A stretch of DNA of 64,000 bases from Crossaster papposus (taxonomy: Eukaryota > Echinodermata > Asteroidea > Velatida > Solasteridae), in contig JBAIAA010000414.1 in the NCBI GenBank assembly GCA_037893245.1, forward strand, positions 310,001-374,000, read 5' to 3'. Both the position numbers and the translations under genes were made by a program. The notes beneath the pieces were generated by a model. That model did not search any database and had not been told where the DNA came from. It saw nothing but the letters and a program-made list of their open reading frames with translations. Positions 1 through 64,000 of the stretch are shown here, in pieces; within the stretch, counting starts at the first letter, position 1; each line of letters begins with the position of its first letter.

Positions 1-1
1 G

Positions 2-2116
2 TCTCAACTTGTCTCATTTCCGACAAGACGTAACTCCCGTGGTACCGATTCAATGCTAGACCTTATTTTTTGCAACAACCCTAACTGGAGTACCAATATT
101 CGTCGAGGCTCTTGCCTAGGTAACAGTGATCATGACTCTGTGCACTTCAATATTAATACTGCTTCCCCAAACCTAGTTCTTCACCGGACATTTTATCAAT
201 TTCACAAGGCCGACATCACAGATTTCAAGAGGACGTTGGAGTGTATTCCTTGGAACCTATTTCTTGATGAAACCGACATGGATGAAACTTGGGATAACTT
301 CACGACACTGATACATGCCACTGTGAAGGACATAGTCCCCACCGCTATGTCAAAGGGTCAACGTCGATCACCATGGATTACCCGTGAAATTACCAGTGCT
401 TCCAGGAAAAAGAACAGAATGTACCGGAAAGCTGTTGCTCATAAAAACAATACAAATTTATGGAACAAGTATAAAGACTTAAGAGCACTTGTTAAGCGTA
501 TGACCAAAGCTTCCTATAATGATTATATTCAGAATCTATCTACTGATTGTAAACGTAACCCCAAGCGCTTTTGGTCATTTGTAAAGAGTAAGAGGGATTC
601 CCACCCAGTTAATGTATTTAAACAGGGTGACAGTAATTTTAGCACTCAAGCTGACATCGCTGATGCTTTCAATGCTCATTTTCAAAGTAACTTCTCCCCA
701 CAGCATTTCACCGTTCCCCTCATCTCATCCTGTGACACGTATCCTGGCATTACTCCTGTGAACACTCTCAAGGTAAATGAAGGGGACGTACTGATGGCCA
801 TCAAAAAGCTCAACTCTTCTAAACCACCTGGGTCCGATGGCATTTCACCGGCAATACTCAAGCTTGCTGGCTCCTCTGTATCTCCTGTTCTGACGAAAAT
901 TTTCAATTTTAGCCTTTCTACAGGTGCAGTTCCACAGGATTGGAAGCTAGGAAATGTTTTTCCACTATTCAAAACTGGAGATAAATCGACCATTGCTAAC
1001 TATCGCCCAATTTCCCTTTGCTCTGTTCCATGTAAAATGCTTGAAGGCTTTGTATCAAAAAGACTTCTTCAGCACTCGGCAGAATACAACATTATACCCG
1101 ACTCCCAGCATGGTTTTCAACCCAAACGTTCTTGTATAACTCAGTTAACTACCCTTTTTGACACGTGGGCCAGAGCTTTAGATGCAGCAAAACCAGCACG
1201 AGTTGATGCAATCTTTCTTGATTGGTCCAAAGCCTTTGACCGTGTTGATCATTCTATTCTTTTACAGAAACTACATAAGTATGGCATTTGCAGTAACATG
1301 TGGATGTGGATTAGAAACTTCCTTTCCAACCGCCAACAGCGTGTTCTTTTTTCAGGTGCCAAGTCTGATTGGATACCTGTTACATCTGGTGTCCCACAAG
1401 GCTCAGTTCTCGGTCCTGTGTTATTTAATTTGTTTACATCAGATTTGCCCAACTATGTCACATCTTTACTTCCACAGTATGCAGACGACACAGTCTTGTA
1501 CAGAGTAATTAGAAATGCTAATGACACTGTCATTTTGCAGAATGACCTCGATATCATTAGTAAGTGGTGCACAGATAATCACATGATGCTAAACTCAAAT
1601 AAATGTAAAATTATGCACATTTCTCGATCTAGGAATCCAGTAACCACAGCGTACTCTCTACAAGAGGCACACCCAATGGAAGTTGTTGACTCGTATAAGT
1701 ATCTTGGCATAATCATCTCAAAAGACTTGTCCTGGTCAAAACATGTTCAAATGGTTCGTTCAAGATGTGCTAAATTGGCTGGATTTATTCGCCGCACAGT
1801 CAAATCCCGAAACCCACAGGTACTGATCAAATTATTCTGTTCTCTTTGCAGGCCTATTATAGAGTATGGTGCTCCTGTCTGGCTTCCACACCAGAAAAAT
1901 CACATTGAATGCATCGAGTCAATCCAACGACGCTTTACTAGGTCCTGCTTTCCATTTCTGGTTTCTAATTCTCTCTCCTATGAACAACGTCTAACCGCAC
2001 TTCACTTGCCTCCACTCTACAACAGACTGATATTCCTCACTGTATGCGTTATTACTAAATGTCTACACAGGAACAACATCATTCCCGAATCTTTCCTACC
2101 ACTGCCAAATGCCTAG
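2..2116 (+). CDS. LINE ORF2: APE endonuclease C-terminus plus reverse transcriptase (partial)
   Basis: This is the replication protein of a target-primed retrotransposon; it nicks chromosomal DNA and copies the element RNA. The reading frame enters from the left edge (residues QLVSFPTRRNS precede the first Met at 53). The endonuclease end is shown by LDLIF and the SDHDSV motif near residue 26 of the 687-residue part after Met53. The RT fingers and palm follow: LFKTGDKSTIANYRPISL, FLDWSKAFDRVDH with a catalytic Asp, SGVPQGSVLGP, and YADD with two catalytic Asp at about residue 480. The C-terminal part has RPIIEYGAPVW and IQRRFTR, typical of CR1/L2/Jockey-type elements. No stops or frameshifts are seen, so the copy is fairly young. 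The exact clade needs a phylogeny. Confidence 0.9.
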   Translation, partial: SQLVSFPTRRNSRGTDSMLDLIFCNNPNWSTNIRRGSCLGNSDHDSVHFNINTASPNLVLHRTFYQFHKADITDFKRTLECIPWNLFLDETDMDETWDNFTTLIHATVKDIVPTAMSKGQRRSPWITREITSASRKKNRMYRKAVAHKNNTNLWNKYKDLRALVKRMTKASYNDYIQNLSTDCKRNPKRFWSFVKSKRDSHPVNVFKQGDSNFSTQADIADAFNAHFQSNFSPQHFTVPLISSCDTYPGITPVNTLKVNEGDVLMAIKKLNSSKPPGSDGISPAILKLAGSSVSPVLTKIFNFSLSTGAVPQDWKLGNVFPLFKTGDKSTIANYRPISLCSVPCKMLEGFVSKRLLQHSAEYNIIPDSQHGFQPKRSCITQLTTLFDTWARALDAAKPARVDAIFLDWSKAFDRVDHSILLQKLHKYGICSNMWMWIRNFLSNRQQRVLFSGAKSDWIPVTSGVPQGSVLGPVLFNLFTSDLPNYVTSLLPQYADDTVLYRVIRNANDTVILQNDLDIISKWCTDNHMMLNSNKCKIMHISRSRNPVTTAYSLQEAHPMEVVDSYKYLGIIISKDLSWSKHVQMVRSRCAKLAGFIRRTVKSRNPQVLIKLFCSLCRPIIEYGAPVWLPHQKNHIECIESIQRRFTRSCFPFLVSNSLSYEQRLTALHLPPLYNRLIFLTVCVITKCLHRNNIIPESFLPLPNA

Positions 2117-2544
2117 AAAGACCGAAACTTTGCTTTTTAAACATCAGTACAGCAGGACTAATTGTTTAAAATTTTCTTCCTTTCAATTCTTCCCCAGGTT
2201 TTTTAACTCTCTCCCTTAATTGTGACCTTAGAGACCCTTGTGTGACCTTCACATAAACCATTCATTAATTCTTTACGCGATCATCTGTTCAGTTCCAGTC
2301 CAATCCTTCAGGCATATATTAGGGAATCCAATAATTGTCGTGGTTAAATTTATATAGTGGTCCTTATTTCTAATTAGGCCATAATAGCCTTGACTGTGAC
2401 CTTGACCGTTGCTATGCTGCTGCTAAGGGTGGACAATGACCACCCATGGCAGGGGCATGGCGGCGGCCAGAGTCACAGCCAACATGGCAAAGGCAGGCAA
2501 TTCGGTATTCTTATTATAAGAATGTAAGGTTTATTTAATTAAAG

Positions 2545-2735
2545 AAATACCTAATTATTATTATTATTTTTATACTATATTTTGTACTTAATTATTTTCT
2601 TATTATTTTCTTATTATTTATTTATTATTTTCTTATTATTTTCTTATTATTTTCTTATTATTTATTATTTATATTATTCTTATTCTCTTTTTATAATTAT
2701 AATTACAATATTGTTATATAATTGTTTCTTGTATC
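2545..2735. repeat. AT-rich microsatellite (TTATT/TTATTTTC)n
   Basis: Imperfect runs of TTATT and TTATTATTTTC make up nearly all of this stretch, inside the 3' region of the LINE. Its short ORF is low complexity and not a gene. Confidence 0.8.
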
Positions 2736-2937
2736 CCATTCAGCTTGGAGAACCCCTCGACAGGAACAATGTTTCTTTTGGGTAATCCTTCGGGAGCTGA
2801 ATGGCATTTTGTCTTTGTCTTGGTTATTATGTTTTGTACATTGCATCTAAAGCTTTTATTTTATGTTTTCTTTGTAATTTTGGTCTGTGCATTTGTTGAT
2901 GTTTCCCGAGAAATAAAATAGAGAATAGAGAATAGAG

Positions 2938-3462
2938 ATAGCTGGACTGCATGTTGCGCGCAGCGATCACAACAGTGGTGGGCGCTCTGCTAGCCTTTGG
3001 TATTTCATGAAACAACCGTCGGTTGTATCCGCGCGCACAGGTCGATTCCGCCATTATTGCCAAGCCGAGTCTTCATGTTGACCTGCATTTCATGCTACAC
3101 AAAAGAGACAAAATACACCAGACAGAACCACGGAAAAGTCCCAATTTAGACGAAATATCGGTGCGCTATGGTAAGTGAACCTGCATGCCGAGTTTGAGAC
3201 CGAATGATCTCCATGAATAAAGTGAAAAAAATCCCGGGTTTTTTGCACTGATGGACGTATGGCCCATAGCACATAGCACAGAGGTAGTCTAGTGCGGGGC
3301 CATAGACTAGGGCTAGGGTAGACTGTGCGGCAGTATGGAGTTATTGCCCGAAATTTGTGCACGGTTTCTATTGTTTAACGGCGGTTAACCTGTAAAAACC
3401 CTCTCTATCTATGGGTCTCCGCCCTACGGGCGTCGGGAGACCCAGAGTTCTAGGGGTAATCA
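2938..3462. other. Intergenic stretch, no gene seen; imperfect hairpin at 3413-3443
   Basis: No coding pattern or recognised repeat is seen. At 3413-3420 GGGTCTCC is followed by its complement GGAGACCC at 3436-3443 with a GC-rich loop, a potential hairpin just before the zinc-finger remnant. Confidence 0.5.
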
Positions 3463-3513
3463 TGACCCACGCAATGAGAAACCGTACGCAAGCAACATCT
3501 GTGGAAAATCGTG
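3463..3513 (+). pseudogene. Remnant of a C2H2 zinc finger
   Basis: The DNA matches the linker and first half of a finger in the nearby genes (codons for THANEKPYA and ICGKSC), but a Cys codon is altered and the match ends where the 16-bp repeat array starts. An equivalent remnant ends at the same point before the array at 49219, so remnant and array were duplicated together. Confidence 0.7.
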
Positions 3514-4370
3514 CAAATGGGTCAACTCATACCCAAGTCAACGCGTACCCCAAATTTTACACCCAAGTCAAGTCGTACCCAAGTCAAGTCGTACCCAAGT
3601 CAAGTCGTACCCAAGTCAAGTCGTAACTGATTCAACTCGTACACGAGTCAGCTCGTACGAGTTGACCCAAAGTCGACCCATGTCAACTCGTACCCCAATT
3701 TTTACACCCAAGTCAAGTCGTGCCCAAGTCAAGTCGTACCCGATTCAACTCAAACACGAGTCAGCTCGTACGAGTTGACCCAAAGTCGACCCATGTCAAC
3801 TCGTACCCAAGTCAACTCGTACCCCAAATTTTACACCCAAGTCAAGTCGTGCCCAAGTCAAGTCGTGCCCAAGTCAAGTCGTGCCCAAGTCAAGTCGTAC
3901 CCTAGTCAGCTCGTGTTCGAGTCGGCTCGTGTTCGAGTCAACTCGTACCCTAGTGCATACACGACGGTACCCGCGCGCATGAAGACGTTGAAGAGGTAGC
4001 GTCATTTTAGCGCAGTGACAGACGAGTTGACTCGGGCACAATTTTTTCTCAAATTATCAGTTTAAAGAGATATTCCTTACGAAACATTCCTAGCCAATTG
4101 CATTTAAAGAACTTCACAAAGTCGCGAATAGCGATAGCCATCCAGTGAAAAAGAAACATACATCAAATTTATTTAGAATATGTTGAGAAAATATTACTAT
4201 GGTAAAAAGAAAATTCAATTAACGGGAGGGGAGTACGACTTGACTCGGGTACGACTTGACTCGGATTTGACTTGACTCGGGTTTGACTTGACTCGGGTAC
4301 GAGTTGACTCGGGTACGAGTTGACCCGGGTACGATGATCTTGAGTTGACCCAAAGTCTCTCTGGCCTTCG
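3514..4370. mobile_element. Foldback element with terminal arrays of a 16-bp repeat (older copy 1)
   Basis: The left arm (about 3514-3960) is an array of a degenerate 16-bp unit, GTACCCAAGTCAAGTC and variants. The right arm (about 4230-4365) holds the same motif inverted, as in GGGTACGAGTTGACTC. The spacer between them has no gene. The arrangement is a foldback with tandem-repeat inverted termini. A sister copy with the same order lies at 49219-50530, and a younger relative with unit GGGACGACTCGTACCC fills 42347-46466. No transposase is seen, so mobilisation would need an enzyme from elsewhere. Confidence 0.65.
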
Positions 4371-4810
4371 AAAATAATTGTGAACACTCACTGTACAGCG
4401 CGTATATATCCGGATACGAAGTGGGCAGACGAGTGGCGGGGTATTCTGAATTTGTGCCTTGACTTCTTCAACAAGATAAAAACGAGAGTAAAATGATTTT
4501 CTGTTGTAAGTCGTATTCTTCTTCATACCTCCATGCTTAGAACCAGCAGTGGCCACGTTCATAAAACGTTACTGTTGTTAATGTTACTTGTGTTTAGTAG
4601 CAGAATAGCACCAACATTTGTTTAGTTAAAACAATTTCTTTGGAAAAAACAAGGTTACAAACCAAAACTTCAGTTGATGATATTCATTGTTTGTGACTGG
4701 TAGTCTGCTGGTTTTTGTAATATGAATGAAAAGCACGTGGAGTTTTGGCCGATAACCTTTTATTACTGAGCAAGACCTTTTTTGTGTTAACCAGTTCGCG
4801 CCGGGATTAT
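4371..4810 (+). promoter_or_regulatory. Duplicated 5' flank of zinc-finger gene 1 (candidate promoter/first-exon region)
   Basis: About 440 bp here are closely repeated at 50531-50975, upstream of the second zinc-finger gene, although the DNA further out differs. Retention next to both genes suggests a promoter or non-coding first exon, but I see no decisive TATA box or start. It may be no more than part of the duplicated block. Confidence 0.35.
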
Positions 4811-4892
4811 TTTAACATCGCCGAGCCGACGGGCGGGATTATTTTTAACGAAACTCGATCCGAAGCGTGTTCAGGCCGATAGTGCTGGGTAG

Positions 4893-6482
4893 CACACCCA
4901 CGCATTTCCGGCCTTGCGCGATGAGAAACCGTACACATGCGACATCTGTGAAAAATCTTTCAATCAGAGTAGAAACCTCAAGCAACACCAGATGACCCAC
5001 TCTAATCCGAAACCGTACGCATGCGACATCTGTGGAAAATCGTTCAGGCAGAGTGGAACTCTGAAACGACACCAGATGACCCACACCAATGAGAAACCGT
5101 ACACATGCGACATCTGTGGAAAATCATTCGCGCACAATGGAAACCTCAAGCAACACCAGATGACCCACACTAATGAGAAACCGTACACATGCGACATCTG
5201 TGGAAAATCATTCACGCAGAATGGAGACCTCAAGCGACACCAGATGACCCACACCAATGAGAAACCGTACGCATGCGACATCTGTGAACAATCTTTCAAT
5301 CAGAGTAGAAACCTCAAGCAACACCAGATGACCCACTCTAATGAGAAACCTTACGCATGCGACATCTGTGGAAAATCGTTCAGGCAGAGTGGAACTCTCA
5401 AACGACACCGGATGACCCACACCAATGAGAAACCGTACACATGCGACATCTGTGGAAAATCATTAACGCACAATGGAGACCTCAAGCGACACCAGATGAC
5501 CCACACCAAAGAGAAACCGTACGCATGCGACATCTGTGGAAAATCTTTCAATCAGAGTAGAACCCTCAAACGACACCAGATGACCCACACCAGTGAGAAA
5601 CCGTACGCATGCGACATCTGTGAAAAATCTTTCAATCAGAGTAGAACCCTCAAACGACACCAGATGACCCACACCAATGAGAAACCGTACGCATGCGACA
5701 TCTGTGAAAAATCTTTCAATCAGAGTAGAACCCTCAAACGACACCAGATGACCCAACTTAATGAGAAACCGTACACATGCGACATCTGTAAAAAATCTTT
5801 CAATCATAGTAGAAACCTCAAGCAACACCAGATGACCCACTCTAATCTGAAACCGTACGCATGCGACATCTGTGGAAAATCGTTCAGGCAGAGTGGAACT
5901 CTCAAACGACACCAGATGACCCACACCAATGAGAAACCGTACACATGCGACATCTGTGGAAAATCATTCGCGCACAATGGAAACCTCAAGCAACACCAGA
6001 TGACCCACACTAATGAGAAACCGTACACATGCGACATCTGTGGAAAATCATTCACGCAGAATGGAGACCTCAAGCGACACCAGATGACCCACACCAATGA
6101 GAAACCGTACGCATGCGACATCTGTGAACAATCTTTCAATCAGAGTAGAAACCTCAAGCAACACCAGATGACCCACTCTAATGAGAAACCTTACGCATGC
6201 GACATCTGTGGAAAATCGTTCAGGCAGAGTGGAACTCTCAAACGACACCAGATGACCCACACCAATGAGAAACCGTACACATGCGACATCTGTGGAAAAT
6301 CGTTCACGCACAATGGACACCACGAGCGACACCAGATGACCCACACTAATGAGAAACCGTACGCATGCGACATCTGTGGAAAATCGTTCAGTCGCAGCAA
6401 CTACCTGAAAAACCACAAGATGGACCACACCGAAAGCGACGAGAGAGAGATAGATAATTTTGTGATCGAACCCAACAAATAA
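4893..6482 (+). CDS. C2H2 zinc-finger protein, 18 tandem fingers (gene 1)
   Basis: This is a probable DNA-binding nuclear protein made almost only of C2H2 fingers of the form YxCDICxKSFxxxxxLKxHQMTH, each 28 residues, joined by TNEKP linkers in place of the common TGEKP. I count 18 fingers. Finger 10 has MTQ in place of MTH, losing its last zinc-binding His. The C-terminal tail is DEREIDNFVIEPNK, shared with gene 2. The frame opens after a TAG at 4890-4892 and has no ATG before the first finger, so either an upstream exon supplies the start (AG at 4891-4892 could be an acceptor) or the 5' end is lost. Fingers 1-6 and 11-16 are an 840-bp-offset duplication. No KRAB, SCAN or BTB domain is present in this exon. 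Targets are unknown. Confidence 0.88.
   Translation, partial: HTHAFPALRDEKPYTCDICEKSFNQSRNLKQHQMTHSNPKPYACDICGKSFRQSGTLKRHQMTHTNEKPYTCDICGKSFAHNGNLKQHQMTHTNEKPYTCDICGKSFTQNGDLKRHQMTHTNEKPYACDICEQSFNQSRNLKQHQMTHSNEKPYACDICGKSFRQSGTLKRHRMTHTNEKPYTCDICGKSLTHNGDLKRHQMTHTKEKPYACDICGKSFNQSRTLKRHQMTHTSEKPYACDICEKSFNQSRTLKRHQMTHTNEKPYACDICEKSFNQSRTLKRHQMTQLNEKPYTCDICKKSFNHSRNLKQHQMTHSNLKPYACDICGKSFRQSGTLKRHQMTHTNEKPYTCDICGKSFAHNGNLKQHQMTHTNEKPYTCDICGKSFTQNGDLKRHQMTHTNEKPYACDICEQSFNQSRNLKQHQMTHSNEKPYACDICGKSFRQSGTLKRHQMTHTNEKPYTCDICGKSFTHNGHHERHQMTHTNEKPYACDICGKSFSRSNYLKNHKMDHTESDEREIDNFVIEPNK
4930..6270 (+). repeat. Internal duplication of a six-finger block in zinc-finger gene 1
   Basis: The block at about 4930-5430 recurs at 5770-6270 with an offset of exactly 840 bp, i.e. 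ten fingers, and only a few base differences. This is the pattern left by unequal crossing over within the array. Confidence 0.8.
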
Positions 6483-6483
6483 A
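6478..6483 (+). terminator. Polyadenylation signal AATAAA overlapping the stop codon
   Basis: AATAAA overlaps the TAA stop at 6480-6482. The same arrangement occurs at 53995-54000 at the end of gene 2. Confidence 0.55.
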
Positions 6484-7069
6484 ATTGAGTCACAAGTCGC
6501 CAAAGCTACTTTTGAGTAATTAGTCCAGGCAAAATACATAATTTTGTTTTGTTGACCTCAAACAAATTGCAACAAATTGTTTTACACCACAGTGCACTTC
6601 TATAAGGTCCCTAGAATGACATACTAAAAATCTACAAAAATCCAAGTGGTGGAAATATGTCTAATTTGCATAAATCGTTAATCCCTGCCGTGTAATATGT
6701 TTATTCCCATATTTGGGTATATATTTTATTTTAATTTTTTGAAAAGTTTATTTTGGTGATTCTACTTACATATCCTTACTTGAATAAAATTTTCTAAAGC
6801 ATATAAGTGACTGAATAATTATGAGAACACAGTAATTATCCAAAAAGACAACTTTGTGACCCTATAAATGTGCGCACATTACACTGTCTCCAGATATCAT
6901 CATGTAGTCAGTATTGGTAAGCTTCAAATTCACCAAGTTGCTTACTGGCACAGTTATCCTATTAAAACCTTATGGAAAATCATATGGACAATGATAACAT
7001 TGTGATATTTAGCCCAGCAAACAAAAACTTGGAAAAAATGATGTGTCCCTAAATTGGGCTAACAAGTAG
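6484..7069. other. AT-rich intergenic stretch, nothing recognised
   Basis: The first ~40 bp match the 3' flank of zinc-finger gene 2. Beyond that I see no coding frame, RNA gene or repeat. Confidence 0.5.
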
Positions 7070-8436
7070 GTGATTAGACTTTAACAGGATATTCTAAAAA
7101 ATGTAACATTTATTAAACATAATTGAAATAGTGGGATCTTAATAGTCTGGTGCATACGTAGCTTGCCAAGATGCTTGTGCTAGCAAGCAAATACTTGGTG
7201 TACATATACAGTGCTTTGTGACTTAACATTTTAAAGGCATTCTAGCAGAAATGTACCTATTATGACAATAAAGAAGCATTCAAAGGCAAAAAACATCAGT
7301 GGTTCCAGGCGTGTATAATAATTTCCACAATCTCTTTAAAAGGTTGCGTAGAATCACCTCTATACAAGCGATAAAACATACAGTTTGGAGGTCAGCTAGA
7401 CGTATTCATTAGTGTAAAATAGAGGGACATGTATTTAAGTTCGGGGTGATCCAATCAATAAACAAGCACATTTGTGTTGTGTGGGTTTTTTTCAGAATAA
7501 ATTACCAAACCTATCCAAGTTATACCACAATAATTTCAGGACAAATGGGGGAACAGAACTAGCAGATAATCAAGATAGACTTATATGAAAATTAAAAAAC
7601 CATAATGTTTGTGTCGGTTTTTTTGCAAACGGCGACGCAATGCTTAGTAATATACATCATTCAGAGGCAGTTTTCATTGTACGTCATATCAGGGTTTTGC
7701 GTATGTTTTTTGTACACCCCAGCGAAGGGTCCACTCTATATTACGGCCTTGTAACAAGAGTAGGACTTTCGATTTTATTTACTACTCTCGGCTTTATTTC
7801 CTCTACTACTCTCGGTTTTATTGACCCTAGGACCCTCAACTTATTTCCCCTACTACTCTCGGCCTAAGGACCCTCGGCTGTATTCACCCTAGGACTCTCG
7901 GCTTTATTGACCCTGGGACTCAGTAATTAGGACCCTCGGCTGCATTGACCCTAGGACCCTCGGCTTTATTGACCCTAGGATCCTCGACTTTATTGACCCT
8001 AGGACTCAGTAATTAGGATCCTCGGCTGTATTGACCCTAGGACCTTCGGCTATATTGACCCTAGGACCCTCGGCTTTATTGACCCTAGGACTCAGTAATT
8101 AGGATCCTCGGCTGTATTGACCCTAGGACCCTCGGCTTTATTGACCCTAAGACCCTCGGCTTTATTGACCCTAGAACTCAGTACTTGATTTCTCTATCTA
8201 AAATCATCCCCAACCTACTCACTCCTCTCTATCAATAATACGGCTGATCTATTTGATGCGTGGCTTTATTTACCCTAGGACTCCCGACTTTATTTCGCGC
8301 GCGCTGGATACACTGTACTTCGTATTCGTGCATGAGTCTCCTTTCAAGAGTGGAATTGCCAGTGTTACTACAAGAAACCCTTCGCTGCGGTGTAACAAAA
8401 ATATACGCTGCCGGGAAGCGTAATTTTTTTTCCTAT
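7070..8436. repeat. Tandem 2.8-kb unit, copy 1, first segment
   Basis: This stretch aligns with 29101-29986 and then 35521-35890. Further pieces of the same copy are 9083-9544, 26137-26168, 26647-27617 and 28296-28440; the rest of the span is inserted elements. The unit encodes no recognisable protein. It contains a minisatellite (7780-8170) and looks like a non-autonomous element or a low-copy duplication. Confidence 0.75.
7770..8172. repeat. Minisatellite, ~24-bp unit (GACCCTAGGACCCTCGGCTT)
   Basis: Units of about 24 bp, GGCTTTATTGACCCTAGGAC followed by YCTC and variants, are repeated many times with ACTCAGTAATTAGGA interruptions. The same array appears at 29745-29986 and 35521-35660 in copy 2 of the tandem unit. 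Confidence 0.85.
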
Positions 8437-9082
8437 GAGGGTTAGGGGTAATTATCATAAATGGGCGTTTCTACACCACACTGAGTGGAAGACACTTAGG
8501 TTCTCAGATCCTTATTTTCCCTTAAATTAAACTCACCCCAACAACAAACTTGGAGACCAAAGTCAATGAAAAATAGGCAGAGAGCGAATTCGAACCCCAG
8601 TCGAACGATCTATAACCTAACCCATTATCCACTATAGCTACTGGGAGAGGTCGACAGAAGCCGTTTTTCAAAGTACTTTAATGTACCTCTGGGCTATGTG
8701 TAACTAGTTGATTGAGTAATAACAATGTATTAGCGTCATTGTTAAAACTACTGAATAATCATGACCTTAGGGGTCTAGAGCCGCCCATTTATGATAATTA
8801 CCACTGACCTCTATACATGGACAGATCATCCATTGTTTCATTTTGAAGTCGGCATGCAGAGAAGTGCAACATGGCGTCACTGCTGTGAGCCAATGAAATG
8901 TCCAGGTGTAGAGTTCAGTTGGTTGGTAAATCCACTGACCTCTACAACTGGACATTTTATTGGCTCACAGCAGTGACGCCATGTTGCACTTCCAGTTCGC
9001 GCCGACTTCAAGTGTTAGCACAGCAGAATATGGACAATGATCTGTCCAGGTGTTGAGGTCAGTGATAATTACCCCTAACCCT
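8437..9082. mobile_element. Nested foldback/MITE insertion, ends GAGGGTTAGGGGTAATTATC
   Basis: Copy 2 of the host unit lacks this segment (about 35880). Its ends are inverted: GAGGGTTAGGGGTAATTATC at left and GATAATTACCCCTAACCCTC at right. Inside are two further inverted pairs: 8450-8467 with 8783-8801, and a foldback at about 8795-9078 with arms near 120 bp. There is no coding capacity. Confidence 0.7.
8575..8652 (-). mobile_element. tRNA-like SINE head or tRNA pseudogene
   Basis: Read on the minus strand, there is an A-box-like TAGCTATAGTGG followed about 35 bp later by a B-box-like GGTTCGAATTC. The fold is not good enough for a functional tRNA, so a tRNA-derived SINE or relic is more likely. 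Confidence 0.4.
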
Positions 9083-9544
9083 CCTGAATCTGGCGATAAT
9101 TAAGGGCGCCCTCAATAAGTCTGGATAGCGGACGGCGCGCCAGCTCGGTTTTTGAGGTGAGCAAGACTACGATAAACCATGTGAGCAGTACTTGTAGTAA
9201 CCTCTGGTCATTGGCTATCCTCTCATGTACGTTTTCACGGACTCCTCTTAATTAGCCAAGTAATTAAGCTAAATTGCTTCGCTCTTTCAAGTTGATGGAT
9301 ATGCTTAATTGAGATAAGGTACTCGCTCATTTGATAACAGTTGAGGAACTATAGGCCACCTTGACGTGAGGCTAGGGGGTTTGCTCAATCAAAGAGGTGT
9401 ATCTGCTACTTCTGTTTTAAATTTATTAAGGTTTGTGTATAGTTTTAAAAAGAAAGAGGAAAAAGAATGTAGAAAATGACTGGTACTATAATTTATATGT
9501 TGCTTATGTATGGGTTTATGTGTTTTGTTCTACTTTTCGTCTTA
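9083..9544. repeat. Tandem 2.8-kb unit, copy 1, second segment
   Basis: This segment aligns with about 35890-36345 of copy 2 and ends where the Harbinger-type element begins. TTA at 9542-9544 may be one side of a 3-bp target duplication (see 26138-26140). Confidence 0.7.
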
Positions 9545-9579
9545 CTAGAGTTCGTGCGTTTTAGACCGTAAATTACCGT

Positions 9580-9778
9580 TGTACGCAAGACTAGCCAATC
9601 AGCACATGCGAGTGTTCGTGAGGTCAGCAGTGCTTGCGTTCCATCCAATGAACTATTAGTGTTTGTGCGTTTTAAGCGTACGTCCGTTGGTACGTACACA
9701 AAGCAGCCAATGGAATGTAAGTATTTGCTAACTCCGCCCACAACTCCGCCCAACCGCGACGTCCACAACGCAAGGGAA
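9580..9778. repeat. Left inverted repeat of the Harbinger-type element
   Basis: Its reverse complement matches 17558-17690 and then 26061-26134. Shared motifs include GGGCGGAGTTGTGGGCGGAG and CGCTTAAAACGCACAAACAC. Confidence 0.75.
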
Positions 9779-10487
9779 CTGAACAAAGATGGCTACATTC
9801 AATCAAGCATTAAAAGTGTTCACATTGGTATCCAATGAAAGACGAGCATTTGTTGCTCAGCCATGCTATCCACTCAATCAGAACGAGAACAACAACACAA
9901 AGAAAACAGTAAAACATCGCTACAATGTTTCCGGTGACAATAAACAAAAGGACCGGTAGGTGGGGCGCCCGCTATTGTCTCAAAAGTCTCCCATTCTACT
10001 GAGAATATGGATGATTTAGAGATAGAAGGGTTAATATTATATTTACAGATATTATCTGCGCACAGTTACAAGTTGCACAGGCGGGCCAAGTCGTGATTTG
10101 CGTGCCTTCGGTCTCTGCTAGCCTACTTGAGTATGTTTGTAGACCACGAACTTAAGGGTCTGTAAATAAAGGTTGGGACCCGTGCACAGATTTGTCAGCT
10201 TGTGTTACTGTGAAATGCGGATGAAATTGGGCCCTAAAAGTATCCTATTTTGTAATGATGCGGAGGTGCATTATTTTCAAGATAGCGACGATTTTAACAT
10301 AATTATGTTCATTCAAATTCGTTGAGGCCTTTGTGCCCAGAATGCGCTTTTTGATTTGTATTTGCCTATATAGGAAACCTGATGAAATGATTGTTTTTTA
10401 TGTAATCATACCGATGACTCTATCTTTGTTTCTACAAAACTTTAACTTTTAATTTCGAACGAATAAACCAGTTATACTTTTTAGGTA
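9779..10487. other. Non-coding flank inside the Harbinger-type element
   Basis: No gene is seen. A motif near 9965 (GCGCCCGCTATTGTCTCAAA) is similar to 17516 in the same orientation. Confidence 0.4.
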
Positions 10488-12178
10488 TCAGCGGATATCA
10501 TCTGTCAGAACAATATGCCTCTGTGCTAAAAAAGCGCAAAGTTCACAAACAACAGACATCAACCAGCGTGGGTGCCTGTAAACCTCTTCCACGGCCCTGT
10601 AGGTCTTGAAGTAGCTGATGACATGTTCTACGTGGATTCTGCATGTGCTGTGTTCCCGATTGAAAACAGTCATAGCCAAACGTTCCCCAACATTGTCCAC
10701 CTGTCTCATCTGGTCTGCTCTATACTTCGTCATTATTGGCCACCGGTTGGCATAACCGTTGTCACCCAGGAAGAAAGTCTCTTCAGGGAAGTCAAGTTCC
10801 TGACCCGGTCCTATTGTAGGAAGAATGGTGTATGCACTCGCATCATTGAGGTGCCCAGGAATTCCAGTATGAACGTACCGTATCTGCCTATTGTTGTCGA
10901 TGATTATTTGTAACGAAACCGATATAATCGTATAAAAGGAAGATGCACAATGCACTGCATTCAGAAATATGCTATTACAATTCAAATTCAACAACAATTT
11001 CATATTTCGCTTCCAGGTTCATCGATGGTTCATTGATAAACGATGACGATGCCCTGGTTAAATAAGAAATGTTTTTAAGTGCGGTGGTACGAATAATTTC
11101 ACGAGGTGACAGGTGGAATTTATGTATTATATTTATCACTGAATTAAATTATTTTTTCCCATTGCACAAACATTCATTATTGTTTCTGAAAAATCCTTGC
11201 CATCTGATTAGTCTATATGTTTGCAAATTTCATGAGCTCAAACCGGCCGCGCCGTGCATAATAATTATTAAATGTACACGATCAACGATCCACTAATCAT
11301 ATGACGGGGATTTCTTCAGGTGTTGTAGTATAATACATGATAAATAAACAATTGCATATATACATCTAAAATTGAACCGCTGACATTGATGATTCTTTGC
11401 TTCAGAAAGACTAATTGATAATTAGAATTATAACAATCATTACTTAAAGAATATTAACTGGGTATTCATACAGTGATAACAGCTATAACCACTGCGGTTC
11501 TGTTTAGGGTCGATGGATCTCGTGTAGTGTTCCGTCTATAATGCCAACTGCATTTGGAAAATGATACCATTTCCCCCTGATAGCAAGCCAGTCTGCCCGG
11601 GCGGGCCAAGAAACCTGTGACTTGAAGAAGTACCACAGGGCTGGTACAATAAGATATATGTCCCTTGATATAGCTGTAGGCGACATGTTAAATAATGTAG
11701 AGAGCATGTCGTATGTAGGATACTGTCTAAGCCAAATAAAAACCATCGTGATCCTGTTTCTGCAAAGATGACGATGTCTTCCTCCCGCACCGCCAGTTTC
11801 AAGAATGGGTTGTAGTTCATGTATGATGTTCATCATAGATTCCGGAGTTTCACCGGTTAGCCTGTAGAATCGTGGAGGATCAATTATAGTATCTTGGAAA
11901 AGTTCTCTGGGCTGCATAAATCCAGGTCCTTCAAAATACGGGAACAGACATGGATATAACCCTGGACGTGCTCCTGGTAAAGTCAGTATACACGAAGTCA
12001 GGAATAAAAGACAAATTCTTCCAAACGATTGCATAATAAAATCAATTTCCTCGTTGCCAAAATATTCCATAGGCGGGATTAAGAGAAGTAGGAAATAATT
12101 GTGAATTGTGTACAAAAACATCAAAGCAACGTGTGGATCCATGTCCGTGATCACTTGGTTCAAAACTTGGATTGACAA
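10488..12178 (-). pseudogene. PIF/Harbinger (HARBI1-like) DDE transposase, two exons, decayed
   Basis: Exon 1 (12178 to about 11458) has a helix-turn-helix region (ITMVFIWLRQYPTYDMLSTL) and the first catalytic Asp in VGIIDGTLHEIHRP. A one-base shift near 11513 moves it into another frame that ends with the family-typical CMNTQ. Exon 2 (10907 to 10488) continues with IDNNRQIRYVHTGIPGHLND, the second Asp in FFLGDNGYANRWP and the Glu in RIHVEHVISYFK. The predicted intron is 10908-11457. The expected splice sites are damaged: the base sequence is CAG-TT in place of CAG-GT, and the acceptor ends AA in place of AG. The catalytic triad survives, but the frameshift and lost splice sites make a working protein unlikely. 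Confidence 0.8.
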
Positions 12179-12269
12179 ACCAAGGGCGACTTCATCACTC
12201 GGCTTTTAGCGTGGCGATCTTGTCCCTGTACCTATATATACACATACGAAACTATTGTTACCTGACACA

Positions 12270-12900
12270 TACCCTAGCTATTTGAAAAGAAATCCTGAGA
12301 ATAAAGGGACACATATAGACCAAAACAAAAGAAGGGGGGTGTCCCTTGGCCCTGTTTCCTGCTGCATATGCACCTGAGAATGTCCCAAAACCATTATAGG
12401 AATATTTCGGGAACACAACGACCAACAAGAAAGATCCCCCATACCCTGCCGCGGTAACACAAACCTAAAATATACGTTACGTCGCTTTATTAGAATTTGT
12501 AAAGACGACGACAGAGGGAACACAATCGTAACGTACACAATCTTACGTCATTTTTGAGAATTTACAAAGACGATGACTGAGATAGTAAAGACGTAACCTA
12601 CATTGCGTTACGTACTTTGTTAGGATTTGCAAGGACTGCGACTGAGTAAGCACAATCGTGACCAACACAGTGTAACAAAGTACTGTTTTTAGAATTTTTG
12701 AGGACGGCGACACAAGACGGAGAGAACCCCCCTCCTTTGTGGTGGTCTTTGTCCTTGATGAATGTTGTGGTTTTTCAGGAATTCTTTTTAGGTTTTTAGG
12801 GGGGGTGGGGTGGGTTAGGTAACACCAGTCTATAGAGTGTATAGGTATGGGAGACTAAGGGGGAGTCCCTCGGTCTCATATCGTGCTGGGTATACAAACG
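12270..12900. repeat. Degenerate repeats: ~75-bp tandem units and a MITE-like segment
   Basis: Between 12480 and 12715 a loose ~75-bp motif (ACACAATCGTAACG, GAATTTGTAAAGACGACGAC) recurs. The segment 12720-12900 is a diverged direct copy of about 17860-18045, both ending in CATATCGTGCTGGGTATA. Confidence 0.5.
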
Positions 12901-13111
12901 TTTAAACCTAACCGGCGTTCCGTCACATTGTTCTTCGCTGTGGATATAAGGACTAAAAAAAATACACGTATCGCCTGCAAACTGGTTTTCAACATGGCTC
13001 AAAGAAACGCGAGGCTCAATGTTGGGGAAGGTGAACGGCTCCTCATTTAACAAGGGTTTGAGGCACATGGTGACCAGTGGGACCATGTTGTACGCTACGT
13101 TATACATAATG

Positions 13112-13794
13112 CCGGTGTGGACGGTAATTCTGTCCCCCGCTAAAATTGTCCGGGGGGACAGAATTACCTAGGTAAAAGTGTCCCCCTAGAGCCGTTAATT
13201 CCGTCCCCCTCCAGTTTATTCTGTCCCCTCTCTAGGTAATTTTGTCCCCCAATGTTCCACACATAAGTGGTTATTTTGATGTTATTTCAATGAAAAGCCC
13301 ACATGTATTTATTATTTGGACTTCTCTTCCCTTCATCAATTTATCAAAATAAAAATAAAAATATAAATAACTGTATTAATTAAATCAACCGATCTACGTT
13401 TCTGCGCGAAAGGGAAAATAGCAGTAATCAGTATTTTCAGACTTCTTGCACGCGTACAAATTCTGTATACCCAGCACGAATGTGGCAGCACTTTTGACCA
13501 CCTGTAATTTGTAGTACGTTACACATCCTACAGTCTGCCACAAATGATGCACCATGAAGGGGTGAACCTGTACTACACTGGTTGTCTAGTGGGTGCTAGA
13601 CTTGTGACGTTGCACGGGACAATTTTACCAGGGGGACACGTTTAACGTTGGGCAGGGAGACAGAATTACCTTGAGGGGGACAGAAATACCTAGGTAAATG
13701 TGTCCCCCCGGACAGATTTACCGGGTCACGGCCTGGTAAGTCTGTCCGGGGGGACACATTTACCAGGGGGGACAGAATTACCTTTCACACCGGC
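13112..13794. mobile_element. MITE copy a, ends CCGGTGTGGACGGTAATTCT
   Basis: The inverted ends are CCGGTGTGGACGGTAATTCT at left and its near complement GAATTACCTTTCACACCGG at right. The interior repeats GTCCCCC and ACCTAGGTAAA motifs and has no gene. It is nearly collinear with 14209-14893. Confidence 0.8.
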
Positions 13795-14045
13795 CCCGCT
13801 TGCAAATTGATTTGTAATTTCCAAATCCATTTCGGTGCCACCCTGGAACTTTTACAACTACTAGATGAGGAATAGATTATGACGATTTTTTTATTTCTTA
13901 AACTTTCTGTGCAAAGTTTTTCTGTAATTTATCGTCATATCACAGGATCAAAATTAGTGCCCGGTGTCACGATTGCCACATGCAGTGTTATCATGTACAT
14001 GTACATGTACGTGTACATGTACATGTACAATGTACATGCACTCAC

Positions 14046-14208
14046 ACTATATGCACGTCGCTGGATAGACGGGGTATGTTCGTCAAAATGCCTCTCGTTT
14101 TTAAACCGATTATTATGGCACCCTGAACTTTGGACAAATTGGAGGATAGAATCCACTGAAGATGCTACGTCAATTTCATCAATTTCATCAGCCAAAAGCC
14201 GAGGAACT
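14046..14208 (-). pseudogene. Apparent captured exon fragment between the two MITE copies
   Basis: On the minus strand an open frame reads VPRLLADEIDEIDVASS ... RFKNERHFDEHTPSIQRR and ends at a canonical GTGAGT donor (14045 to 14040), followed by a dinucleotide-rich intron-like stretch of ACATGT. There is no start codon; the MITE boundary cuts the 5' side. I do not recognise the protein. It could be a captured host or transposon exon. Confidence 0.4.
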
Positions 14209-14893
14209 CCGGTGTGGACGGTAATTCTGTCCCCCGGTAAAATTGTCCGGGGGGACAGAATTACCTAGGTAAAAGTGTCCCCCTAGAGCCGTTAATTCCG
14301 TCCCCATCCAGTTTATTCTGTCCCCTCTCTAGGTTATTTTGTCCCCCAATGTTCCACACATAAGTGGTTATTTTGATGTTATTTCAATGAAAAGCCCACA
14401 TGGTATTTATTATTTGGACTTCTGTTCCCTTCATCGATTCATCAAAATCAAAATCAAAATATGAATAACTGTATTAATTAAATCAACCGATCTACGTTTC
14501 TGCGCGAAAGGGAAATTAGCGGTAATCAGTATTTTCAGACTTTTTGCACGCGTACAAATTATGTATACCCAGCAAGAATATGGCAGCACTTTTGACCACC
14601 TGTAATTTGTAGTCCTCTACACATCCTACAGTCTGCCACAAATGATGCACCATGAAGAGGTGAACTTGTACTACACTGGTTGTTGCGTCTGGTGGGTGCT
14701 AGACTTGTGACGTTGCACGGGACAATTTTACCAGGGGGACACGTTTAACATTGGGCAGGGAGACAGAATTACCTGGAGGGGGACAGAAAAACCTAGGTAA
14801 ATGTGTAACATATTTACCGGGTCACGGCCTGGTAAGTCTGTCCGGGGGGACACATTTACCAGGGGGGACAGAATTACCTTTCACACCGGCCCA
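14209..14893. mobile_element. MITE copy b, same family as 13112-13794
   Basis: It shares end sequences and interior with copy a at high identity, with small indels: one near 14690 and a deletion near 14806. Confidence 0.8.
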
Positions 14894-15460
14894 AATGACA
14901 ACATCATGGTGTACTACCTGCGCCGAAATAATGTACAGTTGAGACGGCGGGTTAGGGATGTCATAAATCGAGATATCCACAGGTAAGTTCTTTTGTTGAC
15001 TTTGTGCTTTCTAATTTCATACCGTCCCGTATGCTTTTAAAGAGTGAATCAAACCACCAATTCAATTTTAGGGGCCATAATTAGGCCAATTAATTCTGTC
15101 CCGGGTTGGCCTTCAATTATTAATCTATTTGCCCGTCTGGTATATGACTAGTGATTTTAAGTAATATTTGTGATTCAGTCTATAATATGCACAATGCAAT
15201 CAATTTTTCAGGCTTCAAGATCAAAGAGTGGCAGACATGCGATATGCCGCGAGAGGCAATCCTGCAGAACGCCGACAGAGGATACTTGAACACCAAGCAC
15301 CTCAAGAACATGCCCAAGAACTAGGTCCGGTACTAGGTCTAGGACAAGCCCAGAGACCAGTTGGCGCTCCAGCAAATATCGTCCCGGTACCAGCCCCAGC
15401 GCTATGATGGGAACCAGCCCCGGCACCAGTCCCGCCGGCGCCGGGGCCGGTGCCGGAGCC

Positions 15461-16132
15461 GGCACCGGCCCCGGCACCGGCCCCGGCACCGGCCCCGGCA
15501 CCGGCCCCGGCACCGGCCCCGGCACCGGCCCCGGCACCGGCCCCGGCACCGGCCCCGGCACCGGCCCCGGCACCGGCCCCGGCACCGGCCCCGGCACCGG
15601 CCCCGGCACCGGCCCCGGCACCGGCCCCGGCACCGGCCCCGGCACCGGCCCCGGCACCGGCCCCGGCACCGGCCCCGGCACCGGCCCCGGCACCGGCCCC
15701 GGCACCGGCCCCGGCACCGGCCCCGGCACCGGCCCCGGCACCGGCCCCGGCACCGGCCCCGGCACCGGCCCCGGCACCGGCCCCGGCACCGGCCCCGGCA
15801 CCGGCCCCGGCACCGGCCCCGGCACCGGCCCCGGCACCGGCCCCGGCACCGGCCCCGGCACCGGCCCCGGCACCGGCCCCGGCACCGGCCCCGGCACCGG
15901 CCCCGGCACCGGCCCCGGCACCGGCCCCGGCACCGGCCCCGGCACCGGCCCCGGCACCGGCCCCGGCACCGGCCCCGGCACCGGCCCCGGCACCGGCCCC
16001 GGCACCGGCCCCGGCACCGGCCCCGGCACCGGCCCCGGCACCGGCCCCGGCACCGGCCCCGGCACCGGCCCCGGCACCGGCCCCGGCACCGGCCCCGGCA
16101 CCGGCCCCGGCACCGGCCCCGGCACCGGCCCC
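15461..16132. repeat. GC-rich 12-bp minisatellite, 56 perfect units (GGCACCGGCCCC)
   Basis: The unit GGCACCGGCCCC repeats 56 times with no visible change over 672 bp, then decays into related CAGGCACCAGCCCC-type units to about 16392. Since 12 is a multiple of 3 and no unit holds a stop, all six frames stay open; only the frame giving alternating Ala-Pro joins coding on both sides. Confidence 0.95.
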
Positions 16133-16808
16133 GAGACGGGCACCAGGACGGGCACAAGGACGGGCACCAGCCCCGGCACCAGGACGGGCACCAGCCCCGG
16201 CACCAGGACGGGCACCAGCCCCGGCACCCGGACAGGCACCAGTCCCGGCACCGAGATGGGCACCAGCCCCGGCCCCAGGGCAGGCACCAGCCTCGGCCCC
16301 AGGGCAGGCACCAGCCCCGGCCCCAGGGCAGGCACCAGCCCCGGCCCCAGGGCAGGCACCAGCCCCGGCACCAGGATGGGCACCAGCCCCGGAATATGTA
16401 GGCCAAGCACCTGCTGCCCATGCTGCCCATGGACGGATTCCTATTCCTAGAGGCCTGCATGGACGACAACCACTCCATGAAATTGTCAGAGACAGCCACA
16501 CGGGATTTCTAAATTATGTTAATAATACTTTGCCCAGGCTAACCACTGAATTTGTATATAGTATGGAGTTATTTCAAAATTATATGTTAAACTTAGTTGC
16601 GGACGAAAACGGAGGGCACCAGGATCAGCAGCAAATGCTGCAAGGTCAGCTGGAAGATGAATAAATGTTTATTTGCGAAAAGGAAAACGTGTATTTTAAA
16701 GTAACATTTTTGTCATTGTTGTTGTAGTTTCATTGTAGAAGATAATAAAATGACAAATTCCCAACAGCGCTTTTTTTCCCATGCAAAAACCATCCTTCTG
16801 GGAGTAAT

Positions 16809-16916
16809 ATGTGACCCAGCATGAGTAAATGAGACACTTTGAGGCAAAAATGAAAATTGAGATTTTGATTTCATCATTTAAAGCTTGTTTAGCTTTAAAC
16901 TCGTGCTGGGTCACAT
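16809..16916. mobile_element. Short MITE, ends ATGTGACCCAGCATGAGT
   Basis: ATGTGACCCAGCATGAGT at 16809 is matched by ACTCGTGCTGGGTCACAT at 16899-16916 in inverted orientation, about 108 bp in all. Confidence 0.65.
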
Positions 16917-16926
16917 ATATGTACCT

Positions 16927-17455
16927 TATAGTGAGGTATATATGCAAACCGACATATAAAGCTCAACCACGGTTGACAACCACGCACACCGTATAGGCTT
17001 TCACATTTTAGGTGCATAATTCACCAAAATAAATGGATACAGTCCCCAGTTTTTCATATACAAGACTGTTATACCTTTTTGTATAAGACCCTATCTAGAT
17101 GATATTATTTAGGTGCATAATTCACCAAAATTAACTTTAAAATTAAAAAAAGAATCCGAAAAGAAAACCACACCAGGATTCGAACCCACAACCTATGGAT
17201 ATCGAAACAGGAACATTATCCACCAGACTATCGCATATGTCACATGTTCTTCTTGTTTAAAATGTTGAATTGTCTACAATACAGTTGGTACTTAGTAAAA
17301 CAATAATAAAATATATCCCACCCCACGCATACCTAACATGTGGTACTGCTTTGGAACGGCTGGAGCAGAGTCTAATTTACAATGCACATGCGCAATATGG
17401 ACCCAACCACGGTGGTTGAGCTTCATATGACGGTTTGCTTATATATCTCCTTATA
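16927..17455. mobile_element. MITE with ~50-bp terminal inverted repeats and an internal tRNA-like relic
   Basis: The left end (16927-16976, with TGCAAACCGACATATAAAGC) is the inverted match of 17404-17455. Inside, AGGTGCATAATTCACCAAAA occurs twice. A tRNA-like segment lies at 17167-17236. Confidence 0.7.
17167..17236 (-). mobile_element. tRNA-derived SINE head or tRNA pseudogene
   Basis: On the minus strand there is an A box TAGTCTGGTGG and, about 38 bp later, a B box GGTTCGAATCC followed by TGGTGTGG. The spacing and boxes fit a tRNA gene, but the acceptor stem is not convincing and it sits inside a MITE. Confidence 0.45.
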
Positions 17456-17557
17456 GTGGCGTATTATCTCAATTTTTGTCGGCGGGGAAAAGCAAAACAC
17501 AAATCGCTATCGATAGCGCCCGCTCTCAAAAGTCTCCCATTCAGTGGTCTTTTCCGT

Positions 17558-17690
17558 TTCCCTTGCGTTGTAGCCGTCGCGGTTGGGTAGATTTATGGGC
17601 GGAGTTGTGGGCGGAGTTAGCAAATACTTACATTCCATTGGCTGCTTTGTGTACGTACCAACGGACGTACGCTTAAAACGCACAAACACT
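17558..17690. repeat. Right inverted repeat of the Harbinger-type element, inner part
   Basis: This is the inverted match of 9656-9778. It is broken at 17690 and resumes at 26061, showing that 17691-26060 was inserted later. Confidence 0.75.
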
Positions 17691-17768
17691 AGTGGGACTG
17701 TACCGTAGCTTATTGGTATTCATAATAGGGTCTGGCATACGATGTACATGATTATTATAATCATTAGT

Positions 17769-17798
17769 ATACCGCCCCCCCCCCCCCCCCCCCCCGGC
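17769..17798. repeat. Poly-C tract
   Basis: A run of about 28 C. Similar tracts lie at 17985-18003 (poly-G), 22549-22563, 27059-27076 and 39367-39391. Such tracts are prone to length error. Confidence 0.9.
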
Positions 17799-17857
17799 CC
17801 CCAGCTGGTTGCGTGACTGACACGCCATATATGTACATGTCATATGAAGCACGACAT

Positions 17858-18021
17858 GTGGCAGAGAAAACCCCCCTCTTTTGTGTTGACCATTGTGTTC
17901 CCGGAATCTCAGGAATTCCTTTTAGGTTTCAAGGGGGGATGGGTTAGGCTACAATAGTGTTGAGTGCGTATAAAGTATAGGGATAAGAGGGGGGGGGGGG
18001 GGGTACCCCTCTGCCACATAT
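17858..18021. mobile_element. Short MITE, ends ATGTGGCAGAG
   Basis: ATGTGGCAGAGAAAACCCCCC at left pairs with CCCCTCTGCCACAT at right. A diverged relative lies at 12720-12900. Confidence 0.5.
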
Positions 18022-18399
18022 CGTGCTGGGTATAGTACATGTACAATAGCGTTTGCAAGGACTGATCCCTCAGTCAGTCCGCAGCGCGCTGAAAAGCCGT
18101 TTCTTTTATGTGCGATTTATGCATGGCACTTTGTGCGTGACCTCGTTTTTGAATACTTAATGAGCTGGCGACAACGCCTGGAATTTGGTCCGAAACATCC
18201 GTTTTATTCACTGGCTGTCAATATTATGTATATTTTCTTTTGGATAAGGAAACATTTTGTTATATTATCAAATCAGATTGGAAATTATATGACATTTAGA
18301 GGGTGAAATTTATAACGTAAAAAAAGCTCCCGAACCAACAAATTGACCTTTAAAAAAGGACGAATTTTGTCCATCTTCTGGCAGCGGCCACAACCCAAT

Positions 18400-18750
18400 T
18401 TCACACTGATAGTGCAGCTGCTAAGGTAACAATTGTGCACTTTGTGGTAAAAGCATGAAATTTGCCATGGTGCTTGGTATTGGGCTAAATATCATTTTTA
18501 GACGTGGACCCACGTTGGGTCTCACCTATTTGGGGGCGGAGCTTCATTTGCATAAAAAGGGGGGTCTCAAATGTAAACAATGATAAAACTTATTCTAGAA
18601 TTGAAAGATTGTAATTTTGTTGGCAATAAATATAAGCTTGAACAGCATAATAATTGTTTTGGTAATATTAAAAGTCAAAAATTGCCCTTTTGTGGGCGGA
18701 GTTTCGATATTCCTAAAAGTGGGCGTCCTTATTTTAACAAAATTGTATCT
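18400..18750. repeat. Inverted repeat arm flanking the LINE/SINE region (left)
   Basis: This arm is the inverted match of about 22340-22745. Shared motifs include TTTTAGACGTGGACCCAC and GTGGTAAAAGCATGAAATTT. Confidence 0.65.
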
Positions 18751-19015
18751 TTGTGCATTATCACTATTATTTGTTCATTAATGTTACTCAAATAGGCACA
18801 GAATAAATGGAAATTGATCACAAATGAAACTTCTCTTATTATACCCTTTTGTGGGTGGCGCTAGATTTTTAAACACTGGGAGACACGCCTTAATATGGGT
18901 ACATGTATGCATGTCTATCTATCTAGCCTATATGTCATTCCACTGCAGAAGGAAGGCCTCGTCATCACCATTCCACCTTGATCTTTCATCGTTTTTCGTT
19001 CGTTCGTTCGTTTTT

Positions 19016-19298
19016 TAAATTTTTATATAGCGCTTTAGACTCCCACACTAGTGTGGGTGTATCAAAGCGCTTTACAACTATTATCCCTGTTCACCAGGAA
19101 CGAGACCATTTCTGCAGCAGCTCAAGATCAGCGCATGTGGTCTCTACCTTCACAGGTACCCATTACTCCTGGGTGGAGAGAGGCAATTGTAGCAACGTGT
19201 CTTGCCCAAGAACACAAGCACCATGTTCCCTGCCAGGGTACGAACCCACGTACCACCGTACAGGAGTCAAACACGGTAACCACTGGACCACAGTGCCC
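19016..19298 (-). mobile_element. tRNA-derived SINE
   Basis: On the minus strand the head (19298 downward) has an A box TGGTCCAGTGG and a B box GGTTCGTACCC. The body follows with GGGCAAGACACGTTGC and GGAGTAATGGGTACCTGTGA, and the tail ends GCGCTTTGATACACCC then AGCGCTATATAAAAATTT. Head, body and tail order is that of a pol III SINE. It abuts the 3' end of the LINE at 19300. Confidence 0.75.
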
Positions 19299-19299
19299 C

Positions 19300-22235
19300 A
19301 GTGTGCTTGTCGCATCCATTTAACGCTTCCAAATTCTCCGATGTCGTCCATCCAACGCCTACTTGGTCTGCCTCTTCGTCTCGTTTGTGGTCTTGGGGTC
19401 CATTCTGTTATACAATGTGTCCATCTGTTGTCATGATGCCTTGCAAGATGGCCTGCCCATCTCCATTTCTTTGTTTTTATTTCCTGTATGATGTCCCTAG
19501 CATTTGTTTTCTTTCGTAAGTCCTCATTTCTGACCCTGTTCTTTCCTGTAACTTCTTCCATGATCCTCTCCATTGCTCTTTCTGTGACTCTATATGTTTC
19601 TTTTCAAATTTCTAAGTTTCTGTCCCGTAGGATAGTACCAGAATTATTCATTGATTTAAGATCTGACTTAAGTTAGGGAGAGTGGGAGATCCTCGTCTCT
19701 GAGTATGATGCCGAGTTTCCCAAATTTCACCCAAGCTAACTGTATTCTTCTTCGCACTTCACCTGCCGTTTTGTTTTCAAGGGTGTTGTTTTTACCGAGG
19801 TATATGTAGCTATTCACCTTCTCGATTGTCGTGCCATCAACTGTTATTGTATTGTCTTGTAGCTTGTTGCTCATCATTACTTTGGTCTTCTTGATGTTCA
19901 TTTCGAGTCCTGCCTTTTACTCTCTGCACTCAACTTACGAATCAGTATCTGCAGCTCCTAGGGATTATGACTGACAAGCATGATGTCATCTGAAAACCTT
20001 AAATGAGTCAGATGTTCCCCATTTATTGCAATTCCTTTCGATTGCCAATCCAGTTTGAGAGAAATTGGATCACCCTGTCTGGCACCTTTTAGGATTTTTG
20101 AAAGCACTGGTGGTATATAGTATTTTTCAAATTAATTCTGGCACTGGGATCTTTGTAAATAGCTTTGATGAGACGGATATATTTGCCATTGCTGATCTGT
20201 TTCTCCAATGCATCAAGAAGTGACTGATGGTCTAAACTATCAGATGCTTTCTCATAGTCCACGAAGCCTATTAGGCAGATGTTAAAACGATATTATTTCG
20301 CCTTTTCAATTATCTGACGTAAGGTGTGTCGATGATCTGATGTTCTAAATCCTCCTCGGAAGCCTGCCTGTTCTTTTTGGCTGATTATCATCAAGCTGTT
20401 TTTGGACTCTTGCAAGAAAGATTTTGGTAAAGACTTTGTACAGTGGCAAACTGACGGGTCTGTAATTCTTGATGTCTTTCATGTCCCCCTTTTTGAATAA
20501 TACGATGACCTTAGATTTATTACACTGGGTAGGAACTTGTTCCAGTTGAAGGATCCTGTTGAACAATTTTGTCAATATCTTAATAGTATCCTCCCAACTT
20601 TAAAATGTCAGAAGTTAACTGGTCCTCTCCAGAAGCCTTACCTTTCTTCATTTGGTCTAGAGCATTCTGTACTTCTTCCTTCATAATGGGTTGTACACTA
20701 TCGGCCTTATCCCAGTCTTCTTCTGTTCTCCAATTTGGTCTATCAGTGTTGTACAGCTCTTTATAGAACTCTTCAATGTTTTTTTATGATTTTAGTTTTG
20801 TAAGTAACTCCCGTCCCATCTTTTGTTTTCAGTGATGATAACAGTTTTTTTCCTCCCTCTATTTTTCTATTGATGATTTTTTGCCATTTTAATTGCTCTC
20901 CAGCACCTCTTTCACCATTTTGGTTCTGTGTTGTCTCTTTTGCTGCCGTCTCATCTTGCGGATCGTCTTGTTTAATTCTGTATACTCGATCTGATTTCTC
21001 ACTGATGTCTGTGTGAAGGGTTGTGATCTTTTCTTTTTTCATTCAACTTTCGGATCTCTTCTGTGCAACCACTTGTGGCGTTTACCTTCTCTTTTTGACC
21101 TTTAGCTATAGCTTCTGTGCTTCCTTCATGATAATGCTGGTGACTTGCTCATATGCAACATAAATTGGATCATCCTCTACAGAGTCTTCAAGAAGTAAGA
21201 ATCTATTCTTTAGTTCAAGCTGCAATTGGTGTTGCTTGTCGGAAAGCTTTCCCAGATCAATATGTCTTTTCTTTGACTGCTTTATTCTTATAATCCTTTC
21301 CATCTTCGTATTAATCCGTACTATTGCTCTGACGAATGTATGGTCACTGCCTGTGTCAACCGTTGGTATAACCTTCACATCCATTAAGTTTCTTTTGTGG
21401 TCAGTGATGATATAGTCTATCAAGTTATGGGTTGCTGCATTTGGACTTTCCCATGTCCAATATCTATCTTTTGGTTTCTCAAAGCATGTATTGCCAATTC
21501 ACAGGTTTCTACTTGCAACATACTCCAGAAGCCTTCTCTCGTTCCGGTTACCTGTCCCAAATGGGCCTACACCTTTCTTTTCCTCACATTTTCTCACTCC
21601 CACCTTTGCGTTTAGGTCTCCCATAAGTATGGTAAAGGATGTACATTCAGTTGTCATTATCCGGTCTATGCCAGTGTAGAGATCTTCCACTGCTTCATCG
21701 TCATAAGATGTAGTGGGTGCATAAACTTGAATAATCTTCATTGCGTGTTGCTTGTTGATTTGTAATTTCAAATACGCAAACCTGTCTGATATACTTCTTT
21801 ATATTTCAGTACATTATTTTCAATGTCCTTATTAACCAGAAATCCAACTCCGTTGAGTCCCCGTTTCGTTGCAGAAGTTGTGAATAATGTATGGCCACAC
21901 CCACGTAGCTTGATTGGTCTTCGTGTTTCTGCGAGCCGTATTATGTGCAACTTCACGTTCTCTACTTCTTCAAGGAGGGTGTCTAGGTCTTCTTCTGACT
22001 TCAGTGTTCTCACATTATAGGTGCAAATACATAAATCCGTGTGGTTCCTGGTGATGCTTTTTTCAGAGCTGACTCTTCCTTGCTGGTTTGGACCCAGCTC
22101 GTCATACTTTGGCTCGACACCAGAAGGATCACCATTTGCCGGTTTCCTAGCTCTACCTGTTGAGCTGGGCCCGTTATGGTCATGGGCGTTACAGCCGGCC
22201 TCTTTTTTGTCTAGTTTCCATGTTGATGAAGGTTA
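19300..22235 (-). pseudogene. APE-type LINE (RTE-like), near full length but broken by frameshifts
   Basis: Reading leftward on the minus strand: an endonuclease (22013 to about 21110) with LAETRRP, MGDLNAKVG and GSDHTFVRA; a connector; an RT (about 20580 to 19960) with KKGDMKDIKNYRPVSL, FVDYEKASDSLDH, RQGDPISL and FSDD, where FADD is usual; then MNIKKTKVMMSN, YIYLG, and a C-terminal part KWRWAGHLARHHDNRWT with RRRGRPSRRW. The order and motifs are those of RTE-like or related APE LINEs. Several frameshifts and stops separate the pieces, so it is dead. The exact clade is uncertain. Confidence 0.8.
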
Positions 22236-22339
22236 ATTGCCTACTCTACCGCACTGGCAAGATAAATTGGTAGAGGCTGGATGAACTCCTTGGACTCCTG
22301 CCCGATCTAAAGGAGCTCTTAAGTCAGACCTTGGTCTTA

Positions 22340-22745
22340 AAAAAAAAAACATAGGGCCTATACAAATCAAGCTGAAAAACGGAAAATCATGCCTCCCACT
22401 TTTCAAAAATGTAACTCCGCCCATAAAAGGGGCAGAAATAAACAAAAATATTGATTTCAAAAGGATCATTATACTGTTATTATGTATTACAGTCATAAAA
22501 TGTGCATGAAAAAAACTTAATATTGTAATAATGTCAATTTTTTTATTCCCCCCCCCCCCCCCCACTTTTAGAAAACATAGCCCCGCCCCTAAAATGGGCA
22601 AGATCCGAGGTGGGTCCACGTCTAAAAACGATATTTAGGGTATATATAACAACTGTAGAAAATTTCATGCTTTTACCACAAAATGCACAATTGTCCCACA
22701 TTATGGGCCTTAGCAGCTGGACTATGATGTTAAAGATAATTTCAT
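22340..22745. repeat. Inverted repeat arm flanking the LINE/SINE region (right)
   Basis: This is the inverted match of 18400-18750 and contains a poly-C run at 22549. The LINE and SINE lie between the arms. Confidence 0.65.
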
Positions 22746-23820
22746 GTTCTATCACAAAACTGTAGTTTGGGGGTTGATTTTAACTTAGTCCAGTCAGGGC
22801 GCAGAAAATTATAACGTTCTCAATAAATTAACAAACGGAACATCCCGCCATGACAGTCCATAGTCTTCCTGCGCCCTCATTGGTCGAAAATGACGTCATT
22901 GAAAAAGGCTTCGTGGTAACGTGTAGTTCATGCACATTTCAATACGCAGTTGTTTTTTGTGTATTTTTTTAATTGTAAGCTCGAGCGAAAAGGATTTATC
23001 TGCTATTCAGGTTTTTTTTCTTTTTAACAGTGGACTGATTAAAAAATAATAATATTGCCTGCATAATACAATGTATACAGCCAAATAAACAAAAAACAAG
23101 CGACAAATGAAGTCGTTGTTTAAAATGTATTGATAACAATAACATTGATAAATACAAATGTTTACAATAATTTATATCTGTATTGTGAGGTTGGTTTATA
23201 AAAGAAACTGCACTTTTTATCTGAAACTTGAATTTTATCGCTTACATTAACATACCCTGTTGAGGTTATATGGCTTGAATAAAATTGTTAAATTAAACCC
23301 TGAAATTGTTAAAACTTATTCATCTTTGGCATAATGTTCAATGTGCAAACCATTGAGATTTATTATAAAAGTGAATAAAGCTTGTTTTATCTTTGCTTGA
23401 TGTTTTTGGCATAGTTTCTTTGGCATTAAATTATTGTAAATATTAAATTACAATGTATGCCCGCTTCTAACATTGCAAAAACAAAATATTTTAAATAAGA
23501 CATAAATTTTGCTAATATAAATGTTAATGCACATAAATTATATCACTGATAATAGAAATAATACAATCTGCATTAATAAAGTTATATGCTGTTTGTGTCA
23601 AATAGCTCAAAACGTTGTTGGCATAGTTTGGGGCATTATTCCTAGATGTTTTGACAAACTGACCCGACTCGGTCAGACTCGGTTTTGATCTGTTTTAACA
23701 ACACTGACACAAAGTCATGTATATTATTTAAAACACTAAAATAAAAAAACATTTAAATCTACATAGCACGTGCTGCAATACAAAGCACGTGCTGCATATT
23801 CACCAGTACATTTAAATCTT
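22746..23820. other. AT-rich stretch starting with a CRE/CCAAT-like motif; no gene
   Basis: A 20-bp motif GTCCAGTCAGGGCGCAGAAA at 22788-22807 recurs in the same orientation at 24557-24576, possibly direct ends of an old element. ATTGG and TGACGTCA lie near 22880-22900. The remainder is AT-rich without coding signal. Confidence 0.4.
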
Positions 23821-23821
23821 C

Positions 23822-24055
23822 AACTATTTTCAACACTTCTTTGGAAACCCAACTCTAGATCATTTGTCCCAACATGAATCATTACAAATACAATGTCAGG
23901 CCATGGAGGAATAAGAGCAGATGTCATGCTGATGAAGCAGATACTTTCTAAGGTCAGAAATTGTAGTACCGCAAATCAACCAACTTTAGTAGTGATGTTC
24001 TCTTTGAGATACTTTGTGAGAGAATATCCAAGGACAAGAGTTGCCTTTGGCCTTC
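23822..24055 (-). pseudogene. SGNH/GDSL-like hydrolase fragment, frameshifted
   Basis: Across two minus-strand frames one reads ATLVLGYSLTKYLKENITTK, then GTTISDLRKYLLHQHDICSY, then DIVFVMIHVGTNDLELG. The block order (LGxS near the start, HVGTND later) is that of SGNH-fold proteins, which also occur in retroelements. The usual Asp of GDS is Tyr here, and frames break near 23970 and 23910. Function is not expected. Confidence 0.5.
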
Positions 24056-24059
24056 TGTA

Positions 24060-24889
24060 GAGGCTCCCGACATGCTGGCAATGGCTGCGATGGCTGCGGT
24101 GGGCATGGTGGTGGGCATGGCCATGGTGGTGGACGAGTGCTACCTAGTATAAGAAACATATTGGAAGACAGAAATAGGAACTATGAAGTTTAGCACAATA
24201 ATAGTAGTAACTAAATTTATTATTATTAAACAATTTGTTATAATTTTGAACAAAAACATAGGCCTAAGTCGTTTTTATACATGAAAGAAACCTAACTTTA
24301 TCATATAAATAAGGCTACTGTGCAATCACCATCACATCTAGTGCATATCCAGCACATCTGTGCTTGTGTGCATAATGAAATACACGTTCTGCGTATGTAA
24401 AGCCGAAAGACATGGCCGAAAAAGTTGAAATCGCGCGCACGAAAATCGTCGCAAAATACATGAAAAAAATGTCGCCACAGGCTAAATTGTATATCAAACA
24501 AAAGATCATTGCTTCTTTTATCAATGTGTAGTGATCATTTTTGGTAATATTTGTTAGTCCAGTCAGGGCGCAGAAACTAAACACACGACAAAAACATTAC
24601 TTCGAGTGAACAAAATTCTGCCCAAAACACACTGAATCTCGTCATGTTTTATATCATTCAATTCAGAAAATCGTTCGCTTTCCACTTACCACGCCATCTT
24701 GGAAAATCACTGCTTCGTTTGCAACGTGTAGCTCGTGAAAACAAAGCGGTCGAACTCCTGCAATTACTCGCGTAAATCTCGTGGCCGATTTGCGACGCCG
24801 GCCCTGCAAATAAAGTTCGGGATTTGACCTCATTAACGCGTGCGCTGCGGACTGACTGCCCTGCTTTTATTGTTACGAGACTAGGTACA
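24060..24889. other. No gene recognised
   Basis: Short minus-strand frames are present but have no recognisable domain. A motif near 24850 (GCGGACTGACTGCC) is the inverted match of 18075, so this may be part of the 8.4-kb element's inner ends. Confidence 0.35.
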
Positions 24890-25860
24890 ATGGGATAAGT
24901 ACGTGGCTGGAAATGTAATGGTATTTTCAACGTGCAGGTTGTCAGGATCAAACCATTTTAAATGCAGGGAACACGAGCGACTGCTCGTTGCTCACGCAGT
25001 GTCAGTGTGGTGGACATTGTACCGTAAAATGGGAAACTTGGTCAATATTTTCAGACAATTTACAATATATTTCTGCATATTAAACAATAATGTTATATTT
25101 TCCGTGTTATGTTTTACAATAGAATTGGGTTTGAGCCAACAAACATTTTTTGACCGTAAACAAAATCCGTTTGCACACAAAAAACTACAAATAAAAATCG
25201 ATTTGATTCCTCAAACACCCCAGAATTTTCTGAAAAGCTAAAATTGCCCTCTATAAACACAATGAGTTGAATAGGTTTCCAGAAGCATATTGTACGTTTT
25301 ATACTCATTGAAAGAAATTCAGGGTTAGGGCAACTTTGGTCAGATCGTTTGGGGAAACAAATTTTTAAAATATCACATAAAATCCAGTTTGATGTTATTT
25401 TTACAACTCTTTCTTAATCATTTACATAAATAATAAAAACCAAATGTCAAAAAATACAAGTAAAATCATCAACAAAAGATAGTTTTTTGCATGTAGTGGC
25501 CCAAGTTACCCAGCATGACAAAGTTGCCCCATTTTACGGTATGTTTGCGGGTGGGTCACGGTGCACGTTTATTGGTTCTGATGTGAGAGTTAATATACCC
25601 CTTTTCTGTCTCTGGGGTGGAAATTGAATACACCAGTTAAGACATCCGCGTTTTGGTACGTCTGACGGTAATAAAAAAAGTTTTTTTTGCGTGGACGGCA
25701 CTAATAATTATTAGGGACAAACATCCCCTCTGGAAGCTGGTTTATATACTCTATACTTGGTGTAAGTAATTACCAGGCCTATGTGTTCCCTGCATTTAAA
25801 GTGGTTTGATCCTCACAATTACAACCCGCATGTTGAAAATACCCCATTGAAATTCCCGCC
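24890..25860. mobile_element. Foldback element with ~75-bp inverted ends and a nested MITE
   Basis: 24905-24975 (with CAGGATCAAACCATTTTAAA) is inverted at 25785-25855 (TTTAAAGTGGTTTGATCCT). Nested inside is a MITE at 25018-25546 with ends TACCGTAAAATGGGAAACTT and AAGTTGCCCCATTTTACGGTA. Confidence 0.65.
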
Positions 25861-26060
25861 ATGTACAGTACATGTACATATCCCATTGAACCTTTTAACA
25901 ATAGAAGCGGGCCGGGCGTCATTGTAAGAGCCATTGTACACATCTGGCGTGTCAGTCACCAGCGGGAGGAGGGCGTGTATTTACTAATAATTAGAATAAT
26001 CATGTATATCGTATGCCAGGCCTTATTACGAATAACAACAAGCTAAGGTACAGTGCCGAC

Positions 26061-26134
26061 AGTTCATTGGATGGAACGCAAGCACCGCTGACCTCAGGAA
26101 CACTCGCAAGTGCTGATTGGCTAGGCTTGCGTAC
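26061..26134. repeat. Right inverted repeat of the Harbinger-type element, outer part
   Basis: This is the inverted match of 9582-9654, continuing the repeat broken at 17690. Confidence 0.75.
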
Positions 26135-26168
26135 GACTTATTTAGTTCCCGTAGAGACCATCAAAAAT

Positions 26169-26646
26169 AGGGCGCTTTAGTAACGAGACGGTACGCACAA
26201 GGAGACGGTAACGCGAGCGAAAAAAACAAACTCCGCATGCGCCAACCTGAAATCTCTCCGTCCCGTTGATTTTCGGAACGGTACTCGGCCAACATAGCGT
26301 TCGTTCCCTAAACACGACGTAAGAGAGAGAGAGCTGAAAATCAGGATTGCTCGGAGCATTCAAATCATACAAAAGCATGAATTCTTCATCATCCAAAATG
26401 TCAAGAACATATGCACAGACAACTGTCTCTCTGACTTCGTGAAGATTCGCCATGATTGTTGAGATCATGACTAAATTTAAACGATAGCGCGCGCGCGGGA
26501 ATTGGATACGGACTTTGCGTCCCCGTCGCCTTTAGCACCACAGCGAAAGCGCTTAAATATCACGACGGTAACAAGAGTGCGGGACCCGTCACAGTTGGTT
26601 AAACACTCCGTCTCCTGTGCGTACCGTCTCGTTACTAAAGCGCCCT
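26169..26646. mobile_element. MITE with ends AGGGCGCTTTAGTAACGAGA, carrying a transposase-like first exon
   Basis: The ends AGGGCGCTTTAGTAACGAGA and TCTCGTTACTAAAGCGCCCT are perfectly inverted. Copy 2 of the host unit (about 36372) lacks the insertion; AAAT on both sides may be the target duplication. On the minus strand, MANLHEVRETVVCAYVLDIL followed by DDEEFMLLYDLNAPSNPDFQ looks like the acidic N-terminus found in some PIF/Harbinger-type transposases, which would make this an internally deleted derivative. That homology is from memory and moderate. Confidence 0.7.
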
Positions 26647-27617
26647 AAATGCATATGCCGACGGTATTTCACGTCGTCATTGCGGGGTATTGGGATAAGT
26701 TTTCAACAGGCAATAATCGCACCTCGGTTAGGCCTCATTGGTTACGATATCGCCTCTGCGCAAAGATAAGTCGTTCAAATCGGGCGAGGTCATAAGACAT
26801 TCGACATGCCACAGTAAGTTCACAGTTATGGAGTGGTCTCTATACGTTTGATACGTTTTGCATCAGCCGGTACGCATGCGCGTGTCTACTCATGTGGAAC
26901 GATATGACTACTGAACCATTGAAAGATTATATAGTAAATAAAATCACGGAGATCAAAAATACTCCTCAGTCCTCGCATATGCAAACTTGTTAGCGCATCC
27001 TCCAGATAAAGCAACCGACAGGCGCGGTTTTACAGCCTGTGCTAGAGTAGAGCTTTACCCCCCCCCCCCCCCCCCCTTAATGCAATACAAAGTACATTCT
27101 GGAAAATGCGTATACTGGACCTGCGAAAGTTAGAAGCTGACGTCACGTGCGAAGGGTTTAGCCCCCCTAACACCACTATCACACTGGGCATCTGACCACG
27201 TTACCAACTTCCCGATCCAAAAAAATGAAAATCGTGGTACAAATCGTGGTACAAATCATGTAGAACGTGGTGGGACCATGATAATTATTAAAAACGGGAA
27301 TGGTCGTAGTATGATCTGGAAGATCGAGGCAATCCGGGTGTCGTTTCCACTGGCTTCTGCCACACCGAACTATAGTTCTCAAAACGTCCTGCCCCGTTCT
27401 AAACCAATTGTAAAACGGGCTGTACGGGGGGTAGAACGTGTAACTTTGGCCAAATAATGTCATAAATACGATGCTACTTCGTTCCGAAACAGTCCTCAGT
27501 ATGTCCATCTCGTCTTTAACCCGTTCGCAGTCCGTTGGTATCCAGTCCAGATCGGGTAAAATTGCCCTCTCACCTAAGCATGATAACCTAAACAGTGCAG
27601 TGATAGCGACTGCAGTA
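26647..27617. repeat. Tandem 2.8-kb unit, copy 1, third segment
   Basis: This segment aligns with 36372-36640 and then 39221-39925, including a poly-C tract. A minus-strand frame (27508 to 27180; FGQSYTFYPPYSPFYN) has a similar counterpart at 39774-39526, but the two diverge by frameshifts, and I do not recognise a protein. Confidence 0.75.
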
Positions 27618-28295
27618 CGTGCAGGTAATATGGGACTGCAGGTAATATCATGGGACGCATGAATTAAATTCGGCGCCTAATTAACTATAAAGCTTCAGAG
27701 ACAAGAAATAGCGCTCTCAATAGTTGCGATAACTCATTGCCATCGCTGCCAACATGGCTGATTTGTTCGGGAACGGAGATCTCGGTGAAGAAATAATCAA
27801 AATTTGACAAGGTATGTTAAGTTGACAGTATTTTTTTGCTCTGATCTAAAAATAGATATTTCATGGAATGTACTAATATTAAAAACTGACCAGAGGGTGA
27901 GCTGAATTCTTGACATATTTAGGATGCTTATGAAGTGTTTTGATTGTATTGAGGGTGTGGGGTCCTGTGTATAATTGTTTTAGGATTTATTATGCATTTA
28001 ATGGGAGCTCCGGTAGCGCAACAAGGTGCAGGTAATATGGGACGCCATAGATGTGATACAGCGGAATGAAATTGCATTAAAAAAAATTATATTATCATAT
28101 AACCATACATCCCATATTACCTGCACTGCAGGTAATATGGGACCTTTGGTGATGACGTCATAATTTGAATGTAACTGTCATAAATGGATACAACATGGTT
28201 TAAATTATATCATCAAAAGGAAGGGTAGTTGTTACTGATTCCAATAATGATGCAAATTATGCAAATGAGCTTAATGGGCCCATATTACCTGCACC
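27618..28295. mobile_element. Element with ends GTGCAGGTAATATGGG, TA duplication
   Basis: The ends are GTGCAGGTAATATGGG and CCCATATTACCTGCAC, with TA outside each (27616-27617 and 28296-28297). Copy 2 has an uninterrupted site near 41082-41090. Further internal copies of the end motif (near 28027, 28110 and 28128) suggest several nested or rearranged ends. Confidence 0.65.
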
Positions 28296-28440
28296 TACCC
28301 TATACCATGGAGAAATAAGACTTATTTCTCCATGAATATACTAAAGGGACTTCCATGACACGTGGATTCCTCGTGTTGTCTCCTTAAAATTCGCCATGCT
28401 TACTTTGACAGTAGTTGAAAGTTATGATAGAACGTTTATT
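28296..28440. repeat. Tandem 2.8-kb unit, copy 1, last segment with a hairpin
   Basis: This segment matches 41081-41225. It contains a perfect hairpin, TGGAGAAATAAGACTTATTT then CTCCA, at about 28309-28334. Confidence 0.7.
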
Positions 28441-29100
28441 ACTTTCGACTGAATAGGGTGATTTTGACCTCCAACATCGGCTCATTGGACACATTATTGA
28501 GCGCACGGCAACTATTTTGGAAATATGCAAATTATAGACATTATGGGACATTTCTTTCGCTGGCAACATCAGCATTCTTTAATAAGATGTCTTAGGGATG
28601 CTAACAATCATCTTGAAATTTCGTTTTAGGGTGGGGGTGCATGGGAACCCATTTTTCCTGCCGTACTACTATAGTCATGTTATTACCGTAAGAATTATTT
28701 ACAGAAACTGTCCATGAAAGCAACATTTGTAAGCCTCTCCTCTTTTTCTTTCAGGACACGATGAAACTGCTGCCGTCAGCGAAACAATGCAGCTTCAATA
28801 ACATATTTCACCTGATGAAGACTCTTCGATAGTTTAACGAAATCGACTTGTTTATTGTATTTGTCACAATCCTTAGCTGAGACTCGCGCATAAACAACAG
28901 TTTAGGCTAACAGAGTACCGATGATCATTATAGTGCATGGATATTAATCTCAACAAATTGATGAAAGATATTAAATTTACCAAACAGTTATGTAGTACAG
29001 GGTCACATTGATTGACGTTCATATTCTAACGGTCTGCTCTTTTGGGCTATACAAATCCCACGAAAATGAACCGCAAATACTTCTGATAAAACATGTTCTC
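28441..29100. other. No gene or repeat recognised
   Basis: Short open frames only. This is the spacer between the two copies of the tandem unit. Confidence 0.4.
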
Positions 29101-29986
29101 TGATTAGACTAATTAACAGGATATTCTGAGAGTGTTAACATTTATTAAACATAATTGGAAAAGTGCGATCTTAATAGTCTGGTGCATTCGTAGCTTGCCG
29201 AGATGCTTGGTGTACATATACAGTGCTTTGTGGCTTGACATTTTTAAGACATTCCAGCAGAAATGTATATGACAATAAAGAAGCATTCAAAGGCAAAAAA
29301 ACATCAGTGGTTCCAGGAGGGTATAATAATTTTCACAATCTCTTTAAAAGGTTGCGTAGAATCACCTCTATACAAGCGATATAACATACAGCTTGGAGGT
29401 CAGCTAGACGTTTTCATTGGTGTAAAATAGAGGGACATGTATTTAAGTTCGGGGTGATTCAATCAATAAACAAGCACATTTTGTTGTGTGTTTTTCTTCA
29501 GAATAAATTACCAAACCTATTCAAGTTATACCACAATTTCAGGACAAATGGGGGAACAGAACTAGCAGATAATCAAGATAGACTTATATGAAAATATGTG
29601 TCAGTTTTTTTGAAAACGGCGACGCAATGCTTAGTAATATACATCATTCAAAGGCAGTTTTCATTGTACGTCATATCAGGGTTTTGCGTATATTTTGTGT
29701 ACACCGCAGCGAAGGGTTCACTCTATATTACGGCCTTGTAACAAGACTAGGACTCTCAACATTATTTACTACTTTCGGCTTTATTGACCCTAGGACTCTC
29801 GGTTTTATTGACCCTAGGACTCTCAACTTATTTTCCCTACTCTCGGCTTTATTGACCCTAGGACTCTCGGCTTTATTGACCCTAGGACTCAATAATTAGG
29901 ACCCTCGGCTGTATTGACCCTAGGACCCTCGGCTATATTGACCCTAGGACCCCCGACTTTATTGACCCTAGGACTCAATAATTAGG
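29101..29986. repeat. Tandem 2.8-kb unit, copy 2, first segment
   Basis: This segment aligns with 7070-8100. The minisatellite at 29745-29986 is cut by the element at 29987. Later pieces of this copy are 35521-36640, 39221-39925 and 41072-41225. Confidence 0.75.
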
Positions 29987-30030
29987 CATTACCAGCACGT
30001 TGTCGTGAAAGTTGGTACCTTAATACTTCT

Positions 30031-30062
30031 ACACAAAACCCCCGACACCGGGGGTTTTGTGT
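30031..30062. other. Perfect 14-bp stem hairpin
   Basis: ACACAAAACCCCCG, loop ACAC, then the exact complement. It lies just inside the left end of the 5.5-kb element and is probably an end structure; it is not a bacterial-type terminator here. Confidence 0.6.
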
Positions 30063-31679
30063 ACAAACCTTACCAGCTGGATCAGACGGTTATTTACGAC
30101 CCCCATGACAGCGGCCAAGCCGCAAGCCTGGGAGATGACCTTTTTTGGGCTTGGACTGCTGACCGCAGTCTTAAGTGCATATACTTATGGTGTACAATTT
30201 CTATGTACGTGTACATGTACAGTACATATGTACAATTTACATGCGGCTGTAGAAACTATGCACACATGCAAGATTTTACTTTGTCAAGCTTCAGGAATTG
30301 AGACTTCTCCCCCCCGTGAAGTATATTGTTCATGACAAGCATAATGCATTGTTTGTGTATACACTTTTAATCATCCATCGATAAATGATGATTCGTGCAA
30401 ACAACAAATTAAAACTGAGACAAGGTGAACAGTGAAGCTTCAAATGTTCAAGAAACACATTTTGATTTGTTAAATCCTTGTTAGAATTAATATAATATAT
30501 AACAACTGTTTTTAGCGAGTAAACATCACTTTTCTTAATTCTATCAGTTTATAAACATGTTTAAGCTATACGGCGCTCGTCTGTTTGTTGCCACTTCCTG
30601 ACGAGGATACGCCGATGGTCATCTCGATCGATCCAAAATGCGACAAACAGCGATTTAAATTTAAAAGAAAAGGCGGGCATATAGAGATTATATCTTATTG
30701 TCTGATCTGTTTCTATATAGGGATGATTGTCACTTTTGAAACTTGACCTAGTACGACTATTTAAATGACAATAACTCCGCTCCCCAACATCGTATCCAAC
30801 AATCGAGGTGTCAGAATACGCAGAACAAAATTATACATTGTTTTTTTGCTTCGATTAATCCATACCATTTCGAACCGTTAATAATTGGCTAATTTTTAAG
30901 TGTCTCTGTACTTTTTGTGATGAGTTGAGTGTACATGCACATGCATGAAATAATGCAAAATAAATTGACTGAACCTTAATTAAATTAGGTATACACATGT
31001 AATTTAAAATAAATAATAAACAAATGGTTACATATCGGATGCGTATAGCTAAACTCATACAAACACTTTAACTTCAAAATGGAATCTGTCTATTAATTCA
31101 GGTCAAACGACAGGGTAGACCATAGTCAATCTGTTTTCAAAACAACAGGTGGCTGAACTCGTACGTAGTTGCTTCGTGATAGAACAAAAACGAAACGTAA
31201 TTTTTTTCTGGACTAAAGGCGTAATCGTGTTCTTAAAGGGAATTTAAACTTTACTTCATGTGTATAGGTTAACTGAACTAGTTGGTGTCTAATACTTGTA
31301 ATAGGCGTCCCCTTTAATACATTCATAGTTTTTTTTCTCAAACTGTTGCAAACTGCATTGGCGTCTCCATAAGCTTGGAGAAGCCCACCAATTTGTTTCA
31401 TTTGTTGAAATTGTTGTCTTAATCTTTTATGTTCACATTTATTCAGTGGCAATAAATATGAAGATGGATACAAATAAGATTGAGTATGAATGGTTTAATT
31501 GTCCCCAACATGCACCTAAGGCCAACATTATGTATAGCACTAAGTTTTGCGGTGTAAATATAAGTATATTGACCGATAAAGATACAGTTGCCATGACTTC
31601 CGTCCGCATTATTCCAGTGTTTGTTTAGCTGTTCGCTCTTGTTCCGCCGTTTTGTCTTTACTTATTGAACATGTGCAAT
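30063..31679. other. Interior of the 5.5-kb element, no gene recognised
   Basis: A minus-strand frame at 31473-31213 (LNKCEHKRLRQQFQQMKQIG) has a protein-like look but no domain I know. Otherwise AT-rich. Confidence 0.3.
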
Positions 31680-31850
31680 AATGAATGTCACGTGGTGTGA
31701 GTTCCACCAATCAATAACAATGATCTGTATGTCAGTTATATAATTTTTGATGATACAACGGACTCGACTCGATCCCAACTATAATTGTTTTAGTTTCCTT
31801 TGAAATCTTCCTAAGAACTTCATCATGTCACGTACTGAAAAAAAGCGAGA
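31680..31850. repeat. Direct repeat left of the 31.86-33.56 kb array
   Basis: About 150 bp (TTTTTGATGATACAACGGAC, TTTAGTTTCCTTTGAAATCT) recur in the same orientation at 33665-33805, flanking the array. Confidence 0.75.
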
Positions 31851-31864
31851 TTTGTAGAAAAGAC

Positions 31865-33560
31865 TAGATGCGAGTTTTAAGTGCATATACATGTACATTG
31901 TGTATAGGCACTGTAGGGCCCAGTAGGACCAGGCCAAAAAAGGGATGCGAGATTTATAAAAAAGGGATGCGAGTTTTATAAAAAAGGGATGCGAGTTTTA
32001 AGTGCATATACATTGTGTATAGGCACGGTAGGGCCCAGTAGGACCAGGCCAAAAAAGGGATGCGAGATTTATAAAAAAGGGATGCGAGTTTTATAAAAAA
32101 GGGATGCGAGTTTTAAGTGCATATACATTGTGTATAGGCACGGTAGGGCCCAGTAGGACCAGGCCAAAAAAGGGATGCGAGATTTATAAAAAAGGGATGC
32201 GAGTTTTATAAAAAGGGATGCGAGTTTTAAGTGCATATACATTGTGTATAGGCACGGTAGGGCCCAGTAGGACCAGGCCAAAAAAAGGGATGCGAGATTT
32301 ATAAAAAAGGGATGTGAGTTTTAAGTGCATATACATTGTGTATAGGCACGGTAGAGCCCGGTAGGACCAGGTCAAAAAAGGGATGCGAGATTTGTAAAAA
32401 AGGGATGCGAGTTTTAAGTGCATATACATTGCATATAGGCACGGTAGGGCCCAGTAGGACCAGGCCAAAAAAGGGATGCGAGATTTTTAAAAAAGGGATG
32501 CGAGTTTTAAGTGCATATACATTGTGTATAGGCACGGTAGAGCCCATTAGGACCAGGCCAAAAAAAGGGATGCGAGATTTATAAAAAAGGGATGCGAGTT
32601 TTAAGTGCATATACATTGTATATAGGCACGGTAGAGCCCGGTAGGACCAGGCCAAAAAAGGGATGCGAGATTTATAAAAAAAGGATGCGAGTTTTATAAA
32701 AAAGGGATGCGAGTTTTAAGTGCATATACATTGTGTATAGGCACGGTAGGGCCCAGTAGGACCAGGCCAAAAAAGGGATGCGAGATTTATAAAAAAGAGA
32801 TGCGAGTTTAAAAAAAAAGGGATGCGAGTTTTAAGTGCATATACATTGTGTATAGGCACGGTAGGGCCCAGTAGGACCATAGGCCAAAAAAGGGATGCGA
32901 GATTTATAAAAAAGGGATGCGAGTTTTAAGTGCATATACATTGTGTATAGGCACGGTAGAGCCCGGTAGGACAAGGTCAAAAAAAGATGCGAGATTTGTA
33001 GAAAAGGGATGCGAGTTTTGAGTGCATATACATTGCATATAGGCACTGTAGGGCCCAGTAGGACCAGGCCAAAAAAGGGATGCGAGATTTATAAAAAAGG
33101 GATGCGAGTTTTAAGTGCATATACATTGTGTATAGGCACGGTAGGGCCCAGTTGGACCAGGCCAAAAAAGGGATGCGAGATTTATAAAAAAGGGATGCGA
33201 GTTTTATAAAAAAAGGGATGCGAGTTTTAAGTGCATATACATTGTGTATAGGCACGGTAGGGCCCAGTAGGACCAGGCCAAAAAAGGGATGCGTGATTTA
33301 TAAAAAAGGATGCGAGTTTTAAGTGCATATACATTGTGTATAGGCACGGTAGAGCCCGCGGTAGGACCAGGTCAAAAAAGGGATGCGAGTTTTAAGTGCA
33401 TATACATTGTATATAGGCACGGTAGAGCCCGGTAGGACTAGGTAAAAAAGGGATGCGAGATTTATAGAAAAAAGGATGCGAGTTTTTAGTGCATGTACAT
33501 GTACATTGTATAATAGGCACGTTAATTAGGGCCAGGTAAAAAGAGATGCGAGATTTGTAG
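31865..33560. repeat. Minisatellite array, unit ~93-115 bp
   Basis: About 16 units of GGGATGCGAGTTTTAAGTGC, ATATACATTGTGTATAGGCA and CGGTAGGGCCCAGTAGGACC, then short A-rich spacers. Extra GGGATGCGAGTTTTATAAAA sub-units account for the length steps. The open frames on both strands are by-products. Confidence 0.9.
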
Positions 33561-33664
33561 AAAATGGTTTTAGTGTTTATAAAAAAATGTTTGATTATTC
33601 ATCTTATCTCATCTTATTAAAATTTAGTTCATTTATTATTCCATGTATGCACACAATATAGACC

Positions 33665-33805
33665 CACTAGTTTGTCCACCAATCAACAAGGATCTGTATG
33701 TCAGTTGTAATATTTTTGATGATACAACGGACTCAAATCGATCCCAACTTCAATCGTTTTAGTTTCCTTTGAAATCTTCCTAAGAACTTTATCATGTCAC
33801 GTTTT
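33665..33805. repeat. Direct repeat right of the 31.86-33.56 kb array
   Basis: This matches 31700-31845 with scattered differences. Confidence 0.75.
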
Positions 33806-33810
33806 CGAGA

Positions 33811-35484
33811 AGTTTTCCTGTTTTTTATTTACAATTTCCGCACCATATTGAACCGACTTCACTGCAAATCGAGATTGGTGAGGGTTGGAAACACTAGGAT
33901 CTGTAACTGCTACGTATGGCCTCTTTAGTTATACCTTCACAAACAAAAAACATTGCCCCATATTATGAAAACAAACGGGCCACAATAATGAGAACAAATT
34001 ACGGGCCACAATATTGCAAAATTAATCTACTGACTACAATTATGCAATAATTCATCCAAACACCATTTTACATCAATATAACCTTGCTCTATTTAACAAT
34101 AGAAGTTGCACGTTAGCTTCATGAGAACTTACTTTGGTTTTGGTAAAAAATGTAAGTTTGTTCATTCATCACTGACGTGTTAATTTATTTAGCCTCAGCA
34201 GAGTTATGGCCCGTGCACGGTAGGATACTACACCAATGGTAATTGCTTGAATTATCATGAGTAGATTTGGGGGGTTGTATTTTATAGTAAATATCGTTTA
34301 ACTGAGCTGTCCGAAGTTTTACAATCATGGATGCCGAGAAAAGCACGAAAAACACTTTTTTTCTTTAAACCGGCGTCGAGCAGTTAGTCTTATGTTATCT
34401 TTGTTTTATTCGCGATTACCGTCCGGCGAGCGCGAATTTTTCATTATAAAATTATATTTTTCGGAATAATTACAGGATATCTACCGCAATCATTTTGCTG
34501 GATGCCTAGAATCAACATTTACTTTCAAATGAGTCAAATATTTCTTACTAATTCGGTACCGTAGTAAATATATTTGATATCTGCAAATGTACGTGTATCC
34601 TACCTGGGATCGTATACGTTTGGTAATTGGAACCCACTGTTTGTTTCAATCCTATATAGTTATAGATATATACCATAAAACTAACCTGTAAAGATTTCAT
34701 ATCAAAAGGTGGTAGCGATTTTGAGATATTGCCACAAATCTAGAGCGGTATGTCCACGCAGGAAGACCGCATTGGAATACACAATCTGAGAAACGTCACT
34801 GCATGTACGGTAACGCTTCTCAGATTCAAATTTTTCTGGGATAAACATTTAGTGCTATCTTTTTCAAAAACTGCAGAACTTCGAAGTGAAAAGTTTCTAA
34901 AAATGCATTATACTATCCAAAGCTACTGTATGCTTCCTACCAAGTAAGTTTTTATTGCCATTAATATTTGGAGTAATTACCAAACATAAACGATCCCTTT
35001 AAAGACTTTTCTTTATCAGCTAGATTTCTCATTTTGACGAACTTAATTGGAGAATTAAGATTGATTTACTTAATTTGAGTATGTAAATGTATTACAAATT
35101 ACAAGTTAAATTTAGTAATTTGACTTAGCTGGGGTCAATGATATTTTGTCGATCCATATTTTATTGAAATCTTATTTCTCCGGTATTACCACTCTTTGGT
35201 TCCTATTATTGGATTCTTGCTTACAGTATAAAATCTTATAGTTCAGTCATTATTTTGTTCTGTGCCAAAGTCCAGAGTGTGTGTGTAGTGTAGCGTATGC
35301 ACATGTACAGTTCCCTATGCTAGCTATAATGAGGTTGACCTGGTCCTTTCTCCAGGGGGTTGACCATGAAGTTGACCCTCCACTGACCCAGCCACTGTTG
35401 AAAGACTGAAATTCCCTGACCGCACATAAAACTGCCAGTCTGTAAACCACAAGCCTCAATATGAAGAAAAAGTTAAGACAGGAT
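33811..35484. other. Interior of the 5.5-kb element, no gene recognised
   Basis: Short frames such as 34750-34947 (+) have no recognised domain. Confidence 0.35.
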
Positions 35485-35520
35485 TAAGGTACCAACTTTT
35501 ACGAGAGTGTGTTGGTAATG

Positions 35521-36640
35521 GGCTGTATTGACCCTAGGACTCTCGGCTTTATTGACCCTATAGGACTCAGTAATTAGGATCCTCGGCTTTATTGACCCTA
35601 GGATCCTCAGCTTTATTGACCCTAGGACCCTCGGCTTTATTGACCCTAGGACTCAGTACTTGAATTCTCTATCTAAAATCATCCCCAACCTACTCATCAC
35701 TCCTCTCTATCAATACGGCTGATCTATTTGATGCGTGGCTTTATTTACCCTATAGGACTCTCGACTTTATTTCGCGCGCGCTGTGTACACTGTACTTCGT
35801 ATTCGTGCTTAAGTCTCCTTTCAAGAGTGGAATTGCCAGTGTTACGACAAGAAACCATTCGCTGCGGTGTAACAAAAATACGCTGCATATCTGGCGATAA
35901 TTAAGGGCTCCCTCAATAAGCCTGGATAGCGGACGGCGCGCCAGCTCGGTTTTTGAGCAAGACTACGATAAACCATGTGAGCAGTACTTCGTAGAAACCT
36001 CTGGCCGTTGGCTATCCTCTCATGTACGTTTCCCCGGCTCCTCCTAATTAGCCAAGTAATTAAGCTAAATTGTTTCGCTCTTTCAACTTGGTGGATGCTT
36101 AGATGAGATAAGGTACTCGCTCATTTGATAAAAGTTGAGGAACTATAGGCCACCGTGACGTGAGTGGGTTTGCTCAATCAAAGAGGCGTATCTGCTACTT
36201 CTGTTAGAAATATTAAATTTATTAAGGTTTCTGTAGAATATGAAAAAGAAAGAGGAAAAAATAATGTAGAAAATGACGGGTACCATAATTGATATGTTGC
36301 TTATGTATAGGTTTATGTCGTTTTCTTTCTACTTTTCGTTTTAATTTGTTTAGGTCCCCGTAGAGACCGTCAAAAATTGCATATGCCAACGGTATTTCCC
36401 GTCGTCATTGCGGGGTATTGGGATAAGTTTTCAACTAGCAATAATCGCACCTCGGTTATGCCTCATTGGTTACGATATCGCCTCTGCGCAAAGATAACTC
36501 GTTCAAATCGGGCGAGGTCATAAGACATTCGACATGCCACAGGAGGTTCACAGTAGTGGTCTCTACGTTTGATACGTTTTGCATCAACGTCTACGCATGC
36601 GCGTGTCTACTCATGTGGAACGATATGACTACTGAACCAT
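35521..36640. repeat. Tandem 2.8-kb unit, copy 2, second segment
   Basis: This segment aligns with 8030-8436, 9083-9544, 26141-26168 and 26647-26918, so it provides uninterrupted versions of three insertion sites in copy 1. Confidence 0.8.
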
Positions 36641-39220
36641 CCCAGTGGGTATTTTACCCGATATTACCCGGGTTGTAACGAGTAATAACGCTAGTTATTA
36701 CTGGGTAACATACTGATATTACCCGGGTTGTAACGAGTAATAACGCGTTATTACGGGTAATATCACCGAGTAATAACGGGGAAATGGTAGACGAACATTT
36801 CCCCGTTATTACCAGCCGATATTACCGCATTTACCCACTGTTACCCGGGAGAATGTTACCGATATTTCTGGCATTGTACGTTATTACCACCCGATATTAC
36901 CCCATTTACCCGATATTGCCAGAAAGATTACCGATATTTCTGGCATTGCATTGTTATTACCACCCGATATTACCCCATTTACCCGATATTTCTGGCATTG
37001 CATTGTTATTACCACCCGATATTACCTCTTTTACCCGATATTTCTGGCATTGCATTGTTATTACCACCCGATATTACCTCTTTTACCCGATATTTCTGGC
37101 ATTGCATTGTTATTACCACCCGATATTACCTCTTTTACCCGATATTTCTGGCATTGCATTGTTATTACCACCCGATATTACCCCATTTACCCGATATTTC
37201 TGGCATTGCATTGTTATTACTAGCCGATATTACCCGATATTTCTGACATTGCATTGCTATTACCACCCGATATTACCTCTTTTACCCGATATTTCTGGTA
37301 TTGCATTGTTATTACCACCCGATATTACCCGATATTTCTGGCATTGCATTGTTATTACTAGCCGATATTACCTATTTTACCCGATATTTCTGGCATTGCA
37401 TTTTTATTACTACCCGATATTACCCCATTTACCCGAAATTACCAGGGAGAATGTTACCGATATATTACCGTTATTACCACCCGATATTACCCGGGATAAT
37501 GTTACCGATATTTCTGGCATTGCATATTGGTTAATTTGTTGGTTAATTGGTTAATGATATTGGTTAATACTAATATTACGATACTACCGGAACAATACTA
37601 CAATGTATACACATATAAACATCAATGACTCTTCTGAGCCTACAATCTTTAGCGTGTACTTAAATGCTATATATGTGCCCAATATCACCGCTGTCTGTAA
37701 TCACAGCTAGTTTGCAATTAATTTGTTGTTAATTTATTTGTGTGTTGGTTTTTTGGCAAATTTGTTTCTTTGAGACTTGGAGTAAATAAATATTACACAA
37801 TTATCTCTACGAAAACACCCTAAACGTATCGCTATTTCGCAAAACATAACGTTCATGTAGAAAAAAAGTGACAAAATTGTTTCACCAAGGTTTATCACGC
37901 CCACTTGGGGGTCAACATGTAAATAAGTGGGGTCAACATGTAAATTGAGGTCACCCGATATTACCCTATTTACCCAATATCAGAGAATGTAACTGATATT
38001 TCTGGCATTGCCGTGTTATTACCACCTGATATTACCCCATTTACCAAATATTACCAGGGAGAATGTAACCGATATTTCTGGCATTTTCATGTTATTAACT
38101 CGGTAAATTGTTACCCATTACCTCTTATTACCCTGTCATAACTCACTAAAATGTCGGTTGCAACAGGGTAATAACAGTAATCTTTGAACTTAGAAATTAT
38201 TAGCTTGGATTGCTATAATTTTACTGTTATTACCCCCCCGGTACTCAAGTTCCCAATGTTATAACCATTACCCACATTACCTGTATTATCCTGTTGTTAC
38301 CCGGTAAATTGTCGGTTTCAACAGGGTAATAACAGTAATATTTGAACTTGAAAATTTTGCTGGAATTGCTACTAATTTTACTGTTATTACTCAAGTTCCC
38401 AATGTTATAACCAATTCAAGCCTTTCATCATTACCCACATTACCTGTATTATCCTGTTGTTACTCGGTAACATGTTGGTTTCAACAGGGTAACAACAGTA
38501 ATATTAGAACTTGGAAATGTTACTGTTATTACTCAAGTTCCCGATGTTATAACCAATTCAACCCTCTCACCACATTACCCATGTTACCTGTATTATCCTG
38601 TTGTTACTCGGTAACATGTTGGTTTCAACAGGGTAACAACAGTAATATTTGAATTAGGATATTTTGCTAGGATTGCTATAATTTTACTGTTATTACTCAA
38701 GTTACCAATGTTATAACCAATTCAAGCCTTTCATCATTACCCACATTACCTGTATTATCCTGTTGTTACTCGGTAAAATGTCGGTTTCAACAGGGTACTA
38801 TAACAGTAATATTAGAACTTGGAAGTGTTACTGTTATTATTCAAGTTCCCGATGTTATAACCAATTCAACCCTTTCACCACATTACCCATATTACCTGTA
38901 TTATCCTGTTGTTACTCGGTAACATGTTGGTTTCAACAGGGTAATAACGGTTATATTTGGACTTTGAAATTTGGTAGACCGGTGCACCATTTTTCAAGAG
39001 TTTTTCTCATCAGAAACAGATCCTGTCGGTCTCAAGGATCAATTAGAGTCAATCCTTATATTAAAAAAACAAATATTAAGGAATTTATAACAATTTCATT
39101 ATCACACCGGTAATATCATTTGGGTAATAACACGGTAATATCGGTAAAATTTGGACTTAGTCAAATTTTGGGGTGATATTACCGGTAATATCGGTAACCG
39201 GTAACAACTTGCCCACTGGG
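36641..39220. mobile_element. 2.58-kb non-autonomous transposon built of TTACCCGATATTACC-type arrays; AT duplication
   Basis: The element begins CCCAGTGGG and ends CCCACTGGG. Copy 1 has the empty site (CTGAACCATTGAAAG, about 26911), so the ends and an AT target duplication (36639-36640, 39221-39222) are exact. A left array of ~50-60-bp units (about 36880-37540: TTACCCGATATTTCTGGCAT) and a right array of ~150-190-bp units (about 38100-38960: TTTCAACAGGGTAATAACAG) fill it. The 256-codon frame at 36784 is array by-product. AT duplications are reported for the ISL2EU group, so that is one candidate class; no transposase is present. Confidence 0.8.
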
Positions 39221-39925
39221 ATTGAAAGATTATGTAGTAGATAAAATCACGGAGATCAAAAATACTCCTCAGTCCTCGCATATGCAAACTTGTTAGCGCA
39301 TCCTCCAGATAAAGCAACCGACAGGCGCGGTTTTACAGCCTGTGCTATAGAGTAGAGGTTGCTTTAACCCCCCCCCCCCCCCCCCCCCCCCTAAATGCAA
39401 TACAAAGTACATTTTGGAAAATGCGTATACTGGACCTGCGAAAGTTAGAAGCTGACGTCACGTGGGTTTAGCCCCCCTAACACCACTATCACACTGGGCA
39501 TTTGACCTCGTTACGAACTTCCCGATCAAAACAAATGTAAATCGTGGTACAAATCGTGGTACAAATCGTGGTAAAATCGGGTAGAACGTGGTGGGGTCGT
39601 AAACGGGAATGGTCGTAGTATGGTTTGGAAGAGAGAGGCAATCCGGGAGTCGTTTCCACTGCTTCTGCCACTGCACACCGAACTAGTTCTCAAAACGTCC
39701 TGCCCCTTCATAAACAAATTGTAAAACGGGCTGTGCTGGGGGTAGAACGTGTAACTTTGGCCAAATAATGTCATAAATACGATGCTATACTTCGTTCTGA
39801 AACAGTCCTCAGTATGTCTATCTCGTCTTTAACCCGTTCGCAGTCCATTGGTATCCAGTTCAGATCGGGTAAAATTGCCCTCTCACCTATACACGATGAT
39901 AACCTAAACAGTACAGTGATAGAGA
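39221..39925. repeat. Tandem 2.8-kb unit, copy 2, third segment
   Basis: This segment aligns with 26917-27609 and includes a poly-C tract at 39367-39391. Confidence 0.75.
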
Positions 39926-41071
39926 TAGTCTAGCCCTAGACCCTTGTGTTATTTCGGCGCCCACCACGCGCGCAGATTCGTTAACGCTGTCTCTTTTTCA
40001 AATCCCGGCTTCGTGTGCGTTCTGGTCTCACGCATGCGTAGTTTACAAAATGCGCTGGATCCATGTTCGCACTGGAGCCGACGTTTGACAAACGTACATG
40101 ATTTTGGATTCCCCTAATGGTCTAGCACTAGTTGGCAATCAATTGTTAACTTTAACCTTAGTTTTCGACGATTCTCCCTCGCTTTTCCGAGGGATCCAAT
40201 CAGCGACCGAGTTTGAGCCTCATCATGAATTATTCATTATACACAAATACAGGATATGACTGGGTGTGTGTACACAGTGTACATGTACATGTAATGTAAA
40301 TGTACATAACAGTGTATGTGATGGCGACTGTATGCACGTATAGTATGCATTGCGCGAAATGTGCAGACTTAATAGCATTGTGTGGCCGATCTTCCGGGGC
40401 AGTGCTACTAGTGCAAGCTAGCTGCAGCCGCCAACCGGCGCGGCCTGGACGCATTGTACCCGTACCGATCTTGTCGAGTCCCGCTGCAGCATCTCGTTAG
40501 TAATGTGGTGCCGCGGAGAAGGGAAGGTTTTTTTTTATTCCAGTGTATCGAACCATGAGAAAGGAACAGATCGAAGTCGAACGTACGTCATTTTGGCTAC
40601 GTTTCCCTGAAATCAAAGGAAACATTATCATTCGTTTCGTGGTTTCACTCATCACAAATTTAAACACCAAAGACAAATACCTCTGCACCCGCAGTCACAA
40701 ATAAACGCCGGGGCAGCCATGATTTGCTGCGTCGATGTACAATGTACATGTACATGTGTACACAGGTCAATCGCGGCGAGTCTGGACATGTGTACACAGG
40801 TCAATCGCGGCGAGTCTGGACATGTTTTGCGCGACACAATAACCCTCAGGTCTGCACGTATTTGCTTAACCGTCCATCATTATCACGTGATATGAATACT
40901 GCATATATTACAATAGTCTGACCACGCCCACGATGTGCCAACTTGTCCAAGACCTTCGGCAGGGTCCAGTCACGGGTGTCGGTTCGTCGTGAAATACCGC
41001 CCTCTATAACATCGGTGGTTTGTGTCAGTGATCGCGAAATAAACAACACGAAGGTCTTGGAACCAAGACTA
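39926..41071. mobile_element. 1.15-kb element, ends TAGTCT...AGACTA, 9-bp duplication TGATAGAGA
   Basis: TGATAGAGA lies at 39917-39925 and again at 41072-41080, while copy 1 has one related site (TGATAGCGA at 27601-27609). The left end TAGTCTAGCCCTAGACCCTT is an imperfect inverted match of the right end, whose complement reads TAGTCTTGGTTCCAAGACCT. The interior has a 40-bp tandem duplication (about 40755-40835) and ACATGT runs, but no recognised gene. The ends and 9-bp duplication recall the elements at 46582 and 47750. Confidence 0.75.
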
Positions 41072-41225
41072 TGATAGAGACTGCAATATACCATGGAGAA
41101 ATAAGACTTATTTCTCCATGAATATACCAAACACAATTAAAGGGACTTCCACGACACGAGGATTCCCTGTGTTGTCTCCTTAAAATTCGCCATATGCTTT
41201 GCTTTGACAGTAGTTGAAAGTTATG
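41072..41225. repeat. Tandem 2.8-kb unit, copy 2, last segment
   Basis: This segment matches 28296-28440, including the TGGAGAAATAAG hairpin. Confidence 0.7.
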
Positions 41226-41339
41226 ATTCTTTTAATTGCAGCGGCTGTCCGTGAAAACCCCTCAACGTGCTGTTGATGGGCAAATTTGTCTGCTAATTCA
41301 GAATTGGCTGAAATATATACCTAAGCCCGCTCAAAAGCT

Positions 41340-41860
41340 GAGAAGAACGATGGCAACGTGAACGTTGGAGGACAAGGAGACCGTGATGAGGAAGGAGATG
41401 TTTGTGTCGGATTAACGTCTGATTTATGGTCATGAACAATAAGCCCAGTTTGGCTCATTAACTAGTGTATTAACTTTCAAATGTTTGCAACATTCGACAT
41501 TATGATCCAGCATACAAATTACAACGAATCATCAATATATGCAACTAATTGTAATCCCTTGTCTCTGAGGGCAGAGAATAGGTTTCATGACCTTGGTGAA
41601 TACACTTAGAGCTGAAGCAAGCCCATTAGGGAGGCATGCGAATTGATAGACATAGTCGTTCGTAATCAATTGGCACTAATAAGTATCACGAATATCAATA
41701 GATGCCAGCAGTTTTGTTCGGCTGTATCTGACTGCAAAGTTTCCATCTGAAAACGATGGTATTTTACATGCTTATTTAAAGTCTTTAAATTCAGTATCAT
41801 TTCATGACCCATCTTTCTTTGGACGCAAAACTTATATTTGATATAAATTCTCCATTCCAA
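41340..41860 (-). pseudogene. DIRS-like retroelement reverse transcriptase fragment
   Basis: On the minus strand one reads LNLKTLNKHVKYHRFQMETL, then (after a small break) YQFACLPNGLASALSVFTKV, then LRDKGLQLVAYIDDSL, which holds the YIDD catalytic motif. This order and wording fit DIRS-type (and some Gypsy-type) reverse transcriptases. Frames break around 41655 and 41590, and coding then fades, so it is a relic. The part 41652-41860 is copied at 43770-43978. Confidence 0.65.
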
Positions 41861-42346
41861 TGGCTGTTTTAGCTAGATCGGTATTGCATCCTTCTCAGAT
41901 CTTCTTTGGCTCCTATTATGGTTTTGTTTTTATTGGTTGAAATACAATTGTCATTCATATCAAATTGAAAATGACAAGATGTTAATTTAGTTGTGTGTGT
42001 GTGTGTTTTGTTGTGTTCGTTATTAGTGTCACATAACATCCCATCGCGTGCGATATTCGTGGGCATCATGTGCGCTCGCAATCGAATCGCACGATCTCCA
42101 ACAAAACGAGCAAAATCCACGTGCTCCCAGTGATGACGCCCTCTATCAAAAGAGGGCGCTAACAAAATAAGTAATTTGGCAACCAAAAAATGGCAGAATA
42201 CGCACGTGAACCATGGTAAGTCGTCCCGGGTACGAGTTGTCCCACATCCCCTGTTTACCCACGAAATTAAATATTATAGTCTGTAGTTTAAACAAGCATA
42301 AATGTCATGAAACTTGTCTTCATTCTACAAACTTGTCCAAACGGAT

Positions 42347-42743
42347 GTGGGACGACTCGTACCCGGGACGACTCGTACCCGGGACGACTCGTACCCGGGA
42401 CGACTCGTACCCGGGACGACTCGTACCCGGGACGACTCGTACCCGGGACGACTCGTACCCGGGACGACTCGTACCCGGGACGACTCGTACCCGGGACGAC
42501 TCGTACCCGGGACGACTCGTACCCGGGACGACTCGTACCCGGGACGACTCGTACCCGGGACGACTCGTACCCGGGACGACTCGTACCCGGGACGACTCGT
42601 ACCCGGGACGACTCGTACCCGGGACGACTCGTACCCGGGACGACTCGTACCCGGGACGACTCGTACCCAAAATTTGTTACCCGGGACAACTCGTACCCAG
42701 GACAACTCGTACCCAGGACAACTCGTACCCGGGACGACTCGTA
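42347..42743. repeat. Array 1 of 16-bp unit GGGACGACTCGTACCC
   Basis: About 20 perfect units, then a variant tail containing AAAATTTGTTACCC and units with CAACTC. The variant tail is mirrored at the start of array 4. Confidence 0.95.
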
Positions 42744-42794
42744 CCTTGTACTTTTCTTACCATGTACTTTCCTGTTTCTTTTATTTAGATGTAA

Positions 42795-43067
42795 TTGACA
42801 AATCAGAAGATGTGGAAAATTAAAGTCGTTCAGTTTTTGGAAATTGCCAGTGGTGACAATCATACAAGCAGGAGATTGTTCTGGAGAGATTCTGGCAGCT
42901 GGCCGATGATCGCGGAGTTTGCCGAATTCAGAAGGAGCTATAGCAATCATGAGCTTCGTAACTTATTTGACTGCTTCATTAAAATTATAAAAATGTTATA
43001 TATGTCACCTTCTACATTTTGTATGACATTAAAGTTCTGGGCGGAGTTTGCTCGTAAACTTATTTGA
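42795..43067 (+). other. Open frame of unknown meaning in segment B (mirrored at 45649-45921)
   Basis: The frame reads TNQKMWKIKVVQFLEIASGD onward for about 90 residues. No domain is recognised and the two copies are the same by duplication, so conservation gives no evidence of coding. Confidence 0.15.
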
Positions 43068-43317
43068 TCTTTTTGTTTAACAGTAGTTTCAGACACGCAT
43101 ATTACATTGTGTTACGTCTAGAACACATCATTAAATGCGTGTTTGGATATTTCATTTTACGTACCTCGCCAAGACACGCGTTTTTTCTTACTTGTTAACC
43201 CGTGTTTGAAACATAGTACTGGGTACCGATTCATTATAAAATGTTACATAATTATGTCACCAAGCTACAGTTGTTATGACATTAGAGTTTCTGAAACGGA
43301 ATTAAACAAACAAAATT

Positions 43318-43502
43318 ATCTTCAGGCCAACGATAGGCCTAAGCTTCTTTAAAAGAAGCTTAGGCCTATCGTTGGCCTGAAGATAGATTTTTGACGATTA
43401 AGAATGAAACTTTTTTATTTCAGTTTTAGATTTAAAAGAGAAAAGTTTTCTCTTTTAAATCTAAAACTGAAATAAAAAAGTTTCATTCTTAATCGTCAAA
43501 AA
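43318..43502. repeat. Two adjacent long perfect hairpins
   Basis: Hairpin 1 (43318-43385) has stems over CAGGCCAACGATAGGCCTAA. Hairpin 2 (43387-43502) has ~57-bp stems over TTTTTGACGATTAAGAATGA. Both are mirrored at 45208-45400. Confidence 0.9.
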
Positions 43503-43675
43503 TCTCTAGTAGTAATCAAACCATTAACAATTTCTATCTTTGAAATAGTAATTGGTTAGCATAATAATAGGTTGAAAATAAGTACGATAACGTTTGGCAC
43601 AAGTATTAAGTAAGGCACAATAAGGGGTTGATTTACGAGTATACGCTGCACATACAGTGTTTAATTTTCCAGCCG

Positions 43676-43769
43676 TGTACGAGTCGTCCCGGGTACGAGT
43701 CGTCCCGGGTACGAGTCGTCCCGGGTACGAGTCGTCCCGGGTACGAGTCGTCCCGGGTACGAGTCGTCC
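43676..43769. repeat. Array 2 of the 16-bp unit, reverse orientation
   Basis: About six units of GGGTACGAGTCGTCCC, truncated at 43769 where the A copy begins mid-sequence. Confidence 0.9.
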
Positions 43770-44464
43770 ATAGTCGTTCGTAATCAATTGGCACTAATAA
43801 GTATCACGAATATCAATAGATGCCAGCAGTTTTGTTCGGCTGTATCTGACTGCAAAGTTTCCATCTGAAAACGATGGTATTTTACATGCTTATTTAAAGT
43901 CTTTAAATTCAGTATCATTTCATGACCCATCTTTCTTTGGACGCAAAACTTATATTTGATATAAATTCTCCATTCCAATGGCTGTTTTAGCTAGATCGGT
44001 ATTGCATCCTTCTCAGATCTTCTTTGGCTCCTATTATGGTTTTGTTTTTATTGGTTGAAATACAATTATCATTCATATCAAATTGAAAATGACAAGATGT
44101 TAATTTAGTTGTGTGTGTGTGTGTTTTGTTGTGTTCGTTATTAGTGTCACATAACATCCCATCGCGTGCGATATTCGTGGGCATCATGTGCGCTCGCAAT
44201 CGAATCGCACGATCTCCAACAAAACGAGCAAAATCCACGTGCTCCCAGTGATGACGCCCTCTATCAAAAGAGGGCGCTAACAAAATAAGTAATTTGGCAA
44301 CCAAAAAATGGCAGAATACGCACGTGAACCATGGTAAGTCGTCCCGGGTACGAGTTGTCCCACATCCCCTGTTTACCCACGAAATTAAATATTATAGTCT
44401 GTAGTTTAAACAAGCATAAATGTCATGAAACTTGTCTTCATTCTACAAACTTGTCCAAACGGAT
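43770..44464. repeat. Direct copy of 41652-42346
   Basis: An offset of 2118 bp with almost no differences, including the truncated DIRS-like fragment on the minus strand. Confidence 0.9.
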
Positions 44465-45047
44465 GTGGGACGACTCGTACCCGGGACGACTCGTACCCGG
44501 GACGACTCGTACCCGGGACGACTCGTACCCGGGACGACTCGTACCCGGGACGACTCGTACCCGGGACGACTCGTACCCGGGACGACTCGTACCCGGGACG
44601 ACTCGTACCCGGGACGACTCGTACCCGGGACGACTCGTACCCGGGACGACTCGTACCCGGGACGACTCGTACCCGGGACGACTCGTACCCGGGACGACTC
44701 GTACCCGGGACGACTCGTACCCGGGACGACTCGTACCCGGGACGACTCGTACCCGGGACGACTCGTACCCGGGACGACTCGTACCCGGGACGACTCGTAC
44801 CCGGGACGACTCGTACCCGGGACGACTCGTACCCGGGACGACTCGTACCCGGGACGACTCGTACCCGGGACGACTCGTACCCGGGACGACTCGTACCCGG
44901 GACGACTCGTACCCGGGACGACTCGTACCCGGGACGACTCGTACCCGGGACGACTCGTACCCGGGACGACTCGTACCCGGGACGACTCGTACCCGGGACG
45001 ACTCGTACCCGGGACGACTCGTACCCGGGACGACTCGTACACGGCTG
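44465..45047. repeat. Array 3 of the 16-bp unit, forward orientation
   Basis: About 36 perfect units of GGGACGACTCGTACCC, ending in CACGGCTGG, the complement of the sequence before array 2. Confidence 0.95.
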
Positions 45048-45207
45048 GAAAATTAAACACTGTATGTGCAGCGTATACTCGTAAATCAACCCCTTATGTG
45101 CCTTACTTAATACTTGTGCCAAACGTTATCGTACTTATTTTCAACCTATTATTATGCTAACCAATTACTATTTCAAAGATAGAAATTGTTAATGGTTTGA
45201 TTACTAC

Positions 45208-45400
45208 TAGAGATTTTTGACGATTAAGAATGAAACTTTTTTATTTCAGTTTTAGATTTAAAAGAGAAAACTTTTCTCTTTTAAATCTAAAACTGAAATA
45301 AAAAAGTTTCATTCTTAATCGTCAAAAATCTATCTTCAGGCCAACGATAGGCCTAAGCTTCTTTTAAAGAAGCTTAGGCCTATCGTTGGCCTGAAGATAA
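45208..45400. repeat. Mirrored copy of the two long hairpins
   Basis: Same hairpins as 43318-43502 in opposite order. Confidence 0.9.
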
Positions 45401-45969
45401 TTTTGTTTGTTTAATTCCGTTTCAGAAACTCTAATGTCATAACAACTGTAGCTTGGTGACATAATTATGTAACATTTTATAATGAATCGGTACCCAGTAC
45501 TATGTTTCAAACACGGGTTAACAAGTAAGAAAAAACGCGTGTCTTGGCGAGGTACGTAAAATGAAATATCCAAACACGCATTTAATGATGTGTTCTAGAC
45601 GTAACACAATGTAATATGCGTGTCTGAAACTACTGTTAAACAAAAAGATCAAATAAGTTTACGAGCAAACTCCGCCCAGAACTTTAATGTCATACAAAAT
45701 GTAGAAGGTGACATATATAACATTTTTATAATTTTAATGAAGCAGTCAAATAAGTTACGAAGCTCATGATTGCTATAGCTCCTTCTGAATTCGGCAAACT
45801 CCGCGATCATCGGCCAGCTGCCAGAATCTCTCCAGAACAATCTCCTGCTTGTATGATTGTCACCACTGGCAATTTCCAAAAACTGAACGACTTTAATTTT
45901 CCACATCTTCTGATTTGTCAATTACATCTAAATAAAAGAAACAGGAAAGTACATGGTAAGAAAAGTACA

Positions 45970-46466
45970 AGGTACGAGTCGTCCCGGGTACGAGTTGTCC
46001 TGGGTACGAGTTGTCCTGGGTACGAGTTGTCCCGGGTAACAAATTTTGGGTACGAGTCGTCCCGGGTACGAGTCGTCCCGGGTACGAGTCGTCCCGGGTA
46101 CGAGTCGTCCCGGGTACGAGTCGTCCCGGGTACGAGTCGTCCCGGGTACGAGTCGTCCCGGGTACGAGTCGTCCCGGGTACGAGTCGTCCCGGGTACGAG
46201 TCGTCCCGGGTACGAGTCGTCCCGGGTACGAGTCGTCCCGGGTACGAGTCGTCCCGGGTACGAGTCGTCCCGGGTACGAGTCGTCCCGGGTACGAGTCGT
46301 CCCGGGTACGAGTCGTCCCGGGTACGAGTCGTCCCGGGTACGAGTCGTCCCGGGTACGAGTCGTCCCGGGTACGAGTCGTCCCGGGTACGAGTCGTCCCG
46401 GGTACGAGTCGTCCCGGGTACGAGTCGTCCCGGGTACGAGTCGTCCCGGGTACGAGTCGTCCCGAT
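45970..46466. repeat. Array 4 of the 16-bp unit, reverse orientation
   Basis: A variant start (mirroring the tail of array 1) then about 26 units of GGGTACGAGTCGTCCC, ending next to the zinc-finger remnant. Confidence 0.95.
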
Positions 46467-46581
46467 ACCATGTTGACTATCCACTCCATCCACAAAAATT
46501 GTTCACGCAGAGTATGGACACCAGGCTCAACTGCTAAGCGTCAACAGATGACCTATACCAATGAGAAACCGTACCCATGCG

Positions 46582-47386
46582 TAGTCCGAGTAACTTGGAC
46601 CCCCAAATCACCTTTTTCAACATTTGGACATGGTCGGGTGATCATTAGGGTCCAAGCAAACCCGGTTGGACTCGTTGTACGAAATGTCTGCACATCGATC
46701 CCCCATGACCTCCCACACTTTTCCCAAAAAATGTCACTTAAAACGGCCACTTACAAAAATGCTGCTTGTCCCCAGTAGGCACTAAGGATCAATGAAGACT
46801 ATCGGTGTGTTCTTACCTTTCCAAAAAGTGAGAAAATCAGGCCTCAAAATGTGGAGCAATGTTCGCCGATTCAAATGCACGTAGCCATTGTTGAGCAAAC
46901 TCATGACGTCATTCTTGTTGACAACGTCGCGCGCAGAGCGCGCAACTCCGGTCGCATAGTCAGCGGCTGTTACCTGTTTCGTGCACTGTGCTGTAGTGGA
47001 CCATGCACCCATCCATGCGTGCGACGTTGTTGTCAACAAGAATGACGTCATGAGTTTGCTCAACAATGGCTACGTGCATTTGAATCGGCGAACATTAATT
47101 GCTCCACATTTTGAGGCCTGATTTTCTCACTTTTTGGAAAGGTAAGAACACACCGATAGTGTTAGTGTCTTCATTGATCCTTAGTGCCTACTGGGAACTA
47201 GTAGCAGCATTTTTCTAAGCGTTTTAAGTGACATTTTTGGGGAAAAGTGTGGGAGCTAGGTCATGGGGGATCGATGTGCAGAGATTTCGTACAACGAGTC
47301 CAACCGGGTTTGCTTGGACCCTAATATCACCCGACCATGTCCAAATGTTGAAAAAGGCGATTTTTGGGTCCAAGTTACTCGGACTA
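46582..47386. mobile_element. 805-bp foldback element, ends TAGTCCGAGTAACTTGGAC, 9-bp duplication ACCCATGCG
   Basis: The left end TAGTCCGAGTAACTTGGAC is exactly inverted at the right end. The arms extend about 350 bp, almost to a short centre near 46940-47010. ACCCATGCG is present at 46573-46581 and 47387-47395, inside a finger codon run. There is no transposase. Nine-base duplications occur with Mutator-like elements and with Drosophila foldback elements. Confidence 0.9.
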
Positions 47387-47445
47387 ACCCATGCGTTATC
47401 TATGGAAAATCGTTCACGCACAATGGAAATCTCAAGCAACACCAG

Positions 47446-47717
47446 GGCCCAATTTCATAGAGCTGCTAAAGCACACGATTTTCTGCTAACCGAGCCTCCG
47501 TCTATTTCATGGAGACCGTAAGCAGTAAGCACAGCAAAAGGCACGCTTAACCTAGCGGAAAAATTTGCTTAAAACAGTGACGTAACAATAGAATCTCCAT
47601 GCGCGCGCAAACGTTAGCACAAAAAAGCCGTGAAATAGCGCTTAAGGTTAGCAAATTTTTCTGCTAAAGTTAGCACGAAAATTTGCTTACCGTTAAGCAG
47701 CTCTATGAAATTGGGCC
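47446..47717. mobile_element. 272-bp MITE, ends GGCCCAATTTCATAGAGCTG, 3-bp duplication CAG
   Basis: The ends GGCCCAATTTCATAGAGCTG and CAGCTCTATGAAATTGGGCC are perfectly inverted. CAG lies on both sides (47443-47445, 47718-47720) within a finger. A 3-bp duplication and G-rich ends would fit a PIF/Harbinger-type MITE. The interior repeats GCTAA and TTTGCTTA motifs. Confidence 0.85.
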
Positions 47718-47749
47718 CAGATGATCATGACCCACACCAATGAGAAACC

Positions 47750-49176
47750 TAGTCCGAGTTACTGGACTCTAGTTATCGCTTTTTTAACATTTGGACATCA
47801 TCTGGCGCTACTAGATAGAGTCCGAGGTCGGGCGATATGCATCAGTGAGAATGTCTTAAATGTGATTCAAAAAGTCGCCGAAATCCACACAAATACCTAA
47901 CCAAATACCTTAAAATCACCTAAATATCCTTCCATGTGTGTCCAAGTACGTCGGGGTGGTTTTCGGGGGTACTCACGATCAATTATTTGCTTGCAAATCA
48001 AGGAAATTCGACTCAGTATTCGAGCGACTGCTGCACAGTTGCTGTTCACGTTCGGGAGAGAATATGGACGTGCGCGCGCATCATGTCAGTGACGTAACAG
48101 GTCAAAGTGTATCGACCGGTGGTAAACAACAAGCGGGCGGCGCAGCGACTGTTTTATGTCATGGCACAAGCAGTACGGTGGCTGCGTGCTGATGAGGAGA
48201 CGCCAATCGCTCTCGGGCGGGGATAGCGCACAATGCTTATGACAATGCAAAATATTATGACAATGCAAAATAATAATGTTTATTATAATCATAACAAAAC
48301 AATAATAATAATTTTGGTTAAGTGAAGTGAAATGGTAAATTATAATGCCTTCCTAGATGCGGATCCGCGCGCGAGGGGCGCAACGGATGCTGCCGCAATT
48401 TATTGGCCTCTTTAGAAGAGAGTATTTTTAGGCTTTACGTTTCAAGAAAACAATTGCAAGAACCGTGCGTATATAATCTCCAGCACATATCTTTTCTTGT
48501 AACATGGTATGGAATGATGAAGCTGTGTAATTCAAATGCCCCCTAAAACAAACACGGTTTATCTTGACCGTATCTAGCGGCGGCGCATTATAATTTACCG
48601 TTTCACTTCACTTAACCGAAATTATTATTATTGTTTTGTTATGATTATAATAAACATTATTATTTTGCATTGTCATACTCCTCGCGATTGCAAACATTGT
48701 GCGCTATCCCCGCCCGAGAGCGATTGGTGTCTCCTCATCAGCACGCAGCCACCGTACAGCTTGTGCCACGACATAAAACAGTCGCTGCGCCGCGCGCTTG
48801 TTGTTTACCACCGGTCGATACACTTTGACCTGTTACGTCACTGACATGATGCGCGCGCACGTCCATATTCTCCCCCGAACGTGAACAGCAACTGTGCAGC
48901 AGTCGCTCGAATACTGGGTCAAATTTCCTTGATTTGCAAGCAAATAATTGATCGTGAGTAACCCCGAAAACCACCCCGACGTACTTGGACACACATGGAA
49001 GGATATTTAGGTGATTTTAAGGTATTTGGTTAGGTATTTGTGTGGATTTCGGCGACTTTTTGAATCACATTTAAGACATTCTCACTGATGCATATCGCCC
49101 GACCTCGGACTCTAGTAGCGCCAGATGATGTCCAAATGTTAAAAAAGCGATAACTAGAGTCCAGTAACTCGGACTA
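47750..49176. mobile_element. 1.43-kb foldback element, ends TAGTCCGAGTTACTGGACTC, 9-bp duplication TGAGAAACC
   Basis: The ends TAGTCCGAGTTACTGGACTC are perfectly inverted, with arms near 600 bp on each side of a centre at about 48345-48590. TGAGAAACC at 47741-47749 recurs at 49177-49185. End sequence and duplication length match the 46582 element, but the interiors differ. Confidence 0.9.
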
Positions 49177-49699
49177 TGAGAAACCGTACGCATGCAACAT
49201 CTGTGGAAAATCGTGGAAATGAGTCAACTCGTACCCAAGTCAACGCGTACCCCAAATTGTACACCCAAGTCAAGTCATACCCAAGTCAAGTCGTACCCAA
49301 GTCAAGTCGTACCCAAGTCAAGTCGTACCCAAGTCAAGTCGTACCCGATTCAACTCGTACACGAGTCAGCTCGTACGAGTTGACCCAAAGTCGACCCGAG
49401 TCAACTCGTCCCCGAGTCAACTCGTCCCCGAGTCAGCTCGTACCCGAGTCAGCTCGTGTTCGAGTCAGCTCGTGTTCGAGTCAACTCGTACCCTAGTGCA
49501 TACACGACGGTACCCGCGCGCGTGAAGACGTTGAAGAGGTAGCGTCATTTTAGCGAAGTGACAGACGAGTTGACTCTGGCACAATTTGTTCTCAAAATAT
49601 AAGTTTAAGGGAATGAAAATCATACAACAAAATCAATAGTATTTAAATCAGGTACTTTTGTGTATAGGATTGTTGTCTTCAGATTTGATCTATAATAAC

Positions 49700-49749
49700 G
49701 GCTCTTTTCAGAGCCAACCAGATTAAAACAACCGGTTCTTTTCAGAACC
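49700..49749 (+). promoter_or_regulatory. Two histone-mRNA-type 3' stem-loops in tandem
   Basis: GGCTCTTTTCAGAGCC (49700-49715), preceded by AAC and followed by AACC, is the form of the metazoan replication-dependent histone 3' stem-loop. A second, GGTTCTTTTCAGAACC, is at 49734-49749. No histone coding sequence lies upstream in the window, so these may be a retrocopied histone 3' end or a coincidental repeat in a transposon. Confidence 0.5.
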
Positions 49750-50014
49750 AACCCATTCACAAAAGAGATTTGATCCACGTGTGCAGTATTGTAAAGAAAA
49801 CCAACTTCAACAACTTTCTTGTCTAAATATTCTTGGTCAATGGTAAAACACGGAGTTTGCAGTAATTCATGCATCAAATACCTAAAAATCTAAAAACAAA
49901 ATATCATTCTTAATTTTTCGACAATAATTACAAATCATTAATATGAAATCGATCAAAAAAATTCAATAACAACTATACCATTCCTAATTTTTTCGATAAT
50001 ACAAATTATCGGTT

Positions 50015-50291
50015 CTTTCCTCGCCTTCCACCACTATGACCCGGGTTCGAACCCCGCCTGGGCCAATATGTGGATTGGGTTTTCAGTCCCTGCCTGACTT
50101 CGTGGGTTTTCCCCAGGATATTCTTCTGGGGTTTTCTTCCCACCTCTAAAACTGTACCTTCTTCTCATTGTCTTCTCTCTACTGAGGGCCCCAAATAACC
50201 AGCTTCTGCTGGATGGGTTACCCTCCGTTGCGTTAATGCCAGAATTGGTTACTGCAACGTACTCATACAGATACAGATACAGATTTATTGA
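50015..50291 (+). mobile_element. SINE-like element with pol III B box and CAGATA tail
   Basis: A B-box-like GGGTTCGAACCCCG at about 50043 is followed by a conserved-looking body (GTGGGTTTTCCCCAGGATAT, GGGGTTTTCTTCCCACC) and an end of repeated CAGATA. The A box is weak. Head, body and simple tail order supports a tRNA-derived SINE. Confidence 0.6.
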
Positions 50292-50530
50292 AGAGATATT
50301 CCTTACGAAACATTCCTAGCCAATTGCATTTAAAGAAGTTCAGAAAGTTGCGAATAGCGATAGCCATCCAGTGAAAAAGAAACTTACATCAAATTTATTT
50401 AGAAAATATTACTATGGTAAAAAGAAAATTCAATTAACGGGAGGGTAGTACGACTTGACTCGGGAACGACATAACTCGGGTGCGACTTGACTCGGGTACG
50501 AGTTGACCCGGGTACGACGAGTTGACCCAA

Positions 50531-50975
50531 AGTCTCTCCGGCCTCCGAAAAATAATTGTGAACATTCACTGTGCAGCGCGTATATGGATACGAAGTGGGC
50601 AGACGAGTGGCGGGGTATTCCGAATTTGTGCCTTGACTTCTTCAACAAGGTGAAAACGCGAGTAAAATTATTTTCTGTTGTGAGTCGTATTCTCCTCCAT
50701 ACCTCCATGCTTAGAACCAGCAGGGGCCACGTTCATAAAACGGTACTGTTGTTAATGGTACTTGTGTTTAGTAGAGGAATAGCACCAACATTTGTTTAGT
50801 TAAAACAATTTCTTTGAAAAAAACGAGGTTACAAACCAAAACTTCAGTTGATGATATTCATTGTTTGTGACTGGTATTCTGCTGGTTTTTGTTATGAACG
50901 AAAAGCACGTGGAGTTTTGGCCGATAATCCTTTTATTACTGAGCAAGACCTTTTTTGTGCTAAGCACTTTTGTAG
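50531..50975 (+). promoter_or_regulatory. Duplicated 5' flank of zinc-finger gene 2 (candidate promoter/first-exon region)
   Basis: This is the counterpart of 4371-4810. The next 245 bp up to the start codon are not shared with gene 1. Confidence 0.35.
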
Positions 50976-51220
50976 GATGGGTCGAGCGGTGGGACAGGGT
51001 CGAGCGGTTTGACAACTAAGTACCCCTTAAAAAATTACCCCTAATTACGCCGCTGAATGTACTGTGTATTCAAAGAACAGGGCGTGACGACACCTATTTT
51101 TTAGTAGAAAATTTTACTTTTTGCTGCTTTTTATCTTTGTACATTTTGAAGAGTCGGATGTAGACGAGACTGCTAGTTTGGAGGATACAGCAAATAAGAC
51201 ACGGCCAAATCATTGCCGAA

Positions 51221-53999
51221 ATGAGTCCTAGTTTTACATGTAAAATGCACATCAAGGAGAAAGGGCACTCATGCGACATCTGCAGCACAACCTTCACATT
51301 GAAATCTAACCTCAAGCGACATCAAATATCCCACAGCAATGAGAAACCGTACACATGCGATATTTGTGGAAATTCGTTCCTGCAGAATGGAGACCTCAGG
51401 CGTCACCAGATGACCCACACCAATGAGAAATCGTACACATGTGACATCTGTGGAAAATCGTTCAGGCTGAATGGAGACCGTAAACGACACAGGATGACCC
51501 ACACCAATGAGAAACCGTACACATGCGACATCTGTGAAAAATCTTTCAATCAGAGTAGAACCCTCAAGCAACACCAGATGACCCACACTAATGAGAAACC
51601 GTACACATGCGACATCTGTGAAAAATCTTTCAATCAGAGTAGAAACCTCAAGCAACACAAGATGACCCACACTAATGAGAAACCGTACACATGCGACATC
51701 TGTGGGAAAATCATTCACGCACAATAGAGACCTCAAGCGACACCAGATGACCCACACCAATGAGAAACCGTACGCATGCAACATCTGTGGAAAATCTTTC
51801 AATCAGAGTAGAACCCTCAAACGACACCAGATGACCCACACCAATGAGAAACCGTACGCATGCGACATCTGTGGAAAATCATTCGCGCACAATGGAAACC
51901 TCAACCAACACCAGATGACCCACACCAATGAGAAACCGTACGCATGCGACATCTGTGGAAAATCATTCACGCACAATGGAAACCTCAAGCAACACCAGAT
52001 GACCCACACCAATGAGAAACCGTACACATGCGACATCTGTGGAAAATCGTTTGCGTGGAGTGGAACCCTCAAACGACACCAGATGACCCACACCAATGAG
52101 AAACCGTACACATGCGACATCTGTGAAAAATCTTTCAATCGGAGTAGAAACCTCAAGCAACACCAGATGACCCACTCTAATGAGAAACCTTATGCATGCG
52201 ACATCTGTGGAAAATCGTTCAGGCAGAGTGGAACTCTCAAACGACACCAGATGACCCACACCAATGATAAACCGTACACATGCGACATCTGTGGAAAATC
52301 GTTCACGCACAATGGACACCTCAAGCGACACCAGATGACCCACACTAATGAGAAACCGTACACATGCGACATCTGTGGAAAATCGTTCACGCACAATGGA
52401 AACCTCAAGCAACACCAGATGACCCACACCAATGAGAAACCGTACACATGCGACATCTGTGGAAAATCGTTTGCGTGGAGTGGAACCCTCAAACGACACC
52501 AGATGACCCACACCAATGAGAAACCGTACGCATGCGACATCTGTGAAAAATCGTTCAATCGGAGTGAAACCCTCAAACATCACCAGATGGCCCACAACAA
52601 TGAGAAACCGTACGCATGCGACATCTGTGGAAAATCATTCACGCACAATGGAAACCTCAAGCAACACCAGATGACCCACACTAATGAGAAACCGTACACA
52701 TGCGACATCTGTGGAAAATCGTTTGCGTGGAGTGGAACCCTCAAACGACACCAGATGACCCACACCAATGAGAAACCGTACACATGCGACATCTGTGAAA
52801 AATCTTTCAATCGGAGTAGAAACCTCAAGCAACACCAGATGACCCACTCTAATGAGAAACCTTATGCATGCGACATCTGTGGAAAATCGTTCAGGCAGAG
52901 TGGAACTCTCAAACGACACCAGATGACCCACACCAATGAGAAACCGTACACATGCGATATCTGTGGAAAATCATTCGCGCACAATGGAAACCTCAAGCAA
53001 CACCAGATGACCCACACCAATGAGAAACCGTACACATGCGACATCTGTGGAAAATCATTAACGCACAATGGAGACCTCAAGCGACACCAGATGACCCACA
53101 CCAATGATAAACCGTACACATGCGACATCTGTGGAAAATCGTTCACGCACAATGGACACCTCAAGCGACACCAGATGACCCACACTAATGAGAAACCGTA
53201 CACATGCGACATCTGTGGAAAATCGTTCACGCACAATGGAAACCTCAAGCAACACCAGATGACCCACACCAATGAGAAACCGTACACGTGCAACATCTGT
53301 GGAAAATCGTTTGCACATAATGGAAACCTCAAGCGACACCATATTATGACGCACACCAATGGGAAACCGTACACATGCGACATCTGTGGAAAATCGTTCA
53401 CGCAGAATGGAGACCTCAAACGACACCAGATGACCCACACCAATGAGAAACCTTACGCATGCGACATCTGTGGAAAATCATTTGCGTGGAGTGGAACCCT
53501 CAAACGACACCAGATGACCCACACCAATGAGAAACCGTACGCATGCGACATCTGTGAAAAATTGTTCAATCGGAGTGAAACCCTCAAACATCACCAGATG
53601 ACCCACACTATTGAGAAATCCTACACATACGACATCTGTGAAAAATCGTTTGCACATAATGGAAACCTCAAGCGACATCATATTATGACCCACACCGATG
53701 AGAAACTGTACACATGCGACATCTGTGGAAAATCGTTCATGCAGAATGGAGACCTCAAACTACACCAGATGACCCACACCAATGAGAAACCTTATGCATG
53801 CGACATCTGTGGAAAATCATTCACGCACAATGGAAACCTCAAGCAACACCAGATGACCCACACTAATGAGAAACCGTACGCATGCGACATCTGTGGAAAA
53901 TCGGTCAGTCGCAGCAACTACCTGAAAAACCACAAGATGGACCACACCGACAGCGACGAGAGAGAGATAGATAATTTTGTGATCAAACCCAACAAATAA
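51221..53999 (+). CDS. C2H2 zinc-finger protein, 32 fingers, with a one-base frameshift (gene 2)
   Basis: A probable DNA-binding nuclear protein, paralogous to the gene at 4893. It has an ATG at 51221 and an N-terminus MSPSFTCKMHIKEKGHSCDI leading into a divergent first finger. I count 32 fingers of 28 residues. In finger 6 an extra G (TGTGGG in place of TGTGG, 51701-51706) shifts the frame and ends it at 51727; the array then continues open in the other frame to 53999. Finger 29 lacks its first Cys (YTYDIC), and fingers 25 and 29 have one extra residue before the last His. The tail DEREIDNFVIKPNK matches gene 1. The frameshift is either a real null allele, which would leave five fingers and part of a sixth, or a sequencing error. 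Confidence 0.85.
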
Positions 54000-54000
54000 A
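53995..54000 (+). terminator. Polyadenylation signal AATAAA overlapping the stop codon
   Basis: Same arrangement as at 6478. Confidence 0.5.
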
Positions 54001-54022
54001 ATTGAGTCACAAGTCGCCAAAG

Positions 54023-54343
54023 CTACTTTTGAGTAATCACCGTTACTGCCAACAAGTAATATTTGCAGTGTTTAACAAGTTTGACGTTTACACCAACTAC
54101 GACTGCGACACAGCCTGATCTTTTGTTATGATGCATACGAGGGATTATGCAGTATGATTTGTCTAAAGAAATGACAGCATGTGTCGTATCATAAACAATA
54201 CTGTTTAAGAATAAGTTTTGCTCACTGAGAGTCTGAGGTTGTAAGTTTTTTGATAAGCTTCTTTGATCTTGTTGGCGAATAATTTCGTTTTGAATATCTT
54301 CCATCTTTTGAAGACGAAATGCCCTTGTTTTATTAGGATACAT
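54023..54343 (-). other. Open frame with protein-like composition, unrecognised
   Basis: The frame reads YPNKTRAFRLQKMEDIQNEI onward, charged at first and then hydrophobic. No domain or splice site convinces me. Confidence 0.2.
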
Positions 54344-55590
54344 CGGTCGTCATGTTTTTATTAGTAAACGACACATTTTCATATAAATTTGTATATTTAA
54401 CGATAAATGCTCGTCTCGATTACTTTACCGTAACTATATCTTTGAGTGTGAACGTAAATTTGTTTATTTTACCGTATACATGTACATGTATGTATCACGT
54501 GTTTTGGTTTAGAGTCCTGGGGGGTTGACTACGCAAAACGTTTAACCGTGTACTGTATATTAATGGTATCTAGGAGATCGGTTTATTTTACGTTTAGTGA
54601 GCAGATAATAATGTAAAAAGATGACGTCAAATAAGTTTTCATGTTGAATGTTCCCTAATAAACTTCATCCTACCAGAGCCACTCTTCCAGGCACGCGGGA
54701 ACGGGGGGTGCAGGGGGTGCTGCCGCCCCCCTAGGATTTTGGGGTGGGGGTGCTGCAATGTACTAAAGCACCCCCTACTTTTGAGACCTAGTAATAGTAT
54801 ACGCACATCTTATCATAAGTACTTGAATACTTACGTGATCAAAAATAAAGATCCTTAAAAATGGAAAACTAGCTGAAGATAAAAACCTACCTTTTTTGTT
54901 TGAATTGGTCTGAGCATTTTTCTAACGAGGTGCGTTTTGAAAATTAAAATGTAAGCTTCTTAATTGGTGTGCAAATATCGTTCAGAATTTTTTTTAAGAA
55001 AACAATTTTTTGCCAGATGAAGCCCGACTACGTGAAAACCTTTTGTTGGAACAAAAAACGTGAAAAGTAAACAATAGACTTATCTTTCACGTATTAAAAA
55101 ACGTGATAAGTCCACTTTTCACGTATGTCAAAGTATCACGTATTTGTGGAGCTAGCCTCGTTGCTAGGGTTGATCTTTCACGTACAAAATACGTGAAAAC
55201 TTTGCCGAGCGCGTGCCCATTGTTGGCGGATTAGCGGAGTGTCTTTTGTTGCAATAGGCGCTCTCGGACAATGATTCTGCGGTGGCCCACATATTTGTAA
55301 GGATTTGAGACCGTTACCAAACCATCCTGGGTAAGTGTTTGACCTAATTAACTTACAAAGGTTAGTTGTAAACGATCAATGAATAACAACATTCCTATCA
55401 GAGAAAAAGACGCGAATAAGCCTGTTCTTTTATGGGTGCGGCCAGGGTTCCACCTTAATGCTGGTCCGCTAGCCAAATTCTAGTCAAAACAGAGCGGTCT
55501 AGTCAAAACCCTTTCCTAAGTAGTCCGGCGGTCTAGTGAAAAAAATGCCAAGATAAGCATAAGCGCACAGTCTTCAGAGTAGGCCTAAGC
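54344..55590. other. Intergenic; cluster of ACGTGAAA/TTTCACGT motifs at 55028-55200
   Basis: Seven or eight copies of TTTCACGT or its complement lie within 170 bp, several followed by ATT. A GC-rich patch (54690-54780) with repeated GGGGGTGCTG is also present. No gene is seen. Confidence 0.45.
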
Positions 55591-55599
55591 TTATACCGA

Positions 55600-55899
55600 T
55601 TGCAATACCAGTTCCTAAAAGATTACAATGACCCCACCGAGTTTCTTGAAAAGACCAACATCAAAGCCTCAGCACCGCTCACCACTTCCCCAGTGAAAAG
55701 ATTGTTATCCAATCCTGAGGTCCAGTTACAAAAATCTTCATTGTCATTGGGTGTTTACTTTCTTCTTTCATTCAGCACAGATGTTCTCTCAACACAAAGT
55801 GCTACTCAAAGAATGTTGTCCAGGCCCGCTTATCTCCAACAAAGATACATTGTATTTACCTACGCCAACCCTTGCCAGGCAGACACAGATTTTATTTAA
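55600..55899 (+). other. Open frame, unrecognised
   Basis: About 99 codons without an ATG at the start; includes SAPLTTSPVKRLLSNPEVQL. No known domain. Confidence 0.15.
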
Positions 55900-56559
55900 T
55901 AGGCCCTGATCGGTTTATTCCTGGAGTGAATTTATTTATCTCTAGTCCCAACCGATGGTCATTAAGTTGGCTGTAAGTAATTTTGAAAAAAAGTTTGCCG
56001 TACCTATTTACAAAATGTATTAAGATGAACAAAAAAAGGTTATATTCCTAAGGTTAATTATGTTATTGTCTTTGTTTTTAAAGAAGAAAAAAAGAGAAAG
56101 GATACTTAAAGACTTATTTGAATGAACTTCTAAAATTTTCCCAACCGATTCCAGGGGTAAATAATAATACGATTTTATTCTTGGTTTTTCTGATATCTAA
56201 GAAAATCGACATACAGGTACACCTGACAACTACAAGGCTAGCGAAATCAATTCAAGGTTTATTTAATAACATTTATTTCTGGTTTCATTGTTTTTAAAAA
56301 AGGAAGAATACAAAAAATAAACGGAACCTTAACACCTAATATTGTGAGCTCCTAAACATTTTTCCAACAAATTTAAGGGTAAAATTTAATACGATTTATT
56401 TTCCGTTTTTCTTGTCTTTAACAAAAACGATCTATTTCGTGGAAATTGTAAGAGCTCGTTACATTTTTTAATTTATAATGGTTCCGTGATGTAATTTTAC
56501 ATAATAAACGCTTTATAGTGCAAGAGAAATAAAGTAAAACCACAGGAGAAATATTCGGG

Positions 56560-57180
56560 AGTATTTTCCGAATATATTCCAAGTAGGGGCAAGAAATCCA
56601 GACAATGATTGACAGCTGACCTACAACATGTACTACATTGTATCAGCCAGTAGGCAAACATGTGGCCTACCATTACTTTGGAATTTCAATAGGCTGGGAA
56701 ATGTCACTTTGTGGCATATAATTTACACCCAAATCCTGGTACTACTGCCGATAAACGGCAATCCGTTATGGTTATACAAAACGGTGCTGTATGCTGTATG
56801 GTTGGCTTAGAAAACGTCATCATCGGAAAGAGTATGCTGCTTACTTCGGGTCCGTTCGCGTACAAAATCGACAACGGGTTCCAATTTTTGCGATCGAAAA
56901 CAGTTTTTCACGGTCCTAAAGCGATCCATAATCAACAAGAATCACCAAACGACAAGGTATGTATACAAAAGTAGACATTAAACAATCCTACCATACTGAC
57001 AAAAAGTCCGTAAGGCCTACCATTTGTCGAAAAAATGTACTTTTAGCCTTAGGGGGGCATGTTGAGTTGGAATCCGAGACTTCGCTCGCGCGACCACTTT
57101 CCACGCCGTGTTGGGACGGCAGTGCCAGTGGTGTGCACACCGTACCACCGCCGTCCCAACATAGCACACGATGATCTCGT
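56560..57180 (+). other. Short overlapping frames, unrecognised; inverted GTTGGGACGGC pair
   Basis: The frame 56711-56974 (LHPNPGTT ... NGAVCCMVGLENVIIGKS) could be a decayed exon or retroelement piece. GTTGGGACGGC near 57109 is inverted near 57150. Confidence 0.2.
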
Positions 57181-57500
57181 AATTCCCGTGAAACAAGCGA
57201 CGATGCAGCGTTAGAAAACCTGCGTTTTAACGTCAATCTGTGCAAAATTGTGTCCCAATTTCGTAACTGATGTTGAATTTATTAACATTCAAAGACAATA
57301 CGTGATATCAGATACACCAATTAAACATTTTTAGTTGTGAATTTAAAGCAAAACCGTTCCCATTTTACGAAAGACAACTTAAGCGAGCGTGTTGCCATTT
57401 TGGGCGATAACATTTACCTAAACAGGGGTTGTAAATTTTGTGACGCTTATCTGGCGCGTTTTGCGCTTAAATAATTCATTTTAACGTGGCAATAATCCAA

Positions 57501-57994
57501 TTAATAAACGTTTAGGGTAATAATTTTCTTCTGGCATATTATGTTTTTTATAATCGTGATTATTTCTTCTGCCTCCATTTTTACAAATATTTTATCATTA
57601 TGGACATCCCTATGTGAGGAGTGGAACATGATTTTACTACATGTACTAAAGTCTTTTTTAAATAATAAGTATATTTTGTTTGATAATTTCTGTTTTATTG
57701 ATTTTGAATAAGTTGTTATTGGTTCTTTAGTATTTCCTTTTGTTGTTATACTCCAATCAGTAAATCGCATTTCCTTGGCTCTACACCTTCTCTTTGTAAC
57801 AAATTAAGGCAAATAATTTGTTCAATTATTTTTGCACCTTTTTGTGGTCCTTCTCTTGTGGCAGTGATGTTCCAGTATGGATACCACCACCAGTGAGCCT
57901 GAAGATGAAAAAGGCTAGGACTACCTTGATGATGCAAAACTGTCATCCATAGTTGAGCCTCATGCCCGTAGTACATCCATCTATTTTTCAACAT
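57501..57994 (-). other. Candidate decayed coding region in two frames
   Basis: 57994-57746 reads KNRWMYYGHEAQLWMTVLHH then SLFHLQAHWWWYPYWNITAT, rich in Trp, His and Tyr and so unlike random AT-rich DNA. A second frame (57770-57501) takes over near 57760. I do not recognise the family. Confidence 0.25.
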
Positions 57995-58144
57995 TAATTG
58001 GGGACAAATAAGGTTCCCTTAACAATCAACATTTTTGCATAAATTATGCAAATTAGGGGATTTCAATATAAACTAATTATCTGTAGTTAAGCAGGTGTGA
58101 TTATTACAATTTCTTGCATCATTTAATAAAGTTAATGCATATGA

Positions 58145-58281
58145 TGTCACACGCGCTACGCGTACGCGCTAATCGCACGTACAACCGGGCGGAGCGGTGA
58201 GGTCAAACACACTTTGTTTGACCTCACCGCCGCTCGGCATGGTTGTACGTGCGATTAGCGCGTACGCGTAGCGCGCGTGAC
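58145..58281. repeat. GC-rich palindrome, ~65-bp arms
   Basis: CACGCGCTACGCGTACGCGC and AATCGCACGTACAACC on the left are inverted on the right; TGTTTGACCTCACCGC lies next to a 5-bp centre. It could be a short MITE or cruciform-forming site. Confidence 0.85.
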
Positions 58282-60509
58282 GTCAATGCAACCCCTTTAT
58301 TAAAGTATTTGTCAAGATAAACTGGGGAAAAATGAGAAAAAAAAGCCGGGGGTTTGGAAAAGGCCCACATCCCTGCTGCGATCAAAGACGTTTTTCAAAT
58401 CATTAAAATCGTCACTTAGTTTGGTTAAATTTTCACGCAACAAGGTACTTAAATAAAGTGAATATTTCACTTGTATCTGTACGTACGAGCTTTACGTGCA
58501 ATAGTTATGGTATTGTCCCCGACAACCAACTGGCAATTCTTAACAAATTTGGGAATTTTATTGTGTAAAAAAGGACGGAACTTTACCCTCCAAAATCCTC
58601 CAATATTAAACATTGCATTATTTGGAGGATTTAGAAAAATATACGGTAGACATGCAACCCAGCATTTATATGTCGATATGTAAAATATTCCCATAATTAA
58701 TTTAGCGTTCTGGAATTGAGATTCAGTGTCGCAATTATTTCCGGTCTCCCAAAATTTAGTGGTCTTTTTGTGTTGAATTAGATAAATACTGTATTTTTGT
58801 ATTCGAGAGGCGTATACAGGTAGATTCAATTTAACAAATTTGCGAATTTGATTGCGTAAAAAAGGACGAAATTTACCAAAATTTTCAGAGCACGAAAATA
58901 TTCATCGTGCGATATCATACGCCAACTTTTGTAACAATTGGCGCGTTGTAACAGATTTCATGGGTACTTTACCATGTTTTTAGTCAAAAAAATGATAAAT
59001 ACACTGAAAATAATGTATAATTCCTCAATTAATTTGGGTAAGCATAATCCCTTTAGTCTGAAAGTTGTTGTACTGACATGAATCTACAATCTGCTCACTC
59101 AGTCCAAATTTTGTGTCGATTGCTCATTCACAACTGATATTAGGGCGGATTTTGACAACTTCCATGCAAAAGGTTTCCCCCGACAACCAACTGGCAATTC
59201 TTAACAAATTTGGGAATTTGATTGTGTAAAAAGGGACGGAATTTACAAAAGTTTTTAGAGCACGAAAATATTCATCGTGCGATATCATACGCCAACTTTT
59301 GTAACAATTGGCGCGTTGTAACAGATTTCATGGGTACTTTACCATGTTTTTAGTCAAAAAAATGATAAATACACTGAAAATAATGTATAATTCCTCAATT
59401 AATTTGGGTAAACATAATCCCTTTTGTCTGAAAGTTGTTGTACTGACATGAATCTACAATCTGCTCACTCAGTCCAAATTTTGTGTCGATTGCTCATTCA
59501 CAACTGATATTAGGGCGGATTTTGACAACTTCCATGCAAAAGGTTTCCCCCGACAACCAACTGGCAATTCTTAACAAATTTGGGAATTTGATTGTGTAAA
59601 AAGATACGGAATTTACCGAAATTTTCAGAGCACGAAAATATTCATCGTGCGATATCATACGCCAACTTTTGTAACAATTGGCGCGTTGTAACAGATTTCA
59701 TGGGTACTTTACCATGTTTTTAGTCCAAAAAATGATAAATACACTGAAAATAATGTATAATTCCTCAATTAATTTGGGTAAACATAATCCCTTTTGTCTG
59801 AAAGTTGTTGTACTGACATGAATCTACAATCTGCTCACTCAGTCCAAATTTTGTGTCCATTGCTCATTCACAACTGATATTAGGGCGGATTTTGACAACT
59901 TCCATGCAAAAGGTTTCCCCCGACAACCAACTGGCAATTCTTAACAAATTTGGGAATTTGATTGTGTAAAAAGGGACGGAATTTACCGAAATTTTCAGAG
60001 CACGAAAATATTCATCGTGCGATATCATACGGCAACTTTTGTAACAATTGGCGCGTTGTAACAGATTTCATGGGTACTTTACCATGTTTTTAGTCCAAAA
60101 AATGATAAATACACTGAAAATAATGTATAATTCCTCAATTAATTTGGGTAAACATAATCCCTTTTGTCTGAAAGTTGTTGTACTGACATGAATCTACAAT
60201 CTGCTCACTCAGTCCAAATTTTGTGTCGATTGCTCATTCACAACTGATATTAGGGCGGATTTTGACAACTTCCATGCAAAAGGTTTTCCCCCGACAACCA
60301 ACTGGCAATTCTTAACAAATTTGGGAATTTGATTGTGTAAAAAGGGACGGAATTTACCGAAATTTTCAGAGCACGAAAATATTCATCGTGCGATATCATA
60401 CGCCAACTTTTGTAACAATTGGCGCGTTGTAACAGATTTCATGGGTACTTTACCATGTTTTTAGTCAAAACAATGATAAATACACTGAAAATAATGTATA
60501 ATTCCTCAA

Positions 60510-61048
60510 CATTTCACATCAGGAACATCGGTAAAATACGCAAGTTTTTGGACAAGAGCGCTACAGAAAAAGTAATTCATGCATTTGTCACTTCTCGCCT
60601 TGACAACGGCAATGCCCTTTTCTATGGTCTTCCGCATAACCAGATTGCTCGTCTCCAACGCCTCCAAAACACCGCAGCCCGCATGGTTACACTCTCTAAA
60701 AAATCCTGTTCCATCACCCCCATCCTGGAACAACTTCATTGGCTCCCTGTCTCTCAACGAATAATCTTCAAGCTTATGCTAATTGTCCACAAAGCACTCA
60801 ATGGCAAGGCTCCCCATTACATCTCAGAACTTCTTCAAGTTTACACTCCATCAAGGAACCTACGATCCAGCAACATGCTTCTCCTCAAGGAATCCAAGTC
60901 ACGACACTCGTGGGGCGACAGACGTTTTTCTGCAGCTGCACCACACATCTGGAACTCTTTACCGCTTAATCTTAGATCTTGTCTGTGTACAACAAAATTC
61001 AAATCACTTCTCAAAACTTATCTCATGTCTCAGGTTTTCAAGAACTAA
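60510..61048 (+). pseudogene. LINE ORF2 C-terminal fragment
   Basis: The frame reads FHIRNIGKIRKFLDKSATEK, HAFVTSRLDNGNALFYGLPH, RLQRLQNTAARMV, ITPILEQLHWLPVSQRI and APHIWNSLPLNLRSC. This block is the region after the RT palm in L2/CR1-like LINEs. The codons before 60510 in the same frame come from the satellite and are not part of the protein. The frame is intact, so the insertion is recent, but it lacks all catalytic motifs. Confidence 0.9.
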
Positions 61049-61188
61049 TTTATTTGTTCCTCTCATTTGTTATTGTTTCTTTCAAGTTAAATATTACTTT
61101 GTTTGTTTTTTAGGGTCTCTGCGCCTTGAACACCCAGCAGGGTGGATGTGTGCGCATTACAAATCTTATTATTATTATTATTATTATT
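60510..61188 (+). mobile_element. 5'-truncated L2/CR1-like LINE inserted in a satellite unit
   Basis: The insertion interrupts TTCCTCAATTAATTTGGG of the satellite between 60509 and 61189. It ends in an (ATT)n tail and carries only the C-terminal part of an ORF2. A clear target duplication is not seen beyond one or two bases. The mirrored right arm has the uninterrupted sequence at about 63868-63885. Confidence 0.9.
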
Positions 61189-62393
61189 AATTAATTTGGG
61201 TAAACATAATCCCTTTTGTCTGAAAGTTGTTGTACTGACATGAATCTACAATCTGCTCACTCGGTCCAAATTTTGTGTCGATTGCTCATTCACAACTGAT
61301 ATTAGGGCGGATTTTGACAACTTCCATGCAAAAGGTTTTCCCCCGACAACCAACTGGCAATTCTTAACAAATTTGGGAATTTGATTGTGTAAAAAAGGAC
61401 GGAATTTACCCTCCAAAATCCTCCAATATATCATTGCATTATTTGGAGGATTTAGGAAAATATAGACATGCAACCCAGCATTTATATGTCGATATGTAAA
61501 ATATTCCCATAATTAATTTAGCGTTCTGGAATTGAGATTCAGTGTCGCAATTATTTCCAGTCTCCCAAAATTTAGTGGTCTTTATGTGTTGAATTAGATC
61601 TGTGTCAACTCGAGAAAAAAAAGAGGCACTGCTAATTAAATTCATTTTTACTGAAAATCTGGGCTAATGCTAATAAACGATGTATAATTTTTTTTTAAAG
61701 ATCCCTTTCGATAAATACTGTATTTTTGTATTCGAGAGGCGTATACAGGTAGATTCAATTTAACCTTGGAAATTATATTTGAAGGTGTCAAAATAGTTTT
61801 CTTTTTTTAATTGCGCCATAAAAACAATTATCATTTTTGAAGAAAATTAAAATTGAAAGTTTGGCCTAATCATTTGCAGTGAAATATCCTTGTCCAAGCA
61901 TTTTACATGAATTCACAAGCATTTGTTCCACTTTTGCAACATATAATAACAGGGGCCTTGTACCCCAGACCATTTTGGTGGGCAATAAGTACTTGGCCAG
62001 CATACAAGCAAGCAAGCAAGCAAGCAAGCAAGCTTTTGTTATTCAAATTTATGGGTAATAATCTTTCTATGTGCCAGGTATCCTGTGCAGTGTTCCCCTT
62101 CAAACTGTCCACCTTAACTCATGTACCAAGATGAGTGAGAGTGGAAGCTTTTGTTATTCAAATTTAAGGGTAATAAACCATCTTCTATATATGCCAGGTA
62201 CATGTATCCTGTGCAATGTACACTATATGGTAAACTGTACATCCTCACTCTTGCAGAGTCTAGTAGATTATATAGTTTTACTCTTAAATGTACATTTTGT
62301 ACTTATATACCTCAAATACAAATTAAAAGCAGTAAAACAGTGATTTTCACAGCATTTCATTTAAGGCCTGCCAAACAATAATCGACGGCAATT

Positions 62394-62686
62394 TTTTATT
62401 TTATGCATAGACATACCATGGACATACCTACATGTATGGGTATAGACATACGCATACATGTAGGTATGTCCATGGTATGTCTATGCATAAAGTAAAAAAT
62501 GCAAGTTAAACAAAACTATTTATGTGAAAACAAATGGTAAAACTGATGCCAAAAATTAATGTATACATTTTGAGTCTGCAGATACACACGGAAGTGTACG
62601 CTTAACACTTAAATGTAGGTGGTTCTTGATTCAACCCGGACAAACTTTTTTACAAAACCTATGAAAATCAATAGTTCCAGAGAAAA
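62394..62686. other. Spacer at the centre of the foldback, with an internal palindrome
   Basis: 62400-62494 is a palindrome over ATGCATAGACATACCATGGA. The remaining ~190 bp are unique and without a gene. Confidence 0.7.
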
Positions 62687-64000
62687 ATTGTTGTCGATTA
62701 TTGTTTGGCAGGCCTTAACTAAATGAAATGCTGTGAAAATCACTGTTTCACTGCTTTTAATTTGTATTTGAGGTATATAAGTACAAAATGTACATTTAAG
62801 AGTAAAACTATATAATCTAGATAATCTGCAAGAGTGAGGATGTACAGTTTACCATATAGTGTACATTGCACAGGATACATGTACATGGCACATATAGAAG
62901 ATGGTTTATTACCCTTAAATTTGAATAACAAAAGCTTCCACTCTCACTCATCTTGGTACATGAGTTAAGGTGGACAGTTTGAAGGGGAACACTGCACAGG
63001 ATACCTGGCACATAGAAAGATTATTACCCATAAATTTGAATAACAAAAGCTTGCTTGCTTGCTTGCTTGTATGCTTATTGCCCACCAAAATGGTCTGGGG
63101 TACAAGGCCCCTGTTATTATATGTTGCAAAAGTGGAACAAATGCTTGTGAATTCATGTAAAATGCTTGGACAAGGATATTTCACTGCAAATGATTAGGCC
63201 AAACTTTCAATTTTAATTTTCTTCAAAAATGATAATTGTTTTTATGGCGCAATTAAAAAAAGAAAACTATTTTGACACCTTCAAATATAATTTCCAAGGT
63301 TAAATTGAATCTACCTGTATACGCCTCTCGAATACAAAAATACAGTATTTATCGAAAGGGATATTTAAAAAGAAATTATACATCGTTTATTAGCATTAGC
63401 CCAGATTTTCAGTAAAAATGAATTTAATTAGCAGTGCCTCTTTATTTTCTCAAGTTGACACAGATCTAATTCAACACAAAAAGACCACTAAATTTTGGGA
63501 GACTGGAAATAATTGCGACACTGAATCTCAATTCCAGAACGCTAAATTAATTATGGGAATATTTTACATATCGACATATAAATGCTGGGTTGCATGTCTA
63601 TATTTTCCTAAATCCTCCAAATAATGCAATGATTGATATTGGAGGATTTTGGAGGGTAAATTCCGTCCTTTTTTACTCAATCAAATTCCCAAATTTGTTA
63701 AGAATTGCCAGTTGGTTGTCGGGGGAAACCTTTTGCATGGAAGTTGTCAAAATCCGCCCTAATATCAGTTGTGAATGAGCAATCGACACAAAATTTGGAC
63801 TGAGTGAGCAGATTGTAGATTCATGTCAGTACAACAACTTTCAGACAAAAGGGATTAAGTTTACCCAAATTAATTGAGGAATTATACATTATTTTCAGTG
63901 TATTTATCATTTTTTGGACTAAAAACATGGTAAAGTACCCATGAAATCTGTTACAACGCGCCAATTGTTACAAAAGTTGGCGTATGATATCGCACGATGA
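62687..64000. repeat. Right arm of the foldback (mirror of 60380-62393 without the LINE)
   Basis: The mirror is near-exact with small indels, for example near 62815 and 63050. It still runs at the window end. Confidence 0.85.

Follow-up and report, generated by a model that had tools for sequence, protein, structure and literature searches.

The 16-bp tandem arrays of the window, a 64,000-nucleotide stretch of Crossaster papposus DNA, are the termini of a foldback element that very probably represents a family of cut-and-paste DNA transposons within the Mutator (MULE) superfamily; coding copies of the family carry a predicted 584-aa transposase. The element is bounded by two unlike 6-bp ends, GAATGT and GATACC, with inverted arrays of GGGACRACTCGTACCC inside each. 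The family is new, but its kind, Mutator-type foldback transposons, has already been described. That the arrays are element termini had been proposed in the initial annotation, and this holds: they are dispersed, have defined flank boundaries, are accompanied by target duplications and occur in transposase-coding copies.

Within the window, four arrays of GGGACGACTCGTACCC were found in the order +, −, +, −, as annotated, and the three longest match their unit at 95–99% (Table 1). We observed 85 exact matches to the 16-mer (55 on the + strand and 30 on the − strand), and 105 when up to three mismatches were allowed, a few of them inside the older arrays discussed below; at this tolerance, the shuffled window (n = 100) yielded 0.18 expected matches, with a maximum of 3. 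Two additional short inverted array pieces lie at ~42220–42243 and ~44338–44361.

The search for the unit was extended to the whole genome (1.02 Gb), where the exact 16-mer occurs 1,209 times (reversed-pattern control, 0) in arrays spread over many contigs and with defined flank boundaries. Junctions between an array and GRATGT (55) or GGTATC (71) were detected, and none in the controls. Forty-two of the 55 GRATGT ends face an opposite-strand GGTATC end within 12 kb, a count that includes the window's own two left ends, which have one partner between them; the other 13 have no partner within that distance, and outside the window no facing pair joins like with like. From the 31 loci that were fetched, 21 elements with both ends were recovered, and alignment of their flanks revealed exact target-site duplications in 14, with a length of 8 bp in ten of these and 9 bp in the other four; none of 420 mismatched pairings reached 7 bp. 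Two more elements, L035 and L036, have duplications whose halves differ at a single base, and the remaining five (L020, L023, L032, L034 and L039), among them the two fully read copies that code for transposase (L034 and L039), have no matching duplication. The arms contain 3–50 units (20 elements; the 122-bp L020 was left out), a number that may change by slippage or unequal exchange, and most copies are far shorter than the full length of 4.0–4.2 kb. A 21-mer, GGGACGACTCGTACCCGGGAC, had no matches in viral contigs, a result that is uninformative for an animal genome.

The autonomous copy that the initial annotation proposed to look for has a counterpart in a few full-length copies that carry a predicted transposase gene. 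In three of them (4.0–4.2 kb), exon 1 is identical at the protein level. L034 and L039, which are 99.1% identical over 4 kb, encode the same intact predicted 584-aa protein, split by a predicted 289-bp GT-AG intron; the third, at C582, was assigned from matches, with the identical exon 1 (358/358 aa) inside a 4,054-bp end-to-end pair. No exon-1 match was found in two other full-length end-to-end pairs, C661 and C1070 (4.1–4.2 kb). The joined two-exon protein matches the MULE domain PF10551 at residues 308–405 (30.6 bits, cut-off 27.6), and the exons taken separately give no Pfam match to this domain at E ≤ 0.1. A PHD finger (PF00628) scores around its Pfam cut-off of 24.0, with 24.1 bits for exon 1 of L034, 23.9 for L039 and 23.0 for the joined protein, and neither FLYWCH nor THAP matched the 584-aa protein at E ≤ 1. 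Genome-wide, at least 137 pieces match exon 1; the full-length ones are mostly 50–60% identical, and several have open frames. A catalytic domain of MULE type thus lies in a gene between the ends, the duplications of 8 or 9 bp fall within the 8–11 bp of MULEs, and the long terminal inverted repeats consist of short tandem repeats in variable number, as in foldback elements. The transposase of the full-length copies probably moves the array-ended elements.

Table 1. Features of the arrays and of the insertion locus (positions in the window)
Feature	Positions	Strand	Remarks
Older diverged array pair, GAGTCAACTCGTACCC-type unit	3514..4340	.	Copy 1 of duplicated segment
Left flank of insertion	41653..42342	+	Outside the transposon
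Window copy 1	42343..43769	+	Interior in opposite orientation to that of copy 2; only 6 units left in the truncated second arm; without GATACC end
Array 1	42349..42745	+	24.9 copies, 95% match
Inner domain B, copy 1	42747..43672	+	Matches both inner ends of L039, middle deleted
Perfect palindrome	43317..43385	.	34-bp arms, 1-base centre
Second perfect palindrome	43385..43505	.	60-bp arms, 1-base centre; abuts the first
Array 2	43673..43769	-	6.1 copies; truncated arm, abuts repeated flank segment directly
Second flank copy	43770..44460	+	From tandem duplication of flank and element
Window copy 2	44461..46469	-	2,009 bp: GGATGT left end, + array, inner domain, − array, GATACC right end
Array 3	44467..45044	+	36.1 copies, 99% match; GAATGT-type arm
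Inner domain B, copy 2	45043..45970	-	Inverted relative to copy 1
Array 4	45971..46464	-	31.0 copies, 96% match; GATACC-type arm
Terminal motif GATACC (GGTATC on − strand)	46464..46469	-	
Right half of target duplication, ATGTTGAC	46470..46477	.	
Older array pair	49219..50530	.	Copy 2 of duplicated segment; extra insertion between arms

The interval 41652–46466 of the initial annotation is not one element. Position 41652 is no element boundary; a flank segment begins there that recurs at 43770 and also forms the left flank elsewhere (contig C279), and the interval appears to consist of a tandem duplication of flank and element with one copy flipped. Window copy 2 is the same insertion as a simple one in L036, on C279. 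In the C279 copy, the left half of the target duplication is GTGTTGAC, with one mismatch relative to ATGTTGAC, and the window copy is not flanked by an intact target duplication. Judged from the alignments, the paralogous locus C279 appears to keep the simple insertion, and the window locus (C414) to carry the duplicated and partly flipped form. Array 1 is read as a flipped GATACC-type arm, because L010 and window copy 2 both have this arm at the edge of the inner domain where array 1 is located. Positions 9–541 and 534–926 of inner domain B align with L039, which codes for the transposase, at its two inner ends, and the inner sequence is an internal-deletion derivative of that element, without the gene; such a copy would have been moved in trans. 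The two abutting palindromes are present in both window copies and, among the 21 fetched elements, only in L036. Compared with C279, the flank piece 42243–42326 has the opposite orientation (84 bp, 98.8%), and a short − array precedes it. Two candidates for further elements were discarded: GGATGT at 42249 (− strand), which comparison with L036 identified as inverted flank fused to array, and a 4,127-bp end pair at C414, which combines the window's first left end with the right end of copy 2. The locus adjoins a zinc-finger gene cluster. Pfam searches of seven window ORFs detected PIF/Harbinger-type domains in two and no match at E ≤ 0.001 in the other five; Rfam (gathering threshold) returned only two U4 snRNAs, and ARAGORN no tRNA.

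The succession flank, element, flank, flipped element could be an artefact of assembly, for instance two haplotypes joined head to tail. The copies are almost identical: the flanks align over 714 columns with 2 mismatches, and since one of these and all 12 gap columns fall at the non-homologous left edge, a single internal mismatch is left in ~700 bp, while the ~1 kb inner domains differ by small gaps and no mismatches. Long perfect inverted repeats are, moreover, difficult to assemble. However, the arrays of the two copies are unequal in length (20 versus 35 and 4 versus 26 exact units), the interior is flipped between them, and the rearranged flank junction is common to both, so that an artefact appears somewhat unlikely. 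If the rearrangement is real, the inverted arrays may have driven it, through inversion of flank and array, inversion of the interior and tandem duplication.

The related 16-bp arrays that had been noted near 3514 and 49219 are present in inverted orientation (3521–3954/4233–4334 and 49221–49497/50448–50518), and the initial annotation took them, with the young arrays, for one family of two ages. The two sites align with each other past the arrays, which indicates a single segment present in duplicate and not two insertions. For the view that they are aged copies of the young family speak the 16-bp period, an AAATTT or similar variant unit found in both kinds of array, and the identity of one older unit with the young unit at 13 of 16 positions, a level that 5 of 20,000 shuffled versions of this older unit also attain (the other older consensus units reach 11–12 of 16). 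In contrast, unit and terminal motif differ, and the inner junctions of young and old arrays are no more similar than expected by chance (197 of 500 shuffles score at least as high). Moreover, an older-type array beside L019, whose right end was not found within the locus, adjoins a separate transposase, whose two exons share 57% and 65% identity with those of the young one. Because of this diverged transposase, the older arrays look like a sister family and not like an older age class, a status that is unlikely for them.

Regarding the source of the transposase, hAT and P elements also make 8-bp duplications, as are ten of the 14 exact ones here. A foldback element moved by one of these superfamilies, with their 7–8 bp duplications, would resemble Galileo, which PMC3573991 describes as a foldback-like member of the P superfamily. 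Nevertheless, the gene between the same ends encodes a MULE transposase, four duplications are of 9 bp, and visual inspection of the ORF lists for L009–L019 and for six long elements revealed no other transposase, which makes this origin highly improbable and favors the Mutator assignment. A local satellite growing and inverting in place, as the long, nearly pure window arrays and the variation from 3 to 50 units between arms might suggest, is practically negligible, since it is already refuted by the boundaries and the exact duplications in 14 of 21 elements, and the dispersal over many contigs, the fixed, unequal terminal motifs and the transposase inside the two full-length copies read also speak against it.

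Drosophila FB, Galileo and the sea-urchin TU elements are of the same structural kind as the C. papposus family. In TU elements, tandem repeats of ~15 bp make up the outer domain of the terminal inverted repeats, and the duplications are 8 bp long. Rehavkus has been equated with MULE-NOF of the Drosophila FB-NOF element. The initial annotation recognized no described family with these ends, which was wrong: the family most resembles Tm1 by its ends and Rehavkus by its transposase. Tm1, a Mutator/Foldback element of root-knot nematodes, is described as having asymmetric 7-bp ends, a ~14-bp tandem unit, 8–10 bp duplications and a MULE transposase (PMC3169594). As in C. papposus (GAATGT/GATACC), its asymmetric short motifs lie outside the inverted repeat and are followed by a variable tandem array, and it has many MITE-like copies; its duplications are mostly of 9 bp. 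In contrast, the unit and end motifs differ, Tm1 arrays contain 1–9 units versus 3–50 here, and the Tm1 transposase carries a FLYWCH finger (Phantom type) instead of the PHD-like finger found here (PMC3169594). Rehavkus, whose hosts are given as arthropods and annelids, combines a MULE-like transposase and a PHD finger (marginal in our protein) with 9-bp duplications (the length of four of the 14 exact ones here), terminal repeats of 26–400 bp and, ahead of the 3′ terminal repeat, a minisatellite (PMC6446971). In C. papposus, the element has arrays at each end that serve as its terminal repeats, and 8 bp is the commonest duplication length. Galileo and Tetris likewise have long terminal repeats that contain tandem repeats (PMC3573991, PMC4079207). 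However, Galileo has a P-type THAP transposase and a 7-bp duplication, versus the MULE domain and 8–9 bp found here (PMC3573991), and the repeats of Tetris are of ~220 bp, with a transposase source not found in that account (PMC4079207).

The THAP domain of the Galileo transposase is reported to bind several sites in its terminal repeats (PMC3688188, PMC3573991). By analogy with Galileo (PMC3688188), it is plausible that the transposase of C. papposus binds many sites in the arrays; each 16-bp unit would then be a binding site, and the array a multi-site landing pad. Copies of Galileo are also described as generating inversions and chimaeras (PMC3688188, PMC3573991, PMC4079207).

At least one other transposase branch adjoins its own 16-bp array, in which the core ACTCGTACCC is kept and the flanks are changed. 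A wider reading, which we consider doubtful, is that a broad PHD-type MULE lineage exists in which the arrays would bind transposase and co-evolve with their respective branches; the unequal 6-bp ends would enforce the pairing of one left with one right end, and the abutting palindromes with 1-base centres could be a scar left by a hairpin-capped break.

Some array-ended foldback families, such as Tetris, are known without a transposase (PMC4079207). The genome of C. papposus combines short array-ended copies and their unequal ends with target duplications and with intact, nearly identical transposase genes, so that the proposal that the arrays are multiple transposase-binding sites becomes directly testable. 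In addition, C279 and C414 form a pair of a simple and a rearranged insertion, an example of a foldback element scrambling a locus.

The initial annotation had read these arrays as termini of a foldback family and proposed a genome search, an alignment of flanks and a look for target duplications and an autonomous copy, all of which were carried out. In the 1.02-Gb assembly (1,841 contigs), the exact 16-mer of the young family, a Mutator (MULE) foldback element, was found 1,209 times (739 forward, 470 reverse), and the reversed-pattern control gave 0. When the outer sides of the arrays were lined up across 31 fetched loci (11, then 20 more), sharp boundaries were observed: one end reads GAATGT followed directly by GGGACAACTCG, and the other GGTATC followed by that same unit (...GATACC on the opposite strand). 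Exact searches of the assembly, which miss variant ends such as the GAATGC of locus L019, returned 55 GRATGT-type and 71 GGTATC-type ends (four and one in the window, respectively; controls 0). Opposite 42 of the 55 GRATGT-type ends, a GGTATC-type end lies on the other strand within 12 kb, two of these pairs being the window's two left ends with one common right end; this search detected no like-with-like facing pair outside the window. The paired ends span 122 bp (1), 1.02-2.77 kb (32), 4.0-4.2 kb (6, one of them an artefact of the right end shared in the window) and 6.1-7.4 kb (3). Two like ends about 7 kb apart (L030:38-123 and 6891-7120) are co-oriented and have an identical adjacent 8-mer, TTCTTTAC, from which a tandem duplication is probable. 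Arms comprise 3 to 50 units in the 20 elements counted. The GACGACTC form dominates two of the longest (36/50 units in L036, 45/45 in L038) as well as the window arms, which suggests a recent expansion; however, it represents 9 of 29 units in the L035 arm, at odds with this reading.

Both ends were in view in 21 elements among the 31 loci, and exact target duplications flank 14 of them, of 8 bp in ten (L009, L010, L011, L019, L022, L024, L028, L029, L031 and L033) and of 9 bp in four (L025, L026, L027 and L038). The two halves differ by one base in L035 and L036, and no duplication was found in L020, L023, L032, L034 and L039. As a control, none of 420 left/right pairings across different elements reached 7 bp. 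Among the five elements without a duplication are L034 and L039, the two transposase-coding copies that were read from end to end; the five may be recombinants, by their likeness to chimaeric Galileo copies, whose flanks likewise do not match (PMC3573991). Between the arms of the L022 element (6.1 kb, both ends, exact duplication GTATAGAC), and not within them, we observed a long 15-bp tandem array (L022:889-2015, GTKRL frame).

The putative autonomous copies, L034 (contig C248; 4,006 bp end to end) and L039 (C354; 4,158 bp), are 99.1% identical and have different flanks. Each carries a minus-strand gene of two exons and a predicted 289-bp GT-AG intron, with an identical 584-aa product predicted to be a MULE protein. 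Pfam searches showed a MULE transposase domain at residues 308-405 (30.6 bits vs a cut-off of 27.6) and a PHD finger right at the threshold. The MULE match crosses the splice point at residue 358, and no such domain was detected in the separately searched exons at E <= 0.1. We take WYLDGTFK, VVDFESG and NDVEGWHRR, by the general MULE pattern, to hold the candidate catalytic residues. Exon 1 has at least 137 matching pieces in the genome (114 of 597 candidates scored). Among the matches scored, those in C248, C354 and C582 are 100% identical over 358 aa, all within 4.0-4.2 kb end-to-end pairs; the pairs of this size in C661 and C1070 showed no exon-1 match among the candidates scored. Because the next-best full-length matches scored are 52-59% identical, several of them without stops, we conclude that the genome holds a broad lineage of such proteins. 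Pieces of a related transposase (53-58% identical) were also observed just outside young elements at four of their GATACC-type ends, about 130-160 bp from the end in C512, C963 and C539 and by an older-type array at L019. The pattern is what insertion of young elements into or beside older relatives would leave; the C512 and C963 sites may be duplicates of each other.

The sea-urchin TU elements are foldbacks of a comparable kind. As to whether any described family has these ends, a word-based literature search revealed no account of this sequence family; the kind of element is already known. Tm1 has the anatomy of the young family but a different transposase, described as Phantom/FLYWCH (PMC3169594). 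Rehavkus elements, reported from arthropods and annelids, are related to MULEs and have a minisatellite and a PHD finger (PMC6446971), and sea-urchin foldbacks are listed in the Tetris paper (PMC4079207). For the THAP domain of Galileo, several binding sites within the terminal repeats are described, and such repeats have been suggested as the source of specificity (PMC3688188).

The older arrays had been grouped with the young ones as one family of two ages, a grouping that we replace. Alignment of the 3514-4340 pair with the 49219-50530 pair extends across the arrays and past them, which indicates one duplicated segment. One older consensus unit matches the young unit at 13/16 positions (reached by 5 of 20,000 shuffles) and others at 11-12/16, and an AAATTT-like variant unit occurs in both young and older arrays. 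A GRGTTAACTCGTACCC-type array by L019, whose far end was looked for and not found, lies about 0.7 kb from a distinct related transposase (57% and 65% identical over two exons) that likely belongs to it. Our preferred reading is that the old and the young arrays represent sister families within a single lineage.

Long C2H2 zinc-finger arrays of 84-bp units are present at two related loci (4893-6482 and 51164-53999), with an older array pair upstream of both. A different foldback element (46582-47386; ends TAGTCCGAGTAACT, 86% self-complementary) interrupts a zinc-finger repeat and is flanked by a perfect duplication of 9 bp, ACCCATGCG; it is MULE-like by duplication length only. Its likely relative at 47750-49176 (ends TAGTCCGAGTTACT, ~0.6-kb arms 96% alike, duplication TGAGAAACC) is also within a zinc-finger repeat, and a palindromic MITE-like insert at about 47447-47720 (ends GGGCCCAATTTCATAGAGCTGCT) was placed by eye in another.

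Features of the window and of related loci (window positions unless a contig or locus is named)
Feature	Position	Strand	Remarks
Array 1	42349-42745	+	
Array 2	43673-43769	-	
Array 3	44467-45044	+	
Array 4	45971-46464	-	
Two abutting perfect palindromes	43317-43505, mirrored in 45043-45970		arms 34 and 60 bp, single central base each
Transposase exons in L039	4413-5486 and 3443-4123	-	
GATACC-type ends with outside transposase pieces	C512:207830/207957, C963:259773/259901, C539:277745/277902, L019 (C95)		
PIF/Harbinger-type transposase pieces	10488-12205	-	DDE_Tnp_4, HTH_Tnp_4
U4 snRNA, two full-length matches	26628-26767 and 36355-36495	-	
GC-rich 12-bp minisatellite ACCGGCCCCGGC	15413-16372		79 copies, several frames open

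The four arrays, in forward-reverse-forward-reverse order, are present in the window as first described, and the young 16-mer has 105 matches there with up to 3 mismatches (0.18 expected). The interval 41652-46466 had been taken as a single element; self-comparison revealed more than one. A ~700-bp non-array segment from 41653 recurs at 43770 (714-column alignment, 2 mismatches, one of which lies with all the gaps in the non-homologous left edge), and block 42349-43769 is the reverse of 44948-46367 (1,421 bp, 0 mismatches, 1 gap). Inner domain B (42747-43672), the stretch between the arms, has two main blocks of similarity to L039: B 9-541 aligns with 3874-3277 of the element, and B 534-926 with 456-169, the latter broken up near the palindromes. 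It lacks the middle of L039, transposase included, and the window copy is a deletion derivative of a transposase-coding element.

Both palindromes also occur in L036, and none with arms of at least 25 bp was found in the other 20 of the 21 elements. Six elements, complete or partial, that were aligned here (L009, L010, L011, L017, L018 and L019) have one arm of each palindrome joined directly, S1 to T. The palindrome-bearing copies have the derived order S1, reverse S1, reverse T, T. As a candidate origin, a break between S1 and T that was capped by hairpins, later reopened far from their tips, would leave such a shape; alternatively, a double template switch could have produced it. The palindromes are older than the duplication in the window and the split between contigs C279 and C414, the latter containing the window.

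On C279, L036 carries the same insertion as the window in a simple form: left flank, the 8-bp GTGTTGAC, GAATGT, an array of 50 units, the inner domain, an array of 7 units, GATACC, ATGTTGAC and right flank. The flanks of both loci are ~99% identical (left 99.3% over 1,155 bp, right 99.2% over 509 bp). Since this homology ends on either side and the window lacks 174 bp present in the right flank at C279, the two look like paralogous segments, not alleles. Compared with L036, a left-flank piece is inverted in both window copies, adjoining a short inverted array piece (L036 2683-2766 to window 42326-42243, 84 bp, 98.8%); flank and element are tandemly duplicated, a change for which an assembly artefact is a conceivable but rather unlikely source; and the interior of copy 1 is flipped. 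It follows that the flank inversion preceded the tandem duplication, because it is common to both copies. The inverted arrays of this family may drive such local rearrangements, which would accord with FB elements and with Galileo (PMC3573991).
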